Of a DNA stretch of 64,000 nt, positions 1 through 64,000 are shown piece by piece (positions within the stretch are counted from its first letter, which is position 1; the number at the start of each line of letters is the position of its first letter). A program made the translations under genes and the position numbers. The stretch comes from Psychromonas sp. SP041 (GTDB lineage: Bacteria > Pseudomonadota > Gammaproteobacteria > Enterobacterales > Psychromonadaceae): contig NZ_CBRF02000002.1 in assembly GCF_000470315.2 (NCBI RefSeq), positions 1-64,000 on the forward strand, read 5' to 3'. The notes below the pieces were generated by a model. That model made no database searches, was not told where the DNA came from, and was given only the letters and a program-made list of their open reading frames with translations.

Positions 1-147
1 AGAGAATTACCTAAGTTGGTTTCGTTTTATGGCACAAAATAAAGAGCATTCTGAACAGGTATGGGTTGAATGCGCACTTTAAAATTAACAGAATAAATAC
101 AAACAACACTTAAGTACAACAGAGCCTTATTTATACAGTGTAGTGCG

Positions 148-187
148 TTTGCCATCTTTCCGCCGTAAATATTACATTTTGTTGTCT
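148..187 (+). repeat. 40-bp direct repeat, copy 1
   Basis: It starts TTTGCCATCTTTCCG and ends ACATTTTGTTGTCT. A second copy lies 129 bp downstream. The central part differs between copies; this copy lacks the small CTTTCC/GGAAAG hairpin of copy 2. Function unknown. Confidence 0.6.
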
Positions 188-276
188 TTTTACATGACTT
201 ATATTTCATTTTTATTTTAAATTGTTGATTAAAATGATAATTGCATTAGTCTAAGTCTATTATTAATCATTAGATA

Positions 277-316
277 TTTGCCATCTTTCCGTTGGAAAGG
301 TGACATTTTGTTATCT
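277..316 (+). repeat. 40-bp direct repeat, copy 2
   Basis: It starts TTTGCCATCTTTCCG and ends ACATTTTGTTATCT. It contains CTTTCC-GTT-GGAAAG, a six-base-pair hairpin. It lies about 220 bp upstream of the ATPase start and could be a regulatory site or the edge of an accessory insertion. Confidence 0.6.
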
Positions 317-538
317 AATAAGATGTTATGTTTTAATATTATATCCCCCTTATTTTTATAAAAAATTATTACTATCCAACGTAGTTTATCTAATAAATAG
401 GAATCTAAATTTAGCTAAAAACATTTGTCATATTTGTCAAATTATCTATTTTAGAGGTGGTTCTGAAATGATAATGCTGTACTATATAAGCTATTAAAGT
501 ATTTGAGCAATACGTTTTTTATGAAGCAAGGAATTTCG

Positions 539-1792
539 ATGATTAAAAAATTTGGATTTAAAAATTTTTCTTCTTTTAAAGAAGGAGCTGAAATAAGCTT
601 TGAGTATGATGGTAATACCCCTGTATCAGTTTCTAACGGTGAACTTTTGGGTACTGTCCTTGGCATCAAGGGCAGTAATGGTTCGGGTAAAACAAACGTA
701 CTTAAAGCGCTATCATTTCTATTTTATTTTGTAAATAAACGAATGACAACTAAGCAGGAGAATAAAAAAGGTGATGCTGATGAAGTTAGTTTACCAATAG
801 ACTCATTTTTCTTCTCAAAAGCTCCATCTGAATTTTACCTTGAATTCATTAGTAATGGTGTTCTTTACTATTATGAGCTTGATGTAAATAAGCATGGAAT
901 TATTAGAGAATTATTCATTCGAAATAAAAACGAAGATAACAGTAAAGACGTCATCTTTCTGGAAAGAAAATACAATCAGATAACTCATTCGCTGTCTGAA
1001 TATAATGAACTGAAAAATATTAAACTAAAAGAAGATCAATCACTTATTAGTTTAACATCTGATTATAACTTCCATAGCGCGATTCAAGACTTAAAGAATA
1101 TTTCTAATATGTTCAATCTATTTATATCAAATGTCGGATCGAATGGCATGAGAGTAAATAGTGATAGTGATCTAACTAATAGTAAGGCTACTTTTTATAA
1201 GTCTAATTCTGATGCTTTAGATTTTATAAAATCAGTAATTGTGTCTGGAGATGATGGAATTAAAAGGATTGAAATACTAACTTCTAAAGATAGCACTGGT
1301 AAAGATATTGATTACCCTGTTTTTATTCATGAGTTTAATGGTCAAGAGCATCCTTTATTATATGCTGATGAATCAATGGGAACGAAAGTATTATTTAATA
1401 ATTTATCTAAGTATTGGTTTGCTTTAAAACTTGGTGGTATTTTAATTTTTGATGAATTTGATATCCATTTACATTCAATGATACTTCCTGAAATCATTGA
1501 ATTATTCGTGAACCCTAAAACTAACCCGAAAAGGACTCAATTAATTATTACTGCACATAATACGGAGGTTATTGACTCTCTAGGACGTTATAGAACAATT
1601 TTAGTTAATAAGGATCAAAATGAAAGCTATTGTTACCGCTTAGATTCCATATCTATGTTGAGGAATGATCGACCTATTTCACCTTTATATCAAAAAGGGA
1701 AAATAGGTGGAGTTCCAAAATCTGTTAGTGGTCTTGTATCTCGTGTAACAAAAGAATTAAGTGAGGATACAGATGTCGAAGAAAAACTTTAG
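539..1792 (+). CDS. AAA family ATPase (AAA_15/AAA_21 type, ABC/OLD-like)
   Basis: A 417-residue SMC/OLD/ABC-like ATPase of the kind often found in phage-defence or toxin modules. Residues 1-60 hold the N-terminal strand (KKFGFKNFSSF) and Walker A (GSNGSGKT, about 45-52). A signature-like DESMGTK lies near 280, Walker B (ILIFDEFDIHLH) near 305, and the histidine switch (ITAHNTE) near 337. I chose the ATG at 539 because AAGGA sits 6 bases upstream and the family's conserved start follows; an in-frame TTG at 503 is less likely. The 3' end overlaps the next gene by 20 bases, so the two are probably translated together. No TOPRIM nuclease domain is visible, unlike true OLD proteins. The exact subfamily is not resolved. 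Confidence 0.85.
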   Translation: MIKKFGFKNFSSFKEGAEISFEYDGNTPVSVSNGELLGTVLGIKGSNGSGKTNVLKALSFLFYFVNKRMTTKQENKKGDADEVSLPIDSFFFSKAPSEFYLEFISNGVLYYYELDVNKHGIIRELFIRNKNEDNSKDVIFLERKYNQITHSLSEYNELKNIKLKEDQSLISLTSDYNFHSAIQDLKNISNMFNLFISNVGSNGMRVNSDSDLTNSKATFYKSNSDALDFIKSVIVSGDDGIKRIEILTSKDSTGKDIDYPVFIHEFNGQEHPLLYADESMGTKVLFNNLSKYWFALKLGGILIFDEFDIHLHSMILPEIIELFVNPKTNPKRTQLIITAHNTEVIDSLGRYRTILVNKDQNESYCYRLDSISMLRNDRPISPLYQKGKIGGVPKSVSGLVSRVTKELSEDTDVEEKL

Positions 1793-2288
1793 CAACAATA
1801 AGCTCTCCAATAGTTTTGTTGATTCTTTGCCTGAGACAATAATTGAAGTTTCAAAAATTGAAACAAAATGTAAGTTTAACCTTTCATATTTTGATAGTAA
1901 TCAGCTCGTGGCTCAAGATTTTTCTGATTGGAGTTATAATACAGGTTGCTCATCTTTAACTAATCTTTTACATAAATTCAAAGAGTATACTGAGCAATCT
2001 TTAAATTATTGGAAGAACCAAAGAACAGGAGGGGGAGGGCTAAAAGTTCTGGAATATTATGGGGACTTCCCTAATAATTCAGACTTCAAACATCCTAAAC
2101 ATGTTCCTGCTGATGCACATTGGGCTAGATTCAGGTTAGGTAACAAAGTCCGTTTAGTAGGTTTTGTGATTTCTAAATCATCAATAAAAAACCTTTCTGA
2201 TGATGCACAAAAAAAATATGATCATAATACGTTTTATGTTGTTTTCCTAGACCGAGATCATAAGTTTTATAAAACAGAAGCTCCATAG
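1773..2288 (+). CDS. Unknown protein paired with the AAA ATPase
   Basis: 171 residues, function not recognised. The start ATG at 1773 lies inside the ATPase 3' end, with GAGGA 5 bases upstream. The N-terminal third is lysine/asparagine rich. The middle has a conserved-looking glycine patch (RTGGGGLK). The C-terminal half reads as a compact beta-rich domain (ADAHWARFRLGNKVRLVGF, then FYVVFLDRDHKFY). The final block, a strand ending in DRDHKFY, recalls the C-terminus of small RNase-type toxins, but this is only a visual likeness. There is no RloB or HNH signature. Tight coupling to the ATPase suggests an effector or partner subunit. Confidence 0.75.
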   Translation: MSKKNFSNNKLSNSFVDSLPETIIEVSKIETKCKFNLSYFDSNQLVAQDFSDWSYNTGCSSLTNLLHKFKEYTEQSLNYWKNQRTGGGGLKVLEYYGDFPNNSDFKHPKHVPADAHWARFRLGNKVRLVGFVISKSSIKNLSDDAQKKYDHNTFYVVFLDRDHKFYKTEAP

Positions 2289-2370
2289 TATTTTTTTAGT
2301 AACGGTCGCTGTATAGATAAATTTCCATTCAAAATTCTTTCATAGTTTGATTGTCCTAACAAGAAGATCT

Positions 2371-2378
2371 GGACACCC
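2371..2378 (+). repeat. REP-like GGACACCC motif, 5' of the RAYT
   Basis: This 8-base motif recurs at 3651-3658. Its near-complement GGATGTCC occurs at 3614-3621 and 3794-3801. All four surround the RAYT gene, the usual place for cognate REP sequences. Confidence 0.4.
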
Positions 2379-2452
2379 ATCTATTTGAATAATTGCCATC
2401 GTTAAACTATCTTTTATAAATGCGTATTTTTGCATTTAGGAGGTAGTTTATT

Positions 2453-3460
2453 ATGACTCAATCTCGCCAATCACAAGTATCATTATCTGATACACCTTAT
2501 TACCACTGTGTTTCGCGTTGTGTTCGCCGCGCTTATTTATGTGGTGAAGATAAGTACACCGAGAAATCCTTTGAACATCGCCGTCAGTGGGTTGTTGAGC
2601 GAATGCATTACCTCGCTTCTCTTTTTAATATTGATATCTGCGCTTACGCTATCATGTCCAACCATTATCATCTCGTATTGCACATAGATGAGCAACATAA
2701 TGAAAACCTAACGCATGAAGAAGTTTGTGAGCGTTGGTGTCAGCTCTATTCAACACCTGTATTAGTTGAGCGTTGGCAATCCGAGCAAACCACCTCAGAA
2801 GCAGAAAATAAAGCCGCATTAACTATTATTAATGGGTGGAGAGGGCGATTAGCTGATATCTCATGGTTTATGCGCTGTTTAAATGAATTCATTGCGCGGA
2901 AAGCGAATAAAGAAGATGAATGTTCAGGTCGTTTCTGGGAGGGAAGATTCAAGTCACAAGCATTACTAGACGAAGATGCGTTATTAACCTGTATGGCCTA
3001 TGTCGACCTAAATCCAATTCGCGCCAAAATGGCAACTAGCGTTGAAACATCAGAATATACATCAGCTTATGAGCGCCTATTACCTTGCAAAAAAGCTGGT
3101 GTTGCTCAGCAACAAGAAAAGCCACTAGAATACGCTTTTACTAAAAAACTTTTATTTGGTTTCGTAGGTGACGAAAATGAACAATCAACTCAAGGTATTC
3201 CATTTTCATTATTAGATTATATTGAGTTAGTGGATTGGAGTGGTCGTATCATTAGAGAAGATAAACGGGGGGCTATTTCAAGCCAACGACCTAGGTTATT
3301 ATCAACATTAGGCTTAGAAAATGATGTTTGGTTATCACTGGCGAGTAGTTTTGGAAAAGATTATCACGGTGCAGTGGGCTCTTTAGAAGCATTAGCAGCT
3401 TATGCCGGTAATACAGGCAAGCGTTGGATAGCTAGTAAAAATGAATTACGGCTGCATTAA
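2453..3460 (+). CDS. REP-associated tyrosine transposase (RAYT, Y1/HUH family)
   Basis: A 335-residue single-stranded-DNA transposase of the IS200-like Y1 superfamily. RAYTs are domesticated relatives that act on REP hairpins. The HUH metal site is visible as NHYHLVLH (His71, His73). The catalytic tyrosine is probably Tyr183 in AYVDLNPIRA. The region between, with the ECSGRFWEGRFKS motif, is typical. The C-terminal 130 residues form an extra domain seen in longer RAYTs. AGGAGG lies 9 bases before the ATG. There are no IS200/IS605 ends or tnpB partner, so it is not a complete insertion sequence. REP-like motifs flank it. Confidence 0.9.
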   Translation: MTQSRQSQVSLSDTPYYHCVSRCVRRAYLCGEDKYTEKSFEHRRQWVVERMHYLASLFNIDICAYAIMSNHYHLVLHIDEQHNENLTHEEVCERWCQLYSTPVLVERWQSEQTTSEAENKAALTIINGWRGRLADISWFMRCLNEFIARKANKEDECSGRFWEGRFKSQALLDEDALLTCMAYVDLNPIRAKMATSVETSEYTSAYERLLPCKKAGVAQQQEKPLEYAFTKKLLFGFVGDENEQSTQGIPFSLLDYIELVDWSGRIIREDKRGAISSQRPRLLSTLGLENDVWLSLASSFGKDYHGAVGSLEALAAYAGNTGKRWIASKNELRLH

Positions 3461-4100
3461 CTAGTCTATTTTTCTATTGAATACATAATAAAGACACCAA
3501 TTAGCGGCCGCTAAAATCAGTCATATCTGAAAAAGCTATTATTTACTTCAATTTCAATTAATTGTAATTTTTTATTATTAACCAGCAACGTTATTTGTAA
3601 ACTTTAAATTAATGGATGTCCAAGTTTACAATCTGGCTTACAAAAGTACGGGACACCCAAATATTATAAACATTAATTAGACAGGACGAGCGAAGACGAG
3701 TTAATACCTAAACTATTATTGGGCTGACAATAGTTGAAGTTATTAATATCAAGCCGTATTGATTAATGTTCTATTGATATTTTTTAAAATATTGGATGTC
3801 CCATACTTTCCACCACTGAAAAATTCGATGTCGACATGAGTAGCTTTGAGTTTTGTCGTTCTTTCAATAGTGAAGCAGTAGACTCTATTTCAATATTAAA
3901 ATCAATTTTTGGGTTAGGTAATAAGCGAGCGCTTGAAGCTATTACGGTTGATATGTTAGAAAAAAGTGCTTTATTATATAAATGTAATTATTGAATTCGG
4001 GTAGTCAGTTAAGCTCCAGTCTAATAACTTTCTCAACTGGATGCATAACGGCTGTCATCGTTTTTTCTAAAATAAAAAGCAGTAAAAAAAACGCCTGAAT
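3461..4100. other. Non-coding region with REP-like motifs and a decayed open frame
   Basis: It contains an inverted repeat (TTGTAAACTT at 3595-3604 against AAGTTTACAA at 3622-3631), GGATGTCC and GGACACCC motifs, and a not fully convincing 52-codon open frame at 3836-3994 with no ribosome-binding site. That frame reads like a protein tail (LGNKRALEAIT...) of unknown origin. I see no complete gene. Confidence 0.5.
3595..3658 (+). repeat. REP-like palindromic unit 3' of the RAYT
   Basis: A 10-bp perfect inverted repeat (3595-3604/3622-3631) overlaps GGATGTCC (3614-3621), which can pair with GGACACCC (3651-3658) with one mismatch. Another GGATGTCC stands at 3794. The cluster beside a RAYT suggests a REP/BIME substrate. 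Confidence 0.45.
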
Positions 4101-4952
4101 CTAAGGTTTATTGTGAAAACTATTATTTGTAGGTGATAAATATTTATAAAGGTAATCAGCTATTTTACTATGGGCTTCGGTCATATAATGCCAATGATCA
4201 AACCAGAACCATTGACCTATTTTAGGATATTTACCTGTTTCTATCCACGGTGTTGTGATATTTTCAAACTTTTTAGAAATTTCATTTATAGCTAAGTTTG
4301 CATCAAATAAATCAATCGTTATTGTTTGATACTTTTGATTGAGTTCATGAATTGCTAAATTAATTAGTTGGTTATATTCTTTAAATGTACTTTGTGCGGT
4401 TTCATTTTTGTTCTGATAATAATTAAAACTCTGATAATTTTTATCCGTATAACCTGGGAATACTAAGGTCGTATTTAGATTCCAAAGAAGTATGTGTTTT
4501 ACGCCTTTAGAGAATAGTTGTTTTAATCCCTCTATTACGTTTTCCATCACTTGTATTGCAGATATGTTGATATCTGGATCATGTAAGTCGTTGTAGCCAA
4601 TCTCAACTACGACTAATGTATTGTCCATATTTGTTGCTGGTGTATATTGTTCGGTTTGCCATAACAACCCAGACCAATCTCTCGCATTACTTCGATAGTT
4701 CCCTTTACCTGATGTAGCTCCGCCCCAAGCTCTAACATCAAGAGTTGTTAAATCCATTTTTTTGGCTAAATATTCAGCCCACACTTTGCCATTGGAGTAG
4801 CGTTGAAAGCCATGTCCATTTTCAAAGCCGTTGTCAGACATGCTATCCCCAAATACTACAAGGTGATGAATATCTAAGTCTAATTGTGTACGAATAGAGT
4901 CATTATTTAACAATGTTATCGTTTCTTTTTTAATTTTCAGGGGTCGCACCAA
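4101..4952 (-). CDS. SGNH/GDSL-type esterase or lipase, N-terminus probably frame-disrupted
   Basis: The catalytic domain is complete. Block I is VVFGDSMSDNG (nucleophile Ser), block III GYNDL, and block V DHWHYMTEAH (catalytic Asp-His). This is typical of secreted GDSL lipases and lecithinase-like esterases. The 283-residue frame opens at a TTG straight after an in-frame TGA (4956-4958). Upstream, the same frame starts at ATG 5033 (20 bases after the binding-protein stop) but runs into that TGA. A third frame between about 4990 and 4940 encodes a signal-peptide-like SSLCFLCMLLTLGATPE. Two small compensating indels would restore one secreted protein. It may be a young pseudogene, or a sequencing error may be present. 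Confidence 0.75.
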   Translation of the reverse strand: MVRPLKIKKETITLLNNDSIRTQLDLDIHHLVVFGDSMSDNGFENGHGFQRYSNGKVWAEYLAKKMDLTTLDVRAWGGATSGKGNYRSNARDWSGLLWQTEQYTPATNMDNTLVVVEIGYNDLHDPDINISAIQVMENVIEGLKQLFSKGVKHILLWNLNTTLVFPGYTDKNYQSFNYYQNKNETAQSTFKEYNQLINLAIHELNQKYQTITIDLFDANLAINEISKKFENITTPWIETGKYPKIGQWFWFDHWHYMTEAHSKIADYLYKYLSPTNNSFHNKP

Positions 4953-5052
4953 GAGTCAGCAACATACATAAAAAGCATAATGAGCTGACTCGCGGATTGT
5001 TTTATTATTATTTTTTAGTTCTGTCATGTTCATATTAAATTTAAATAAATGA

Positions 5053-6039
5053 TTAAAGTGCCTTGGCAACTTTATCAGCTATTTCTGGTGTTAACCATGT
5101 ACGCCAAATATCTGGTCTTGCAGTTAAAAAATATTCCATCGCAGTTTTACCATCAGCCTGATTTTCTTCTACCCAAGCTAATAATTTGTTCATTTGGGCA
5201 TTAGTAAAACTACGCTTATTCATGTATTTCACAATTTGAGGTTCGCGAACTGCAAAAGGTTCAGTAATCACTGTATAAACTATTGTTGGTGGATGCATGG
5301 TTACTTTAGGTGATTCACAATCGATATTGGTTGTGCAGTTGGCATATTCATCTTCATCTACACCTGTGCCAAAATCGACTTTGACCATATCATATTTACC
5401 TAGGACTGCTGTCGGTGCCCAGTAGTAGCCAAACCAAGGTTTATGTTGGAAGTTTGCTTTAGCAAGCGAGGCTGAAAGTGCAACGCCTGAACCTGGATCA
5501 ATTAAATCAAAATCTGCTTTATCTAGTTCGAGTGCAGTGAATAAATTAGCTGAGGCAGTTTGACAGCTCCAGCTAGAAGGGCAGCTATAAAAAGCAGATT
5601 TATCAGGATCTTCTGGATGTGTGAAGAGTTTTGCATGTTTAATAACTCCTTGAATAGTCGATAGTTCAGGGTATTCATCTACCATATATTTAGGCACCCA
5701 AAAACCTTCTTCTCCACCATCACTTAGTGATTTACCGCCATAACGTATCCGCTTATCATTGATACCTTTTTCGAGTATTTCTTTAAATGCATTAGTCCAT
5801 ATTTCTGGCGCGATATCGGGGTCGCCTCTTTCGTACATTGAGGTCAATGTTATTGTGTTATCTCCTGGGATTAGTTCTGTTTCACAACCAAACCCTTTTT
5901 CTAAAATAAAACTATCAATATTGGCTATCAAGGTTGCAGATGCCCAACTCATTTCTGCAATGGTGACTTTTCCACATGTTTGTTCTGCGAATACAGAAGG
6001 GCTAATAAAAAACAATAGTGCTAATAATCTAATTTTCAT
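5053..6039 (-). CDS. Glycine betaine/choline-type ABC transporter substrate-binding protein
   Basis: A 328-residue periplasmic solute-binding protein of the OpuAC/ProX family, which delivers quaternary amines such as glycine betaine to an ABC importer. The signal peptide is residues 1-18 (ending SVFA). The mature part starts with the typical KVTIAEMSWASA and continues with PEIWTNAF and the FGYYWAPTA aromatic region that cages quaternary ammonium groups. Two cysteine pairs suggest disulfides. No permease or ATPase lies beside it, so it is an orphan that must use a transporter encoded elsewhere. The downstream esterase may be co-transcribed. The substrate is inferred from the family. Confidence 0.88.
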   Translation of the reverse strand: MKIRLLALLFFISPSVFAEQTCGKVTIAEMSWASATLIANIDSFILEKGFGCETELIPGDNTITLTSMYERGDPDIAPEIWTNAFKEILEKGINDKRIRYGGKSLSDGGEEGFWVPKYMVDEYPELSTIQGVIKHAKLFTHPEDPDKSAFYSCPSSWSCQTASANLFTALELDKADFDLIDPGSGVALSASLAKANFQHKPWFGYYWAPTAVLGKYDMVKVDFGTGVDEDEYANCTTNIDCESPKVTMHPPTIVYTVITEPFAVREPQIVKYMNKRSFTNAQMNKLLAWVEENQADGKTAMEYFLTARPDIWRTWLTPEIADKVAKAL

Positions 6040-6293
6040 TTTGTTTTTATTCCAGTTGTTTAATTTATGTTCAATTAATATAACACATAGAAATACTTAT
6101 AATTCATATTCTTAGCGAATACATGGATTCTAGGTGATTATGAAAATGGATTTATAAACAATAATCATTTTTATTCGCTGAGAATTAAACAATTTATGAT
6201 TTAGTAAAAATAATTGCGGGGGGAGACCTTCCTTTTACCTTTTTTAATTCTTTAGCTATGTTTGCTATGAATGAACAATATTAGATAAGGCTG

Positions 6294-6322
6294 GGCATCC
6301 AAACCTTTAATCAATATTTAAA
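6294..6322 (+). repeat. Left direct repeat of the composite block
   Basis: It reads GGCATCCAAACCTTTAATC and then AATATTTAAA. It matches 6708-6737 (GGATATCCAAACCTTTTAGC, then TAATATTTAAA). The two copies bound about 385 bp that carry two hairpins. Confidence 0.55.
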
Positions 6323-6497
6323 AAGTAGTCTGCTTTTAAAGGAAAATAGGGTCAAGTTTTGTTTTTTGCCTTTTAAAAATACGACATCAAAATCCCAATA
6401 AAAACGATGCTCGATGTGGCTACAACTTTCCCACCGTAAAGCTTTCCCAAGCGATAAATGACTTTCAGCAACAGCAAACAGGACGTTTGCTGTAAGT

Positions 6498-6525
6498 TCA
6501 TTCAGCACATGGATGTGCTGAATGA
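6498..6525 (+). repeat. Perfect 13-bp-arm hairpin
   Basis: TCATTCAGCACAT pairs with ATGTGCTGAATGA around a GG centre. No T-tract follows, so it is probably not an intrinsic terminator. It is part of the repeat block. Confidence 0.6.
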
Positions 6526-6590
6526 GCTGGTGCGTTAAGAAAGGCAATTAGCGTTTGGATAAGAAAGTGATCCGGTGGCCAGTTTCTTTG

Positions 6591-6621
6591 CATCCTTTCT
6601 TTTCTGGTAAAAGAAAGGATG
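6591..6621 (+). repeat. Perfect 13-bp-arm hairpin, purine/pyrimidine arms
   Basis: CATCCTTTCTTTT pairs with AAAAGAAAGGATG around a five-base loop, followed by TCGCCGACAGGG. The appearance is that of a dispersed intergenic repeat, not of a terminator. Confidence 0.6.
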
Positions 6622-6707
6622 TCGCCGACAGGGTGAAATCTCAGTTGATAAGAGCCTAATTGCCCAAATGAGCGCAGACGAACTAAAAAAATAAAAGAAA
6701 AAGTACA

Positions 6708-6737
6708 GGATATCCAAACCTTTTAGCTAATATTTAA
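6708..6737 (+). repeat. Right direct repeat of the composite block
   Basis: Partner of 6294-6322. Both share ATCCAAACCTTT and AATATTTAAA with a few substitutions between, and both are followed by an AAAGG-containing segment. Confidence 0.55.
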
Positions 6738-6842
6738 ATACGCTCTAAAAGGCAATTATGTAGGATTATTTATAGATATCATATAGTCGCAATTGCAACT
6801 AACTGTATCAGTTCAGACTATATTTTATCTGGGTTACCAACT

Positions 6843-7442
6843 TTACTTTGTTTCTTCTTTTTTAACTTCAGTTTCAGCTTCTTCAGTTTTAGTTGTTTCA
6901 GGATCTTCTGATTTCACTTCAGTGTCAGTTGCTTCAGCTTCTGCCGATTTAACTTCAGTGTCAGTTGCTTCAGCTTCTTCAGATTTCACTTCAGTGTCAG
7001 TTGTTTCAACGTCTTCAGAGTTAACTTCAGTGTCAGTTGCTTCAGCTTCTTCCGGGTTAACTTCAGTGTCAGTTGCTTCAACTTCCTCCGGTTTAATTTC
7101 AGTTTCAGCTATTTCAATTTCTTCATCTGTATCATCTGATTGTTTTAATAATGGAAATTGAGTGGTTGCTGTCTCGCCTAATAGTGACTGTGATTGATCT
7201 GCCATGTGATTGTAAAGAGCTTGGTAGCTATTCGCCACTTGTCCCATTAGTTCTGCGCTACTATTAAAGTGCTCATTGACTTGTGTTTTGTATGTTTCCA
7301 ATTCTATTTTGTTTTTATCAAGCTCTTCTTGTTGTTTAGAAGCTTTGCTTTTACCAAGTGTTAAATGATAAATAAGAAAGCCAATAAGGCCACCGGCAAT
7401 AAGCGCTAAGAGTAAAGGTATCAATTCATTTGATTCGTTCAT
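6843..7442 (-). CDS. ZapG/YhcB-like (DUF1043) inner-membrane protein with repetitive acidic tail
   Basis: 199 residues. One N-terminal membrane segment (about 7-28, LIPLLLALIAGGLIGFLIYHL) is followed by a charged coiled coil (about 35-75). The start and spacing match the DUF1043 family, whose E. coli member YhcB/ZapG links cell division and envelope growth. Residues from about 95 to the end are a low-complexity tail built from about six units of the type ATDTEVKSEEAE, absent from ordinary family members. The repeats are also direct at DNA level. A ribosome-binding site (AGGGA) precedes the ATG. It stands alone; the usual degQ/degS neighbours are absent. Confidence 0.75.
   Translation of the reverse strand: MNESNELIPLLLALIAGGLIGFLIYHLTLGKSKASKQQEELDKNKIELETYKTQVNEHFNSSAELMGQVANSYQALYNHMADQSQSLLGETATTQFPLLKQSDDTDEEIEIAETEIKPEEVEATDTEVNPEEAEATDTEVNSEDVETTDTEVKSEEAEATDTEVKSAEAEATDTEVKSEDPETTKTEEAETEVKKEETK
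6900..7090 (-). repeat. Tandem coding repeats (about 30-33 bp) in the ZapG-like tail
   Basis: The motif TTCAGTGTCAGTTG (+ strand) recurs about five times at 30-33-base spacing with small substitutions. It encodes the TDTEV repeat of the acidic tail. Such arrays can change length by slippage without losing frame. Confidence 0.7.
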
Positions 7443-7707
7443 ATTTATTTCCCTATATTAATATTGTTGTGAATGATAAGTATCAAGACTATTTAATGAT
7501 CAAAGTTATTCTGTAATGGGTTAATAGTTGTTTAATTATACTATAAATAGTTTTCAAATCAGGTGTTCAAAAGAGAAAGTGTGCAGCACCTAATAACTTA
7601 ATTGTGATATTTTTAGTTCTATCTTTTTATCATGTCGTTATTGCATGCCAATAAATATTTGCTATCCACACTTAAAAAGTACCATTCATCCATGAACATT
7701 GCTCTAT

Positions 7708-7962
7708 TTAGTCATTACCTATAGCTAACTCAGCTTCGATTTGCTCAACGTAATTTTTTGTTGAAAACAGTGGAAGCGGTCGACTTAAACCGAAGAATGC
7801 ATTGATATGTTTAATAGCGGGTAACTTTCCACTTTCTTTCAATACTGCCGTGGTTGTTGTCTTAAGTTCAGCTAAATCGATACGATGCTCCATGGCAAAT
7901 GTTTCAACTGGTTTATATGTGGTTTTTTCTGAGAAAATATTTGCGAAGTCACTGTATCCCAT
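7708..7962 (-). CDS. Hypothetical protein, 84 residues
   Basis: Not recognised. It is a small soluble protein with no signal peptide or membrane segment, predicted mostly helical, with a threonine run (KTTTTAVLKES) and a central INAFFGLSRPLP segment. Its codon use resembles the neighbours and the start ATG is at a sensible place (AAGGATACAAAACA before it). It stands alone between a ZapG-like gene and a MITE. A real short gene is likely, but no function can be offered. Confidence 0.6.
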   Translation of the reverse strand: MGYSDFANIFSEKTTYKPVETFAMEHRIDLAELKTTTTAVLKESGKLPAIKHINAFFGLSRPLPLFSTKNYVEQIEAELAIGND

Positions 7963-8327
7963 TGTTTTGTATCCTTAAACTTTAATGTTGTTGTTGTGGC
8001 GTTTATTATCGTCAATAAGCATTACTTACAGAAGTAAGAAGACTAAATCGCCTGAAAGAGGAAGTATGTGACATCCATAATTTTTTGACTACTTATATTT
8101 TTAGTTTTACCTTTTACGATGTATTTTCTAAGAAAAAATATGAGGCTGTTATAAGAGGCAGATTCAACCTTGAAGTACATAACTGCTAAGCAGCTAACGC
8201 TACCATATACTCAGCCATATAATTGACGTGTAGTACTTTCAGGTTTCCCTTTTAATCAGCCATTTCTGAGACTGCTAATTACTGCTGTATTTCACGTTGT
8301 GTTTGAAGGTGTTATATATGCAGTGTA

Positions 8328-8488
8328 ATACCAAAAGAATTAATAAGGTGATCATTCTTGCTGGTTAAAGTCACCCCTAACTGCGTTGTGAGTTTTGAAG
8401 TGAGAACAACTATCTCCTACAACTCACGCCTTATTAGTGTTAATTTTTCCTGCGCAATCTCTAATCACTTATTTAATTCCATTGGTAT
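8328..8488 (+). mobile_element. MITE family 1, copy 1 (161 bp)
   Basis: The ends are imperfect terminal inverted repeats of about 27 bp: ATACCAAAAGAATTAATAAG at the left, and the complement of ATACCAATGGAATTAAATAA at the right. The interior carries GTTGTGAG and CAACTCACGCC. Four further copies of exactly 161 bp lie in this window. There is no transposase gene, so it must move in trans. Confidence 0.85.
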
Positions 8489-8513
8489 AAATAAATATAA
8501 GTTTACCCAAAGT

Positions 8514-8541
8514 AAAGAGGCAGTTTTACTGCCTCTTTTTT
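8514..8541. terminator. Intrinsic terminator hairpin
   Basis: AAAGAGGCAGT-TTT-ACTGCCTCTTT has a perfect 11-bp stem followed by T residues on the + strand. On the - strand it lies 33 bases past the hsp20 stop, with a weaker U-tract, and probably ends that transcript. Confidence 0.7.
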
Positions 8542-8573
8542 GTGCCCACTTTATCCTATTGATAAAAAAGCTT

Positions 8574-9074
8574 TTAAGCGACTTTGTCTTTATTTTTACT
8601 GTTATCGTTAATCACTTTTTCTTGTTTTTGGTGAGTTAAAGATTTATCAACTTGATTGATTGAAATCTTTTTAGGTTTCATGGTTTCTGGGATCTCTTTA
8701 ACCAAGTTAATATTTAACAAACCATTAGAGAGAGCTGCGCCTGTTACTTCAACATAATCTGCCAAATTGAATTTACGTTCGAAGGATTGGTGAGGGATCC
8801 CTTGGTGTAAATATTTGTGCTCTTCTTGCGTATTCTGTTTATTGCCTGAAATAGTTAATACGCCTTTTTCAACTTGAATATTTAACTCGTCTTGTGAAAA
8901 ACCTGCTACAGCAAGTGATATCGTATACTCATTTTCACCCAGTATTTCGATATTATAAGGTGGGTAACCTGATGCTTTTGTGTCTGTGCTTAACGCGTGA
9001 TCAATCAATGAGGCTAATCGATCAAAGCCAACACTATTACGGTAAAGGGGAGTTAAATCAATTGTATTCATCAT
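8574..9074 (-). CDS. ibpA: Small heat-shock protein, Hsp20/IbpA family
   Basis: A 166-residue alpha-crystallin-domain chaperone that holds unfolding proteins on the IbpA/IbpB pattern. The N-terminus (DLTPLYRNSVGFDRL) matches IbpA. The alpha-crystallin domain spans about 38-130 with AVAGFSQDELNI and the closing GLLNINL. The C-terminal tail, with PKKISIN as a likely IXI-type motif, is longer and more lysine-rich than in E. coli (137 residues). AAGGAG lies 4-5 bases before the start. A strong sigma32-like promoter lies about 80 bases upstream. It is a single gene with a terminator behind it. Confidence 0.93.
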   Translation of the reverse strand: MMNTIDLTPLYRNSVGFDRLASLIDHALSTDTKASGYPPYNIEILGENEYTISLAVAGFSQDELNIQVEKGVLTISGNKQNTQEEHKYLHQGIPHQSFERKFNLADYVEVTGAALSNGLLNINLVKEIPETMKPKKISINQVDKSLTHQKQEKVINDNSKNKDKVA

Positions 9075-9150
9075 AAGTCTCCTTGGAGTAAATAAAATAA
9101 AACAATAAGCGATGAGTCATTATCAGTGTGTCATCGCATCACACTATTAT

Positions 9151-9179
9151 ATTTAGGGGGGCTAAAAATAGTTTTCAAG
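9151..9179 (-). promoter_or_regulatory. Sigma32 (RpoH) heat-shock promoter of the hsp20 gene
   Basis: On the - strand CTTGAAA (-35, 9173-9179) is separated by 12 bases from CCCCCTAAAT (-10, 9151-9160). This is very close to the RpoH consensus CTTGAAA/CCCCATNT. It lies about 80 bases before the start codon of the small heat-shock gene. Confidence 0.85.
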
Positions 9180-9246
9180 AGTTAGTGTAAAATTTTTTTG
9201 TTTTTTTATGAAGTCTATAGAGAGATTATTCATCTCATTAGTTTGT

Positions 9247-10146
9247 TTAAAAGTATTCTTTTTTATCTGCATAAGCTTGTTTAAGGTGTTCAATTAAACG
9301 CTTCAACTTTTCAGGTAAATGTTTAGTGAAAGGGTAGATGGCATACACGCCGAGTTGTCTCGGTGTATAATCAGTTAACATACTGATTAACTTCCCTTTT
9401 TGTAGATCTTCATAAACACAACAACGAGGTACATAGACAATACCAAAACCTGCTAAGGCTGCTTTACGTAATGCCTGTGCATTATTGGTGGCTAAACTGC
9501 CGCTGATGCGAACCGTTTCCTCTATTCCACCTTTAGTGAATCGCCAGTCAAAAGATCCCTGCGCCTGATAAGTATAAGCAAGACAATTATGTGTTTTGAG
9601 CGCTTCAATGGTAGTGACATCACCATATTTATCTCTATAGCTTGGTGAGCAACATACCACCCAGTTAGATTGAATTAATGGTTTTGCTATTAAACTAGAG
9701 TCTTCCAATATTCCTGTTCGTACAGCTAAATCGAGACCTTCTTCAACGAGGTTAACGAAGTTGTTTTCAAGGCGCATATCGACACTGATATTTGGGTATT
9801 GTTGACAAAAATCAGCAATGGCCTCGGCGAGTAATAGTTCGCCAGAGATAGTCGGCACGGATAATTTGATGTGTCCGCTTAAACCTTGGCTAAAGGCTGA
9901 GACAGACGCAATCGCATCGCTGACTTGGCCTTCTATATTTTTAGCATGAACATAAAGGCTTTCACCTGCTTCGGTCAAGCTGAGACGACGCGTAGTACGA
10001 TGGATAAGTTGTACGCCAAGAGACTGCTCTAGTTTAGTAATTCTTTTACTGAGTGCTGGCGTTGATAAATCAGCTTGCAGTGCGGCTTTACTGAAAGAAC
10101 CAGTATCCGCAACATAAGCAAATAAAGTGAGATCTGCAGAATTCAA
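9247..10146 (-). CDS. LysR-family transcriptional regulator (TTG start)
   Basis: 299 residues. The winged HTH is at about 1-60 (LFAYVADTGSFSKAA, then SKRITKLEQSLGVQLIHRTTRRLSLTEAG), and the substrate-binding domain fills the rest. The only plausible start is TTG at 10146: a stop lies seven codons upstream in frame and no ATG intervenes, and NSADLTLF matches family starts. It is divergent from the FMN alpha-hydroxyacid oxidase across a 123-base gap, the usual layout for a LysR protein controlling its neighbour. The inducer is unknown, possibly a 2-hydroxyacid. Confidence 0.88.
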   Translation of the reverse strand: MNSADLTLFAYVADTGSFSKAALQADLSTPALSKRITKLEQSLGVQLIHRTTRRLSLTEAGESLYVHAKNIEGQVSDAIASVSAFSQGLSGHIKLSVPTISGELLLAEAIADFCQQYPNISVDMRLENNFVNLVEEGLDLAVRTGILEDSSLIAKPLIQSNWVVCCSPSYRDKYGDVTTIEALKTHNCLAYTYQAQGSFDWRFTKGGIEETVRISGSLATNNAQALRKAALAGFGIVYVPRCCVYEDLQKGKLISMLTDYTPRQLGVYAIYPFTKHLPEKLKRLIEHLKQAYADKKEYF

Positions 10147-10269
10147 TTTTATTACGCCGTTTTAGGAAAGAGTCTATTATTTTATGTCGTATTTATTAGA
10201 AATCAATCAAAGACTATAGTAAGTCATAAGATCGCACTCACAGATAATTAAAAGATAAGGAATATTACA

Positions 10270-11427
10270 GTGAAGCTAATGAGATTAAAGGATTGTCATA
10301 ACTTTCAAGATTTTCGTACCTTGGCTAAAAAGCGTTTACCTGGTCCTATTTTTAATTATATTGATGGTGGAGCTGATGACGAAACCACTTACAGACGTAA
10401 CACCACGGCTTTTGAAACCTGTGATTTAATACCGAGTGTATTAACAGGTGTGAAAGATGTAGATTTATCGGTCACCGTGATGGGTCAAAAACTAGCTATG
10501 CCAGTTTATTGTTCACCAACTGCATTACAACGTTTATTTCATCATCAAGGTGAAAGGGCGGTTGCCGCTGCTGCTGAAAAGTATGGCACCATGTTTGGCG
10601 TATCATCTTTGGGTACGGTAAGCATGGAAGAGATTGCGAAACAAACCAATACTCCTCAGGTTTATCAATTTTACTTTCATAAAGACCGTGAATTAAACAA
10701 AGTGATGATGGAGCGCGCAAAAGCGGCTGGCGTGCAAGTGATGATGTTAACGGTTGACTCAATTACGGGGGGGAATCGTGAGCGTGACCTACGTACGGGC
10801 TTTTCAATTCCATTTCGTTTAAACCTAAGTGGTCTGTTGCAATTTGTGCTTAAACCGATGTGGGGCATTAATTATGTTACCCACGAACCTTTTAGTTTAC
10901 CGCAGCTCGAAGAGCATGTGGACATGGGGAAAGGCGCGACATCAATCGGCGATTACTTTACGAATATGTTGGATCCCTCAATGAACTGGGATGATGTGGC
11001 GGAGATGGTTAAATTTTGGGATGGCCAATTTTGTTTAAAAGGCATTATGAGCCGAGAAGACGCGAGAAAAGCCGTTGAAATTGGTTGTACGGGTATCATT
11101 ATCTCTAATCATGGTGGACGTCAATTAGACGGTTCACGCAGTTCTTTTGATCAATTAGCTGAAATAGTGGCAGAAGTCGGTGACGAAATAGATGTTATTT
11201 TTGATAGTGGCATACAGCGTGGTACGCATGTATTAAAAGCATTATCGTTAGGTGCAAAAGCGGTAGGTATTGGCCGGATGTATTTGTATCCGCTTGCTGC
11301 AGCAGGTCAACCGGGTGTAGAAAGGGCATTGGGTTTAATGCGTGCCGAGTTGGAGCGTGATATGAAGTTGATGGGTAAAACGTCTATCGATCAGTTATCG
11401 AGTGATAATTTACGTTTTCGACCTTAA
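10270..11427 (+). CDS. FMN-dependent alpha-hydroxyacid oxidase/dehydrogenase (LldD family)
   Basis: 385 residues. It oxidises L-lactate or a related 2-hydroxyacid to the keto acid using FMN. It shows the family start (FNYIDGGADDETTYRRN), the FMN-site PTALQRL, the catalytic SNHGGRQLDG (active-site His) and DSGIQRGTHVLKAL...GIGRMYLY. The start is GTG at 10270 with AAGGA 8 bases upstream; an ATG three codons later is possible. The usual lldP permease is missing, so the substrate (lactate, mandelate, glycolate) stays open. It is probably regulated by the divergent LysR protein. A terminator follows. Confidence 0.9.
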   Translation: MKLMRLKDCHNFQDFRTLAKKRLPGPIFNYIDGGADDETTYRRNTTAFETCDLIPSVLTGVKDVDLSVTVMGQKLAMPVYCSPTALQRLFHHQGERAVAAAAEKYGTMFGVSSLGTVSMEEIAKQTNTPQVYQFYFHKDRELNKVMMERAKAAGVQVMMLTVDSITGGNRERDLRTGFSIPFRLNLSGLLQFVLKPMWGINYVTHEPFSLPQLEEHVDMGKGATSIGDYFTNMLDPSMNWDDVAEMVKFWDGQFCLKGIMSREDARKAVEIGCTGIIISNHGGRQLDGSRSSFDQLAEIVAEVGDEIDVIFDSGIQRGTHVLKALSLGAKAVGIGRMYLYPLAAAGQPGVERALGLMRAELERDMKLMGKTSIDQLSSDNLRFRP

Positions 11428-11489
11428 TGAAATTAGCATTAAGACTTCATCTAGGCTGAAAAGCTTAAAAGTATTTAAAACTAAAAAAG

Positions 11490-11525
11490 CCAGTGTATTG
11501 AGGTGTCCCAATACATTGGATTTTT
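11490..11525 (+). terminator. Intrinsic terminator of the hydroxyacid oxidase gene
   Basis: CCAGTGTATTG pairs with CAATACATTGG around an eight-base loop and is followed by ATTTTT. It lies 62 bases past the stop codon. Confidence 0.85.
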
Positions 11526-11548
11526 ATGTGGTAACGTTGTTCACTCAT

Positions 11549-12253
11549 TTAAAAAGCGTTTCGATTTGATAGGTAATTTTCTGCAAAGGCTGTAATTGAA
11601 TTATGGTCATATGGCTTTAGACCTCCAACTACTACCGATTTAATGCCACGTCCAATAACATTATTGCCGTCATAAATATCAAAGTGCAAAAACTCATTAG
11701 CACGTTTTGCTTCTACTTCAAGTTTACTTTCTGCTAGCTCAACATGTAATGGATTAGTTAGTGTTAAGTTATCAAATTCAAAGTTCATGCTGTTGTACAT
11801 TACTAATGGGCGAGCTGGATTGAACATCACTTGATGTTTCTTCATTAATGGCATTAACAATGTAGGAAAATTTTGACCAGAAAAAACGACATAGTTTTTA
11901 ATCAACGATTCAATCAATTGAGGATCGTGACTGGTATTGCCTGATTGTGTTATTTCTAAAACACTTTTACCTTGTTCGTTAGTAATAACAATATTACCGC
12001 CTGTTGCTACAGGAAAGTTTAATGGCACATTATCACCAACCATATTAGTAAAGGTGAAGCTCATTGATTCACTAACACCATATTCTTTTAATGCTAGCGC
12101 AAATAACAGATCGCCAGGAACACAAAATCGTTTTGAATTAGGATCGTGAATAGGGTTAAAATCTTGGCATTCTTTTTTAGCAAAAGTACTTGCTTGTTGT
12201 GCACTAATTGTAATGTTGCTGCCTTGCTGGGTGTAGTATGAATCTAATAACAT
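11549..12253 (-). CDS. DUF3581-like protein
   Basis: 234 residues, conserved in marine gammaproteobacteria (DUF3581), function unknown. The N-terminal third has AKKECQDFNPIHDP followed by GDLLFALALKEYG. The FNPIH block resembles the substrate loop of MaoC-type hot-dog hydratases, and the rest reads as strands (SFTFTNMVGD, VVVGGLKP). So a hot-dog fold is likely, but enzyme activity is not established. There is no signal peptide. It stands alone and converges on the oxidase gene across a shared terminator region. Confidence 0.75.
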   Translation of the reverse strand: MLLDSYYTQQGSNITISAQQASTFAKKECQDFNPIHDPNSKRFCVPGDLLFALALKEYGVSESMSFTFTNMVGDNVPLNFPVATGGNIVITNEQGKSVLEITQSGNTSHDPQLIESLIKNYVVFSGQNFPTLLMPLMKKHQVMFNPARPLVMYNSMNFEFDNLTLTNPLHVELAESKLEVEAKRANEFLHFDIYDGNNVIGRGIKSVVVGGLKPYDHNSITAFAENYLSNRNAF

Positions 12254-12566
12254 TTCAGCTCTCTAATATAAAAACGTATAGGGGGGGAATAAATTGTGCC
12301 AGATATAAGGTTAACCTCTCATTTTATAAAAAAATATTGCATTTTGGAATAGCAAAAGTGCAAATAATATGCAAATTAAAGCTGAAACCCCTATTTTAGA
12401 GCGTTGCGGACTGTATTAATTTAGTGGTAGATGACCCGTTTTAACTAATATGGCCGTTTATTCTTCTACAAAAGGGGCATGTTGACTCATGTGAGGGCTG
12501 CGTATCCAAGTATGTTTGGGGGTGGGCTCCAAATTCATCTTTAAAAGTACCTGAAATCACTAATAT
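12254..12566. other. Intergenic region without recognised elements
   Basis: 313 bases between two - strand genes. I see AT-rich promoter-like sequence near 12290-12370 for the DUF3581 gene and a G-rich patch (TTTGGGGGTGGG) near 12510, but no gene, hairpin or repeat. Confidence 0.5.
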
Positions 12567-13073
12567 CTATTCCCCTGCAAAATGTCTGTGAGGCTGAAAA
12601 TGCTCACCTGCTGGCCATTTCACTAAGGCGGTATGTTGTGTTTCAACGCTATGTAAAGGCATTACTTGTAAGCTACCAATACCCGGTAACCATTCTGTTG
12701 TCGTTGTATTAATTCGAATACTTTTTAAATCAGTAGGCATAAACTGATTTAGTTTAACGAAGATAAGACAACCTAGCTCACTAAAAGGTTTATGCTGGCT
12801 ATTAGGTGGATTACGTAAATAACTGCCTGCAGGGTAGTCTCCATCTTGATCTGAAAATATCCCTTCTAATACAAAAATCTCTTCGCCTTGTGGGTGAGGA
12901 TGCTTCCTAAAATAGGAGTTCGCTGCATATTCAACAATACTGGTAATATGTACTTGATCTTCTGATCTCGCTAATGGTTTACGTCGAACACCTGCCATTG
13001 GGCTATTGACCCAAGGTTGCTGTTGCGTATCAATGACCACTTTTTTATTAAAATAGAGGTTAATATTTTTCAT
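12567..13073 (-). CDS. Cupin-domain protein, ChrR-like
   Basis: 168 residues. A ChrR-type cupin with the metal-binding motif HPHPQGEEIFVLEGIFSDQDGDYPAG (His, His, Glu) at about 59-83. A partial second cupin repeat lies at the end (WPAGEHFQPHRHFAGE). The family includes the C-terminal domain of the anti-sigma factor ChrR, but the N-terminal sigma-binding domain is absent here, so this is a free-standing metal cupin of unknown substrate. No sigma-factor gene adjoins. It lies downstream of queC on the same strand, 121 bases apart. Confidence 0.8.
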   Translation of the reverse strand: MKNINLYFNKKVVIDTQQQPWVNSPMAGVRRKPLARSEDQVHITSIVEYAANSYFRKHPHPQGEEIFVLEGIFSDQDGDYPAGSYLRNPPNSQHKPFSELGCLIFVKLNQFMPTDLKSIRINTTTTEWLPGIGSLQVMPLHSVETQHTALVKWPAGEHFQPHRHFAGE

Positions 13074-13194
13074 TAGCGTTTACCTTTTATCAATGATTAC
13101 TCGGCCTTTAGCTCATTAGTATTCAGCTCGTTAGTCTCCAAGACTTACCATTGAACATTTGCTCTTTAGCTCAGCATACTCAAGTACATTTTAT

Positions 13195-13857
13195 TTAAGC
13201 TTCGTAAGCAATTGGATCTGTCATGCCATTTTTTTCGAAGGCTTGCAAACGTTCTACACAACTTCCACATTGGCCACAGGCTTGCTCACGACCGTTATAA
13301 CAGGTCCATGTTTTAGCATAATCTAAACCCATTCTAATGCCGTCTTTTAAAATACCTATTTTATCTGTTTGTAGATAAGGGGCATGGATTTCAGTTTTTT
13401 CATAGTTAGCAACAGCTGCAACATCATTCATTTTTTCAAGAAAAACCGGGCGACAATCAGGGTAAATATCATGGTCGCCAGAATGTGCACCGTAATAAAC
13501 TTGTTCTGCTTTTAATGAAACGGCATAACCAATCGCTAATGATAATAAAATCATATTACGATTTGGTACCACAGTATTAAGCATATTAGTTTCTTCGTAA
13601 TCACCTTGTGCCACTTCTATTGAGCTATCTGTTAATGATGAGCCGCCAATGATTTGATTGATTGAGGTAATATCAATCACTTTATGATGAACGCCTAGTT
13701 CTTTACATACCTGTTCTGCAACTTGGACTTCTTTAACATGGCGTTGCCCATAATCAAAAGTTAACGCATAAGGTGTTAAGCCTTCTTCAATGGCTTTGTG
13801 TAAAACAGTGTATGAGTCCATCCCACCAGAATATATAACCACTACTTTTTTGCTCAT
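13195..13857 (-). CDS. queC: 7-cyano-7-deazaguanine synthase QueC
   Basis: 220 residues. It converts 7-carboxy-7-deazaguanine to preQ0 with ATP and ammonia, in queuosine biosynthesis. The PP-loop ATP site is [15 protein letters not shown] at the N-terminus. Zinc-binding cysteines lie at the end ([18 protein letters not shown]). The length is normal. It is divergent from queE, which makes its substrate, across 180 bases that must carry both promoters. No preQ1 riboswitch pattern is evident in that gap. Confidence 0.96.
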
Positions 13858-14037
13858 GACACTGTATTTCCTATTGTATTGCTTGATAGCGAAGTGATCT
13901 CTCGATGTTTATAAAGCCCAGTCTAATAGCTATTTAATAGTACTATTTACGTTGCTGACTTTACATCTTGCGATATCACGGGTATAAAAACAGCCCACTA
14001 AAAGAGTGAGCAAGATCAAATAAGGCATTTTACGTCA

Positions 14038-14715
14038 ATGACACAAAACTATAAAGTAAATGAACTGTTTCAAACCATTCAAGGCGAAGGTTTTTATACC
14101 GGTGTGCCTGCAATTTTTGTTCGTTTACAAGGGTGTGACGTTGGTTGTGCTTGGTGTGACACTAAGCATACGTGGGAAATTGATCCTGCTAAAAAGTCTG
14201 ATTTAATTTTATTAACAGATAAAAGCAATGAATCTGATCGTTGGGCTGATAGTTCAGCGAAAGACATTGTTGATGAAATAAAACGCTTAGGTTACAGCGC
14301 AAAGTTGATTGTGATCACTGGCGGTGAACCATGCATGTACGACCTACGAGAGTTAACTCAGGTCTTACATGAATTTGGGTTTGATATTCAATTAGAAACG
14401 AGTGGCACTTATCCTGTTCTAGTCGATGCACAAACTTGGGTTACTTTGTCACCTAAAGTGAACATGCGTGGTAAGAAGGAAGTGTTAAAAGAAGCATTGG
14501 AACGTGCTAATGAAATCAAGCATCCAGTGGGCACCGAAAAAGATATAGAGCAATTAGATGTTTTATTATCGAAAATAACATCTATTAAAGATAAAACGAT
14601 TTGCTTACAACCCATTTCTCAAAAAGCAAAAGCCACCGCGTTATGTATGAAAACATGTATTGAGCGTAATTGGCGTTTGTCAGTACAAATGCATAAGTAT
14701 TTACAGATTGATTAA
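14038..14715 (+). CDS. queE: 7-carboxy-7-deazaguanine synthase QueE
   Basis: 225 residues. A radical-SAM enzyme that contracts the pterin ring to 7-carboxy-7-deazaguanine in the queuosine pathway. The [4Fe-4S] cysteines are Cys33, Cys37 and Cys40 in GCDVGCAWCDT. The substrate region is FQTIQGEGFYTG and the SAM motif is ITGGEP. Length and motifs match the gammaproteobacterial form. The ribosome-binding site is weak (AAGG 13 bases upstream). A strong terminator follows the gene. Confidence 0.95.
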   Translation: MTQNYKVNELFQTIQGEGFYTGVPAIFVRLQGCDVGCAWCDTKHTWEIDPAKKSDLILLTDKSNESDRWADSSAKDIVDEIKRLGYSAKLIVITGGEPCMYDLRELTQVLHEFGFDIQLETSGTYPVLVDAQTWVTLSPKVNMRGKKEVLKEALERANEIKHPVGTEKDIEQLDVLLSKITSIKDKTICLQPISQKAKATALCMKTCIERNWRLSVQMHKYLQID

Positions 14716-14812
14716 GCTTTTTACTGACTCTTTCCCGTTTCAGGTTTGAAGTGAGTGATACCGTCGGTACGAGGTTTATCATGCTAATCTTTATACAATA
14801 AACGCTTTTAAT

Positions 14813-14848
14813 AGGCACGCCATTATTTAATGGCGTGCCTATTTTTTT
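14813..14848 (+). terminator. Intrinsic terminator of queE
   Basis: AGGCACGCCATTA pairs with TAATGGCGTGCCT around a very short loop, then ATTTTTTT. The stem is long and GC-rich. It lies about 100 bases past queE. Confidence 0.92.
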
Positions 14849-14894
14849 GAGTTAAGCCTTTAAGCTAAATTGGTATTAATTAAGTTTATTAAGT

Positions 14895-15755
14895 TTATTT
14901 AGTTTCTAACGCTTTATATTCAAGTTTATTGAAATGCGCTTCACTCATACCATTAGTGAATTGATTGTATACGCCAGCTTTAAAGTAGCTTAACAGGTGG
15001 CGCCAGTAATCAATATCATGTTCAACAAGACGTTTACCATCTACATCAATCACTAATTGTTTATTGCCGACAGTGATGTCAAAAGCCGTCGCTTTATTTA
15101 AAGGTGCTTTACCTAAATCATATTTCTTGTAAGCAACATCAGCTTTACACATCTCTTTATCTTTATTCTTTTTGCCAAACGACCCTTTACAAATGACCGC
15201 ATTATTTTTAACCAGTGCCCAGAAATGGCTTTTTACTGAATTAGCATCTTCTTTCCAAACAACGCGAAGTAGGGGATGTGGCACATTGTGCGTACCTTGG
15301 TTATCTAACCCTTTGTTGTGTACTTGTAGGAAAGTTATTTCATTTTGTTTTGAGTCTGAGTTTTTCATTGAACCAGTGGGATCAATCATTTCAACTTCAG
15401 CGCTTAATGTATAAAGTTTATTAGGTAAATCAGTACGGAAGTTTTTATGAACGCGTACTTCGTTACGAAGGTGATCATTTTTCATTTTGAAAACAAGTGC
15501 TTCACTCTTTTTATCAACATAAAAGTATTGGTTAACAATGCCATCAAAATTACCATCTAATGCAAAATATTCTTTGTTGCCTTTTTTACCTTCCGCATCG
15601 GAAATTTGTAACTCTGACTCTGTTAATACATGTTGGAATTGCGTGTATTTAGCCGGTTCGCCTAATGTTCCATCTTGATCAGAAAACTGAACATTTGCAG
15701 TTGCAAAAGAAGAGATTGCCATGAGTGTTGAGATAGCAAGTAGTTGTTTTTTCAT
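14895..15755 (-). CDS. Polysaccharide lyase family 7 (alginate lyase), secreted
   Basis: 286 residues with a signal peptide (1-20, ending ATA). It cleaves alginate by beta-elimination. All three PL7 catalytic blocks are present: RNEVR (97-101), QVH (144-146) and YFKAGVYNQ (about 256-264). The mature protein is a single jelly-roll catalytic domain with no carbohydrate-binding module. It stands alone, without an adjacent porin, oligoalginate lyase or kdg genes. A second PL7-like protein lies at 51.4-52.2 kb. Confidence 0.95.
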   Translation of the reverse strand: MKKQLLAISTLMAISSFATANVQFSDQDGTLGEPAKYTQFQHVLTESELQISDAEGKKGNKEYFALDGNFDGIVNQYFYVDKKSEALVFKMKNDHLRNEVRVHKNFRTDLPNKLYTLSAEVEMIDPTGSMKNSDSKQNEITFLQVHNKGLDNQGTHNVPHPLLRVVWKEDANSVKSHFWALVKNNAVICKGSFGKKNKDKEMCKADVAYKKYDLGKAPLNKATAFDITVGNKQLVIDVDGKRLVEHDIDYWRHLLSYFKAGVYNQFTNGMSEAHFNKLEYKALETK

Positions 15756-16298
15756 TAAAATAACCTTATGTGGTATTGTAGTATTTATTAAAAAATAACA
15801 TGAAGATCAATTTAATAGCGTCGATTTGGTCTGGTTTTATGGATTAGCAATTAGCTTTTTAATTGCATTGTGAGCTAGCGCACAGCCATCGTGTATAAGC
15901 TTAGAATATAGAATTAGAGCACGACTGTCATAAGGTACTACACAGTTAGATAGTCGGTCATTTACATTATAATAGTTTCCAATGTTTAGCTTAATATCTT
16001 TTATTTAATATTCTTGATTTAATATGTTTTATTTAATGTTCACTTCATTCCGGCGCCCAAGGTAGAGCGAACTGGAATATCTTTTAAAGCGATACCTTTT
16101 ACATCAAGGTTTTTTAAGCAAAATACATTCACGCCAAAATAATCTGGTGTAACGCGCTTACGGTGAAAAGGGTAGATCCCGCAGATTCAGCCACCGTCGT
16201 TCAGTTAAATTGTCAGCCATTGATTAACTCTGCTTTGCTGTTTGTTTAGGATCGTTTATGCTCAGGGTAATTCGTAAAATACTAATTAAGGAAAAGCT
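15756..16298. other. Intergenic region between divergent lyase and carboxypeptidase genes
   Basis: 543 bases. It must hold the promoters of both genes. I see no open frame, repeat family or strong hairpin. Confidence 0.5.
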
Positions 16299-17426
16299 AT
16301 GCGTATCACTGCTAATTTCGATGCAGGTAATATTGAAGTTATTAATTTAGAAGATAAAAAAGATATCCAATTGGCTATTCGTCCAGACTTTGGCGGAGAG
16401 TTTTTTCAATGGTTTAACTTTCGTATCGACGGTGAAGTAGGCGAACAATACATTCTTAATATTCTTAATGCAGGTGAAGCGTCTTATGTTGAAGGTTGGG
16501 ACAACTATCAAGCAGTGGCTTCTTATGATCGTCAGCATTGGTTTCGTCTACCAACATTCTATAAAGAGGGAAAGTTAACCATTGTTGCAGATATGGATTG
16601 TGAAACTATCCAAATTGCTTACTTTGCGCCTTACAGTTATGAACGTCATCAAGACCTGCTTGCTGCCGTACAAATGCATCCGCTAGTGAGCCTTGAGCAC
16701 TTAGGTGAAACATTAGATAAACGTGACTTAACCTTAGTCAAAATTGGCGATGGTGATGCTAATAAACGTAATATCTGGATCACTGCACGCCAGCACCCTG
16801 GTGAGACAATGGCCGAATGGTTAGTTGACGGTTTAATGCATAGCTTGTTAGACAGTGATAATGCGACAGGTAAGTTACTTTTAGATAAAGCAAATTTCTA
16901 TATCGTTCCTAACATGAACCCTGATGGCAGTGTACGTGGGCACTTACGTACTAACGCTGCAGGTGTTAACTTAAATCGTGAGTGGTTAAACCCAAGCATC
17001 GAAAAAAGCCCTGAAGTATTTCATGTGATTAATAAAATGAAAGAAACCGGTGTTGACCTCTTTTATGATGTGCATGGTGATGAAGCGTTACCTTTTGTAT
17101 TCTTAGCCGGATCACAAGGCACACCGAGTTATAACGATCGTTTGGCTACATTACGTGAACGATTCTCTGAAGTATTCAAACTCGCTAGTGCAGATTTCCA
17201 GTCTGAGTTCGGTTATGACGTTGATGCACCGGGTGAAGCGAATATGACAGTCGCGACAAACTGGGTTGCTGAGCACTTTGATTGCCTTGCTAATACATTA
17301 GAAATGCCTTTTAAAGATAATGACAATGTACCAGATCCAACAATGGGGTGGTCACCAGAGCGCTCTGTTAAATTAGGGGAAGCGTCACTAGTGGCGATGT
17401 TAGCGGTAGTTGACGACTTACGTTAG
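16299..17426 (+). CDS. M14 zinc carboxypeptidase, cytosolic (CCP/AGTPBP-like subfamily)
   Basis: 375 residues. The N-terminal beta domain (1-about 120) is characteristic of M14D-type cytosolic carboxypeptidases (DFGGEFFQWFNFRI), followed by the metallopeptidase domain. Zinc ligands are visible as ARQHPGETMAEW (HxxE, about 162-165) and DVHGDE (third His). Substrate-binding NPDGSVRGHLR and NLNREW follow, and the catalytic Glu is in NTLEMPFK. There is no signal peptide, so it acts inside the cell; bacterial substrates are unknown. The ribosome-binding site is AAGGAAA before the ATG. A bidirectional terminator follows. Confidence 0.93.
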   Translation: MRITANFDAGNIEVINLEDKKDIQLAIRPDFGGEFFQWFNFRIDGEVGEQYILNILNAGEASYVEGWDNYQAVASYDRQHWFRLPTFYKEGKLTIVADMDCETIQIAYFAPYSYERHQDLLAAVQMHPLVSLEHLGETLDKRDLTLVKIGDGDANKRNIWITARQHPGETMAEWLVDGLMHSLLDSDNATGKLLLDKANFYIVPNMNPDGSVRGHLRTNAAGVNLNREWLNPSIEKSPEVFHVINKMKETGVDLFYDVHGDEALPFVFLAGSQGTPSYNDRLATLRERFSEVFKLASADFQSEFGYDVDAPGEANMTVATNWVAEHFDCLANTLEMPFKDNDNVPDPTMGWSPERSVKLGEASLVAMLAVVDDLR

Positions 17427-17462
17427 TCAACATATATAAGTACTTTGCTATGGTCTATAAAT

Positions 17463-17501
17463 AAAAAAAGCCTAACAAATTAAATTTGTTAGGCTTTTTT
17501 T
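17463..17501. terminator. Bidirectional terminator
   Basis: AAAAAAAGCCTAACAAATT pairs with AATTTGTTAGGCTTTTTTT, giving a perfect stem flanked by A- and T-runs. It sits between the convergent carboxypeptidase and LRR-kinase genes and can serve both. Confidence 0.92.
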
Positions 17502-17551
17502 AGCTTAAGTCGTTAGTTTTATATTTAAAGAACTTTTGTGTATCAACAAAC

Positions 17552-18802
17552 TTATGCTTGAACTAACGCTTTTAACATTTGGTAGTCTGGCGACTTTTTA
17601 TCATTAACATCACAAATTCTCAGCAAGTCATCAATAAAGTGCATCAGTGCTCGCTGTTCTATTTCTTTAATACTTTCTTTAACAACGGGTAGCAGCATGT
17701 GGTACATACTGGCGGCGCCAAAGTCACCAAAAATAATATTTGATTGCTGATCAAACAAGGTATTGTGTGCATAAAGGTCACCATGACAAACCTGGTTATC
17801 ATGCAAATGCTCAAACACTTGTTGCATCTGATCGACCATTTTTTTAATGCTAGCAATCGATAAGCTAAATCCTGATTCAAAAGTATCACGCGTACAGGTT
17901 TGAAAGTCAGGCGGTAAACCCAGGTTTTTAAAGTGAGTCGGGATCAGTTCCATCACTAATGCTAAATAATGACTTTCATTCACTTGCGCGACGGACTTCA
18001 CCAAGTTTTTATGATGACCTAATTTTAAACAAGCTTGTAATTCGTCTTGAGGATACCCATCGCTCGTCACTTCCCCTTTAAAGACTTTAACTGCAATATC
18101 TTCTGGAAAAGCGTTCTCTTGATTCGCTGTATCAGTCCAATTAGCCTGATAAATAATACCTGATGCGCCTTGACCTAATACCTCTAATAAACGGTAATCC
18201 GTTGAAGCAACTTCGGGAACCGATTTGATTTCTAAATCAGTTTCACAAAATGGATTACCAGAAAAAGCTAACCAAGCCAATTTAGGCAAGATTAATAATT
18301 GTATTGGAAAAGCCAATAACTGGTTGGCAGAAATACGTAATAGCTCTAGGTTAACTAGTTGGTCTGTACTTTTTGGTAATCGGCTAAGTTGGTTACCTGC
18401 TAGGGCGAGTTTCTGTAAACGCGTTCGCTCACCTAATGCCTCCGGCAAACTGGTTATTTTATTATCAGTTAAAATTAACCAACGTAGTTGTAGTGGCAAT
18501 GATTCAGCCGGTACTTCCTGGATTTGGTTTGATTTAAAACCAACCATTTCTAATAATGGACAACCACCTAAAGCGGTTGGTAGTACTTTGAAGCAATTAT
18601 TAGAAACAAAAATAATTTTAAGGTGAGTCAGTTGTTTTATTTCATCAGGCAAGGTGCTTAATTGATTATTTGATAAATCTAATATCTCTAAGCTATCAGC
18701 TAAGGTTAGAATTTCCATTGGAAATTCTGTTAAATTTTCGGATAGTTGTAAGCGCTTAATGCCTGTTAGTTTTCCTGCTTTAAGTTGTGCAAGACTATGC
18801 AA
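17552..18802 (-). CDS. Leucine-rich-repeat protein fused to a Ser/Thr protein kinase
   Basis: 416 residues. Residues about 15-185 are 7-8 leucine-rich repeats of the LPxxL...LxLxxNxL type. Residues about 200-410 are a eukaryotic-type kinase: glycine loop LGQGASGIIY, lysine in IAVKVFKG, catalytic loop HGDLYAHNTLF (HGD instead of HRD) and GDFGAAS (DFG). All catalytic residues are present, though the C-lobe is short. It lacks a membrane segment or signal peptide, so it is cytoplasmic. The LRR-kinase order recurs in marine gammaproteobacteria; substrates are unknown. No phosphatase gene adjoins. Confidence 0.9.
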   Translation of the reverse strand: MHSLAQLKAGKLTGIKRLQLSENLTEFPMEILTLADSLEILDLSNNQLSTLPDEIKQLTHLKIIFVSNNCFKVLPTALGGCPLLEMVGFKSNQIQEVPAESLPLQLRWLILTDNKITSLPEALGERTRLQKLALAGNQLSRLPKSTDQLVNLELLRISANQLLAFPIQLLILPKLAWLAFSGNPFCETDLEIKSVPEVASTDYRLLEVLGQGASGIIYQANWTDTANQENAFPEDIAVKVFKGEVTSDGYPQDELQACLKLGHHKNLVKSVAQVNESHYLALVMELIPTHFKNLGLPPDFQTCTRDTFESGFSLSIASIKKMVDQMQQVFEHLHDNQVCHGDLYAHNTLFDQQSNIIFGDFGAASMYHMLLPVVKESIKEIEQRALMHFIDDLLRICDVNDKKSPDYQMLKALVQA

Positions 18803-19018
18803 AATAGAATTCCTAATGATTAAATAAATAATTGTTTTGATGTTGAGATTGTAACGTGAAGTTATATTTTTACTATAACTAGGCGTTATTTTTATTTTAA
18901 ACGGTCACGAAGCTTACCATTATTTTTATTACTATGTTTGCCACTATATTGATGACGCTATTTATTATTGTCTTTTTATAGCGACCACCTTACTTAATGG
19001 TTGTTACATAAATAGATT

Positions 19019-19729
19019 TTATAACTTACTAATCGCTAACATAGCGCCGTACATGATAGGTTGATGGATGAGGTAAATCGCTAATGAGTGTCTGCCAAGA
19101 AAGGCGAGTTTATTACTCATCATATTTTCTGCTATTTTGATATTAAATAACGACTTGTGCATGACATAAATGCCAATTAATACCGGCGAAATCCATGGGA
19201 TAAAGCTCACTAAGTCAGTCGTTTTTCGAGGAATACCTAAGTGTTCTACTGACCATAGCCAGATAGGTCGCATACTTATCCAATCCAATTGGTAACTTAT
19301 CAAGCAAGTAACACCAATCACCAAGGCGGTGGTGGGGAAGCGAGCGAATATTACTGATATGGGTAAAGCCACGGCAATAAAGTGAATGATGCCAAAATAC
19401 ACCCAAGCATTCGGGTACATAAATAAGCTGCCGACGGTCAGTAATAAAGCAACGACAACTAACTTCGTCACTGCTTTACTGAGTTTTATTAAGTTTACGT
19501 GCGTCGAATAAACTAAGTAGCTACTCATTCCTACCGCTAATAAAAAGCCAGATACAATAACGGCTCTAAATACACGCCATTCAATATCTTTATTGGTATT
19601 AATGTCTAACCAGTCGAAAGCAGCAAGGTTATAGCAAAAGTGAAATATCACCATCAATACAATCGCCATACCACGTAATATATCGACTTCATTGACTCTG
19701 ACATTACGTGTGTTTGATAGATTGCTCAC
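19019..19729 (-). CDS. DUF1624 (heparan-alpha-glucosaminide N-acetyltransferase-like) membrane protein
   Basis: 236 residues with about seven membrane segments. The N-terminal VNEVDILRGMAIVLMVIFHFCYN is the hallmark of the DUF1624/acyltransferase-3-like group: Asp-Arg pair, then His. The C-terminal IYLIHQPIMYG is also typical. The family relates to lysosomal HGSNAT, which acetylates glucosamine across the membrane. The bacterial role is probably acetylation of an envelope sugar, but this is inference. It lies downstream of argO on the same strand. Confidence 0.85.
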   Translation of the reverse strand: MSNLSNTRNVRVNEVDILRGMAIVLMVIFHFCYNLAAFDWLDINTNKDIEWRVFRAVIVSGFLLAVGMSSYLVYSTHVNLIKLSKAVTKLVVVALLLTVGSLFMYPNAWVYFGIIHFIAVALPISVIFARFPTTALVIGVTCLISYQLDWISMRPIWLWSVEHLGIPRKTTDLVSFIPWISPVLIGIYVMHKSLFNIKIAENMMSNKLAFLGRHSLAIYLIHQPIMYGAMLAISKL

Positions 19730-19801
19730 TGGTGACTTCCTTTTATCTTTTAACTATTCTCTAATCGCATTGTGATTACTTCCTACTTTTAAAGTAATCA
19801 T

Positions 19802-20416
19802 TTAATTTGTAACAACATAATATAGTAAATAAGCTGCAATCACCCACATCATAATAGCAATAACAAAGTCGATAATTTGTTGGCTTTTAGGTTTAGATAA
19901 AATAGGAGCTAATTTTTGACCTAATAAAGAAAGGCCAAAGAACCAAATAAATGAAGCGCTTACACCGCCGAAGACAAACCAAGGACGTTGCTCTGCGGTT
20001 AGGTTTGCTGCAAACCCACCTAATATAACAATGGTATCAATGTACACATGTGGGTTTAAAATTGTAAATGCACAACAAGCTAATACGATAGCTTTGAAGC
20101 TTCTACTCTTGTCGTCAGTTTGTAAATTATTGCCGCCTGCAAACGCACTCTTAAAGCATAAAGAACCGTAATAGAACATAAAAATTGCACCGAGTATGCC
20201 AATACTAGTTAGTAACCATGGAAAAGTCGTAAATACTTTTGCACCTCCCCATACACCGACAGACATAAAGATGGCATCCGCAAGTGAACAAAATGTCGCA
20301 ACAAATAAATGATGTTGACGACGTATCCCTTGATTTAATACAAACGCATTCTGCATGCCTATTGGCATAATTAAGGTGGCCATTAATGTTAAACCAGTAA
20401 AGTAGGTGCTGAACAT
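19802..20416 (-). CDS. argO: LysE/ArgO-type amino acid exporter
   Basis: 204 residues, six membrane segments. LysE family; ArgO exports arginine (and canavanine or lysine). It shows the family start GMQNAFVLNQGIRRQHHL and NPHVYIDTIVILGG (Asn-Pro-His in the fourth segment). It is divergent from an ArgP-type LysR regulator across 219 bases. In E. coli, ArgP activates argO in response to arginine, and the same regulation is expected here. Confidence 0.92.
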   Translation of the reverse strand: MFSTYFTGLTLMATLIMPIGMQNAFVLNQGIRRQHHLFVATFCSLADAIFMSVGVWGGAKVFTTFPWLLTSIGILGAIFMFYYGSLCFKSAFAGGNNLQTDDKSRSFKAIVLACCAFTILNPHVYIDTIVILGGFAANLTAEQRPWFVFGGVSASFIWFFGLSLLGQKLAPILSKPKSQQIIDFVIAIMMWVIAAYLLYYVVTN

Positions 20417-20635
20417 AGATACTCATGATAGGTGATGAAAAAGAGGGGGCTACTATAATTTTATTTAAACTGTTAGTGTAGCTAATAAATTTAATGTTTA
20501 ATTAAAATTTCTAATGTGGCGCGTAAATGTTGTTAATACGAGTAACTCAATATTGTTAACGTTGCTTTTGACGTTTACTAACGTATTTATTTTAAATCTC
20601 TAAGAAAGTGATTTTTAAATTAAGGTCGTGATGGA

Positions 20636-21532
20636 ATGGATTTAAGTAATGTTGATTATAAGCTGTTAAAAGCGTTAGATGCAGTGGTGATGGAGCAAAG
20701 TTTCGACCGTGCTGCGCAACGTCTTTTTATTACCCAGTCAGCCGTGTCTCAGCGTATCAAGTTACTTGAAAAACACTTTGGTGAGCCGTTACTGATCCGT
20801 TCAACGCCACCTCAGGCTTCCCACTTAGGGCGTTTATTACTAGGGCATTATCAACGAGTATTACAATTAGAGATGGAGCTTAACCAACAGTTAGATCTCC
20901 AAAGCAATCAAGCCCAAACGTTGCCTTTAGCGGTTAATGCAGATAGCTTAGCGAGTTGGCTAATTACTGCATTAAGCCCGTTACTGCAGACTAAAAACAT
21001 TCAATTAAATTTATTTGTTCAAGACGAATCGACTACCTGGGAAAGAATGCGCAGTGGAGAAGCATTAGCTTGTTTAAGCAGTAAAGCTAAAGCCATTAGC
21101 GGTAGTGATAGTCATTTTTTGGGTTATATGGAATATGTGTGCGTGGCGAGCCCTGACTTTATAGAACGTTTCTTTAAACAAGGCGTGAATAAGCAAACAT
21201 TACAACATGCGCCTGCAATGTCTTTCGATCAGTATGACGATATGCATTTAGCTTTTTTACGTGAACACTTTGGGTTACAAATGGGCCAATATCCTTGCCA
21301 TACGATACGTTCATCTGAAGCTTTTATTGATTTAACACTTGCCAGTGGTGCTTATAGTTTTAATAGTCACTTCAGTGTTGAAACGCATTTAAAAAGTGGT
21401 CGGCTGGTGGATATTTTACCAGAACATAAGGTACGTGTTCCTTTGTACTGGCATTGTTGGCAATTAGGCGGCGAATTAATGCAGCAGTTGAGTGAACAAG
21501 TGATCGATTACGCTCGACAAGTGCTGAAATAA
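20636..21532 (+). CDS. argP: ArgP (IciA) LysR-family regulator of arginine export
   Basis: 298 residues. The HTH at about 1-60 (DYKLLKALDAVVMEQSFDRAAQRLFITQSAVSQRIK, given here in family order) and GEPLLIRSTPP match ArgP closely. The effector domain follows, with SFDQYDDMH near the middle. ArgP responds to arginine/lysine and drives argO. The divergent argO confirms the assignment. The chosen ATG (20636) follows AAGG by about 11 bases; an ATG five bases upstream is out of frame. Confidence 0.92.
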   Translation: MDLSNVDYKLLKALDAVVMEQSFDRAAQRLFITQSAVSQRIKLLEKHFGEPLLIRSTPPQASHLGRLLLGHYQRVLQLEMELNQQLDLQSNQAQTLPLAVNADSLASWLITALSPLLQTKNIQLNLFVQDESTTWERMRSGEALACLSSKAKAISGSDSHFLGYMEYVCVASPDFIERFFKQGVNKQTLQHAPAMSFDQYDDMHLAFLREHFGLQMGQYPCHTIRSSEAFIDLTLASGAYSFNSHFSVETHLKSGRLVDILPEHKVRVPLYWHCWQLGGELMQQLSEQVIDYARQVLK

Positions 21533-21637
21533 CATCTCAGTTTATTTAATTATATTCAACTCTATTTAATCATACTTAACTGCTTTTCACTTAGGTTCAG
21601 CACTTAAATTCAAGATGATATTAATACTAATTTTATA

Positions 21638-22084
21638 TTAAAGCTGAAGTGGATCATGGAGCTCTAATGTCCAAACGTCATTACTTTTAGCAAGACAGAT
21701 ATCAGCTAAAGTGTGTTTATTTAATTCATCTAGAAACGCCTTCATAGCTCTATTTAAAATCGGTTTAACAAGGCAAACACTTTGTAATCGACAAGGTGGT
21801 TCTGAACAATTGATTGGATCAAGCGTGTTTTCCATGATCGAAACAACGTCACCTAAGTTAATTAAATCAGCGGGCTTAGCTAACTTAATACCGCCGCTTT
21901 TTCCTCTAACCGTTTGAATAAATCCTGCTTTCCCTAAATGGTGAACAACTTTGGTTAAATGATTAAATGAGATACCAAAAAGTGAAGCAATATCGGTCGC
22001 TTTAGATAATGACTCTTGATCAAGTTGTGTATTGAGATAAATTAAAACACGAATCGCATAATCCGTATGTTTAGTTAATTGCAA
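21638..22084 (-). CDS. nsrR: Rrf2-family nitric-oxide-sensing repressor NsrR
   Basis: 148 residues. The winged HTH spans about 1-75 (SFNHLTKVVHHLGKAGFIQTVRGKSGG). Three cluster cysteines, Cys93, Cys98 and Cys104 (NCSEPPCRLQSVC), match the spacing in E. coli NsrR. Nitric oxide damages the [Fe-S] cluster and releases DNA. It is divergent from hmp, and an NsrR-like palindrome lies in the 235-base gap, fitting local control of NO detoxification. Confidence 0.93.
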   Translation of the reverse strand: MQLTKHTDYAIRVLIYLNTQLDQESLSKATDIASLFGISFNHLTKVVHHLGKAGFIQTVRGKSGGIKLAKPADLINLGDVVSIMENTLDPINCSEPPCRLQSVCLVKPILNRAMKAFLDELNKHTLADICLAKSNDVWTLELHDPLQL

Positions 22085-22227
22085 TGTGTCGACCTTTTCA
22101 TTGTATAAATCCTTTTATTCTCATCGATAAGCTAATTTTTATGGGCAGCGAATCGTCTTCGTTTCTGTTGTTTTTTATATTGATATTTTCTATTGTAACG
22201 TAGAAGCTATTTTTATATTTTTTAATT

Positions 22228-22247
22228 ATGCATTTTATTTGCATCTT
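22228..22247 (+). promoter_or_regulatory. NsrR operator upstream of hmp
   Basis: ATGCATTTTATTTGCATCTT contains the partial palindrome ATGCATTT/ATTTGCAT, resembling the gammaproteobacterial NsrR site. It lies about 75 bases before the hmp start and 144 bases before nsrR. Confidence 0.7.
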
Positions 22248-22319
22248 TTAAAATAAGTATTTAATATGCCAGTTATAAATTTAAACAAGTATTTTAAATG
22301 CAACTTAAAAGGGCGAGTT

Positions 22320-23513
22320 ATGTTAACTGACAATGAAATAAAAATTATAAAATCAAGTGCACCTGCGTTAGCTGAATACGGAGAACAGATCACTGGGCGT
22401 TTTTACCAAATTTTATTAGAGAAAAACCCTGAATTAAAAAATATTTTTAATATGACAAACCAAAAAAGTGGTAATCAAAAGCAAGCGTTAGCAATGGCGG
22501 TTTATGCTTTTTCTAAATACGTTGATAATTTATCAGTTATTTTGGGGGACGTTGAACGTATCGCTCAAAAGCATGCAAGTTTAGGTATCAAACCAGAACA
22601 CTATCCATTAGTTGGCGCGGCGTTGTTGGAGTCAATTAAAGAAATATTAAATCCAGGTGATGACGTTATTTCAGCTTGGGCAAGCGGTTATGGTGTATTA
22701 GCTAATGTATTCATTGAAAGAGAAAAACAGCTATACCAAGAGAGCGCAGAAAAAGAGGGCGGATGGTCAGAAACGCGTGAATTTACTGTAGTGAAAAAAC
22801 ACCAAGAAACGCCATTAATCACATCATTCTATTTACAGCCTAGCGACCAAGGTAAAGTCTCTGCCTATCAAGCAGGGCAATATATTGCATTACATTTACA
22901 TCCTGAAGGCGCACCAAATCATCAAATTCGTCAATACAGTTTATCTAGTGCGTTTGATCAAAGCGGCTATCGTATTTCAGTTAAAAAAGAACAGAATGAA
23001 CAGGGTGATGGTTTAATTTCTAACTATTTACATGAGAAGCTTGAACAAGGCGGTACGGTACAAGTTTCTAACCCTTATGGTGAGTTTGTATTGCAGGAAA
23101 CACAGCGCCCAGTGGTATTAATTAGTGGTGGTGTAGGCATTACGCCAATGCAAGCCATGCTAGAAACATTAACCACTCAGACTCCATCTCGAGAAACACA
23201 TTTTGTACACGGTACATTGGATGAATTACATCACGCATTTAAAAGTAAATTAGATGAATTAGCGGATGCTGGAAAAGTACAGGCTCATATTTTTTATCAA
23301 GATAAAGAGACATCATCTCAAAAAGATAAATTCCACCAAGGTATTATCAATATTGATGCTATTAAAGCCGATTTGCCATTAACAGAAGCTGAGTTTTATA
23401 TTTGTGGTCCATTAGCGATGATGAAAGCGGTATATAAGCAATTAAAAGCGCTGCAGGTTAATGATGATCAAATATTTTATGAAGTATTCGGTCCTTCTAA
23501 AACATTAGCTTAA
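22320..23513 (+). CDS. hmp: Flavohemoprotein Hmp, nitric oxide dioxygenase
   Basis: 397 residues. It converts NO and oxygen to nitrate using NAD(P)H, FAD and haem. The globin domain is about 1-140 (proximal His in QKHASLGIKPEHY). The FAD domain has RQYSLSSA, and the NAD domain has VLISGGVGITPMQAML and FYICGPLAMMK. I placed the start at ATG 22320, preceded by AAAGGGCGAG, because this gives the usual Hmp length and start (LTDNEIKIIK). The longer frame from 22266 would add 18 unusual residues. Divergent nsrR is the likely repressor. Confidence 0.95.
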   Translation: MLTDNEIKIIKSSAPALAEYGEQITGRFYQILLEKNPELKNIFNMTNQKSGNQKQALAMAVYAFSKYVDNLSVILGDVERIAQKHASLGIKPEHYPLVGAALLESIKEILNPGDDVISAWASGYGVLANVFIEREKQLYQESAEKEGGWSETREFTVVKKHQETPLITSFYLQPSDQGKVSAYQAGQYIALHLHPEGAPNHQIRQYSLSSAFDQSGYRISVKKEQNEQGDGLISNYLHEKLEQGGTVQVSNPYGEFVLQETQRPVVLISGGVGITPMQAMLETLTTQTPSRETHFVHGTLDELHHAFKSKLDELADAGKVQAHIFYQDKETSSQKDKFHQGIINIDAIKADLPLTEAEFYICGPLAMMKAVYKQLKALQVNDDQIFYEVFGPSKTLA

Positions 23514-23692
23514 GTCTCTTTGAGGGATATTTTAATATCAAAGTCACTTATTAATTGATTCTGTATGCACGCTTCTGTGTTTAACATGGATTCTTTAACA
23601 TAGATTCTTTAACAAAGTGACTCGTTGAAGGTATGCCTTAAAAGTAGTCTCAAGTGATTGAATTTTATTGGATATAAAGGTGGTACGAAAAG

Positions 23693-25327
23693 TTACGCGA
23701 CCCCTTTAATCTTTTTGAGTTCATGACGTAACGCATTTAATCGTTCAGCATGCATTTCTGGTAAATGAGTGTTATTTAATAAGGCAATACTGCTTTGAAA
23801 TTGTGTTATCAACTCATCTTTATTAGCAGGTTTTTCTTGTAGCATATGAATAAATACTTGAGATCGATTTAAGATAGCACCAGAATTCAGCGGTTCTAAT
23901 ATTAATGCTCTTTCAAAACTGTCTAATGCTGCTTGGTATTCGTTGGCTGTAAAAAATTCAATACCTGCTTTATTGTAACCTTTAAAGTTTTCAATACGTT
24001 TTGTTAATAAATCACCGGTATATTTCTTAACATTAATGGCAGTTGTCGGGTCAATAATATGTCGCTGTTTAAGCTCTTCTAAGAGCGGCTCTGCTTCATC
24101 AAACTCACCGATATTTAATAACGAGAATGAGCTTTCTATTAAAAAAGTCGTATCAAAATCGACAACCGCTTGATTGGTATTCTTTAAGGTATTAAATATA
24201 CGGCGTTTCGCTTTAAGTGGTTCATTCAGCGCAAAATGAACATTAGCCTGATATATTTCATCGAAGCCATTAAAATTAAAATCTTTATTTTTGCCTTCTT
24301 CAAAGCGGCTTTGATACAGAGCAGAAGACACTTTTTTCAATATGAGTCTTCGTTCTCCCATGTCTTTTTCTTGTTTCGCTAAATCAATAATACTGCGTAG
24401 ATAGTTAGCAAGATGGCAAGGGTCAGGGTAAAAAGAGCTACGGCTTAAATGTAAAATAGAGTAGTAGCTATTGAGCATGACAACATACTCTTCCATTTCA
24501 TTCGCTAATAAGGCAACTTCTTGGTGACGCTCAATACTATGATGTGTGGTATTTGCCGCTTGAGTTAATATACTTAAGGCGTTATTTAATTGGCCGTCTC
24601 TTTTGTATGAACGGGCCAACCATCCATAAGCTTCCATTTGTAATGGAGCGTCTTCAATCAAGCGCGTTAATATCTCGATTGATTTTTTATATTCCTTTTG
24701 TAGAAAGTAGGATCTTCCTAAGCTTATACAAGGACGCACTAACGGTCTTAGCTCAATTAAAGGTTTTAAAATACGATCTGCATTCTCAAAATCTTCTGTT
24801 TGAATATAAATTTCTGCGAGTAAATTTTTACATAGGTTTCTATACTCGGGGGCTTGGTCAATTTTTTGCTGGCAAAGTGAGATAGCTAATTCGTACTTCT
24901 TATCTGCAATCGCTCTATAAATGGCTTGTAGCATTACCTTACGATGTGTTGCTGCAGTTAAGCGAGTACTTAGTTGAACAGGAGAAAAAGGCTTCATTAG
25001 ATAATCGTCGGGCGACTTTTCAATCGCTGTTAATACCATTCTTTTATTACTATCACCTGTGATAATAAAGCACAGAGCATGGTCTGGTATTAGATCGTTT
25101 TTCTTTAAATAATCCAATAGCTGCACGCCATTTTTCCCCGAACCTAGGTTGTAATCCAGAAGATAAATATCAAATCTAACCACATTCGCTATTTTAACCG
25201 CTTGTTCGATGGTATCGACAAACGTAATGTCTTTGGCTCCTTGGTTGGTCAACATGGCTTTAAGCATCACATGAAATGCTTTTTGATCATCTACTATTAA
25301 GATTTTTTTATCATGGTAATGAAACAT
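23693..25327 (-). CDS. Response regulator with C-terminal TPR region
   Basis: 544 residues. The receiver domain is about 5-125: acid pocket Asp13/Asp14, phospho-acceptor Asp58 in YLLDYNLG, Thr in ITGD, Lys in LMKPFSP. The remainder is helical tetratricopeptide-like repeats (ELAISLCQQKIDQ, ADRILKPLIEL, KKSIEILTRLI, AALDSFERALILEPLNSGA), so output is by protein contact and not by DNA binding. No histidine kinase is adjacent. It resembles TPR response regulators of Vibrio and Shewanella; the partner is unknown. Confidence 0.9.
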   Translation of the reverse strand: MFHYHDKKILIVDDQKAFHVMLKAMLTNQGAKDITFVDTIEQAVKIANVVRFDIYLLDYNLGSGKNGVQLLDYLKKNDLIPDHALCFIITGDSNKRMVLTAIEKSPDDYLMKPFSPVQLSTRLTAATHRKVMLQAIYRAIADKKYELAISLCQQKIDQAPEYRNLCKNLLAEIYIQTEDFENADRILKPLIELRPLVRPCISLGRSYFLQKEYKKSIEILTRLIEDAPLQMEAYGWLARSYKRDGQLNNALSILTQAANTTHHSIERHQEVALLANEMEEYVVMLNSYYSILHLSRSSFYPDPCHLANYLRSIIDLAKQEKDMGERRLILKKVSSALYQSRFEEGKNKDFNFNGFDEIYQANVHFALNEPLKAKRRIFNTLKNTNQAVVDFDTTFLIESSFSLLNIGEFDEAEPLLEELKQRHIIDPTTAINVKKYTGDLLTKRIENFKGYNKAGIEFFTANEYQAALDSFERALILEPLNSGAILNRSQVFIHMLQEKPANKDELITQFQSSIALLNNTHLPEMHAERLNALRHELKKIKGVA

Positions 25328-25753
25328 AATTGATACCGGTTAAATTAAACAAAAGACTAAAAAATTAAAAAAGACGAAACAAAACTCATGTTAATCATTT
25401 AAGACGCTGTCAACGTTAAAGAGAAAAAAGAGTATGTGATGCCAGTCAAATAAATAGTTTATCTATTTTGCTTGTTAAAACAGCCGACTCCCTAGTTGTA
25501 AATGTCTGTTATATTTACGAAATTTATAATCAAGAAATAGATTGTATTAACAGTTTAAATAGACGTTTTATTTAATATGATTGGTATGAGTAGGATTGTA
25601 GAGTATTTTTGTTTATAAAAAACTTTTTTAAAAGTCATAAAAATAGCAATAAAATCAATTTTTAAGAAGTGTATTTATAATGTAAATAAGGAAATTAGCA
25701 ATATTTAAGCAGAGTATTGAAACTTGATGGCCTCAAGTTAATTGAACATGAAA
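25328..25753. other. AT-rich intergenic region between the response regulator and tRNA-Tyr
   Basis: 426 bases with no open frame or strong hairpin. It carries the promoter region of the response-regulator gene and the 3' trailer of the tRNA on the same strand. Confidence 0.5.
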
Positions 25754-25837
25754 TGGTGGAGGGAGGTGGATTCGAACCACCGAAGCTTTCGCGACAGATT
25801 TACAATCTGTTCCCTTTGGCCACTCGGGAACCCCTCC
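25754..25837 (-). tRNA. tRNA-Tyr (GUA)
   Basis: The - strand folds as a class II tRNA. The acceptor GGAGGGG pairs with the segment before an encoded CCA. The anticodon arm is ACAGA-TTGTAAA-TCTGT with anticodon GTA. A long variable arm follows, then the T arm with GGTTCGAATCC. The length is about 84 with the CCA. It is single, not in a cluster with tuf or other tRNAs. Confidence 0.97.
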
Positions 25838-25972
25838 GTTATTTCGAGATGCATAATATCAGAAAATGATCGCTTGTGAAGATTAAAATTGAAAAAACAC
25901 TAAATAAAATCAGGTTGTTGCCGATAAAGAGAATACTTTATTAAACAATAAGCGTGAGGAAGTGTTTTTAGT

Positions 25973-26521
25973 ATGAATATTGAGCATCTTAACCAACAGA
26001 TCGTTATCAACGAATGGCAACTAGGACAACAGCTAAATACTGCTGTTCATAGTGGTACTCGTGATAAATTTAATCTGTTGTTAAGTTTTTTGTCAGATGA
26101 TGCTCGCGACTTCGCTCAGTTTGAAATCAAATCAGAAGAAGACTTACTTAAAAAACCAACTGATTTACGCGCTTACTTTGAATTACCTAACGCACAGCCC
26201 TTAGTAAATGAAGGGCCATCAGAGAAGTTATTAGTTGAATTGAATAATGATTTGCAACAAAAGAAGTTAATTGATATTCGCTTTAAACAGTTAATAACCA
26301 ATGAAGCATTATTATCAAAGCAACAAGGTGCTCAATTCCCAGAAGAGTTGTTAGATAATTTACCCTTGCTCAAGAAGCAACGTATGAATGCAGCTTATCA
26401 ATCAAATTCACTGATTGAAGAGCGTGATAGTAAAAAACCGATAGGGGTAGATGTAAGTTTATTAGATGAATATAAAAACATGGATTTAGTGAATCGACCT
26501 CTACAAGTTCATTATAAGTGA
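25973..26521 (+). CDS. Hypothetical protein, 182 residues
   Basis: Not recognised. Soluble, acidic, mostly helical, no signal peptide. It contains RDKFNLLLSFLSDDARDFAQF near 30-50 and a conserved-looking KPIGVDVSLLDEY near the end. AGGAAG stands 12 bases before the ATG. It lies next to tRNA-Tyr and upstream of a DUF3332 lipoprotein with 259 bases between, so an operon is doubtful. It reads like a lineage-specific gammaproteobacterial protein. Confidence 0.7.
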   Translation: MNIEHLNQQIVINEWQLGQQLNTAVHSGTRDKFNLLLSFLSDDARDFAQFEIKSEEDLLKKPTDLRAYFELPNAQPLVNEGPSEKLLVELNNDLQQKKLIDIRFKQLITNEALLSKQQGAQFPEELLDNLPLLKKQRMNAAYQSNSLIEERDSKKPIGVDVSLLDEYKNMDLVNRPLQVHYK

Positions 26522-26650
26522 TGTCCATTTCATAATTTTTATTTCTGATCTCTTCTTTTTCATTTGTTAGAGTTCACCTTTTACTTTTTCACTTCTTATT
26601 TCTCACTTATCACTTTTTTATTTGTTATTTTTCTCCTATTTTCATTTCAT
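26522..26650 (+). other. Pyrimidine-rich intergenic stretch
   Basis: About 125 bases made almost entirely of T and C on the + strand (runs such as TTCTTTTTCATTTG, CACTTCTTATTTCTCAC). There is no gene. It could be structure-free leader or trailer RNA. No function is evident. Confidence 0.5.
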
Positions 26651-26780
26651 ATAACGTATTTTCTGAGGCTGCTAAAGTGGACTTTGAACTTCACTTGTAA
26701 CAAGCTGTCAGAACATCAGATTTAAAAAGTTAGTTTTTATTAGTTAGTTTTTGTTTGTATATCAGGGTAGGAAAAATTTT

Positions 26781-27383
26781 ATGATGAATAAAATATCTAA
26801 AGTAGCGGTTAAGAAAGTAGCGATGGTAGCGACAGTCGCTTCATTAACGAGTGCTTTGTCGGCTTGTGTTGGTAGTAACGCTGTGACAGACAAGGTGATG
26901 CAATTTAACTTAGAAGTTGTCGATAACCGATATGCACGCGGTGGCGTAAATATATTATTATTCCCTGTTTATGCATTGACGCTGGCTGTTGATGTTGTTG
27001 TTTTTAACTCTCTTGAGTTTTGGACTGGGTCAAACCCATTAAATGGTAGCCCACATATTTTTGATTCTGAAGTGAAAACGCAATATCAAATTAATGATAA
27101 TTTAGACCCATCATTAAGAAAAGCGCCTTTAAAACCATTGTCGCAAAAGTCTGGCACTAAAGCATCGGATACTGAAAAATCTGTTTATTCTGTAGAAGTT
27201 AATCCTGTTAATGAAAACACGATTGATTACGATATTGTTTATACAACCGGTGAAAAAGCGGTATTACGTGGCGAGAAAGTAGGTGAGCTTGTTAATTTCT
27301 CATTAAATGGTGAGCATGTCACAACGGCTTCAATTGATGACTTACAAGCTTATATGGCGCCTGAGCAGAAAACTAAATCTTAG
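26781..27383 (+). CDS. DUF3332 family protein, probable lipoprotein
   Basis: 200 residues. The N-terminal segment (about 8-36) ends in a possible lipobox (TSALSAC, Cys about 29). The family core follows: VVDNRYARGGVNILLFPVYALTLAVDVVVFNSLEFWTGSNP, read in two pieces around a membrane-like stretch. I chose ATG 26781, with GTAGGA just upstream, over the earlier open-frame start at 26751. DUF3332 proteins are small envelope proteins of unknown role, often near stress or secretion genes. A terminator follows. Confidence 0.82.
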   Translation: MMNKISKVAVKKVAMVATVASLTSALSACVGSNAVTDKVMQFNLEVVDNRYARGGVNILLFPVYALTLAVDVVVFNSLEFWTGSNPLNGSPHIFDSEVKTQYQINDNLDPSLRKAPLKPLSQKSGTKASDTEKSVYSVEVNPVNENTIDYDIVYTTGEKAVLRGEKVGELVNFSLNGEHVTTASIDDLQAYMAPEQKTKS

Positions 27384-27453
27384 TCGGACAGCTGACAAGA
27401 TGAATTATTACCTGCTTGTAAAAATAATCAGGTAATAAAAAGTAGATAAAAAA

Positions 27454-27489
27454 GCCTTAACTATCAAACAGGTAGTTAAGGCTTTTTTT
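27454..27489. terminator. Bidirectional terminator between DUF3332 and purU
   Basis: GCCTTAACTA pairs with TAGTTAAGGC around a nine- to ten-base loop, flanked by A- and T-runs. It suits both the DUF3332 gene and the convergent purU. Confidence 0.88.
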
Positions 27490-27533
27490 GGTTTAAAAAT
27501 CGTTCTAACAAGGACCTAAAAACGATTTAAAAA

Positions 27534-28373
27534 CTATTTAAAAACAACAGTACGATTAGCGTAAACAAATACTTTGTCATCTAGTACTTGTTGCAAGGCA
27601 CGACTTAATACTGATTTTTCAACATCTCTACCTGCTTTAGCTAATGCTTCTGCATTATAAGCATGGTCAATATGAGCGACATCTTGAGTAATGATTGGAC
27701 CTTCATCTAAGTCATTATTCACAAAGTGGGCGGTTGCACCAATAATTTTAACTCCGCGATCAAATGCTTGCTGGTAAGGCTTAGCACCGATAAAAGCAGG
27801 TAAAAATGAATGATGGATATTGATCAGTTTATTTGAATAAGCTTCAACAAATTTTGGCGTTAAAATACGCATATACTTCGCTAAAATAACGTAGTCTGGC
27901 GTGTAAGGTGCAATCGCTTCTAATACTTTATCTTCATGCTCTTCACGTGTTAGCCCTTCATGGCTTACTGTGTGGTAAGGAATATTGAATTTAGTGACTA
28001 AATCTTCTAATGCATCGTAATTGCCAATAACTGCTGCAATTTCTACATCAATCCCGCCATACGTACTCTTCATTAAAATATCACCAAGACAGTGTGCTTC
28101 TTTAGTGACTAAAATGACAATACGTTTACGTGTTGTTGCATTAATAAGAGCGCGTGAAGAACCTTTTGGTAAATTTAAATCTAAATCGGCCAATAAAGTG
28201 TGGTCATTAAAAATACCTTCAATTTCTGTACGCATGAAAAAACGATTATATTGATGATCAACAAATTCATTATTTTTAACGATGTTCAATTGGTGCTTTT
28301 GACAGATATTAGTAATTTGTGCAATTAACCCTTTTGCATCAGGGCAATTTGTTAGTAGTGTTTTCTTTTCCAT
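27534..28373 (-). CDS. purU: Formyltetrahydrofolate deformylase PurU
   Basis: 279 residues. It hydrolyses 10-formyl-THF to formate and THF, feeding PurT and balancing one-carbon units. An N-terminal ACT domain (about 5-85, CPDAKGLIAQITNICQKH) precedes the formyltransferase-type catalytic domain with YMRILTPKFV, INIHHSFLPAFIGAKPY and DEGPIITQDV (catalytic Asn, His, Asp). The start at 28373 gives the usual length; the longer open frame adds 49 residues overlapping ychJ. ychJ lies 28 bases upstream, as in E. coli. Confidence 0.95.
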   Translation of the reverse strand: MEKKTLLTNCPDAKGLIAQITNICQKHQLNIVKNNEFVDHQYNRFFMRTEIEGIFNDHTLLADLDLNLPKGSSRALINATTRKRIVILVTKEAHCLGDILMKSTYGGIDVEIAAVIGNYDALEDLVTKFNIPYHTVSHEGLTREEHEDKVLEAIAPYTPDYVILAKYMRILTPKFVEAYSNKLINIHHSFLPAFIGAKPYQQAFDRGVKIIGATAHFVNNDLDEGPIITQDVAHIDHAYNAEALAKAGRDVEKSVLSRALQQVLDDKVFVYANRTVVFK

Positions 28374-28401
28374 TATTTTCTCTATTGATTCGATTCTACT
28401 G

Positions 28402-28866
28402 TTAAGCACAGCATTTTTTATATTTCTTTCCACTGCCACAGGGGCAAGTATCATTGCGCTGTATCTTACCTGATTTTTCACCAGGATAAAAAGTCCCATC
28501 ACAATAAAGCCATTGATCATGCTCTTTCACAAAGTGAGAAAGCTCATGATGACAATGCAGTTGATCTTCAAATAAATACCAAGCTTTGAATTCCACAGTG
28601 CCTTTATTTAATCCATCATTAGAATGAACAATCTCTAAGTTTTTCCAATCTAATGATTTTTCTGAGAGTTGCTCAATAGTTAAATCGTTACGAAAGTTGG
28701 GATGGTAAGTAGAAAATAAGTATTCACCTAATTGCAAACAAAAAGCACTGAATCGAGAACGCATTAATTGTTCACAAGTATCTGGTTTTTGCTGTAATTG
28801 ATGAAAAGGCTGACAACATTGTTGGTATGCTTGACCACTTTTACATAAACAATTATTTGTATTCAT
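28402..28866 (-). CDS. ychJ: YchJ family protein with SEC-C motifs (UPF0225)
   Basis: 154 residues. Two SEC-C zinc-binding motifs bracket a central NTF2-like domain: CLCKSGQAYQQCCQPFH at the start and CPCGSGKKYKKCC at the end. RSRFSAFCLQLGEYL begins the middle domain. The molecular role is unknown. The pair ychJ-purU is conserved, and both probably form one transcript. A terminator from asnB lies upstream. Confidence 0.93.
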   Translation of the reverse strand: MNTNNCLCKSGQAYQQCCQPFHQLQQKPDTCEQLMRSRFSAFCLQLGEYLFSTYHPNFRNDLTIEQLSEKSLDWKNLEIVHSNDGLNKGTVEFKAWYLFEDQLHCHHELSHFVKEHDQWLYCDGTFYPGEKSGKIQRNDTCPCGSGKKYKKCCA

Positions 28867-28903
28867 TTTCTTACTTCCATAAAAATCTATAAAAAAAGGG
28901 TAT

Positions 28904-28928
28904 AAAAAAAGCGCTCAGAGAGCGCTTT
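28904..28928 (-). terminator. Intrinsic terminator of asnB
   Basis: On the - strand AAAGCGCTC pairs with GAGCGCTTT around a short loop, followed by a T-run. It lies 24 bases past the asnB stop. Confidence 0.88.
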
Positions 28929-28951
28929 ATAGTATCAGTTAATCATGAAAC

Positions 28952-30622
28952 TTATTTTTGCGCGTAAGCATCGTTATGAATGCCAGCTGCACGACCCGAT
29001 GGGTCAGCATTGTTTTGGAAACTTGCGTCCCATGCTAATGCTTCAACTGTTGAACAAGCAACAGATTTACCATGAGGAACACATTCTGCTGCACTATCAA
29101 GTGGGAAGTGGCCTTCAAAAATACTACGGTAGAAGTAAGCTTCTTTCGTATCTGGTGTATTAATTGGGAATTTGAATTCCGCACTCTCAAGTTGTAGATC
29201 AGTTACTTGTGTTTCAATATGCGCTTTTAGCGTATCAATCCAGTTGTAACCAACACCATCAGAGAATTGCTCTTTTTGACGCCATAAAACTTCTGGTAAC
29301 AATTGACCATCAAATGCTTCACGTAAGATGTTTTTCTCAATTTTGCCATCTTTGATCATTTTAAGTTCAGGGTTAGTACGCATTGCTACGTCTAAGAACT
29401 CTTTGTCTAAGAATGGTACACGCGCTTCGATACCCCAAGCAGCCATTGATTTGTTAGCACGTAAACAGTCAAACATGTGTAGTTTGCTTAGTTTACGGTT
29501 TAGCTCTTCATGGAACTCTTTAGCATTGGGTGCTTTATGGAAGTATAAGTAACCACCGAATATTTCATCAGCGCCTTCACCTGACAGTACCATTTTGATA
29601 CCCATCGCTTTAATCTTACGCGCCATTAAGTACATTGGCGTAGAAGCACGAATAGTCGTTACATCATAAGTTTCTAAATGATAGATAACTTCTTTAAGCG
29701 CATCGATACCGTTTTGTACAGTAAAGATAATAGGGTGGTGAACGGTACCTAATTCATTAGCCACTTTTTGTGCAGCAGCTAAATCTGGTGAACCTTCAAG
29801 ACCAACAGAGAATGAATGTAGTTGTGGCCACCAAGCGCCAGTCTCATCATTATCTTCGATACGTTGCTTAGCAAACTTTTGAGTGATTGCTGAAATAACA
29901 GATGAATCTAAACCACCTGATAATAATACACCGTAAGGTACATCACACATTAGTTGGCGTTTTACCGCTGCTTCTAATGCTTCGCCAATTTCAGCTGCAC
30001 TGCCGCCATTGTCTTTAACAGCATCAAATTCCATCCAATCACGCGTGTAGTATTTAGTTAACTCGCCGATTTCACTATCTAAGTAATGCCCTGGTGGGAA
30101 CTCAGATACTTTTGAACAAATAGGTGTTAATGCTTTCATTTCAGACGCAACATAGTAGTTACCATGCTCATCCCAACCTTGATACAGTGGGATAATACCC
30201 ATGTGATCACGGCCGATTAAGTATTTACCTTTTTCTTCGTCGTATAAGCAGAAAGCAAAGATGCCGTTTAGGTCGTCTAAAAAGGCATTACCTTTTTCTT
30301 CGTATAAACCAAGAATGATTTCGCAATCAGATTTAGTTTTAAACTGATAACCACACGTTAGCTCTTTCGCTAATTCTTTGTGATTGTAGATTTCACCATT
30401 TACAGCAAGTATGTGTGTATTATTTTGATTGTATAAAGGCTGTGCACCTGTATTCACGTCAACGATAGAAAGACGTTCATGAACAAGGATCGCTTTATCA
30501 GAAGAATAAACGCCAGACCAATCTGGGCCGCGATGACGAAGCAGTTTTGACATTTCAATTGCTTGTTGGCGCAATGCGATAGGATCGCTTTTAATGTCGA
30601 GCACACCAAAAATAGAACACAT
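28952..30622 (-). CDS. asnB: Asparagine synthetase B, glutamine-hydrolysing
   Basis: 556 residues, standard length. Ntn-type glutaminase domain with nucleophile Cys2 (MCSIFGV) and RHRGPDWSG, NGEIYNH. The synthetase domain has PP-loop LLSGGLDSSV (about 233-242) and SGEGADEIFGGY. It makes asparagine from aspartate, ATP and glutamine. It is a monocistronic gene with its own terminator, preceded by a 207-base gap. Confidence 0.97.
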   Translation of the reverse strand: MCSIFGVLDIKSDPIALRQQAIEMSKLLRHRGPDWSGVYSSDKAILVHERLSIVDVNTGAQPLYNQNNTHILAVNGEIYNHKELAKELTCGYQFKTKSDCEIILGLYEEKGNAFLDDLNGIFAFCLYDEEKGKYLIGRDHMGIIPLYQGWDEHGNYYVASEMKALTPICSKVSEFPPGHYLDSEIGELTKYYTRDWMEFDAVKDNGGSAAEIGEALEAAVKRQLMCDVPYGVLLSGGLDSSVISAITQKFAKQRIEDNDETGAWWPQLHSFSVGLEGSPDLAAAQKVANELGTVHHPIIFTVQNGIDALKEVIYHLETYDVTTIRASTPMYLMARKIKAMGIKMVLSGEGADEIFGGYLYFHKAPNAKEFHEELNRKLSKLHMFDCLRANKSMAAWGIEARVPFLDKEFLDVAMRTNPELKMIKDGKIEKNILREAFDGQLLPEVLWRQKEQFSDGVGYNWIDTLKAHIETQVTDLQLESAEFKFPINTPDTKEAYFYRSIFEGHFPLDSAAECVPHGKSVACSTVEALAWDASFQNNADPSGRAAGIHNDAYAQK

Positions 30623-30829
30623 AGGGTTACCTTTTTTATTGTAAACGGATAGTAAAGTTACCCGTTACTTCTTGAATTACTTTTAAGCACAAGTTTATTA
30701 ACTGACGTGCTTCGTGATCAAACTAGATCAACATATTGAGAGATATGATTTTTGCAGAATAAGCATCAAAAGTCACACGAAATCAGTACAATTTTTTAAC
30801 AAAAATCACTGATGTATTGATATTTCTCT

Positions 30830-32446
30830 TTATAAGTCCATTTTCTGTGGACTTTTACCTAAAATCGCTTGGAAATCTGTCCATACATGGCGAGCAAAAC
30901 CTGCACCGGCTTCTTCGTACATATTAAATACTAAGTTAACACCTAGAGCATTTAACTCTTGTTCATCGGTTTTGTAATGAGCAAGCGCTGCAACTTTGAA
31001 ACTGCAGTTTTTAATATTGTTTAATTGTTCTGCCGCATAACGGTTACCATTATGGTCCGGCATTGCGAGTAGGATAAGCTTAATATTATTAGTGAGCTGT
31101 AATTTAGTCCAAAAGTCAGAGTCGAGTGCATCACCTGTGATCACTCGTCTTCCTACTTCTCTATGCTGTAATGTTGTTAGATGGTTATAATCAATGCCCA
31201 TTACTTTTTCACCATAGGTCGTTTTTAACGCATCATAAGCCCCTACGCCAATTCGACCCATCCCCATTACTAATATTTGAGCATCACCCACACGAACAGG
31301 TCGGTCATCTAAGTGTAAGCGCGTTGCTTGATAACGCTTAAGTGCGATTCGATAGTGGTCGTAAATAGCATCTGCATATTTATTTAATAGAGCGGCAATG
31401 ATAAAACTTAATGAAACAGCGATAGCGGTAATGATTAACCAGTCTCTTGTTAACCAACCTTTATGAGTGGCGAGTGAAGCAACAATTAATCCAAATTCGC
31501 TATAATTTGCTAAACTAAAAGCGGCAAATAAAGAAGTACGTGAGCGCAATTTAAATTTACTGAGGGTTAAAAAATAAAGAGCAATTTTACCAAAGAGCAA
31601 TACTAATAAGACAGCTGCAATCATTAAATGGTCGACATTAGGTAAGCCACCAAAACCTATATTTAAAAAGAAGCAGACTAAAAATAGCTCCTTTAAATTA
31701 AATAATGAGCGTGCCATTTCTTTTGCGCTTGGGTGTCCTGCCAATAACATACCCGCTATTAACGCCCCTAAATCAGCTTTCATGCCAACACTTTCAAATA
31801 AACCTGCACCGACGACTAGCGCTAAAAAGAAACCATATAAAACGAGTAGCTCTCCATGTCCTGCTTTGTCTAATAATTTATATAACAGCGGCCTAATCAA
31901 GGGAAGGGCAATTAAACCGATGGCCCAAATAGACGGTATTTTACCAACTGAAATAGTTAAAAATAATACAGCGAAAATATCTTGCATGATCAGTATGCCG
32001 ATCGCAATACGCCCATAAAGAGAGTTTGCTTCACTCTTGTCTTCTAATATTTTGACTGCAAATACGGTACTGGAAAAGCTTAAAGCAAAGGAGATAAGTA
32101 CAATGCCGAAAATATCTAAACCTGCAAAAAGAGACACACCAAGCTGCTTGATAACAAATAAAATAGCGGTATAGAAAATGAGGCTCGCAATCAGGTGGAT
32201 ACTTGCACCGCCCCATACTTCAGACTTGAAGAGGGTCCGTATATCTAGTTTTAGGCCGATTGAAAATAATAGTAAAGTAACACCCAAATTAGCTAACGTG
32301 ACAAGATTATCGGTTGATTCAAAGCCAATAAAGTTAAGGGTAAAGCCTGCCAATAAAAAACCAACCATAGGAGGGAGGCCAGTTAAATTGATCAGCATAC
32401 CAAAGGTAAATGCAACGCCTATAAAAAGTAATATTATGCTATCCAT
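30830..32446 (-). CDS. CPA2 monovalent cation:proton antiporter with TrkA-N domain (KefB/YbaL-like)
   Basis: 538 residues. About 12 membrane segments in residues 1-370 with LPPMVGFLLAGF and the ion-path region KADLGALIAGMLLAGHP. A cytosolic Rossmann nucleotide-binding domain (RCK/TrkA-N) follows at about 385-500 (LVMGMGRIGVGAYDAL). It exchanges K+ or Na+ for protons. The RCK part is shorter than in KefB/KefC and lacks the C-terminal TrkA-C, and no KefG/F partner adjoins, so glutathione gating is not implied. Confidence 0.9.
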   Translation of the reverse strand: MDSIILLFIGVAFTFGMLINLTGLPPMVGFLLAGFTLNFIGFESTDNLVTLANLGVTLLLFSIGLKLDIRTLFKSEVWGGASIHLIASLIFYTAILFVIKQLGVSLFAGLDIFGIVLISFALSFSSTVFAVKILEDKSEANSLYGRIAIGILIMQDIFAVLFLTISVGKIPSIWAIGLIALPLIRPLLYKLLDKAGHGELLVLYGFFLALVVGAGLFESVGMKADLGALIAGMLLAGHPSAKEMARSLFNLKELFLVCFFLNIGFGGLPNVDHLMIAAVLLVLLFGKIALYFLTLSKFKLRSRTSLFAAFSLANYSEFGLIVASLATHKGWLTRDWLIITAIAVSLSFIIAALLNKYADAIYDHYRIALKRYQATRLHLDDRPVRVGDAQILVMGMGRIGVGAYDALKTTYGEKVMGIDYNHLTTLQHREVGRRVITGDALDSDFWTKLQLTNNIKLILLAMPDHNGNRYAAEQLNNIKNCSFKVAALAHYKTDEQELNALGVNLVFNMYEEAGAGFARHVWTDFQAILGKSPQKMDL

Positions 32447-32781
32447 GAATTCACTTATTTGAATGTTTAATGGTTTGTCGGTGGTTCATTATGTTGTAAG
32501 TTTTTGTATTCTATCATTTTCCAAGAATGAGGTTTTAATATTTAGTTTATTCATCAACTTAAGGTGTACTCGCTTAATGTTATTGAGGTACGGGGGTCAC
32601 CATCAAGAAATAAATATATAACAATGAGGGGAATGCAAAAGTGGTGATTTTAGAGGGTCGATACAATGTGACAATCACTATCTTTAGTAAGCTAGGAATA
32701 AAGATGAACAAGTTAATAAGCCTCTGGTGCAATGTCGGCTTATTAACTTAATGGTGTTTTTTGTTAGTGCTTTATTCGTGT
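32447..32781. other. Intergenic region without recognised elements
   Basis: 335 bases holding the antiporter promoter region and the 3' end of the Sel1 gene. I see a weak hairpin (AATAAGCC...GGCTTATT near 32714-32745) that may be a terminator for the Sel1-repeat gene, but no gene. Confidence 0.5.
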
Positions 32782-34401
32782 TTATTGGAAAAACTCTGCC
32801 TGGGAGTATTCCACAAACGTTGTAGTATCAGGCCAAAGACGGAAAACGCGCAAGATAATATTATCTGCTAATCGCCATTGAAAGCTAGCTTCGCCTTGCA
32901 ACTGGTTACCTTGTGAATAACTCGGTTGGCCATAAGTCTCTACCAATTTATCTTTAACCGTTATTATCAAAGATGGATTATTTCGACCTACAAAAGTATA
33001 CGTTGCTTGCGTAAATTCATTATCTTCAGTGTAACGAATTGCTAACTCACTAGAGCCTTTTGTCATTGCTGCGGTGAAGTATGTATCGGTTGTTGAATCA
33101 TCGTCTTCAGAGATGACTTTGATTTTCTGTAATTTTATTTTTTCTCTTAATAATTCTCGGTTGGCACAACTTATTTTTTCATTGAATAAAAGAGTCGTTG
33201 CTGTTTTCAAGCATTTAGCATGTGTTACTAATTTAAATAAACGTTTTTTTGCCCATTTCTGCGGTGATTGTTGATATAGCAAAACGGCCGCTTTTTTATC
33301 TACTTTAGTAAAGATGCCGTTTTCATAAAAGTACGCCAATTTAGCATGGGCTAAAGGGTAGTTTAATGAAGAAGCATATTGATAGTTTTTAAAGGCTTTT
33401 TGTAAATTGGGAGATATATTATGCTTAAACTCAGTTGTACCATTTTCATAAATTTGAGCGAGTATATAATAAGCCTCTGCATGATCACGACGCGATGCTT
33501 GTGTGTACCAATCAATCGCGCGTTGAATGCTTTTGGTCGTACCTGTTCCCGTTTCTGATAAATGACCCAATTGGAATTGGGCATCAGTATTACCTTTCAA
33601 AGCGGCGAGACGATACCAAGAAATCGCTTTTTTATAATCGATGTCACCTGCATTTCCTGACTCATAAATCTGACCTAGTTTATAAGCGGCTTGCGAGAAA
33701 TTATTATTAGCTGATTGGTTATAAAGTTGAATAGCTTTGTCGTAATTTTGCTCTTCACCTAAACCATTTTCATACATGTAGGCAAGCTGATATTGAGCTA
33801 GCGGGTTGTCTTGATTCGCGGCAGATTGATACCAATAAAATGCTTTTTTATAATCTATTTCAAGCGCTTCACCTAATTGATATATATTGCCTAAATCTAT
33901 TTGTGCATTAACATGACCTTGTTCGGCCGCTTTTTGATACCATATAATGCTTTTTTTATTATCTTTTTTGGTGCCAATTCCATACTGGTAATAATTGCCA
34001 ACTTGATATTGAGATGTTGCATCACCTTGTTTTGCGGCTAGGAGGTAATAGTCTAAGGCTTTATTACTATCTTGTTCAACACCTGTTCCTTTTTCATGCA
34101 AAGTTGCAAGAACATATTGTGCAGCTTTGTATTCTTGTTTTGCTGATTTCAAATACCAATAAATAGCTTTTTTTAAATCCTTTTTAACACCTTGACCACT
34201 TTCATACATCCATCCGACAGTATATTGCGCAGGTGCATCACCTTTTTCTGCCAGAGGAACCCATATTTTAACGGCTTTTTTAAAATCGCCAGAGTGAGCT
34301 GCTTCGTAGCCTTCCGAAAATTTCGCTTGTGCTAGTAAGCCCCCAGAAAAAAGGGTGGTGATTGTAAATGCAATAAATACGTTATAAATTTTTTGCTTCA
34401 T
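32782..34401 (-). CDS. Exported Sel1/TPR repeat protein
   Basis: 539 residues. A signal peptide (about 1-26, ending LLAQA) is followed by about ten 36-residue Sel1 repeats, recognisable by AQYxxGxxYExGxG...KAxxWYxxAAxQG. The C-terminal 150 residues form a separate domain with cysteines and a beta-rich end. Sel1 arrays are scaffolds for protein binding in the periplasm or outer membrane. I prefer ATG 34401, which gives a clean signal peptide, over the upstream ATG at 34419. It lies downstream of the yfaE gene on the same strand but 186 bases away. Confidence 0.88.
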   Translation of the reverse strand: MKQKIYNVFIAFTITTLFSGGLLAQAKFSEGYEAAHSGDFKKAVKIWVPLAEKGDAPAQYTVGWMYESGQGVKKDLKKAIYWYLKSAKQEYKAAQYVLATLHEKGTGVEQDSNKALDYYLLAAKQGDATSQYQVGNYYQYGIGTKKDNKKSIIWYQKAAEQGHVNAQIDLGNIYQLGEALEIDYKKAFYWYQSAANQDNPLAQYQLAYMYENGLGEEQNYDKAIQLYNQSANNNFSQAAYKLGQIYESGNAGDIDYKKAISWYRLAALKGNTDAQFQLGHLSETGTGTTKSIQRAIDWYTQASRRDHAEAYYILAQIYENGTTEFKHNISPNLQKAFKNYQYASSLNYPLAHAKLAYFYENGIFTKVDKKAAVLLYQQSPQKWAKKRLFKLVTHAKCLKTATTLLFNEKISCANRELLREKIKLQKIKVISEDDDSTTDTYFTAAMTKGSSELAIRYTEDNEFTQATYTFVGRNNPSLIITVKDKLVETYGQPSYSQGNQLQGEASFQWRLADNIILRVFRLWPDTTTFVEYSQAEFFQ

Positions 34402-34587
34402 GCAAACACTAAATTCCATGTGATAAAAAAATGATATTATTTATTATGCCATTAGATAGTAATTAAAGCAGGTTTAAATTGCTTATATTGATATATAAAT
34501 CGCTTTATAGAGTCTTTTGGTCATAAAGTTATCAATTTTAAATGTGGATGTATTTGACTTAAATTTGGCGGGTAATGAATCGAGTAT

Positions 34588-34839
34588 TTATAGACTTTTA
34601 ATTATGATATTTTTTTCACTTTTACTACAGCAAAGTAAAATTTCACCTTCTTTTAAATAAGCCATTGGAAAGCTGCTGTAATTGACATCGCCAGAGACTA
34701 GAATTGAACGGCAAGCGCCACAATGTCCATCTCGGCAATGAAATTCGACAGACACTGCTTGAGATTCTAAGTTCTCAAGCAGTGTCTTATCTGCATCTAA
34801 TGTATATTGTTGTTCGTTGTAAATGAGTTTAGATGACAT
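34588..34839 (-). CDS. yfaE: 2Fe-2S ferredoxin YfaE, ribonucleotide reductase maintenance
   Basis: 83 residues. Plant-type ferredoxin with cysteine pattern CRDGHCGACRS and a last Cys in LLCCSK. YfaE reduces and rebuilds the diferric-tyrosyl cofactor of NrdB. It starts 14 bases after the nrdB stop and is surely in the same operon. Confidence 0.95.
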   Translation of the reverse strand: MSSKLIYNEQQYTLDADKTLLENLESQAVSVEFHCRDGHCGACRSILVSGDVNYSSFPMAYLKEGEILLCCSKSEKNIIIKSL

Positions 34840-34853
34840 TATTTTCTGTACGC

Positions 34854-35999
34854 TTATAGTTCAAATGTACTTAGGTCTTCACTGTCGACGGTACTGTTAA
34901 TTTGACCGACTAAGTAAGAACTAATTTCAGCTTCTTGAGGTGCTACTTGTACATTGTCGCTCACTAACCAATGGTTAATCCATGGAATTGGGTTAGTTTT
35001 AACTTCAAAAGGGGCTTCGTAACCAATTGCTTGCATACGTTGATTCGCAATGTACTCAACATACTGACATAGAATTTCTTCATTTAAGCCGATCATTGAA
35101 CCATCTTTAAATAGGTATTGAGCCCATTCTTTTTCTTGCTCAGCCGCTTTTAAGAAAATAGCTTTACCTTCAGCAAAACATTCTAATGCAATCTCTGCCA
35201 TTTCAGGATCATCTTTACCATCAGCCCAGATATTTAACATTTGTTGCGTTGAGTTCAAATGTAAGGCTTCATCACGTGCAATTAACTTGATGATCTTAGC
35301 ATTGCCTTCTAATAAATCGCGCTCTGCAAATGCAAATGAACAAGCAAATGATACATAAAAGCGTATTGCTTCTAGTGCATTAGTTGAACAAATACAAAGG
35401 TAGAGTTTCTTTTTAATATCACGCAATGTTAAGGCTTCAGTTTCACCTTGAATATTAACGTATTTAATATCAGTTTGTTCAAAGCCGTGTAGTTGCATGA
35501 ATTGCACAGCATGAATTAGCTCGTCGTAATAATAAGAAATATCAACAGCACGTTTTTGGATTTCGTCATTATTTACGATATCTTCAAACACTTCATTCGG
35601 GTCTGTGAATAAGTTACGTAAAATATGCGTGTAACTACGACTATGGATAGTCTCAGAGAATGCCCATGTTTCAATCCATGTTTCTAATTCTGGTAGTGAA
35701 ACAATAGGGAGTAGTGCAACATTTGGGCTACGTCCTTGAATCGAATCTAACAATGTTTGATATTTTAGATTAGAAATAAAAATGTGTTGCTCATGATCTG
35801 GCAAATTTAAGAAATCGATACGATCACGACTCACATCGATTTCTTCTGGGCGCCAGAAGAAACTTAACTGTTTTTCGATTAATTTTTCAAATACTTCGAA
35901 TTTTTGTTGGTCGTAACGAGCCACGTTAACAGGATTGCCAAAGAACATTGGTTCTTTCATAGCGTCATTGGAAAGGGTAGAGAAAGTTGTGTAAGCCAT
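34854..35999 (-). CDS. nrdB: Ribonucleoside-diphosphate reductase class Ia, beta subunit NrdB
   Basis: 381 residues. It carries the diferric-tyrosyl radical. The radical tyrosine is Tyr123 in [10 protein letters not shown]. Iron ligands are visible in [20 protein letters not shown] and ARDEALHL. I placed the start at 35999 (GGAGAG upstream); the longer open frame adds 20 residues. It pairs with yfaE downstream. Its usual partner nrdA is not adjacent: about 8.7 kb of other genes lie between, so nrdB must have its own promoter or read-through from that block. Confidence 0.96.
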
Positions 36000-36110
36000 G
36001 TGACTCTCCGTCAGAATTATAATGTTGCGTATACTAACAAGATAGTACGCTCGAATCACTTCTTTGTATCACTTTACCTTTTTTTTTATGGCAAAAAATA
36101 CTGGCTTAGC

Positions 36111-36917
36111 TTATTTTTTACGTTTAAAGGGCATGAACAGTAAGCCTAACAAATTTGCATTATCTTTTGCTGCTGGAAATTCTGTAATACCAATATCAAT
36201 TTCTAAATCTGGTTTCGTTGCTTCAGCTGAATAACTCCCAAATAATCTGTCCCACCAAATAACACTGAACCCATAATTCGAATTACTTTCTTTAAATAAT
36301 TGGCTGTGGTGTATGCGATGTAATATTTGTGTCATTAAAATTAAACGAGTAACCGCTTCAACTTTTTTGGGTAAACGAATATTGGCATGGTTAAACAACG
36401 CAAATCCATTTAACAACACTTCAAATAAAATAACGGCAAAGGCAGGAACGCCTAATAATATGACCGCGATGGCTTTGATGAAAATACTTGCGACTATCTC
36501 TAATGGATGAAAGCGCAAACCGGTACTGGCATCTACGTGAGTATCGGCATGATGTACTTTATGTAATTGCCATAATAAGGGGACTTTATGAAATAAACGA
36601 TGCTGCCAGTAAATGAGCATATCCAATAACAACAAACTTAATGTAATGGTTAACCAATAAGGTAAGTCGATGACATTAAATAACCCTAATTGAAGCTCTG
36701 TCACATAAAGAGCAAAACCTGTTAGGCCAAGTGGTAAGACTAATCTAGCGCTTAACCCAGAAAGAAAAACTAAGCCAAAGTTACCTATTAATCGTGTTTT
36801 TTGAGTAGGGGCTTGTGCATCTTTTCGTAATGGCCGCGCAGGAAAAAGTTGTTCTAATCCAAACATGACTATCAAGATAGTAAAAAAAATACTTAATCTT
36901 ACCAATGCGTCATCCAT
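36111..36917 (-). CDS. Sterol desaturase/fatty acid hydroxylase family membrane protein
   Basis: 268 residues, four to five membrane segments. The diiron histidine boxes are present: HRLFH (about 105), HKVHHAD (about 119) and RIHHSQL (about 203). The family includes sterol C4/C5 oxidases and bacterial alkylglycerol-monooxygenase-like or carotenoid hydroxylases, which act on membrane lipids. The start codon is one base from the stop of the CDP-alcohol transferase gene, so both are translationally linked. The substrate is probably a lipid made or used by the cluster. Confidence 0.88.
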   Translation of the reverse strand: MDDALVRLSIFFTILIVMFGLEQLFPARPLRKDAQAPTQKTRLIGNFGLVFLSGLSARLVLPLGLTGFALYVTELQLGLFNVIDLPYWLTITLSLLLLDMLIYWQHRLFHKVPLLWQLHKVHHADTHVDASTGLRFHPLEIVASIFIKAIAVILLGVPAFAVILFEVLLNGFALFNHANIRLPKKVEAVTRLILMTQILHRIHHSQLFKESNSNYGFSVIWWDRLFGSYSAEATKPDLEIDIGITEFPAAKDNANLLGLLFMPFKRKK

Positions 36918-36918
36918 G

Positions 36919-37554
36919 CTATTTTTCTTCTGGTTTACTATTGTGTGACTTTAGTGTTTGGTAGCCGCCATGAAGACGAGTAAAAACAGTGATCGCTGCT
37001 AAAAAAGCAAAGCTATAAGCTAACTCAGGGAAGTAGGCTGGCCATAAACAAAAGGCGACAAAAAAGGCGATAGTTTCTGTGCCTTCAGTTAATCCATTTA
37101 AAAAATAAAAGCTTTTATTCGCAAACTGTGGTCTTGCTAAGTTTAGTTTTTCTGCTGGAATAGCAAAGGCTAAGAAGGTTGACCCTGTGCCAATAAAAAC
37201 CGATAACAAGACAACGGCAGGTAGAGCATTCGCTGCTGGGTTTGCTAAAGCAAAACCGACGGGGATTGCTGCATAAAATAGAAAGTCGACACAAATATCT
37301 AAATAACCGCCTGCACTACTACTGCTTTTTTGATGACGAGCTAATGCCCCATCTAAGCCATCTAAAACACGGTTCAGTATTATCATTATTAGTGCCGCAC
37401 CCCAAAGTTGTGCTGCTAATAAAGGTACTGCTAATAAGCCAATAACAAATCCTACTAAAGTGACTTGGTCTGGATGTATACCACGTTTATCTAACTGCTC
37501 CACCACAGGTGTTAAAATCGGTTTGATATACGGTGTGACAAATCTATCTAGCAT
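36919..37554 (-). CDS. ynjF: CDP-alcohol phosphatidyltransferase (YnjF-like)
   Basis: 211 residues, about six membrane segments. The CDP-OH-P motif DGALAR...G...D...D is intact in DGLDGALARHQKSSSSAGGY and then LDICVDF. It transfers a phosphatidyl-type group from a CDP-activated lipid to an alcohol. It follows the ABC genes in the same order as E. coli ynjD-(ynjE)-ynjF, with the rhodanese ynjE absent here. The product is not known. It is overlapped closely by the hydroxylase gene downstream. Confidence 0.88.
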   Translation of the reverse strand: MLDRFVTPYIKPILTPVVEQLDKRGIHPDQVTLVGFVIGLLAVPLLAAQLWGAALIMIILNRVLDGLDGALARHQKSSSSAGGYLDICVDFLFYAAIPVGFALANPAANALPAVVLLSVFIGTGSTFLAFAIPAEKLNLARPQFANKSFYFLNGLTEGTETIAFFVAFCLWPAYFPELAYSFAFLAAITVFTRLHGGYQTLKSHNSKPEEK

Positions 37555-37576
37555 GTCTTTTCCCTATTGTTCAGTG

Positions 37577-38245
37577 TTATGAAGCCGCTTGATTTAAAGG
37601 TAGAGCATCTAATGTAATGACTTTTCCTTGTGCGGCAATAGCATCACTTTCATCATGTGTCACCATAACCGCTGGTAAACTATATCTTTGTATTTGTTCA
37701 AAAACCAACTGACGTGTTTCTTGGCGCAATTGACTGTCTAATTTACTAAAAGGTTCATCCAATAAAATAGCTTTCGGTTTACTTAATAATACACGTAATA
37801 AAGCGACTCGTGCTTGCTGACCGCCAGATAGGTTTTGCGGACAACGTTTCTCCATACCTGCAAGACCGACTTGGTTTAATGCTTCGCTAATTTCATCTTT
37901 ACGTGTTTTCTTATCACCTTTAGGCATAGCAAAAGCAATATTGCCTTCAACCGTTAAATGAGGAAATAATAAAGGATCTTGATATAACAAACCGATATTA
38001 CGAAGATGGCTTGCTGTGTTGGTAATAATTTGTTGGTTTAAGTAGAGTTCGCCATTTGCATAAAAATCGCTTGGCAACATACCAACCAACCAGTTCAATA
38101 GGGTCGATTTACCACTACCTGATGGGCCCATGATAGTTAAGACTTCGCCACCTTTCACTTCTTCGTTAAGGGAAAGTAAAAGCTTGCCTTGTTGGCTTAA
38201 TTGTAAATTATCGATCTTTAATGATGACATTGATTGTGATTTCAT
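37577..38245 (-). CDS. ynjD: ABC transporter ATP-binding protein YnjD
   Basis: 222 residues. Walker A GPSGSGKST, signature LSGGQQARVAL, Walker B AILLDEP and switch VTHD are complete. I chose ATG 38245, eight bases past the permease stop with TTAGGA upstream; the ORF could start earlier but would overlap ynjC by 40 bases. It drives the YnjC permease. The predicted substrate is unknown (the ThiBPQ/Fe3+-type branch is the nearest). Confidence 0.92.
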   Translation of the reverse strand: MKSQSMSSLKIDNLQLSQQGKLLLSLNEEVKGGEVLTIMGPSGSGKSTLLNWLVGMLPSDFYANGELYLNQQIITNTASHLRNIGLLYQDPLLFPHLTVEGNIAFAMPKGDKKTRKDEISEALNQVGLAGMEKRCPQNLSGGQQARVALLRVLLSKPKAILLDEPFSKLDSQLRQETRQLVFEQIQRYSLPAVMVTHDESDAIAAQGKVITLDALPLNQAAS

Positions 38246-38253
38246 TTGATTTC

Positions 38254-39960
38254 CTAACCTCGGTTCCGAAAGAACAACTTTGGTGCCGCCCAAGCTAATA
38301 TAAAAAATAATGCGGGTAATAACATTTGCATTAACGCGTAGACAGCGCTTGTTCTTCTGCTTGCGCCATTGGCAAGTGTAACGGCTTCCGTCGTGATGGT
38401 ATTAATTCGGCCTGCACCTGATAATAGCGTTGGTAAATACTGACTAAAGCTAATCGCTAAGCCTAACGCACTGGCAATTAAAATTGGCGATAATAGTAGT
38501 GGTAATTTCAACTGCCAAAATATTTTTGAGGGTTGAACACCAAGGCTTGCTGCAACAGTGCTAAAGCGAGGGTCTAAGCGGCGGTAACTATTTGCTAACG
38601 ATAAAAACACATAAGGTAAAACAAATAACAAATGTGAAAAAACCACGTTAATGTAAGCGTGTTGACTATTGACCTGCTCAAATAACCAGACCAGACCAAA
38701 TAAGAAGGCAATACTTGGTATCAATAGTGGTAAGTAAATAATGAAACCGCTAATAGCTGAAATAGTTTTAGTATTTTGCTGTTCAGCCTCTAATACAAAT
38801 AAGGTTAATGCAATGGCAATTAACGTGGTGCTAATAGCAATCACAAGTGTATTAAATAGTGGGGTTTGCATTTGTAGTAAAGCAGATGACCAATGCAAAG
38901 TAACAAGTTGCTGAGGCAATAAATCAGGGAAAGACCAGAAGCCTGCAAAAGACCATAGCACCATAGCAACAAGCGCTAAGCCGATAACACTTAACATCAC
39001 CGTAGTTATTAAATGTGTCACACGTTGAATCAACATGCCGCCGTATTCTCTTTCTCCATTCACTAAGAATGAAGTACTGCATTTTTTAACTAATAGCTCT
39101 AATAAACACCAACTGCCTAATAACGATAGAGTGATCAATATTTGTAAAATGGCACCCGATGAGGCTTTGATACGTAAACTTAAATCAACATCATTGAACC
39201 ACTGCATAATAGCAACGGCTAAAGTAGGAGGAGTGTTCGACCCTAAAATCAAAGGAATTTCGACACTCGCACTTGAATAAGCAAGTACCGCTAAAATAGG
39301 TAAACGCATATAACCGTAAAGGCTTGGTAAAATGACTTTAAAAAAGCCAGTCATTGGGCAGTAACCTAAGCTCGATGCCACTTTATGTTGTGCTTTTAAC
39401 GTTTTACCAATTTCAGGTTGAGCCAACACGCCCAATGCAATTAAAAGCAGAAAAGGGAGTTCTTTGAGCGTTAGCCCTAATATGATGCTCAATCCATAAG
39501 GGTCATGTGGAAATAACCAATCAGGTGGAATATCCCAACCAGTTAACCAAGGTGAGATAAGTCGTGATAAAAAACCAGAAGGGGTGATTAAGAAACCAAT
39601 GGCAATCGCAGCTGCGGCATGGGGAATCACTAATATAGGGCCTAGTAAACGTTGAATACGTTTTAACCAAGGACTGTTAAAATAACTGGCTAGTATCAAT
39701 ACGGTAATAACAAAAGCGAGTAGAGTACTAATTAAACTCGTACCAAAACTGAGTAATACCATGCGTTCAATACCAGGAGTATTAAACAGTTGTACGAATC
39801 CAAATAATCCAAACTCATTGGCGCCCAGAGCTGGGAACCATCCAAAAGCAGGTAATAATACCCCTAATAAACCGCCTAAAACGGGGACCACTAACAAAGC
39901 GATTAAAAGGTACGGACTATTACGAACTAAGCGCGTAAACAGGGTATTAGCAACAATCAT
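38254..39960 (-). CDS. ynjC: ABC transporter permease YnjC (fused two-half permease)
   Basis: 568 residues with about 12 membrane segments, two homologous halves as in ThiP/FbpB permeases. The EAA-like loops are visible as VASSLGYCPMTGFFKVILPSL and, in the second half, VAASLGVQPSKIFWQLKLPLL. It is four bases from the ynjB stop and eight bases before ynjD, a tight operon. Confidence 0.92.
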   Translation of the reverse strand: MIVANTLFTRLVRNSPYLLIALLVVPVLGGLLGVLLPAFGWFPALGANEFGLFGFVQLFNTPGIERMVLLSFGTSLISTLLAFVITVLILASYFNSPWLKRIQRLLGPILVIPHAAAAIAIGFLITPSGFLSRLISPWLTGWDIPPDWLFPHDPYGLSIILGLTLKELPFLLLIALGVLAQPEIGKTLKAQHKVASSLGYCPMTGFFKVILPSLYGYMRLPILAVLAYSSASVEIPLILGSNTPPTLAVAIMQWFNDVDLSLRIKASSGAILQILITLSLLGSWCLLELLVKKCSTSFLVNGEREYGGMLIQRVTHLITTVMLSVIGLALVAMVLWSFAGFWSFPDLLPQQLVTLHWSSALLQMQTPLFNTLVIAISTTLIAIALTLFVLEAEQQNTKTISAISGFIIYLPLLIPSIAFLFGLVWLFEQVNSQHAYINVVFSHLLFVLPYVFLSLANSYRRLDPRFSTVAASLGVQPSKIFWQLKLPLLLSPILIASALGLAISFSQYLPTLLSGAGRINTITTEAVTLANGASRRTSAVYALMQMLLPALFFILAWAAPKLFFRNRG

Positions 39961-39963
39961 TGT

Positions 39964-41235
39964 TTATTGAACTCCATAACGAGTAAGCCATTGTTCAGTT
40001 ATGACTTTAACCCAGCTAGGGTGTAACTCACTTAACAAACGGGTGTTATCTATATTGATGATATTCGCACTTAAATGTTGTTTTCCATCAACATCAAAAA
40101 GTGCTTTTTGTGTTGGTGTTAATTGCGATAAATCGAGCACGCTACTGTCGCCCCATATCACTGTTTTTTGTTTTCTCGCTTGTGCTTCTGGACTTAATAA
40201 AAAGTTAGCAACTAGCTTTGCACCTTCAATATGTGGTGAATTATAAGGAATCGCAACAAAGTGAATGTTACTTAAGCTTCCGTCTTTCATTCTATAGCTT
40301 CGAGTGCTATCTGGTAAATCATAACGAGAAATTGCTGAAGGAATTTCAGCGGCAGAGAAGGTGAAAGATACTTGTAATTCAGTGTCACTCATTAAACGTC
40401 GTAATGCTAAGCCATTGGATACAAAATGTTTACCTTGTCGCCATAAAGTCGGGTGTAATTGATCTAGAAATTGCCATAAAGCAGGCAATAATTCAGCTTC
40501 ACTTTCTGCTGACACTGGCTGATAAAGTTTATCTTGGATGATTTGGGGCTGTGATTCACTTAACACCAGTAATGCATATTTTAAAAAGCTCATGCCTAAA
40601 AAGTCAGGTGGTTTCGGGTAAGTAAAATGACCTGGATGCTTTTCACTCCAAATTAATAAATCAGAGAGAGTCTCTGGTACATCATTTACTTTTAAACTAT
40701 CGAAATAAAAGGTGAGCGCAGCTTGTCCCCATGGCGCTTCCATTCCTTGTGTTGGAACGCCGAAGTCACGAGTCATAGCGGGGTTGTTGGTTGGATTTGT
40801 TAATTGAAAGTTAGGTAGTTCACCAGCCCAGTCTGCGGCTAATAATTGGTATTTTGCCATTGAAGCAAAGTTTGCTCCATTGATCCAAACAAGATCAACT
40901 TGCCCGTTACGGTGATTGTCAGCGGCTTTTTCTGCTAACACTCTGCTGACGGCTTCACTTGTATCGGTGAGTTTTACATGGTGTAAATTAATTTTATATT
41001 TTTCTTTAACCTGCTTAGCAGCCCATTGAATATAATTATTAATTTGTTGATCGCCTCCCCAGGCATGAAAATATACATCTTGTTTAGTGCCACGCATTTC
41101 AACGTTTTTCCAAACTCGGGAAGTTGATTCAGCCGTACTATTTGCCTCATCGGCAAATGAGTTGCTGCTAAGCGAAAAAACGCTTAGCAGACAAAGGCTA
41201 ACAAGAATCTTACGGTAATAATTACTTACTCGCAT
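39964..41235 (-). CDS. ynjB: ABC transporter substrate-binding protein YnjB
   Basis: 423 residues. Signal peptide about 1-28 (ending SFA), then a type II periplasmic-binding fold with VYFHAWGGDQQINNYIQWA and DLVWINGANFASM. This matches the YnjB family, distantly related to thiamine and iron binding proteins. It overlaps the DUF547 gene by 14 bases (ATG inside the upstream gene). Substrate unknown. Confidence 0.9.
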   Translation of the reverse strand: MRVSNYYRKILVSLCLLSVFSLSSNSFADEANSTAESTSRVWKNVEMRGTKQDVYFHAWGGDQQINNYIQWAAKQVKEKYKINLHHVKLTDTSEAVSRVLAEKAADNHRNGQVDLVWINGANFASMAKYQLLAADWAGELPNFQLTNPTNNPAMTRDFGVPTQGMEAPWGQAALTFYFDSLKVNDVPETLSDLLIWSEKHPGHFTYPKPPDFLGMSFLKYALLVLSESQPQIIQDKLYQPVSAESEAELLPALWQFLDQLHPTLWRQGKHFVSNGLALRRLMSDTELQVSFTFSAAEIPSAISRYDLPDSTRSYRMKDGSLSNIHFVAIPYNSPHIEGAKLVANFLLSPEAQARKQKTVIWGDSSVLDLSQLTPTQKALFDVDGKQHLSANIINIDNTRLLSELHPSWVKVITEQWLTRYGVQ

Positions 41236-42073
41236 TAAGCTTCCAATCGTAATCTAAAAATTTAACATTAAAATCTTGTTTTTTTAATGTTGCCGATTGC
41301 TGAGCATCTAGTTTTAATGCGTCAACGTATAACCCGATAAAGCTTTGTATTGATTTAGTGCCACGGAACCCAGCTTCAAAGTCTTCATCATACCATTTAA
41401 AAATAGATGATAAGTAAATCGCGTTACCTTTGATGTAGTTACGGCTTGAATCCGTTAAAAATCGTTCGGTTTGTTGTGTTAACTGTTGCTCAAGTTTATC
41501 TGCAGTATACGCTTCTTCACGAAGTGCAGGACAGCCGATACTTGCACAGTTAACCGCAAAATGAATACGCGGATCATTGTAGCGTTTGCTACCACGAATA
41601 AGACCGTGTTCAATATCATTTAAACTCATTGTTTTGCCCAATAGTGGAACAAATTCTTTATCCCATGGAGAGCTAAATAAACTGCCTAAATCTTTAATCG
41701 ATTTTAGGTCAGGGTATTTAGTTAAAATAAGTTCAACAGTCCAAGCATTATAAGCGTTGATTAAAAAAGCTAATTGCTTCTCTTTTGGCCAAGCATCAAA
41801 GTCTGCACGTGAGACTTCACTTAATTTATCAAGATAAGCTTGTAGTTCGCTTTCTTGATTTTTAAAGCCTGCGTAGTCAACTGCTGTACTGTGACCCATG
41901 TTAACAGGGGTAATATGTTGCTCTAATAATTCAGTCCAACCTACATGTAGATTTTTTTGATTAGTTTCTGCATACACATTACTCATTAATGAGCTACTTA
42001 ATAGAGCAGCGCCTAAAGTGAAGCGCACCAATGCACTCACTTTGTTGGTTGTGTTTAATATCATTGAGTTCAT
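41222..42073 (-). CDS. DUF547 family protein, exported
   Basis: 283 residues. Signal peptide about 1-35 (ending VYAET). The DUF547 core is seen as LAFLINAYNAWTVELIL and RIHFAVNCASIGCPALREEAY, with a conserved Cys pair and His. DUF547 proteins are found with redox and envelope genes; the reaction is unknown. The start at 42073 overlaps the upstream stop (TAATG), and GGAG lies 10 bases upstream. An earlier ATG (42088) would overlap more. Its position between the reductase and ynjB makes it the place-holder of ynjA/ydjY in this version of the cluster. Confidence 0.87.
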   Translation of the reverse strand: MNSMILNTTNKVSALVRFTLGAALLSSSLMSNVYAETNQKNLHVGWTELLEQHITPVNMGHSTAVDYAGFKNQESELQAYLDKLSEVSRADFDAWPKEKQLAFLINAYNAWTVELILTKYPDLKSIKDLGSLFSSPWDKEFVPLLGKTMSLNDIEHGLIRGSKRYNDPRIHFAVNCASIGCPALREEAYTADKLEQQLTQQTERFLTDSSRNYIKGNAIYLSSIFKWYDEDFEAGFRGTKSIQSFIGLYVDALKLDAQQSATLKKQDFNVKFLDYDWKLNASK

Positions 42074-44226
42074 TAACCGCGTCTCCATGTGTGGTATTTT
42101 TCTAACCAGTTTAATACTGTTTGTGGTGCATGATTACGTTTCCATTCACCAGCTGCGTATTTGTTACCTTCAGCCCAAGTAGGGTAGCTGTGGATAGTGC
42201 CAAGAATCTTATTAAGTCCTAAACCATGTTTCATTGCTAATACAAACTCTGCAATCAAATCACCAGCATGTTCAGATACAATCGTAACCCCTAATATTTT
42301 GTCTTTGCCCTTAGGCGTAATCACTTTAATGAAACCTTTTGTTGCACTGTCTGTGATTGCACGGTCTAGCTCTTCAAAGTCAAAGCGTGTGATTTCATAA
42401 TCAATCCCTTTTTCTTTTGCTTCAGCTTCGTTAATACCAACACGAGCCACTTCTGGGTCAATAAAGGTCGTCCATGGAATAACACGGTAATCTACTTTGA
42501 ATTTTTTCAAGTTTCCGAATAAACCATTTACTGCTGCGTACCACCCTTGATGTGCTGCAACATGCGTAAATTGGTATGGGCCAACAATATCACCTGCGGC
42601 AAAAATGTTCGGGTAAAGTGTTTCTAAGTATTCATTGGTTACAATGGTACGGTTAGTTTCAATACCTAGCTCTTCTAAGCCGTAACCTGTTAAGCGAGCA
42701 CTACGTCCTACTGCACATAGTAGTTGATCGTATTCAATCGCAATTTCTTCTTCGTTATGTTTAACGATGATGAATTTTTTACCCTCTTTAATTTCGCAAC
42801 GTAATGCTTGGTGTGACGTTAAGATGTTAACACCACTTTCTTTTAGCGACTCGGTAGCAAATTCAGATACTTCAAGATCTTCTTTGATCATGATGCGTTC
42901 AGCCATTTCAATCTGCGTTACGTTTGAACCTAAACGTGCAAAGCTTTGTGCTAATTCTGAACCGATTGGACCACCACCTAGCACCACTAACTTTTTCGGT
43001 GCTTCTTCAAGCTTAGCGAATTCATTCCATAATGTATCACTAGTAACGTAACCTGTTTCTTCGATTCCTGGTAGTGGTGGAACAAATGGACGAGCACCGG
43101 TTGCGATAACAATACTACGTGTTGTTAGTTTCTTAGTCGTTCCATCTTCATAACTAATTTGTACTGTCCAAGGGTCAAGGATTTTTGCATAACCTTTTTC
43201 AACTTCAACACCTAAATCTGTGTAACGTTCAACACTATCGTGTGGCGCTACATCTGCAACCACTTGATGAACACGTTCCATTACTTTCTTGAAAGAAAAT
43301 TGTGGTGTTGTATCTTCTAAACCATAGTGGTGTGCATGACGAATTTGATCTGCAATCTTAGCGCTTTTGATAATCGCTTTACTTGGTACACAACCATAGT
43401 TAAGACAATCTCCACCCATCTCACCAGCTTCAATTAATGTTACTTTCGCTTTTACTGCTGCTGCGATATAACTTGTTACCAAACCACCTGCACCTGCGCC
43501 AATCACAACCATATTACGGTCAAACTTAGCGGGTTTAGTCCATTTACTGTAAACGCGACGTTTTTTAATCATATTAACAATACCTTTAGCAATGAGTGGG
43601 AATACACCTAATAGAACAAAAGAAAGAATTAAATTAAAAGATAGGATGTTAGAGATACTATCGATTTGAGCTAATTGTGTACCTGCATTTACGAAGATAA
43701 ACGTACCTGCTAGCATACCTAATTGGCTTACCCAATAGAAAGTCCATGCCTTAATCGCAGTGACACCCATTAATAAGTTAATTAAAAAGAATGGGAAGAT
43801 AGGCACTAGACGTAACGTAAATAGGTAAAAAGCACCTTCTTTTTTAATACCTTCATCAATTGATGCTAAACGCTCCGGGAAACGCTTTTTAAGTGAGTCA
43901 CGTAATAAGTAACGAGACACTAAGAATGATGATAAAGCCCCTAAGCTAGAAGCAAATGAAGCAATAACAAAACCTTCAAATAAACCAAATAGTGCACCAG
44001 CTGCTAATGTTAAAATAGCGGCACCAGGTAATGCGAGTGCAGTTACCAATACATACAAAACGAAGAAGCCACCAATAACAAGAACAGGAGAATGTACTCT
44101 CAATTCAGTGAATTGGTCCATTGATCCTTTCAATCCTTCTAGAGTTAGAAGTTGATGTAAATTGAAGTGGAAAAACAATCCTATTAATACGATTGCTAGT
44201 AACAGCAGTACGATCTTTTTTAACAT
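42073..44226 (-). CDS. TVP38/DedA-like membrane domain fused to a mercuric-reductase-type FAD disulfide oxidoreductase
   Basis: 717 residues. Residues about 1-225 form a TVP38/TMEM64 (VTT) domain: six membrane segments, the re-entrant FASSLGALSSFLVSRYLLR and the LRLVPIFPFFLINLLMGVT. Residues about 235-710 are a pyridine-nucleotide-disulfide oxidoreductase: FAD motif GAGAGG (243-248), redox cysteines Cys274/Cys279 in GGDCLNYGCVPSK, NADH site LGGGPIGSELAQ, and the dimer domain ending IHSYPTWAEGNKYA. Two activities in one chain suggest membrane-coupled thiol or metal redox. It is the first gene of the operon that runs to the hydroxylase. Confidence 0.93.
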   Translation of the reverse strand: MLKKIVLLLLAIVLIGLFFHFNLHQLLTLEGLKGSMDQFTELRVHSPVLVIGGFFVLYVLVTALALPGAAILTLAAGALFGLFEGFVIASFASSLGALSSFLVSRYLLRDSLKKRFPERLASIDEGIKKEGAFYLFTLRLVPIFPFFLINLLMGVTAIKAWTFYWVSQLGMLAGTFIFVNAGTQLAQIDSISNILSFNLILSFVLLGVFPLIAKGIVNMIKKRRVYSKWTKPAKFDRNMVVIGAGAGGLVTSYIAAAVKAKVTLIEAGEMGGDCLNYGCVPSKAIIKSAKIADQIRHAHHYGLEDTTPQFSFKKVMERVHQVVADVAPHDSVERYTDLGVEVEKGYAKILDPWTVQISYEDGTTKKLTTRSIVIATGARPFVPPLPGIEETGYVTSDTLWNEFAKLEEAPKKLVVLGGGPIGSELAQSFARLGSNVTQIEMAERIMIKEDLEVSEFATESLKESGVNILTSHQALRCEIKEGKKFIIVKHNEEEIAIEYDQLLCAVGRSARLTGYGLEELGIETNRTIVTNEYLETLYPNIFAAGDIVGPYQFTHVAAHQGWYAAVNGLFGNLKKFKVDYRVIPWTTFIDPEVARVGINEAEAKEKGIDYEITRFDFEELDRAITDSATKGFIKVITPKGKDKILGVTIVSEHAGDLIAEFVLAMKHGLGLNKILGTIHSYPTWAEGNKYAAGEWKRNHAPQTVLNWLEKYHTWRRG

Positions 44227-44669
44227 AATTTATTAGCCTTTAAATGATGGCGGTGAGGCGATTTGTAGGTTGTATTACAACTACTAAAGCACCAAGGTCG
44301 AGTTTTATTGTTTATCTTTTTTTGTCAATATCTAGCTTTTGATTATGGGTGTTTTTCTGCATAATTGATAGCTCCCACATAAAGACCTGATTATGTTTAA
44401 TTTAATTGCTTAATTATTCAAATAATTACAATTTAATTTTTAGAAGTACTAAGCCAGTAGTTATCAATATGTATTTAATAAGTGGTATTTTTATTTTAGT
44501 TCAATAATCTAAAAGAACAAATAAATTATATGTTTAAGAGGAATTATTAGAGTGTCATCTTTAAAATACTTAGTTTGAAAGAGTAAGTTTGACGGTTTGA
44601 AAAGCATAAAAAAGGGATGTGCTAAACACATCCCTTTTATTAACTTACTATGTTGTTAACGGCTGAAAT
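44227..44669. other. Intergenic region before the ydj/ynj-like operon
   Basis: 443 bases, AT-rich. It holds the nrdA terminator (44610-44638) and must carry the promoter of the downstream seven-gene operon. I see no gene. Confidence 0.6.
44610..44638 (-). terminator. Intrinsic terminator of nrdA
   Basis: On the - strand AAAAGGGATGTG pairs with CACATCCCTTTT around a five-base loop, followed by further T residues. It shows that nrdA is transcribed as its own unit, separate from the operon before nrdB. Confidence 0.92.
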
Positions 44670-46940
44670 TTATATCTTACAAGCACCGCCAGCACAACTG
44701 TCATCTTCAAACACTTTTTCATCATCAGCACCGTCACGAGTGTTATGGTAATAAAGTGTTTTTAAGCCCATTTTATAAGCCATTAACAGATCTTTAAGTA
44801 AGATTGTCATTGGTACTTTACCGTCATCAAAACGTTTAGGGTCGTAGTTCGTATTTGCTGAGATAGCTTGGTCGACAAACTTTTGCATAATACCAACAAG
44901 TTCCAAGTAACCTTTATTATTTGGAATACTCCATAATAACTCATAGTTATTTTTGTATTTATTAAATTCAGGTACTACCTGTTTTAAAATACCGTCTTTA
45001 CTTGCTTTAATACTGATGAAACCACGTGGTGGTTCAATACCGTTAGTCGCATTTGAAATCTGACTTGATGTTTCAGAAGGCATCAATGCTGATAACGTTG
45101 AGTTACGTAAACCATCTTTAACGATATCTGCACGTAACGTTTCCCAGTCTAAATGATACTCTTCATCACAAATTGCATCTAAAGATTTTTTGTACGTATC
45201 TAACGGTAGAATACCTTTTGCATAATTAGTTTCATTAAACTTAGGACATGCACCACGCTCTTTGGCTAACTTGTTTGATGCTTTCAATAAGTAGAATTGA
45301 ATCGCTTCAAAGGTTTTATGCGTTAAATTGTTAGCACTACCGTCTGAGTATTTTACGCCATTTTTAGCTAAGTAATAAGCGTAGTTGATAACACCTATAC
45401 CTAACGTACGGCGATTCATGCTGCTTTTTTCTGCTGCGATGATTGGGTAATCTTGGTAATCCAACAAGTTATCTAATGCACGTACAGCAAGTTCAGACAA
45501 CACTTCAATTTCATCTAATGACTCAATCGCACCTAAGTTGATTGCAGATAAAGTACATAAAGCGATTTCGCCTTCTTCATCTTTAATATGTGTAAGTGGT
45601 TTCGTCGGTAACGCTATTTCTAAACACAAGTTACTTTGGCGAACCGGTGCAACTTTGCTGTCAAATGGACTGTGCGTATTACAGTGATCAACATTTTGAA
45701 TGTAAATACGTCCAGTACTTGCACGTTCTTGCATTAACAGTGAGAACAATCTTACTGCTGGAATCGAGCTTTGACGGATTGACTCATCACCTTCGTAAAG
45801 GTGGTATAAACGTTCGAATTCATCTTGATCTTCAAAGAACGCATCATACATTCCCGGCGTATCAGAAGGGCTGAATAAGGTAATGTCTTTTTTGTCGATT
45901 AAACGTTGGTAGAATAAACGACCTAATTGCACACCATAATCAAGGTGACGAACACGGTTAGAGTCAATACCACGGTTATTTTTCAATACTAATAGCGATT
46001 CAACTTCTAAATGCCAGATAGGGTAGAAGACCGTTGCTGCGCCACCACGAACACCACCTTGTGAACAAGATTTAACCGCTGTTTGGAAATGTTTATAAAA
46101 TGGAATACACCCCGTATGATAAGCTTCGCCACCACGAATGTTACTACCCATTGCGCGAATACGACCTGCATTAATACCGATACCAGCACGTTGCGATACA
46201 TATTTAACAATTGCACTTGATGTTGCATTGATTGAATCTAAGCTATCGTCTGCTTCAATTAATACACATGAACTGAATTGACGTGTTGGAGTACGAACAC
46301 CAGACATAATAGGTGTTGGTAATGAGATTTTAAATTGAGAAGTCGCATCGTAAAAACGTTTTACATAATCTAAACGTACGTCTTTATCGTAATCAGCAAA
46401 TAAACAAGCTGATACTAAAAGGTATAAGAATTGCGCACTTTCATAAATCTCACCCGTGACACGGTTTTGGATAAGGTACTTACCCTCTAACTGTTTTACG
46501 GCAGCGTATGAAAAGTTTAAATCACGTTTGTGATCGATAAACTTATTCATCTCTTCAAATTCTTGCTTGGTATAATCTTCTAGTAAATGTGCATCATATT
46601 TACCTTTAGTGACCATTTTGCTTACGTGCTCAAACACACTTGGTGGTGTAAAACGTTGATATGCACGTTTGCGTAAGTGGAATACGGCTAAATGCGCTGC
46701 TAAATATTGATAATCAGGCGATTCTTCTGAGATTAAATCGGCTGCTGCTTTGATAATAGTTTCATGAATATCATCAGTACGAATGCCATCATAAAACTGA
46801 ATGTGTGAGTTCAACTCTACCTGTGAAACTGAAACGTTGTTTAGACCTTCCGCTGCCCACGTGATGACGCGATGGATTTTGTCAAGATCTATAGGTTCTT
46901 TTTTACCATTTCGTTTAGTAACAGATAGGTTTTTGTTCAT
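44670..46940 (-). CDS. nrdA: Ribonucleoside-diphosphate reductase class Ia, alpha subunit NrdA
   Basis: 756 residues. It reduces ribonucleotides to deoxyribonucleotides. It has an N-terminal ATP-cone (RNGKKEPIDLDKIHRVITWA), active-site Cys in SSCVLIEADDS, the thiyl region NLCLEIALPT, and the C-terminal redox pair Cys749/Cys754 (CAGGAC). The start at 46940 (AAAGG upstream) gives the family start; the ORF extends nine codons further. It has its own promoter region with NrdR boxes and its own terminator. nrdB does not follow. Confidence 0.97.
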   Translation of the reverse strand: MNKNLSVTKRNGKKEPIDLDKIHRVITWAAEGLNNVSVSQVELNSHIQFYDGIRTDDIHETIIKAAADLISEESPDYQYLAAHLAVFHLRKRAYQRFTPPSVFEHVSKMVTKGKYDAHLLEDYTKQEFEEMNKFIDHKRDLNFSYAAVKQLEGKYLIQNRVTGEIYESAQFLYLLVSACLFADYDKDVRLDYVKRFYDATSQFKISLPTPIMSGVRTPTRQFSSCVLIEADDSLDSINATSSAIVKYVSQRAGIGINAGRIRAMGSNIRGGEAYHTGCIPFYKHFQTAVKSCSQGGVRGGAATVFYPIWHLEVESLLVLKNNRGIDSNRVRHLDYGVQLGRLFYQRLIDKKDITLFSPSDTPGMYDAFFEDQDEFERLYHLYEGDESIRQSSIPAVRLFSLLMQERASTGRIYIQNVDHCNTHSPFDSKVAPVRQSNLCLEIALPTKPLTHIKDEEGEIALCTLSAINLGAIESLDEIEVLSELAVRALDNLLDYQDYPIIAAEKSSMNRRTLGIGVINYAYYLAKNGVKYSDGSANNLTHKTFEAIQFYLLKASNKLAKERGACPKFNETNYAKGILPLDTYKKSLDAICDEEYHLDWETLRADIVKDGLRNSTLSALMPSETSSQISNATNGIEPPRGFISIKASKDGILKQVVPEFNKYKNNYELLWSIPNNKGYLELVGIMQKFVDQAISANTNYDPKRFDDGKVPMTILLKDLLMAYKMGLKTLYYHNTRDGADDEKVFEDDSCAGGACKI

Positions 46941-47641
46941 TATTTTGCCTTTATCAAAAAACGCCAATAACTATTTTATTAAAAACAAATAGTTATTCGC
47001 GCTAGTGTGAATTGTTTAATTAAAACACAAGATGTAGTGTTGATTTTAAAAAAGAGACACAAGATAACGTTTTTTAGAATAATTTCAAGGGATAACTTTT
47101 ACTAAATTAGTGGATAAAATTGTGGACAAATTGGCATGCTTTCCTACGGTTAGTAGTTACTAACAAAATGCTGTAAGTGAGGTCTGTTTTATACAAATTG
47201 CAATAACTATTTTAGTTTTTTTTTTACCTCTAAATTGCTTTCTATATAAACAAAAGTTTTTTAAAATTTATTTTTTAATGTCTCAATTTGAGAGAGTCAT
47301 GTGGTTTAGTGTTATTGATATAACCTATCAATTTTTCTTTTAAATAATGAACTTCCGATGTGAGCGTATTAGTAACTGTACTTGATTACTCTTACTTTAT
47401 ATTTTTGATCTGATTTTACTCTATCAATTCTATTTTTTAAGTATGAATGAATCATCTTATTATTTTGTCATTTAAGTTATTTATCGATCACTACTTACTT
47501 TTTTATATATGCCCGTTACCGTTTAAGGTGCTTTGTGCAGTCGTTAGCTTGGACTTTAAATCAAGGCGCAACATGATAACAATGGTGAGTCCTGATCGAA
47601 GGTTGAAACGCAGAGTTAGTTTTTAAGCTAGGTAGATTAAT
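46941..47641. other. nrdA promoter region and AT-rich gap
   Basis: 701 bases. The first 100 hold NrdR-type sites. The remainder is AT-rich with T-runs (TTTTTTTTTACC near 47217-47230). A possible DnaA or Fis control cannot be judged by eye. I see no gene. Confidence 0.55.
47003..47040 (-). promoter_or_regulatory. NrdR boxes upstream of nrdA
   Basis: ACACAAGATGTAGTGT (47025-47040) fits the NrdR palindrome. A weaker half-site TAGTGT (47003-47008) lies exactly 32 bases from the equivalent half of the first box, matching the known three-turn spacing. NrdR-ATP would repress nrdA. Confidence 0.7.
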
Positions 47642-47848
47642 TCAATAAGTAGACTCTACAAATTTCCCTTTAGATTTTAAAAAATCTATGAGTTGATCAA
47701 CCGTTAAATCACTCCCCATACAAGTATGAAAGCGAGCACTATCCCCAAAGGTCTTTAAAATCATTGCCTTCAATGTTTGTTTTGTATAAGCCTTGCCAGA
47801 CTTTTCAAGTATTTCTATTACTTGATGTCCGTGAATTGATTGATTCAT
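47642..47848 (-). CDS. yecH: YecH family protein (DUF2492)
   Basis: 68 residues. Start SIHGHQVIEILEKSGKAYTK and ARFHTCMGSDLT with conserved His and Cys match YecH, a small probable metal-binding protein of unknown role. The C-terminal KGKFVES is also typical. It stands alone in an AT-rich region. Confidence in the family is high. Confidence 0.87.
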   Translation of the reverse strand: MNQSIHGHQVIEILEKSGKAYTKQTLKAMILKTFGDSARFHTCMGSDLTVDQLIDFLKSKGKFVESTY

Positions 47849-47958
47849 CTTTTGTTCTCTCCAAGCGAGTTTAATTGGAAAACACTATAACCAACTATTT
47901 TATTTTCTAGTTGATACAAAACAATATTCACTTGTAAATTTAACTTTGTTACAACTTG

Positions 47959-48006
47959 ATAAATATAAATATAAATATAAATATAAATATAAATATAAAT
48001 ATAAAT
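47959..48006 (+). repeat. (ATAAAT)8 tandem repeat
   Basis: Eight perfect hexamers in 48 bases. It lies 110 bases upstream of yecH on the - strand. Perfect arrays suggest active slippage, perhaps a promoter-strength switch. Confidence 0.9.
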
Positions 48007-48085
48007 AGTAGTTGTAGTGGTTTGAATTATTGCAGAGCAAAAAAAGAAGGGGTGCCGTGATGCTTTTCGATGGAAGGTCTTAATA

Positions 48086-48246
48086 ATACCAAAAGAATTA
48101 ATAAGGTGATCATTTTTGCTGGTTAAAATTACCCCTAACTGCGTTGTGAGTTTTGAAGTGAGAACAACTATCTTCTACAACTCACGCTTTATTAGTGTTA
48201 ATTTTTCCTGCGCAATCTCTGATCACTTATTTAATTCCATTGGTAT
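48086..48246 (+). mobile_element. MITE family 1, copy 2 (161 bp)
   Basis: Same ends and length as copy 1, with few substitutions (TTCTACAACTCACGC in place of TCCTACAACTCACGC). It lies between yecH and the symporter gene. Confidence 0.85.
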
Positions 48247-48263
48247 AAGTAAATGTTTTGTAA

Positions 48264-48290
48264 TAAAAACGCCACTGGTTAAAGTGGCGT
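48264..48290 (-). terminator. Intrinsic terminator of the symporter gene
   Basis: On the - strand ACGCCACT pairs with AGTGGCGT, then a T-run (TTTTTATT). It lies about 80 bases past the symporter stop and directly next to MITE copy 2. Confidence 0.8.
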
Positions 48291-48372
48291 CTATTCTTTA
48301 TTAAAAGCGAACGTTTTACAGGTTAGCTTTTTACAGATACGTGTTCTAAAGGTAACTGTTTAAATATAAAGG

Positions 48373-49650
48373 TTATGCTGTTTCTTCAAGTGTTTTCTTA
48401 CCGTCGAAGATGTCTTTATCAAGCTCACCTTCACTTTTAGCAACTAATAATGAAACCATCATGTCACCACAAATATTAACTGTTGTACGTGCCATATCAA
48501 GAATACGGTCAATACCAGCAACAATTGCTAAGCCTTCAAGTGGAAGACCAACTGTTGTTAATACTAATGAAAGCATTATTAAGCCAGCACCAGGGACACC
48601 AGCAGTACCGACAGAAGCTAACGTTGCGGTTAAAATGATAGTAACGTAATCAGAAGCTGCAAGGTCGACACCAAATGCTTGTGCAATAAATAGCGCACAA
48701 ACACCTTGATATAAAGCTGTTCCATCCATGTTGATCGTTGCACCTAAAGGCAATACAAAACTTGAAACACCTTTAGAAACGCCTAACTCTTCACGAGAAG
48801 CTTTAATCGTCGCTGGGAGCGTACCTGAGCTACTTGTTGTCGTAAACGCAACAGCCGCTGGGTTCATTAAACTTTTTAAGTAACGTATCGGGTTTAAACG
48901 ACCTAAAATACTGATCATGCCACTGTAAAATACAACAACGTGAATTATCGCACCTAAGTAAACAACAGCGATTACTTTTACTAGTGGTAGTAGTACATCC
49001 GCTCCGTATTTACCTGAAACCCAAGCCATTAGGCCAAATACACCATAAGGTGCAAGTTTCATTACTAGCTCAGTTAATTTATACATTGCTTCAGCAAGGC
49101 TTTCAAAAAGCTTAATGGCTGGATTACCTTTTTCACCCACTAATACCAGTGAAACACCTAAACCAATAGCAAATACGATAATTTGTAATATATTACCTGC
49201 AGCAAGCGCGCCGACTGGATTCTTAGGGATCATGTTAAGTAATGTTTGTACTAAAGTAGGCGCATTTGGTATTTCTGCATCAGCAGTCATTGCAACCATG
49301 TCTAAGCCTGCACCTGGTGTAAAAATGGTAGCAAGACCAAGACCAATAGTAATCGCGACAGCGGTTGTTCCTAAATAAAGTACAATCGCTTTAAGACCAA
49401 TCCGTCCCATTTTGCTGGTATCTTGCATTGAAGTAATACCAACAATAAGGGAGAAAAAAACCAGCGGGACAATTAGCATTTTAATTGCGTTAATGAAAAG
49501 CGTACCTAACGGTTTAAAAATCTCTGCATCGGGGCCCATCCAAGTACCCGCGATAACACCCAGAATCATCCCAATAAGAATTTTCTTCCATAGTTCTAAG
49601 CGAGTCCATGCTCCAGCAGATTGAGTTGAGTTTTTTTTGTTGTTGTTCAT
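48373..49650 (-). CDS. Dicarboxylate/amino acid:cation symporter (DAACS, GltP/DctA family)
   Basis: 425 residues, eight membrane segments and two hairpins. Family motifs: serine-rich TTTSSSGTLPATI, NMDGTALYQ, and DRILDMARTTVNICGD. It imports glutamate/aspartate or C4-dicarboxylates with Na+ or H+. The substrate cannot be fixed, though the overall pattern is nearer to the glutamate:Na+ group. Single gene with its own terminator. Confidence 0.93.
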   Translation of the reverse strand: MNNNKKNSTQSAGAWTRLELWKKILIGMILGVIAGTWMGPDAEIFKPLGTLFINAIKMLIVPLVFFSLIVGITSMQDTSKMGRIGLKAIVLYLGTTAVAITIGLGLATIFTPGAGLDMVAMTADAEIPNAPTLVQTLLNMIPKNPVGALAAGNILQIIVFAIGLGVSLVLVGEKGNPAIKLFESLAEAMYKLTELVMKLAPYGVFGLMAWVSGKYGADVLLPLVKVIAVVYLGAIIHVVVFYSGMISILGRLNPIRYLKSLMNPAAVAFTTTSSSGTLPATIKASREELGVSKGVSSFVLPLGATINMDGTALYQGVCALFIAQAFGVDLAASDYVTIILTATLASVGTAGVPGAGLIMLSLVLTTVGLPLEGLAIVAGIDRILDMARTTVNICGDMMVSLLVAKSEGELDKDIFDGKKTLEETA

Positions 49651-50287
49651 TACAAGTCTCTAAAAGTTGTTAAAAGTGATGAAAAATGACGTTTTAAATC
49701 ATCCAAATTGTAAAGGGATGACATCATAGTCACTTGGCTTGTGAATTGATATAGATTGGTTTTTATTTGATTTATGAAAATAAAATCTGATGTTGCAATT
49801 ATTCAAAAGAATAGAGGTTGGTAAAATTGTTATGTGAAGGGTGATGAATAACCGGTGTTATGTAAAAAGGCTGATTGCAGAAAGGAAATGAAGGAGATGA
49901 TAACGTTATAGCTTAGATGTTAATAAGAAAGTAATGATCATTACTTTATCCATTACTTTTTCTTACTCCTGCTCCTGTCAATAAAGCCCTGTCAATAAAA
50001 CTGTTTACCTAGTTTTGTTCATTGAGCTTCTTATTACATTTATAGTCCCCCCCAAAAAAAGGGAGGGAGTTTATTCGTTACAATCAGCGGGGGGCTGTTT
50101 TAACTATAATGGTACTTATACCAAAAGAATTAATAAGGAGATCATTCTTGCTGGTTAAAATCACCCCTAACTGCGTTGTGATTTTTGAAGTGAGAACAAC
50201 TATCTCCTACAACTCACGCCTTATTAGTGTTAATTTTTCCAGCGCAATCTCTGATCACTTATTTAATTCCATTGGTATTATTTCAAA
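49651..50287. other. Intergenic region with MITE copy 3
   Basis: 637 bases. It has the symporter promoter region, a C-run/A-run/G-run patch near 50048-50068, and MITE copy 3 (50118-50278), which ends ten bases from the DUF2061 stop. No gene. Confidence 0.55.
50118..50278 (+). mobile_element. MITE family 1, copy 3 (161 bp)
   Basis: Same length and ends as the others. It differs at a few bases (GGAGATCATTC near the left end, TCCAGCGC internally). It lies ten bases beyond the stop of the DUF2061 gene, so it is part of that gene's 3' untranslated region. Confidence 0.85.
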
Positions 50288-50686
50288 TTAAGCGTAAGCC
50301 GTTTGCTCTGCTTCATATTCATTGTTCTGTTTTTTCTCATCCCACGCTTTTTCGTGGAAGAAGTAAGCAAAAGAGTTAATAGTAGGTTCAATTGCGGCCA
50401 TTAAACCACCTAAGAAAGCATCACCAGTTAAAGCATAGGTTACAATGAAGGCAACATTAAAGTGAATAACTGCAAAGCTCATTGTTTTTACCTTTGTCAT
50501 TGATGCGCGTTGCTTAAGGAAAGGCACATGTTGCCAAACTTTCTCGTGGAAATAAAAAGCAACGGTATTAACTGCGGGTTCAATGATAGCGATCAAGCTG
50601 CCTAATAAAAAATCTCCTGTTAAAGCAAAAGCAAGTAACGTTGCGATACTGAAGTGGATAACTGCAAAAGTGATTGTTTTTATCAT
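50288..50686 (-). CDS. DUF2061 family membrane protein with duplicated domain
   Basis: 132 residues made of two copies of the DUF2061 unit (about 1-58 and 66-118). Each has KT..FAVIHF..A....ALTGD..LG.L.A.IEP..N..A..FHEK.W. There are two membrane segments per unit. Function unknown. A good Fur-like palindrome lies 46 bases upstream of the start. The duplication in one chain may let a four-helix unit form alone. Confidence 0.9.
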   Translation of the reverse strand: MIKTITFAVIHFSIATLLAFALTGDFLLGSLIAIIEPAVNTVAFYFHEKVWQHVPFLKQRASMTKVKTMSFAVIHFNVAFIVTYALTGDAFLGGLMAAIEPTINSFAYFFHEKAWDEKKQNNEYEAEQTAYA

Positions 50687-50731
50687 AATATTGGTCTCGT
50701 ATTAAGGTCTCTGTGTTTGTGTGAGTATTAT

Positions 50732-50746
50732 TGATAATTGTTATCA
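50732..50746 (-). promoter_or_regulatory. Fur-like box upstream of the DUF2061 gene
   Basis: TGATAATTGTTATCA: TGATAA and TTATCA arms around three bases, extended by TAT and TTAAG. This matches the core of the Fur consensus (GATAATNNTTATC). It lies 46 bases before the start codon. Confidence 0.65.
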
Positions 50747-50989
50747 TTAAGTAAAATGGGAAGTTTCTATTCTATTGATAGGTATTTTTGATTGTTATTG
50801 GCTTTTTTGATAGCTTTTGTGTTTTTTTTAAGGGGAGGTGATTTTGTTGTTTTTTAAATGATGATGAGCTAATCCTTTAAAATGAATGCTTTTTATTGAC
50901 TGGTGATAAGATAGTAAGTGCATTATTAGCCTATATTTGGCTATTGAATGAGATATAAAATAGTTGCAGCACTATATAAATAGTATGTT

Positions 50990-51150
50990 ATACCAAAAGA
51001 ATTAATAAGGTGATCATTCTTGCTGGTTAAAATTACCCCTAACTGCGTTGTGAGTTTTGAAGTGAGAACAACTATCTCCTACAACTCACGCCTTATTAGT
51101 GTTAATTTTTCCTGCGCAATCTCTGATCACTTATTTAATTCCATTGGTAT
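50990..51150 (+). mobile_element. MITE family 1, copy 4 (161 bp)
   Basis: Nearly identical to copy 1. Its terminal repeats and TGATCA borders are intact. It lies downstream of the second PL7 gene. Confidence 0.85.
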
Positions 51151-51356
51151 TAGTTATTCTAAAGAGTGGGTTAAACGGTTTAAATTACCTTTAGCTTGTA
51201 CTTAAATATCATTTTTTAGCTATGGTATTAGTATTGTTATTTAATAAAATTGTCATTTTAAAGCCATAATAAATAAGAGATCTATCAACAGACTGGTACG
51301 TACTCTTATTCATTATGGGTTTACAAGGATATTCTATTTTAACTTTTTAAGGTTAA

Positions 51357-52220
51357 TTAGTCATTAACATGAAATGTTAGAGACTTGTATCTCACGACTG
51401 CTTTACCTGCATCTTGTATATAAGCACCGGTTTTAAAGTAGAAACCATAATCAGGCCAGTCGCTATCAATAACATGATCACCGCTACTATTAGTATGTTC
51501 TTTTTCAGAACTACTACAATTTGAAGCTGTATATTCTCCACTATTAGCGCACATTAATGTTCCACGTTCACCATCTAATAGCATTTTAACGACACCTTCT
51601 TTTACTCGAACATAGAAAGATCTATTCTTTTTTGGGTTAACTGTTGCTTCTCCATCTTCATCTAACCAACGATATGTATCATATTCGGCATCACATGAAT
51701 CTTTATCACAAGCAGATAATCTTAATTTAGCTTCATAGAACTTAGTACCGTTTTCAACAATTTGAGCGATTCGCATTAAAGGCGCACCGATATTTTTGCT
51801 ATCTTCATGATGGACTTGAAGTACTGTTACTTCATCTAAGCCAGATGACGTTGAAGAAACTCTAATAGTACCTTGCATACGATTCGCATCTGAACTGGAA
51901 AATTCTGTTAAATGGCGAAACTCAGTACGTGATGATGCATTACCTTCATGGGTAATTTGCATGTAGTTTTTGCCACTTGGCACTTTAAAGTCACTAGTAA
52001 CGTAACCATCAAATGAAAGATCTGGATCGCTAGAGCTCGCATCTGCAAGTTTAGTTGAACCATCAGGAGAAGTAAGTTTGACTTGATCTAAAGCTGATTG
52101 GAATGGTGTGTTACCCCAACTATTTTCATAATTATATGGTGCTGTGTCAGCAGCAAATGCACTGTAACTTAGTACAGACATCGCAACAATGATTGATTTT
52201 CTCAATGATGTTTTTTTCAT
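51357..52220 (-). CDS. Polysaccharide lyase family 7-like (second alginate lyase), secreted
   Basis: 287 residues with a signal peptide (1-23, ending AFA). Catalytic blocks are SRTEFR (97-102), QVH (135-137) and YFKTGAYIQ (about 262-270). These are similar to but diverged from the first lyase, with SRTEFR typical of another PL7 subgroup. Eight or so cysteines/aspartates in the middle (ACDKDSCDAEYD) suggest a disulfide and perhaps calcium. It stands alone. The two lyases probably differ in block preference (M, G or MG), but which is which cannot be told by eye. Confidence 0.9.
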   Translation of the reverse strand: MKKTSLRKSIIVAMSVLSYSAFAADTAPYNYENSWGNTPFQSALDQVKLTSPDGSTKLADASSSDPDLSFDGYVTSDFKVPSGKNYMQITHEGNASSRTEFRHLTEFSSSDANRMQGTIRVSSTSSGLDEVTVLQVHHEDSKNIGAPLMRIAQIVENGTKFYEAKLRLSACDKDSCDAEYDTYRWLDEDGEATVNPKKNRSFYVRVKEGVVKMLLDGERGTLMCANSGEYTASNCSSSEKEHTNSSGDHVIDSDWPDYGFYFKTGAYIQDAGKAVVRYKSLTFHVND

Positions 52221-53533
52221 ACAACAACTTCCTTAATTTTAAAATGCTATTCATTAGTTGTAATAAAACAATAAAAGCTTTTATTAATTTCAGCTTAAAA
52301 TCTTATTTAAATGCAACTATCCATGTTTAAAAAGCGATTATCTAAATCGTTAAATAATGACCAAATAAAAATAATTTATAATTAAATTTTTAAGCCCTTT
52401 ACGTTCGATTCAAATAGAAAGTAACACGTTAAATTTTATTAAATTTATACTTAAAACAATTATGATAAGTGAGTCTCAATAAATTAAAGTCAAAAAATAG
52501 CCAACTAATAATAGCTCGTATATTGTAGTCTTGTAGGTTTAAATATATTTGATGAAGATAATTGCATAATTATGGAGGTATTATAAAAATTGTTTTTTAT
52601 AAGCTTTTTTGTGGTTTTTAATGCTTTTATGCCTGTTTTTTAAGGTTTTTTGTTGATTTCTATATTATTGAACAATAAAATAAATGTAATAATAGTATTA
52701 CAATTTAATTTCAAGGTTGTGTTTTTTGTGATGTTTTTGTGTTGTGGTAAGTTTGTGTCCTTGTTCTAAATTAATATAATAAATATAAATTTAGGTATTA
52801 TATTAGATCGAATGAAAATTAAAAATAACATTCATTTTTAACATTGTATTTTTAAATAAAAGCATCGAACTTTTCTTTTTGTTTTACTTTTTTGTATTTG
52901 GACCAAGTAAAGTTGTTTAATTTTAATATCATTTTTAACGTAGTGATTCAGCTTCCCTAATTCCTTGGTTATCTAATTAATTATTCCTTTTTTATGTGCT
53001 CACATTTATCTTTTTATTCTCAATAAACAGTGTTTTTCTTTAAATTAGTTTTTATTAATCAATCAATGTCTCTGTAAAAAGTGTGCAGTTAGACTCTTGT
53101 GAACGATAAGTTATGCGGATTACATTAAATATGTTATCTAAATTTTGCACTGTAAAAATAATTCAATTCAGGCGTAAATTGAGCCGATAGACGATTAACT
53201 TCGTTAATCGTCTATCGGAGAATTAATCAAAAGATGTTAATTCCTTAATAGCAGTTTCCTTTGTGAAATTTACAACAAGGAAGTGGACTGTTTTAACAAG
53301 TAAAATAGATAAGCTATTAATTTTAACTCGTGGTTATTTTTGATATAGAATCGTTCTTAGTAGATCAAAATAATTAATACACAATATTTTTAATTTCCAA
53401 TGTCTAGAGTATAACTTTTTGTCAATTATGATGGCTCGACGACAAACACTTTGCCATTAAGGTTTAGTGAGAATTTTTTCGTCCTTAAACTTATAAAAAA
53501 GCTGCATTAATCAATTACAACGGATGGTATTAG
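52221..53533. other. Long AT-rich intergenic region with MITE family 2 copy
   Basis: 1.3 kb without a supported gene, between divergent PL7 and MBL-fold genes. Most of it is about 75-80 percent A+T. It contains the degenerate MITE family 2 copy at 53113-53336. I see no other hairpin or open frame of note; a small RNA cannot be excluded. Confidence 0.55.
53113..53336 (+). mobile_element. MITE family 2, degenerate copy (about 224 bp)
   Basis: It matches 58474-58695 over its whole length, with substitutions at both ends. It carries a perfect 16-bp hairpin (53184-53218): CCGATAGACGATTAAC, TTC, GTTAATCGTCTATCGG. Confidence 0.75.
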
Positions 53534-54586
53534 ATGACTCAATTTATTAAATTTTTAAGCCTATTTCTATTGGCTTTTAGTATGAATGCTTTTGCACAAG
53601 ATAAACAATGTATGGAGGTTAGCCTTACTGGCACGCACGGTGGCCCAGATGTTTATAAAGGGCTTGCTGGTGCTGGTACTTTAGTGAAAGTAGGAACAAT
53701 CAATAATGGTTGTAGTGATATCTTTTTACAATTTGATGCTGGTAGAGGGACTGCATTAAGGCTTGCAGAGCTTGATGTGCACCCCAATATGCTTAATGCT
53801 GTTTTTCTGACGCATTTACATTCTGATCATACCGTTGGGTTAATTGATATTGCACAAACTCGCTGGCACAGTTTCTCTAAAAAACTTGATTTAGTTTGTA
53901 GTGAAGATGTAGAAGCTAGTGGTGTATTTTCTCGTGTAATGAGTTGTGAACAATTCGCTACTCATATTGCTGATGCAGCATTATATGCAGGTGAAATTAC
54001 GCAAAGAATTTCTGAAAGTAAAAAACGTAATAAGAATGGACCTAATGATTTGATTAATTTCATGCCTGTCGCATTATCGAATGACCCTAAAGTCGTATGG
54101 CAGTCTGGTGAGGTTATTGTGAGTGCGATTGCTTCTTCGCATATTCCTGGTAATTTATCCTACCGAGTTGATTCTCCTGCTGGTTCTGTCGTTATTGGGG
54201 GAGATGCAGGCAATGAGAAGTTAACACCTCCAAGGGGTAGCTCTACTTCAAAAAATGTCGAATTACTGTCTAAAAATGCTGATATTTTAGTACATTCTAC
54301 CATCCATCCATATATTGGTCCTACCTATGGTAGTACTTTTCCTGCGCCAATCTTTTATCGACAAAGCACCTCAACGGATCTCGGTGCATTAGCTAAACGA
54401 GCGAATGTTAGTCAGCTAATGTTAACGCATTTAGTTCCAGCTATCGGAGCTGAAAAGTTAGGACCGCATACTGTGCCGGGTGGCGCGCTAAGTGAAAAAG
54501 ATTATTTAAAATCTACTCGGGAGAGTGGTTATAAAGGGAAGATCTATGTTGGTAAAGATTTAATGACAGTAAGGTTGCTGCAATAA
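53534..54586 (+). CDS. Exported metallo-beta-lactamase-fold hydrolase
   Basis: 350 residues. Signal peptide 1-21 (ending AFA). The MBL metal motif THLHSDH is at 93-99. Further metal residues are in SSHIPGN, GGDAG and the late LMLTHLVP. The family includes RNase Z-like, AHL-lactonase and arylsulfatase-type enzymes; this exported branch is unassigned. A short gap separates it from the next exported protein on the same strand (153 bases). Confidence 0.88.
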   Translation: MTQFIKFLSLFLLAFSMNAFAQDKQCMEVSLTGTHGGPDVYKGLAGAGTLVKVGTINNGCSDIFLQFDAGRGTALRLAELDVHPNMLNAVFLTHLHSDHTVGLIDIAQTRWHSFSKKLDLVCSEDVEASGVFSRVMSCEQFATHIADAALYAGEITQRISESKKRNKNGPNDLINFMPVALSNDPKVVWQSGEVIVSAIASSHIPGNLSYRVDSPAGSVVIGGDAGNEKLTPPRGSSTSKNVELLSKNADILVHSTIHPYIGPTYGSTFPAPIFYRQSTSTDLGALAKRANVSQLMLTHLVPAIGAEKLGPHTVPGGALSEKDYLKSTRESGYKGKIYVGKDLMTVRLLQ

Positions 54587-54739
54587 GTCAATTTAATTGA
54601 TTCTGCTTTATGATTATTGTGGCATGAGAAAACGATTGGTTAATATATTTTATAATGCTGATGAAATCATAAGAAATAAGAAAAAGTATAAGTGTTCTTG
54701 TAAGTGGTCAAATCAAGTTTATTTAATAAAGAGAGTTAC

Positions 54740-55645
54740 ATGAACAAAACTATGGCTTACAAAATAATACCATTCGCTATGTTATGTTTATCTATTAACG
54801 TATCTGCAGCAAATGTAGAAGTAGGTACTCGTGAATATAAAATCTTATTAAATCCGAGCTTATTTACTGGTCATGAATCAGTCAGAATGAGTAAAATAAA
54901 TGATTACTGGAAAGTACTGAAAAACCTGATTGAAAAGGGCGCTTTAAAATCCAAGGCATCAGGTCGTTTAAACCTAGAAAAAAGCAGGACTGTTTCATTT
55001 TATGATGTGAAAGGCAGTTGTGACTTACTTAATGCTGGCTATAGTTTTCGAGAAAGAATTGAAGATAGTAAACGTAAGGTCACATTGAAATTTCGTAGCT
55101 CAGATCAATTACTTGCTAGTATACAAGATCTTAGCGGAACAAAGCCTAAGGCTAAAAGTAAATTTGAAGAGGATGTTGCAGTGCCTTTTATCAGTACCTA
55201 TTCATCTTCGACTACACAAAAAATTGGAAAGGGTAAAAAATTGAATAAAATGGATGATCCTGTCCGTTTATACCCAGGCTTAAAAAATAAACTCTTTGAT
55301 GAAAATTTAGCGATTGAGAAAGTAAGTGGTTTAACGGTAAGCGAATATGTCTATAAAAATACCGCTGTCAAAATAGGCAGTATAGACGAAATAGCCGCTT
55401 TGAATGCAGAGTTCACATTAACCTTATGGTACAACGAGTTAGTTAGTAAAACCCAAGCTATCGTTGCTGAGATATCTTTTAAATATAAAACTGATAATGA
55501 GCACTTTAATAGCAAAGTCGATACACGTGCAAAAGTGTTATTCACAATGATGCAAGAACACCCGCAGTTAGCCAATTGGAGCTCAATAAACTCACAGAGT
55601 AAGACCGCGGTGATTTATCAATATGATCGTCATTTTTGCCACTAA
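54740..55645 (+). CDS. Hypothetical exported protein, 301 residues
   Basis: Not recognised. Signal peptide about 1-23 (ending VSA), lysine-rich mature protein with one Cys near position 87 (KGSCDLLNAGYSFRERI) and one at the end (HFCH). The middle resembles an adenylate-cyclase-like/CYTH core only faintly (KVTLKFRSSDQLL). I prefer ATG 54740 (GAGAG upstream) over the open-frame start at 54704. Its position after the MBL gene suggests a shared role, but this is weak. Confidence 0.72.
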   Translation: MNKTMAYKIIPFAMLCLSINVSAANVEVGTREYKILLNPSLFTGHESVRMSKINDYWKVLKNLIEKGALKSKASGRLNLEKSRTVSFYDVKGSCDLLNAGYSFRERIEDSKRKVTLKFRSSDQLLASIQDLSGTKPKAKSKFEEDVAVPFISTYSSSTTQKIGKGKKLNKMDDPVRLYPGLKNKLFDENLAIEKVSGLTVSEYVYKNTAVKIGSIDEIAALNAEFTLTLWYNELVSKTQAIVAEISFKYKTDNEHFNSKVDTRAKVLFTMMQEHPQLANWSSINSQSKTAVIYQYDRHFCH

Positions 55646-55741
55646 ACTTATGATTTTTAATAACTTAAATGATTTAGTTTAGCAGGAAATTAAAGCCACT
55701 AAATAAGTCAATTAAACAGTTTTTATTACAGTCTCAAAGTA

Positions 55742-55902
55742 ATACCAAAAGAATTAATAAGGTGATCATTCTTGCTGGTTAAAATCACCCCTAACTGCAT
55801 TGTTATTTTTGAAGTGAGAACAACTATCTCCTACAACTCACGCCTTATTAGTGTTAATTTTTCCTGCGCAATCTCTGATCACTTATTTAATTCCATTGGT
55901 AT
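55742..55902 (+). mobile_element. MITE family 1, copy 5 (161 bp)
   Basis: Same ends and length as the other copies. It has a few changes in the centre (GCATTGTTATTTTTG in place of GCGTTGTGAGTTTTG). Confidence 0.85.
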
Positions 55903-56014
55903 AAACTCAAAGCTAAAACCACAGATGGCGATTTTCCTTACCTTTTGACATTTATAACGTTAGGTCTCTGAGATTTTTTTGGTAGAACTCTCTGATTGAA
56001 TTCTTTAGTTTAGT

Positions 56015-56061
56015 TTTTGGTTTAACTTTTGGTTTAACTTTTGGTTTAACTTTTGGTTTAA
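56015..56061 (+). repeat. TTTTGGTTTAAC tandem repeat, about 4 units
   Basis: Three perfect 12-base units and a partial fourth, 50 bases beyond the thioredoxin gene stop. The array continues as degenerate TTTGATTTAG units to about 56110. Confidence 0.85.
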
Positions 56062-56113
56062 TTATTTGATTTAGTGATTGAGCTTAATTTTTTGGCTTAG
56101 TTATCTAATTTTG

Positions 56114-56461
56114 TTAGCTGATTTTTGACACTAGCTCACGTACTTCATCAGGTTGCAATGGCCTGACTAAACGAGCCACTTCATTGCCGTTTTGTAAAAG
56201 AATTAATGTTGGCCAAAGCTTCACCTTAAACATTCTACCCAATCGTTTACCTTTCCCGTCATAGATTTTTATATGAGATAGCTCTAAAGGTCCTGAAGGT
56301 AACGTCAACACTTCTTTTACAGCGGACTGCGCTGCCTGACAGTGACCACACCAAGGTGCACCGAACTCAAGTATCGTATTACCGGGTAGCTCACTAACTT
56401 GATCAAAAGTAATTGTTTCTTCTTCATAATCAGCTTTAAAGCGCATATTATTTGTTTCCAT
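56114..56461 (-). CDS. Thioredoxin-family protein
   Basis: 115 residues. Thioredoxin fold with active site WCGHC (37-41) in EFGAPWCGHCQAAQ and the cis-proline in VKLWPTLILL. The CGHC dipeptide is that of protein disulfide isomerases and is more oxidising than CGPC. There is no signal peptide, so it is cytoplasmic. An internal ATG five codons on (MRFKADYEEE) is an alternative start. Single gene. Confidence 0.9.
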   Translation of the reverse strand: METNNMRFKADYEEETITFDQVSELPGNTILEFGAPWCGHCQAAQSAVKEVLTLPSGPLELSHIKIYDGKGKRLGRMFKVKLWPTLILLQNGNEVARLVRPLQPDEVRELVSKIS

Positions 56462-56794
56462 TCTATTTACTCCACGCTACAAATTATAAGTGTGCATAAT
56501 GATGAGTTGCAGCACTTTCTTTACTTACAAAATATCTCATTAGGTTAAAAGAAGACAGCCGTTAATGTTTAAAAATTGAATATTACACAAGAGTAACATA
56601 GCGAATAAAAGCTGTAGTAAAGGTTCACGATGACAAAGTACCTTCAACGGCAATGTGTATATCAATCAATTTATGCAAACACTTATTCGTGTTTGATGTT
56701 AAATTGATAAAGTTTGTGTTTTAATTTGTGTTTTAATTTGTGTTTGATTAGTGAATTTAAAAACACAAAAAATTATTATAATTAAGGACACATT
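56462..56794. other. Intergenic region with a 12-bp tandem repeat
   Basis: 333 bases between divergent genes; promoters for both. It contains TTTGTGTTTTAA three times (56713-56748), the last degenerate. No gene. Confidence 0.55.
56713..56748 (+). repeat. TTTGTGTTTTAA tandem repeat, 3 units
   Basis: Two perfect and one diverged 12-base units, about 50 bases before the start of the small exported protein, hence in its promoter. Confidence 0.75.
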
Positions 56795-57190
56795 ATGAAA
56801 TTATTACCTGCATTAGTGCTTGGATTAAGCCTATACCCTGTCATTGGAGCAGCTGCTGAAGAAAATTTGAATTGTACAGATGTAGAAATGAATCAAGTGA
56901 GTTATTACTCTGTTGCTAGCATTACTAAAGAGCAAAGTGTTAGCGAAATTTACAAGCAGAAAATAGAACAATTAAAAGCATTCGGTAAAAAACATCAATT
57001 GAAACGTTTTAAAATATTGTCACATGATGTATCAACCAATCAAAATAGTTATATTCAGGGGGCATTTGAGCTGTCTATTTCAATGACATTTGAGAGTGCG
57101 TTTGATTATACTCTAGTAGATAAAATCCGTAGTGAGCTTCAATCAAACAGTATTTCAAGCAGTCGTATTTTAAGTTCTGTCTGTCAATAA
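56795..57190 (+). CDS. Hypothetical small exported protein, 131 residues
   Basis: Not recognised. Signal peptide about 1-20 (ending GAAA), then a 110-residue domain with two cysteines (Cys near 27 and Cys130 at the end) that may form a disulfide. It reads as alternating helix and strand, about the size of SIMPL or BON-type modules, but no motif is clear. AAGGA lies six bases before the ATG. It stands alone. Confidence 0.75.
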   Translation: MKLLPALVLGLSLYPVIGAAAEENLNCTDVEMNQVSYYSVASITKEQSVSEIYKQKIEQLKAFGKKHQLKRFKILSHDVSTNQNSYIQGAFELSISMTFESAFDYTLVDKIRSELQSNSISSSRILSSVCQ

Positions 57191-57266
57191 AAAAAGATGA
57201 TAAAGAACCTCATTTCTGGATAATCAAAGCGATACAATACCGCTATTTTCGTGGATTTCTGCGTTA

Positions 57267-57302
57267 AATCACCTCTCAATAAATCGTTATTGAGAGGTGA
57301 TT
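57267..57302 (+). repeat. Perfect 16-bp-arm hairpin, no T-tract
   Basis: AATCACCTCTCAATAA pairs with TTATTGAGAGGTGATT around ATCG. It lies 77 bases past the small exported protein gene. No T-tract follows on either strand, so it may be a processing or protein-binding site, or a weak terminator. Confidence 0.8.
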
Positions 57303-57462
57303 CGCCTTGAACTACGTAATACTAATGTTATTGTATAATAAGAGATGTAACCTTATGATTTTAATGCAATTTATATTTAATTAACGAGAATAAAAGTTAA
57401 ATAGTAAAGTGACTAAATTTATAATTCTTAATTAACAATCAACAGCTAATAAGGCCATGTTC

Positions 57463-57651
57463 ATGACAATATTAATTATCCTAGGCGCGTTATTTTTGGC
57501 TCTAGTATTGATGGTGACGCTAGGTGAGCGCTTTGCCAAACCAGTAGATGAAAAGCAGCAAGCTAAATACAGTAAAATTTTACCTATATTAGTGTTCATC
57601 ATGTTGCTCGTTGCATTTATTAAAGCAGGGTTTGAAAGCTCGTACTTTTAG
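57463..57651 (+). CDS. Small two-helix membrane protein, 62 residues
   Basis: Not recognised. Two membrane segments (about 2-22 and 40-58) with a short charged loop (RFAKPVDEKQQAKYSK). I chose ATG 57463, eight bases after AAGG; the ATG at 57457 is only two bases from it. It stands alone. Possibly a small respiratory or stress-related membrane protein. Confidence 0.7.
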   Translation: MTILIILGALFLALVLMVTLGERFAKPVDEKQQAKYSKILPILVFIMLLVAFIKAGFESSYF

Positions 57652-57891
57652 CGAGGTCATTTAACTAAACTGCGCTGTCAATTTATAATATTAAACAATT
57701 GAATTAAAAAAACTCTCTTTATAAAGTGATTTTAGCCTTGTCGTTCTTAGATCAAGATAAGAATAAAACGAGATGATATTACGCGTTAAATATTTGGACT
57801 TGCTGCAATTTTTTGCTCAAGAAACATGTCTTATATACACTCATTTTAGAATTAGAGCGTAATAAGTAAATTTGAATCAAAGGAACATAAA

Positions 57892-58200
57892 ATGAAAGTA
57901 ACATGTCCAGGTTGCCAAGCTAAAATTAACGTTAAAGATATTAAGAATATTAAGAAGAAAGGCATTTACGTAGAGAAGCAATGTCCTTCTTGTCATGTTT
58001 GGTTTAGTTTAAATACAACACTTGCATTTGCTAAAATGCTAGGCGTTTCACTATTACTTGTTACTAGCTTACTTAATCTTTCTGGTACTAAAAGCGAATA
58101 TAGCCTGTTATTTTCAAGTCTTGGTTTTGTAGGTGTTGTTGTTGCATTATTGGTCACTTTTTTCGGTAAAAATGAAACAGTGAAAAAGCCAAATAATTAA
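57892..58200 (+). CDS. Zinc-ribbon membrane protein, 102 residues
   Basis: Not recognised as a named family. It has an N-terminal zinc ribbon, CPGC (5-8) and CPSC (about 35-38), then two membrane segments (about 50-65 and 75-93). AAAGGAA lies before the ATG. The layout of cytoplasmic ribbon plus membrane anchor is seen in MJ0042-type proteins. Function unknown. Confidence 0.75.
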   Translation: MKVTCPGCQAKINVKDIKNIKKKGIYVEKQCPSCHVWFSLNTTLAFAKMLGVSLLLVTSLLNLSGTKSEYSLLFSSLGFVGVVVALLVTFFGKNETVKKPNN

Positions 58201-58209
58201 CTAAATAAT

Positions 58210-58372
58210 CTGTATTAAGTTGTCTTATTCTTCGTTCAATCTAGACAACTCTTTAACTAAGCCTTGCGGTCAAAGGGCGATAATCGTGAACTTACTGACT
58301 AGGGCATAATAGCGCGTCTTACATTGTTAATCGCAAAGTTCGATGTCTAGTCAGATAACCAACAGACTCACT
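58210..58372 (-). pseudogene. Decayed fragment of mtgA (C-terminal part)
   Basis: About 160 bases align to the 3' part of mtgA (about 59425-59570): GTTCAATC, ACAACTCTTT, CTAAG..TTGC.GTCAA..GGCGA and AGATAAC are shared in the same order. Scattered substitutions and indels break the frame. It is an old partial duplicate, now separated from mtgA by a MITE and the rpmE2-rpmJ2 pair. Confidence 0.75.
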
Positions 58373-58473
58373 AGTCTCTACAATTTATGAAGAGACTTCT
58401 TTCATTTAAGACCCTCCTATAGCAATAAAATCAAAAAGATTGATATCAAATCTTATTGAGGCGTTAGCATCTT

Positions 58474-58695
58474 ATACCGATTACATTAAATAAGTGATCT
58501 AAATTTTGTGCAGGAAAAATGACTTAGTTTAAGGCATAAATTGAGCCTTTCGAAGATTAACTTCGTTAATCGTCTATCGGAGAATTAACCAAAGGATGTT
58601 AATTCTTTAATGGTTGTTTCCTTTACGAAATTTAAAACGAAGAAATAAGTTATTTTAACCAGTAAAATAGATCAGTTAATTAGTGTGATTGGTAT
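58474..58695 (+). mobile_element. MITE family 2, better copy (222 bp)
   Basis: Terminal inverted repeats of about 28 bp: ATACCGATTACATTAAATAA at the left and the complement of ATACCAATCACACTAATTAA at the right, both ending in GATCTA. The ATACC...GATC ends resemble MITE family 1. The interior differs. Confidence 0.82.
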
Positions 58696-58753
58696 TACTA
58701 GCATGAATAACATTTATACATCAGCTATCAACAAAGAGATCAGTTAAATACTA

Positions 58754-58770
58754 ATGATAATAAGTATCAT
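58754..58770 (+). promoter_or_regulatory. Fur-like site upstream of rpmE2
   Basis: ATGATAATAAGTATCAT, an imperfect 17-base palindrome with two mismatches, near the Fur core. It lies 40 bases upstream of the Zur box, which is the more likely regulator. Confidence 0.4.
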
Positions 58771-58794
58771 CTATATTGATCTACCTTCTTTTTA

Positions 58795-58816
58795 TTGTTA
58801 TGTTATAACGTAACAA
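58795..58816 (+). promoter_or_regulatory. Zur box of rpmE2-rpmJ2
   Basis: A 22-base near-perfect palindrome, TTGTTATGTTATAACGTAAC and AA, fits the gammaproteobacterial Zur consensus (GTTATANTATAAC). It ends 18 bases before the start codon and would block transcription when zinc is plentiful. Confidence 0.82.
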
Positions 58817-58834
58817 TAAAAAAGAGGATCAACA

Positions 58835-59086
58835 ATGAAAGAAAATATTCACCCGGATTACCAAGAAGTTGTGTTTCATGACACAGCAGCAGAGGTTTAT
58901 TTTGTGATTGGGTCAACCTTACAAACAGATAGAACGATAGAGTATGAAGGTAAGGTTTACCCTTATTTACCTATCGATATCTCGAGTGCATCACACCCTC
59001 AATACACTGGTAAGCAACGAGCGGCTAAACAGGAAGGGCAAATTGCTAAGTTCAATAATCGTTTTGGAAGCCTTAGGAGTAAATAA
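58835..59086 (+). CDS. rpmE2: Ribosomal protein L31 type B, zinc-free
   Basis: 83 residues. It replaces zinc-binding L31 under zinc limitation. It shows the start [19 protein letters not shown], and the CxxC zinc cysteines of type A are absent. GAGGA precedes the ATG. It lies behind a Zur box and its stop overlaps the next start (TAATG), so rpmE2 and rpmJ2 are translated together. Confidence 0.97.
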
Positions 59087-59226
59087 TGAAGGTATTGAGT
59101 TCTTTAAAAAGTGCCAAAACACGCAGTTCAGACTGTCAAGTAGTTAAACGACGCGGGCGGACCTATGTTATTTGTAAATCAAATCCGAGGTTTAAGGCTG
59201 TGCAAGGCATGAAGAAAAAACGTTAA
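59086..59226 (+). CDS. rpmJ2: Ribosomal protein L36 type B, zinc-free
   Basis: 46 residues, too short for many gene finders. Start [20 protein letters not shown], then [20 protein letters not shown]. This is type B L36, which lacks the four-ligand CxxC...CxxxxH zinc site. It has one-base overlap with rpmE2. Together the pair frees zinc from ribosomes during starvation, as ykgM-ykgO in E. coli. Confidence 0.95.
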
Positions 59227-59231
59227 TTTAT

Positions 59232-59311
59232 TGATAGTTAGTTAGATAGATAGTTAGCTAGTTACTTGTTTAGTTACTTACATCGCTACTTACCTGGCTA
59301 ACTAACTATCA
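59232..59311 (+). repeat. Inverted repeat after rpmJ2 (14-bp perfect arms)
   Basis: TGATAGTTAGTTAG (59232-59245) and CTAACTAACTATCA (59298-59311) bound about 52 bases rich in TAGTTA repeats. There is no T-tract. It may help stop or stabilise the rpmE2-rpmJ2 transcript. Confidence 0.7.
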
Positions 59312-59396
59312 GGTTCACTCATCAACAGGTTAACTGCTGATCTATTCAATGATTCTATTTTTAAAAATTAACGAGGCTTTTTAAATCGTCTCCTTT

Positions 59397-60089
59397 TTAA
59401 TCTTCAAAAATAGGTGTTAAATAACCCGTTCCAAGTTGCCTCATTTGTCGTTCAATCCAAACAACTCTTTGGCTAAGTGTTGCAGTCAAACGGCGAGGGT
59501 CGCGAGTTCGTGGGCTAGGTAATAGTACCGCCAACTGTGCCGTTTGATGTTTAGTTAGATAACGTGCGGACTTACCGAAATAATGTTGACTGGCTGCTTC
59601 AACACCATAAATACCTTGACCAAATTCAGCGATATTTAAGTACACTTCTAAAATACGTCGCTTACCCCAAATAGCTTCAAGGCTTAGTGCAAAGCCTGCT
59701 TCTAAACCTTTACGAATAAAGCTTCGACCAGACCAAAGGAAAAGGTTTTTGGCTGTTTGTTGAGTAATCGTACTTGCGCCACGAAGGCCATCACCATCCC
59801 CGTATTGTTCTACCGCATTAATGATCGCGGTAAAATCGACACCAAAATGTTCTGGGAACCGTTGATCTTCAGAAGCTACAACGGCTAATGCCATATTCTG
59901 CGGTAGCTTATCAATACTGACCCATTGTTGAGTAACAGGGTAAGGGCTTTGTAGCATAAATGCAGTCGTCGGCAGAGGGACAAAGCGAAACATCAGTAAG
60001 ATGAGTGCGACGAACAACACTAACGCCAACAGTAAACGCCATATCTTCGACCATATATTACTTAAAAAACTAGATTTACGCTTTGCCAT
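59397..60089 (-). CDS. mtgA: Monofunctional peptidoglycan glycosyltransferase MtgA
   Basis: 230 residues. GT51 family; it polymerises lipid II into glycan strands. One membrane anchor (about 15-35). Catalytic motifs: VASEDQRFPEHFGVD (first Glu), GASTITQQTAKNLFL, KRRILEVYLNIAEFGQGIYGVEAASQHYF (second Glu, cited here in family order) and LLPSPRTRDP. It has no transpeptidase domain. It is complete. A decayed partial copy lies 1.1 kb away. Confidence 0.95.
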   Translation of the reverse strand: MAKRKSSFLSNIWSKIWRLLLALVLFVALILLMFRFVPLPTTAFMLQSPYPVTQQWVSIDKLPQNMALAVVASEDQRFPEHFGVDFTAIINAVEQYGDGDGLRGASTITQQTAKNLFLWSGRSFIRKGLEAGFALSLEAIWGKRRILEVYLNIAEFGQGIYGVEAASQHYFGKSARYLTKHQTAQLAVLLPSPRTRDPRRLTATLSQRVVWIERQMRQLGTGYLTPIFED

Positions 60090-60430
60090 TTATTGTCTCT
60101 AATTGGGGATGAACGAAGCTATGAGGAGTGATAGTTTCGACGTCAGTATTTGTTATTAAATGGCCATGACACACTTAATTAAATTGTTAATGTAAAAGCT
60201 CCTTTTTAACAATAAGTAAAGGAACAGCCGCGTATAATGCCATATTTCTCATGTTTTATCTCTACCATTGAAGATGGATCCTATTGGGTAGATTAAAGCT
60301 AAAGTGTATAAACGGTTTATTATTGATGCGAAATGATTATTAAGTCAATACTGTCGTATCGGTCGATTGTGTTTCAGTTTGCGCTTGCTTAGTATGATAG
60401 CTCACTTTCAACTATGGATATTTTACTAAT
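60090..60430. other. Intergenic region without recognised elements
   Basis: 341 bases with promoters for two divergent genes. No gene, hairpin or repeat is evident. Confidence 0.5.
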
Positions 60431-61081
60431 ATGAAAAATAGTTTGCTTATCGGTATCACTCTGGCTTTTGTTGTCTCTTGTAAAAGCACCTCAACTGACG
60501 TTACTGACAATTCGAATCTAGTGTCTCCTCCCATTGTTGACCAGTCAAAGTCCATTATGTTGTTTAATGGGGAGGATTTAAGTGGTTGGAAAATTCATGG
60601 TACTGAACAATGGTATGTAGAAGACGGATTATTAGTCTGTGAAAATGGCGTTGATAATACCTTTGGCTATTTATCCACAATTAAGCACTACAAAGACTTT
60701 GTACTGACCTTAGAATACAAACAGGAAAAAAGAGGTAACAGTGGGATCTTTGTTCGCTCAACCGTTCAAGGTAATAAAGCGACTGGCTGGCAAGTTGAAA
60801 TCGCACCTCCTGGACATAAAACGGGTGGAATTAATGCGTACAAAAGTGGGTGGCTAGCTAAACCCGATTCTTCAAAAGATGCTGTAATTAAAATGGGGGA
60901 ATGGAATGAAATGAAAATTCTGATAAAAGGTGGTTCAATTACGTCATGGCTTAACGGTACTCAAATGGTCACTATTAATAATGCCGAAATAGAGAAAGGC
61001 GAGGGTGGTATTTCATTACAGATTCATGGTGAAAATGTAACAAAAGTGAAATGGCGAAATATTAGATTGGTTGAATTGTAA
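60431..61081 (+). CDS. DUF1080 (3-keto-disaccharide hydrolase domain) lipoprotein
   Basis: 216 residues. Signal with lipobox (AFVVSC, Cys17), then the DUF1080 jelly-roll: MLFNGEDLSGWKIHG, VEDGLLVC, FVLTLEYKQEKRGNSGIFVRS, and the closing IRLVEL. The fold is a concanavalin-type sugar-binding or glycoside-hydrolase domain (GH16-like). It is probably surface-anchored and acts on sugars. No polysaccharide genes adjoin. Confidence 0.9.
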   Translation: MKNSLLIGITLAFVVSCKSTSTDVTDNSNLVSPPIVDQSKSIMLFNGEDLSGWKIHGTEQWYVEDGLLVCENGVDNTFGYLSTIKHYKDFVLTLEYKQEKRGNSGIFVRSTVQGNKATGWQVEIAPPGHKTGGINAYKSGWLAKPDSSKDAVIKMGEWNEMKILIKGGSITSWLNGTQMVTINNAEIEKGEGGISLQIHGENVTKVKWRNIRLVEL

Positions 61082-61479
61082 GTTACAGGGGTCTTTTAAA
61101 CGTTAAAAGATAACCATTTTTTGTATTAGTTAGTTTTAGCTCATCCTGTTAGTTTTGGTTTAGTCGTGTCTGCGCCCTTTTTGTTACCAGAAGAAAAGAG
61201 GCGCAGATAAGGATAAAGACTAGCCATCGAATCATTTTTTATTCAATCAATTTTTTATTTAATTACTTTTTTATTTAATCCAAAGTTTAAAATCATTATT
61301 TTAAATGTACCGTTTCGACCTGCATTCACTCACTCTTCTCCGTTAATGCAAACATCCTGTTTAGCTTTACTAAAGCGAATTAATTAGGAAAACTCAACCG
61401 TTGGCGGGTTGTAGCCATATTAACTTAGGTTTTATTTTTAGCTTAAAAGCAAAAAGTAAAACCTAAACATCAGAGTCTA
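61082..61479. other. Intergenic region with one long hairpin
   Basis: 398 bases between convergent genes. It has an imperfect hairpin at 61425-61466 and AT-rich repeats of TTTTTTATTTAAT type near 61240-61280. No gene. Confidence 0.5.
61425..61466. repeat. Hairpin after the EamA transporter gene
   Basis: TTAGGTTTTA pairs with TAAAACCTAA around an A/T-rich loop that can extend the stem. It lies 14 bases past the EamA stop on the - strand. It could act as a terminator. Confidence 0.5.
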
Positions 61480-62490
61480 TTACACCTTTGATTCTCGTGT
61501 ATTTAATTTGAAAAAACCTGCTAGTTTATCGGCCGGTAATAGTGCGAGTAGCATACCTACCAATGAACATAATCCACCTGCGAGATGAAACCAGTAGATT
61601 GATTCATCAAGAAATACAATCGCTAGAGCGGCACCGAACAATGGCATTAAAGTGATTGATAACGACGCGCTTTCAGGACCAAGACGGACCACGCCATTTG
61701 TCCAAAATATGTAGGCTAGTATTGATGGGAAAACCCATAGATAAGCAAACAAACTTAGGTGTTCTAATGACGGAAAATAAAACTTAAAAAACACCGCTTC
61801 AATGGCATAACCGATCATTAAAAAAGGTAGCCCAAGAATGATGAGTAAATAAAGCACTGTAATGGCGGGCAATTTGAGAGACATTTTTTTTAATAACACA
61901 GTAAACAACGCCCAAATCACTACCGCTGCAATCATAAATAGATCACCTTGACTAAACTTAAGGCTTAATAAATGTGGTAAATATCCTTTTGTTAAAATCA
62001 ATAACACACCTAATATCGATATCGCCATACCAATTGATTGCAGTAAGCGCGGACGGTTGCCTAAGACTCGCCATGCAATCAAAAGTGTCGCAATCGGAAT
62101 CAGTGTATTAATTAGAGTGATGTTAACGGCAGTCGTAAAATTCGCGGCTACATAAAGTAAGCTGTTATAAAGAGCGATACTTAATACCGCTAACCCAGAT
62201 AAAGGCAATAAATGAGGACGGATTGTCGGCCAACTTTTAATCACACGAGGGAGAGCAAAAGGTGTTAGCAATATAAGTGCACCAATCCAGCGGAACAAAT
62301 TCATGGCAATTGGGGCGACTTCGGGCATAAAACCACGGGCTAAAATGGCATTAATCGCCCAAAATAAGTTAGTCATCAACAAGCCTAAAAAAGCCATCCA
62401 TAATATACGATTGTTTGTTGATGTTGAGTCTGCCATTACTTTATTAGTCAATGTTCTCTCCATAGAATTATTTGATAAAAGCTTTTTCAT
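61480..62490 (-). CDS. EamA/DMT-family transporter
   Basis: 336 residues, ten membrane segments in two five-helix halves. First-half signature NLFWAINAILARGFMPEVAPI. Second half begins near SLKFSQGDLFMIAAVVIWALF. Drug/metabolite superfamily exporters of amino acids or metabolites; substrate not predictable. The exact start is uncertain (ATGs at residues 1, 10 and 19). No neighbours in the same unit. Confidence 0.88.
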   Translation of the reverse strand: MKKLLSNNSMERTLTNKVMADSTSTNNRILWMAFLGLLMTNLFWAINAILARGFMPEVAPIAMNLFRWIGALILLTPFALPRVIKSWPTIRPHLLPLSGLAVLSIALYNSLLYVAANFTTAVNITLINTLIPIATLLIAWRVLGNRPRLLQSIGMAISILGVLLILTKGYLPHLLSLKFSQGDLFMIAAVVIWALFTVLLKKMSLKLPAITVLYLLIILGLPFLMIGYAIEAVFFKFYFPSLEHLSLFAYLWVFPSILAYIFWTNGVVRLGPESASLSITLMPLFGAALAIVFLDESIYWFHLAGGLCSLVGMLLALLPADKLAGFFKLNTRESKV

Positions 62491-62920
62491 GTTAATGGTT
62501 TAAGGAAATAAAAGACATAAATTAAATATTTAAAGTTAACTTTCATTTAAACTTTAAACTTAAAGCAGGGAAGGGCAGTTTAGATAGGTGTTGACTAAGT
62601 TATTTTATTGGATGCGTTGCCGATATATTTACTAATTTTTATTGAGCCATGTAGGTATTTATTCACTTTTATTTCGCTCTTGCGACGAGTTAATGAATAT
62701 TTAAAGAGTTAAAAGCAATTCAGTGTCAGTCTATTTTATTCCCTATTAGCATAGAGGGCTCTATTAATAGAAATAAATTAAAGTCGTCAACAGTGTGCAA
62801 ATCCAAAGTGGATAAACTTGTAAATAGACTGGGTGAGTTAATAGTAAAACTAGTTAACCTTAACTCACTTCAATATGTTACTCACATCTACCCCTTGACG
62901 CTCTAAAAAATGATGGCTAT
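62491..62920. other. Intergenic region without recognised elements
   Basis: 430 bases of AT-rich sequence between two - strand genes. It must hold the EamA promoter. No gene or strong hairpin is evident. Confidence 0.5.
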
Positions 62921-64000
62921 TTAGCTAGGCTCCTCATCTTCTGATGAAATCGATTCTTCAATAGTTTCGACTTTCTTAACGATATTCAGTGGGGCAATCT
63001 CTACACGGTCACGACCGTTTTTCTTAGCAAGATACAAAGCTTCATCTGCAATACTAATGACTTCATCCATTGTTTTTGCATGGTCAGGGTAAGTGGCTAC
63101 GCCAATAGAGGTTGTCACTGTCCCTAACGACAATTGATTCATGCTGAGTTCAAGAGAGCGAATACCTTTCCCAATACGCTCCGCAATTAATAATGCTTGT
63201 TGGTCATTGGCAGACGGACAAACAATGCAAAATTCTTCACCACCATAACGGCAAGCAATATCTTCTTGGCGTATTGAATCAATTAAAACTTGCGACACTG
63301 CTTTTAAAACATGATCGCCTGCGTCATGGCCAAAGTTATCATTAAATAATTTAAAGTGGTCGAGGTCGATCATCATAATAGCGATACTGGTACCTGTCCG
63401 TTCAGCTCTGCTATAACATTGTTCCAATGATTCTGTCATATAACGACGGTTAAATAACCCTGTTAGTGGGTCTCGAATAGCTTGTTCACGAAGGTTGTCG
63501 CGTAATTGAATATTAGCAAGCGTTAACCCAATTTGCTCTGCAATAGCATGGGACATCGCTTGATGTTTATCAATATCAATCTCTGGTGACATCACAAAAT
63601 GTAGCACCCCAATTGTTTCCCCCTGTGCAAGTAAAGGTATGCATAACGTTTGCTCTGTAGGTTCTTCTTTCCAATGTTGACAAGTAATTTGAATGCCATG
63701 ATCAGTCGATAAATGTTGATGTCCTTTACGCAGCGCCCAACATTCATTGGGGGCAAAACGCTCGACCCATATATCATCGTCTCCCCACGTTGCAACCGTA
63801 TCTAAGCGGTTACGAGAAGATTTGATAATAGAGATGGAGCCTTTAAATTCAGGTAATAATTTGGGAATGACAGTATTCATGACTTGTCCTGCTTCTTTCA
63901 ATGTAGAGCAGGCATTGAGCAGACCACCAAAGGTTTGTAGAATCGATATTTCTGTCGTGCGGTCCTCAACTCGTTTTTCAAGTAAAAAACGTTCGTTTTG
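62921..64000 (-). CDS. GAF-GGDEF diguanylate cyclase, N-terminus off the window
   Basis: At least 359 residues; the frame is open to the right edge, so the start is missing. The order is a coiled coil (visible as FLLEKRVEDRTTEIS), a GAF domain (about 60-180, ending GVLHFVMSPE), and GGDEF (about 185-330) with DPLTGLFNRRYM and the catalytic RYGGEEF. It makes cyclic-di-GMP. An inhibitory RxxD site is not obvious. The short tail is acidic (EESISSEDEEPS). More sensor sequence probably lies to the left of the coil. Confidence 0.93.
   Translation of the reverse strand, partial: QNERFLLEKRVEDRTTEISILQTFGGLLNACSTLKEAGQVMNTVIPKLLPEFKGSISIIKSSRNRLDTVATWGDDDIWVERFAPNECWALRKGHQHLSTDHGIQITCQHWKEEPTEQTLCIPLLAQGETIGVLHFVMSPEIDIDKHQAMSHAIAEQIGLTLANIQLRDNLREQAIRDPLTGLFNRRYMTESLEQCYSRAERTGTSIAIMMIDLDHFKLFNDNFGHDAGDHVLKAVSQVLIDSIRQEDIACRYGGEEFCIVCPSANDQQALLIAERIGKGIRSLELSMNQLSLGTVTTSIGVATYPDHAKTMDEVISIADEALYLAKKNGRDRVEIAPLNIVKKVETIEESISSEDEEPS

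Follow-up and report, generated by a model that had tools for sequence, protein, structure and literature searches.

Organization and probable insertion of the locus

The window, i.e., the whole 64-kb stretch of DNA that was analysed, comes from the marine bacterium Psychromonas and carries seven closely packed ORFs on its minus strand, running from 44226 to 36111 (Table 1). Their positions and order were confirmed: from 5' to 3', they encode a fusion of a VTT domain and a reductase (VTT-reductase), a DUF547 protein, YnjB, YnjC, YnjD, a YnjF-like CDP-alcohol phosphotransferase (CAPT) and a hydroxylase. The first two genes overlap by 16 bp and those of the DUF547 protein and YnjB by 14 bp, ynjB and ynjC are 3 bp apart, and the gaps between ynjD and ynjF and between ynjF and the hydroxylase gene amount to 22 and 1, respectively. 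Between ynjC and ynjD there is a gap of 8 if translation of ynjD begins with the first ATG (the start in the ORF list, a TTG at 38293, would give an overlap of 40). These overlaps and short gaps on a single strand bear out the proposal of the first-pass annotation that the genes form one operon in this order.

Table 1. Positions of the operon genes and of the flanking features in the window.
Feature	Position	Strand	Basis
VTT/TVP38 (COG0398 DedA-type) and MerA-like FAD/pyridine-nucleotide reductase fusion, 717 aa	42073..44226	-	Pfam
DUF547 protein, 288 aa	41222..42088	-	PF04784, 104 bits
ynjB, ABC substrate-binding protein, 423 aa	39964..41235	-	NF008633, 490 bits
ynjC, double-length ABC permease, 568 aa	38254..39960	-	PF00528, 30 bits
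ynjD, ABC ATPase	37577..38245	-	PF00005, 109 bits
YnjF-like CAPT, 211 aa	36919..37554	-	PF01066, 45 bits
Diiron fatty-acid-hydroxylase/sterol-desaturase family membrane protein, 268 aa	36111..36917	-	PF04116, 98 bits
Terminator-like hairpin between nrdA and the operon	44610..44638	-	13-pair stem and T run
nrdA, upstream boundary gene outside the operon	44670..46967	-	Named by eye and gene order
nrdB, downstream boundary gene	34854..35999	-	ATG start; named by eye

The hairpin upstream of the operon stems from a scan that, overall, did not exceed shuffled sequences (6 hairpins found versus 6.8 expected). Downstream, the most likely start of nrdB is the ATG at 35999, 111 nt past the stop of the hydroxylase gene; the listed ORF start, a GTG at 36059, was judged less likely. 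No riboswitch was detected at the gathering score in the window, at an E value of 1 ahead of the operon, or in the ynj loci of seven relatives. Among the 23 Psychromonas genomes that have nrdB, the nrdA-nrdB junction holds the operon in nine and nrdA directly precedes nrdB in 12; hence, the operon was probably gained as one block between these two genes, which encode the DNA-precursor enzyme of the bacterium.

The YnjBCD importer and its E. coli counterpart

The genes ynjB, ynjC and ynjD are contiguous on one strand and accompanied by a YnjF orthologue, and YnjB scores well above the curated cut-off of its family (NF008633/PRK11622, cut-off 203). Its AlphaFold2 model (pLDDT 92.5) adopts a class II SBP fold that, in the structure comparison, lies near binders of 2-aminoethylphosphonate (2-AEP), hexose phosphates, polyamines, iron and sugars alike. 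Nine residues (W30, N37, Y39, D85, W88, N90, D128, E137 and W140, numbered on the mature protein) are kept in 59-61 of 61 sequences spanning loci with and without a CAPT gene, and this shared conservation suggests one ligand class for both kinds of loci.

Could the ligand simply be 2-AEP, a polyamine or thiamine, imported by a system of the PhnSTUV, PotABCD or ThiBPQ type that has lipid genes next to it for unrelated reasons? The top match of YnjB, in Foldseek (E 9.8e-16) and among the profiles (E 1.5e-5), is the 2-AEP-binding protein 4r6y, YnjB figures among the polyamine-binding homologues tabulated in a review (PMC9397018) and, according to PMC9184624, ynjC is annotated as thiamine/sulfate/thiosulfate-type. 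There is also similarity to the corresponding models, although the scores fall far under the NCBIfam cut-offs both for YnjC (PhnV, 48.9 of 358.7 bits; ThiP, 42.4 of 395) and for YnjD (PhnT2, 165.5 of 457.7; ThiQ, 154 of 245). Moreover, YnjB has a family of its own, the riboswitch searches gave no hit, and the linkage to lipid genes across many genera speaks against chance neighbours, which makes this explanation rather improbable.

The kinship with the E. coli ydjXYZ-ynjABCD(E)F region (NC_000913) put forward by the first-pass annotation is supported by the YnjF proteins (56.5% identity over 207 aa); ynjB, ynjC and ynjD follow the same order in both organisms, with VTT (TVP38) proteins encoded upstream. 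Nevertheless, E. coli has two separate VTT proteins together with YdjY (4Fe-4S), YnjA (AhpD-like) and YnjE (rhodanese), whereas none of the seven Psychromonas proteins is a separate YdjX/YdjZ, YdjY, YnjA or YnjE, and the VTT domain appears only as a fusion. In turn, the reductase fusion, the DUF547 protein and the hydroxylase are absent from the E. coli region, where ynjF lies on the opposite strand, unlike the Psychromonas gene, which is on the operon strand. The view that the E. coli counterpart is also uncharacterised agrees with the excerpts of the literature that our search returned, in which no tested function of ynjBCD turned up. According to PMC9184624, the ynjC substitution P213S brings a fitness gain under colistin and, in another screen quoted there, cells deleted for ynjC took up less of one cationic dye out of two; similarly, PMC2731931 counts ynjA (1.6-fold) and ynjB (1.4-fold) among the BaeR-responsive genes. 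These data are in agreement with an envelope role.

The VTT-reductase and the DUF547 protein

The VTT-reductase combines PF09335 (VTT_dom; 87 bits, residues 70-183) with PF07992 (Pyr_redox_2; 206 bits) and PF02852 (107 bits), and its active site reads CLNYGCVPSK. In a set of 65 such proteins of over 600 aa, the redox-active CxxxxC appears as CLN(Y/T/S)GCVPSK in all of them, and a Tyr occupies, again in 65/65, the position of the catalytic His of thiol reductases. In the mercuric reductase MerA, too, Tyr replaces the catalytic His, so that both proteins share the FAD reductase core, the redox CxxxxC and this Tyr. Unlike MerA, the VTT-reductases possess an N-terminal VTT membrane domain and lack the C-terminal vicinal cysteines (a CC pair within the last 25 residues was found in 0/65), and the operon protein stays under the cut-off of the MerA model TIGR02053 (383 versus 454 bits). 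Consequently, for the protein labelled "thiol/FAD reductase" by the first-pass annotation, ordinary disulfide reduction is not safe to assume due to the invariant Tyr.

This class of fusion has already been published: in the available part of PMC10127716, the same combination of a COG0398 DedA/VTT domain and a pyridine-nucleotide-disulfide oxidoreductase is described as the commonest fusion of that subfamily, and no context of ynjBCD, ynjF or ArsS clusters was found there. Why a VTT domain, whose family is linked to lipid movement, should recur in combination with a MerA-like flavoreductase is a puzzle in its own right.

The DUF547 protein begins with a signal-like stretch (by eye) and is probably periplasmic. 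Its motif H....C....C (H138, C143 and C148 in trimmed-protein numbering) is invariant across 30 aligned sequences, and no second DUF547 copy was found in its own genome at E 0.001.

Lipid enzymes and their conservation at ynjB loci

The top NCBIfam model of the CAPT is archaetidylinositol phosphate synthase (74 bits, under the cut-off of 180) and its closest solved chain is 4mnd (E 6e-8). The signature D-x2-D-G-x2-A-R...G-x3-D-x3-D is kept in 73/73 CAPT proteins with a spacer of 5-16, of which 40 match the narrower pattern (spacer 8-9) and 33 fit only the freer one. As for the hydroxylase, the histidine boxes HX3-4H, HX2-3HH and HX2-3HH are kept in 36/36 proteins; it shares its Pfam family with the ornithine-lipid hydroxylase OlsE, whose model (NF052566) is its sole NCBIfam match, at 89.8 bits against a cut-off of 475.

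Within the order, 130 of 394 genomes have ynjB, 106 have the VTT-reductase and 89 have both (odds ratio 31.5, Fisher p 1.5e-38, kinship not corrected for), less than 5 kb apart in 55 of these 89. This co-occurrence, together with the recurrence of the operon gene set in other genera, indicates that the grouping is more than chance. A CAPT of the YnjF family lies less than 7 kb from ynjB in 73/142 loci, on the same strand in 64; the remaining 69 have none within that distance and comprise, among others, every locus of the set from Halomonadaceae and alphaproteobacteria, as well as five on small contigs from which the CAPT may be cut off. The hydroxylase is found in 36/142 loci, always with a CAPT and in 35 with the VTT-reductase, and is absent from 37 of the 73 CAPT loci. 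Its position varies, being mostly downstream, but upstream of ynjB in L085 and on the opposite strand in L116 and L117, while L257 has hydroxylase, VTT-reductase and CAPT without ynjBCD. In addition, 23/142 loci carry upstream, on the same strand, a TonB-dependent receptor (identity taken from one representative). That lipid genes are conserved together with ynjBCD, the test which the first-pass annotation had set for itself, is thus seen in several arrangements, and the recurrence of CAPT, hydroxylase and TonB receptor lends comparative support to its idea that uptake may be coupled to a lipid head group, whereas the 69 loci with no nearby CAPT speak against it.

Parts shared with ArsS clusters

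A new observation is that the VTT-reductase, the DUF547 protein and the hydroxylase recur, mostly singly, in arsenosugar-type clusters, i.e., those with the radical-SAM protein ArsS (TIGR04167), TIGR04283, TIGR04282 and ArsM. The VTT-reductase is present in 10/10 ArsS genomes of genus g244, about 3 kb or less from ArsS in five. L241 combines a sigma factor, a radical SAM protein with DUF3641 (ArsS), VTT-reductase, TIGR04283 and TIGR04282; L242 presents ArsS, TIGR04283, TIGR04282 and the hydroxylase as one run; L309, the hydroxylase followed by the same three; and L321, ArsS, DUF547, TIGR04283, TIGR04282 and an ArsM-like gene. VTT-reductases from ynj and ArsS contexts interleave in one tree. 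Conversely, the "arsenosugar" gene TIGR04283 (family name derived from L168) occurs without a CAPT at 18/142 ynjB loci (17 Halomonadaceae and one alphaproteobacterium), and in Halomonadaceae TIGR04283/04282 adjoin ynjBCD. The insertion between nrdA and nrdB, the TonB receptor of the relatives and the parts common to ArsS clusters had all escaped the first-pass annotation.

Does the operon then handle organo-metalloids? According to such a reading, ynjBCD would import a sugar carrying methylated arsenic, or a compound closely analogous to it, which the membrane enzymes common to ArsS clusters would turn into a lipid or detoxify. The shared parts, the mixed loci and the interleaved tree favour it. 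However, the Psychromonas operon lacks ArsS, ArsM, TIGR04283 and TIGR04282, and its genome gives at best 47.4 bits for ArsS (cut-off 300) and 53.3 for the TIGR04283 glycosyltransferase (cut-off 182). ArsS is also absent, at E 1e-40, from 6/6 Halomonadaceae genomes with ynj and TIGR04283/04282, so their "arsenosugar" label is one by association; ynjB, at E 1e-50, is found in 0/10 ArsS genomes of the order; and 9/20 ArsS loci examined have neither ynj-type parts nor a distant reductase. Furthermore, ynj exists in E. coli and other enterics, for which arsenosugars would be no obvious nutrient. Altogether, we regard this reading as decidedly improbable.

Proposed function and alternative explanations

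Our tentative explanation, plausible but short of probable, is that the operon modifies envelope lipids, has an importer of its own to feed it and was gained as a block. Its direct basis consists of the families of the parts, their packing, their co-conservation and their presence or absence at the nrdA-nrdB junction; we infer the direction and order of the steps, the lipid product and the VTT activity. YnjB would bind, and YnjCD import, a small polar or cationic organic compound, which in some relatives would first cross the outer membrane via the TonB-dependent receptor. YnjF, on the inositol-phosphate-synthase side of the CDP-alcohol phosphotransferases, might then join the compound or a derivative to a lipid with release of CMP, and the diiron membrane oxygenase might hydroxylate the lipid so made. 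By analogy with its family, the VTT domain could shift the lipid from leaflet to leaflet, and the flavoreductase and the DUF547 protein may oxidise or reduce the head group or a precursor of it. Counting against this scheme are the ynjB loci with no nearby CAPT, the CAPT loci that lack a hydroxylase, and the YnjB fold, which resembles binders of many kinds.

The same genes could instead form an envelope redox-repair or stress module, whose core would be the reductase and DUF547, joined in E. coli by the AhpD-like, 4Fe-4S and rhodanese proteins; the lipid enzymes would mend or shield the membrane, and the importer would supply a reductant or cofactor. Near ynjB there are AhpD-like genes (10/142 loci), rhodaneses (15/142) and TIGR03169 oxidoreductases (9/142), a methionine sulfoxide reductase fusion lies immediately upstream of the VTT-reductase in L257, and COG0398 VTT proteins are said to accompany aerobic metabolism (PMC10127716, in the part available). 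Yet this leaves the CDP-alcohol transferase and, in many genera, the TonB receptor unexplained as partners, and we consider it unlikely. A long shot is that a single membrane pathway can be entered in two ways, by salvage through ynjBCD operons and by synthesis through ArsS clusters: ArsS clusters would make an arsenic-bearing deoxyribosyl head group, ynj would import it or a non-arsenical analogue, and from either source it would pass to an interchangeable tail made up of VTT-reductase, DUF547 and diiron hydroxylase, with TIGR04283/TIGR04282 or YnjF as alternative joiners of head group to lipid. If that were true, the E. coli ynj genes would be a stripped-down salvage version.

YnjBCD, found in E. 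coli and in many marine bacteria, is an unassigned ABC importer. Its recurrent partners (YnjF, the diiron hydroxylase, the TonB receptor and the VTT-reductase), together with the overlap with ArsS clusters, reduce the range of ligands to consider and point to modified lipids as the class of product to seek, so that lipidomics and a targeted binding screen could test the question.

Genomic organization and origin of the operon

The seven genes that the first-pass annotation had read as one operon were recovered at the place that it gave, on the minus strand (see the table), and Pfam and NCBIfam confirmed the named family of each encoded protein. Within the operon, the genes overlap or are separated by gaps of at most 22 bp. 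It starts 443 bp past nrdA, with a terminator-like hairpin in between, and 111 bp separate its end from the probable nrdB ATG, so that, lying between these genes and behind the hairpin, it may leave nrdB reliant on operon read-through or on its own promoter. An Rfam scan of the window at the gathering score yielded only a tRNA and a distant TwoAYGGAY match, with no riboswitch or known RNA before the operon, and no known RNA was found in the loci of seven relatives. Below the threshold there were two sRNA matches (E 0.16 and 0.43), which overlap the terminator of nrdA and were attributed to chance. A search of viral contigs with YnjB alone, a method that detects close relatives only, found no relative, and a PHROGs scan of four operon proteins gave a match, a generic one, for the VTT-reductase only.

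Coordinates of the operon, its surroundings and two related loci
Feature	Positions	Strand	Description (source)
Seven-gene operon	44226 to 36111	minus	VTT-reductase, DUF547, ynjB, ynjC, ynjD, YnjF-like CAPT, hydroxylase
VTT-reductase	residues 70-183; 238-689	minus	VTT/TVP38 domain; MerA-like flavoreductase (Pfam, NCBIfam)
YnjB		minus	NF008633, 490 bits vs cut-off 203
ynjC, ynjD		minus	Double-length permease; ABC ATPase (Pfam, NCBIfam)
Remaining proteins		minus	DUF547, CDP-alcohol phosphotransferase (CAPT), fatty-acid-hydroxylase-family protein (Pfam, NCBIfam)
nrdA-operon-nrdB region	34854-46967		Operon separates nrdA from nrdB
Terminator-like hairpin	44638-44610		After nrdA
Sub-threshold sRNA matches	44555-44646
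Small ferredoxin-like gene	34588-34839		Between nrdB and the Sel1-like repeat protein
545-aa protein	32782-34419	minus	Sel1-like repeats (by eye); further downstream than nrdB and the ferredoxin-like gene
TwoAYGGAY RNA (RF01731)	6424-6585	plus	63 bits, cut-off 43 (Rfam)
122-aa TTG ORF	6793-7161	plus	Sole ORF of at least 100 aa 3' of the RNA, plus strand, to 9500; antisense to another ORF
328-aa protein	5053-6039	minus	Resembles glycine-betaine/choline-type substrate-binding protein (by eye)
Locus L257	6879-12685		VTT-reductase and CAPT with ynjBCD not nearby
Locus L164 (Halomonadaceae)	19020-20159		TIGR03169 oxidoreductase (NCBIfam 'Nterm_to_SelD') after VTT-reductase, as in other loci of the family

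Psychromonas arctica is the nearest named relative (YnjB 86% identical, among the best 80 of 584 matches), and another genome of the genus carries a YnjB of 99% identity. Among 24 Psychromonas genomes surveyed, 23 gave an nrdB match, the second nrdB of strain SP041 (L350, 65% identical) being excluded. The hydroxylase gene stands immediately upstream of nrdB, with nrdA at the operon's far end, in nine of these 23; nrdA itself does so in 12 (gaps between matches of 4-146 bp, once 511 bp); DUF547 and the VTT-reductase alone occupy the position in one (G528), and neither arrangement appears within 1.5 kb of nrdB in the last (G381). The plainest reading is that the operon was inserted as a unit into the nrdA-nrdB junction within the genus.

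Co-conservation of the ynj and lipid genes

Among 394 genomes of the order, and with hard thresholds of E <=1e-50 for ynjB and E <=1e-130 for the VTT-reductase, ynjB was present in 130, the VTT-reductase in 106 and both in 89, at most 5 kb apart in 55; one genome scored as having the reductase only (G609) has a divergent ynjB (L246). Neighbours within 7 kb were then collected for 142 ynjB loci (a class sample supplied 9 and the order 60, 72 are named loci and one is that of E. coli), which are those of 150 where a simple ORF caller retained the YnjB ORF (dropped: L169, L171, L179, L185, L189, L192, L204 and L205). The named loci come from the best 80 of 584 matches and hence form an uneven sample, at least one genome is counted twice (L074 and L150) and five loci are truncated by contig ends (L086, L120, L123, L129 and L143). 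Longest-ORF calling misses genes in GC-rich genomes, so that absences are over-counted even for ynjC (found at 125 of the 142) and ynjD (111).

The accompanying genes were CAPT (73), VTT-reductase (69), hydroxylase (36), DUF547 (31), a weakly MauE-like protein (24), a TonB receptor (23), an APH-family kinase (19), TIGR04283 (18), TIGR04282 (16), rhodanese (15), a separate VTT (12), an AhpD-like protein (10) and TIGR03169 (9), the TonB, APH, MauE-like and three TIGR identities resting on one annotated representative per cluster. CAPT is present wherever the hydroxylase is (36/36), and the full set of TonB receptor, VTT-reductase, DUF547, ynjBCD, CAPT and hydroxylase occurs in Shewanella, Colwellia, Pseudocolwellia, Pseudoalteromonas, Alteromonas and Salinimonas. 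The lipid genes are thus co-conserved with ynjBCD, so that the lack of co-conservation by which the earlier proposal would have been refuted did not come about, and that proposal, which joined uptake of an alcohol or head group to lipid building, is partly supported. Counting against it, CAPT was not seen at 69 of the 142 loci, a figure that the ORF caller inflates.

Other arrangements were also seen. In L257, a pyridoxamine-phosphate-oxidase-like gene lies between CAPT and the hydroxylase, with a methionine sulfoxide reductase fusion upstream. A divergent ynjB group (L039 and L040, one gammaproteobacterium represented twice) has DUF547 and a TonB receptor, CAPT not being found. The small MauE-like membrane protein (138-152 aa, match weak and under cut-off; L138-L149, L087-L095) sits beside the VTT-reductase or its TonB receptor; several genera have it in divergent orientation, whereas in Psychrobacter it is in line.

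Clues to ligand and chemistry

The YnjB model (pLDDT 92.5) is a class II binding protein, with a 2-AEP-binding protein (4r6y) and AfuA as nearest Foldseek matches and VIA-align Z scores of 25.6-27.6 among the 50 matches listed. According to Foldseek, this fold is common to binders of sugars, glycerophosphodiesters, dinucleotides, 2-AEP, hexose phosphates, polyamines and iron, and therefore no ligand is inferred from the structure. Strand-helix loops line the cleft in the class II fold, and the invariant residues of YnjB (W, Y, D, E and N) lie at or next to these loops in the model; as a guess, a cationic or polyol ligand would fit them. In the genera having an upstream TonB receptor, its presence may imply a scarce or bulky ligand. 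No experimental YnjB substrate is assigned in the literature passages searched (including PMC3836016, PMC7818093, PMC6071238, PMC9405208, PMC9397018, PMC13131330 and PMC8801600), and in E. coli ynjC P213S has been linked to colistin (PMC9184624) and ynjA-D to BaeR (PMC2731931).

The CAPT catalytic motif is kept in 73/73 proteins, and most of the sequence relatives of CAPT that have a structure are transferases of the inositol-phosphate type (4mnd at E 6e-8, followed by 4o6m, 5d92 and 6h53). All 65 VTT-reductases longer than 600 aa keep CLN(Y/T/S)GCVPSK, none has a CC near the C terminus, and 63 carry H-x-Tyr-Pro-Thr-x2-Glu, the other two, read by eye, also having Tyr before Pro. Thiol reductases have His where these proteins, like MerA, have Tyr. 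Thiamine, 2-AEP and mercury readings were set back, since model cut-offs were not reached and the cysteine pair is missing. Among COG0398 DedA proteins, the VTT-reductase fusion has been described as the commonest one (PMC10127716). The AlphaFold2 model of DUF547 (pLDDT 80, from an alignment of only 12 sequences) gave no Foldseek match at E <0.001 and no VIA-align Z of at least 8 (best 6.3), which does not by itself prove a new fold. The open-licence literature yielded nothing on DUF547 together with TVP38 or on ynjF together with phosphatidyltransferase, which implies no absence elsewhere in print.

A link with ArsS-type clusters

Many Halomonadaceae show the order APH kinase, ynjBCD, TIGR04283, TIGR04282, VTT-reductase, with TIGR03169 added in some, and NCBI names TIGR04283 and TIGR04282 arsenosugar glycosyltransferases. 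The 18 ynjB loci with TIGR04283 (17 Halomonadaceae and the alphaproteobacterium Defluviimonas, L208) and the 73 with CAPT have zero overlap among the 142, an exclusivity much of which kinship alone could explain.

ArsS, the radical SAM protein TIGR04167 of arsenosugar-type clusters, exceeds its cut-off in 10 of the 394 genomes. All ten belong to genus g244 and are exactly the g244 genomes with the VTT-reductase; two further ones listed (G356 and G614) have neither. The two genes are about 3 kb or less apart in five (G540, G650, G439, G623 and G511) and distant or on separate contigs in the other five. Locus L241 runs sigma factor, radical SAM with DUF3641, VTT-reductase, TIGR04283, TIGR04282, and L242, where the ORFs overlap or abut, runs ArsS, TIGR04283, TIGR04282, hydroxylase (218 bits).

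Twenty ArsS loci, from 19 of the 104 matching genomes in a phylum sample (259) plus Psychrobacter G894, were read for neighbours within 8 kb, ArsS being placed in L310, L315, L317 and L320 by profile search and not shown by BLAST labelling. Five (L307, L308, L309, L310 and L321) have TIGR04283 and TIGR04282 together, three (L307, L308 and L311) the VTT-reductase, whole or as two halves, and one (L316) a separate VTT; DUF547 occurs in L311 and L321, and the hydroxylase in L309 (187 bits; the next hydroxylase-family protein of SP041 scores 41). L312 and L318 have distant reductases near ArsS (276-290 bits), which branch far off in the tree and were not counted as the same subfamily. None of these parts was seen in 11 of the 20; an ArsM-like gene is present in four of the 11 (L304, L305, L306 and L323), and three others (L315, L317 and L320) received no gene label.

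A tree built from 55 reductase parts places the ArsS-linked L307, L308 and L311, together with the g244 sequences, among ynj-linked ones, many forks being weakly supported and the long rows L104 and L257 meeting; the ArsS label needs four changes, a number also reached in 57 of 500 shuffles. ArsS is missing from all six Halomonadaceae genomes in which it was sought, and neither ArsS nor TIGR04283 was found in SP041. Both an ArsS cluster (L321) and, separately, a ynj operon (L138) are present in Psychrobacter G894. It is concluded that certain ArsS clusters and ynj operons take their membrane and redox parts from a single pool; arsenic handling by the Psychromonas operon is not concluded from these shared parts.

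Conclusions

The adenosylation of arsenic by radical SAM chemistry during the biosynthesis of arsenosugars has been described, with ArsS among the references cited (PMC12159101), and joint searches of the open-licence literature for at least two of TIGR04282, TIGR04283, DUF2064 and 'arsenosugar biosynthesis' yield a single paper, on iodate reduction. The comparative tie between the ynj operon and ArsS-type clusters was not met in the open-licence literature searched. As for the function of the operon, the most likely one, put forward tentatively, would be to import a small molecule and, coupled to this uptake, to modify envelope lipids, a redox step being involved.
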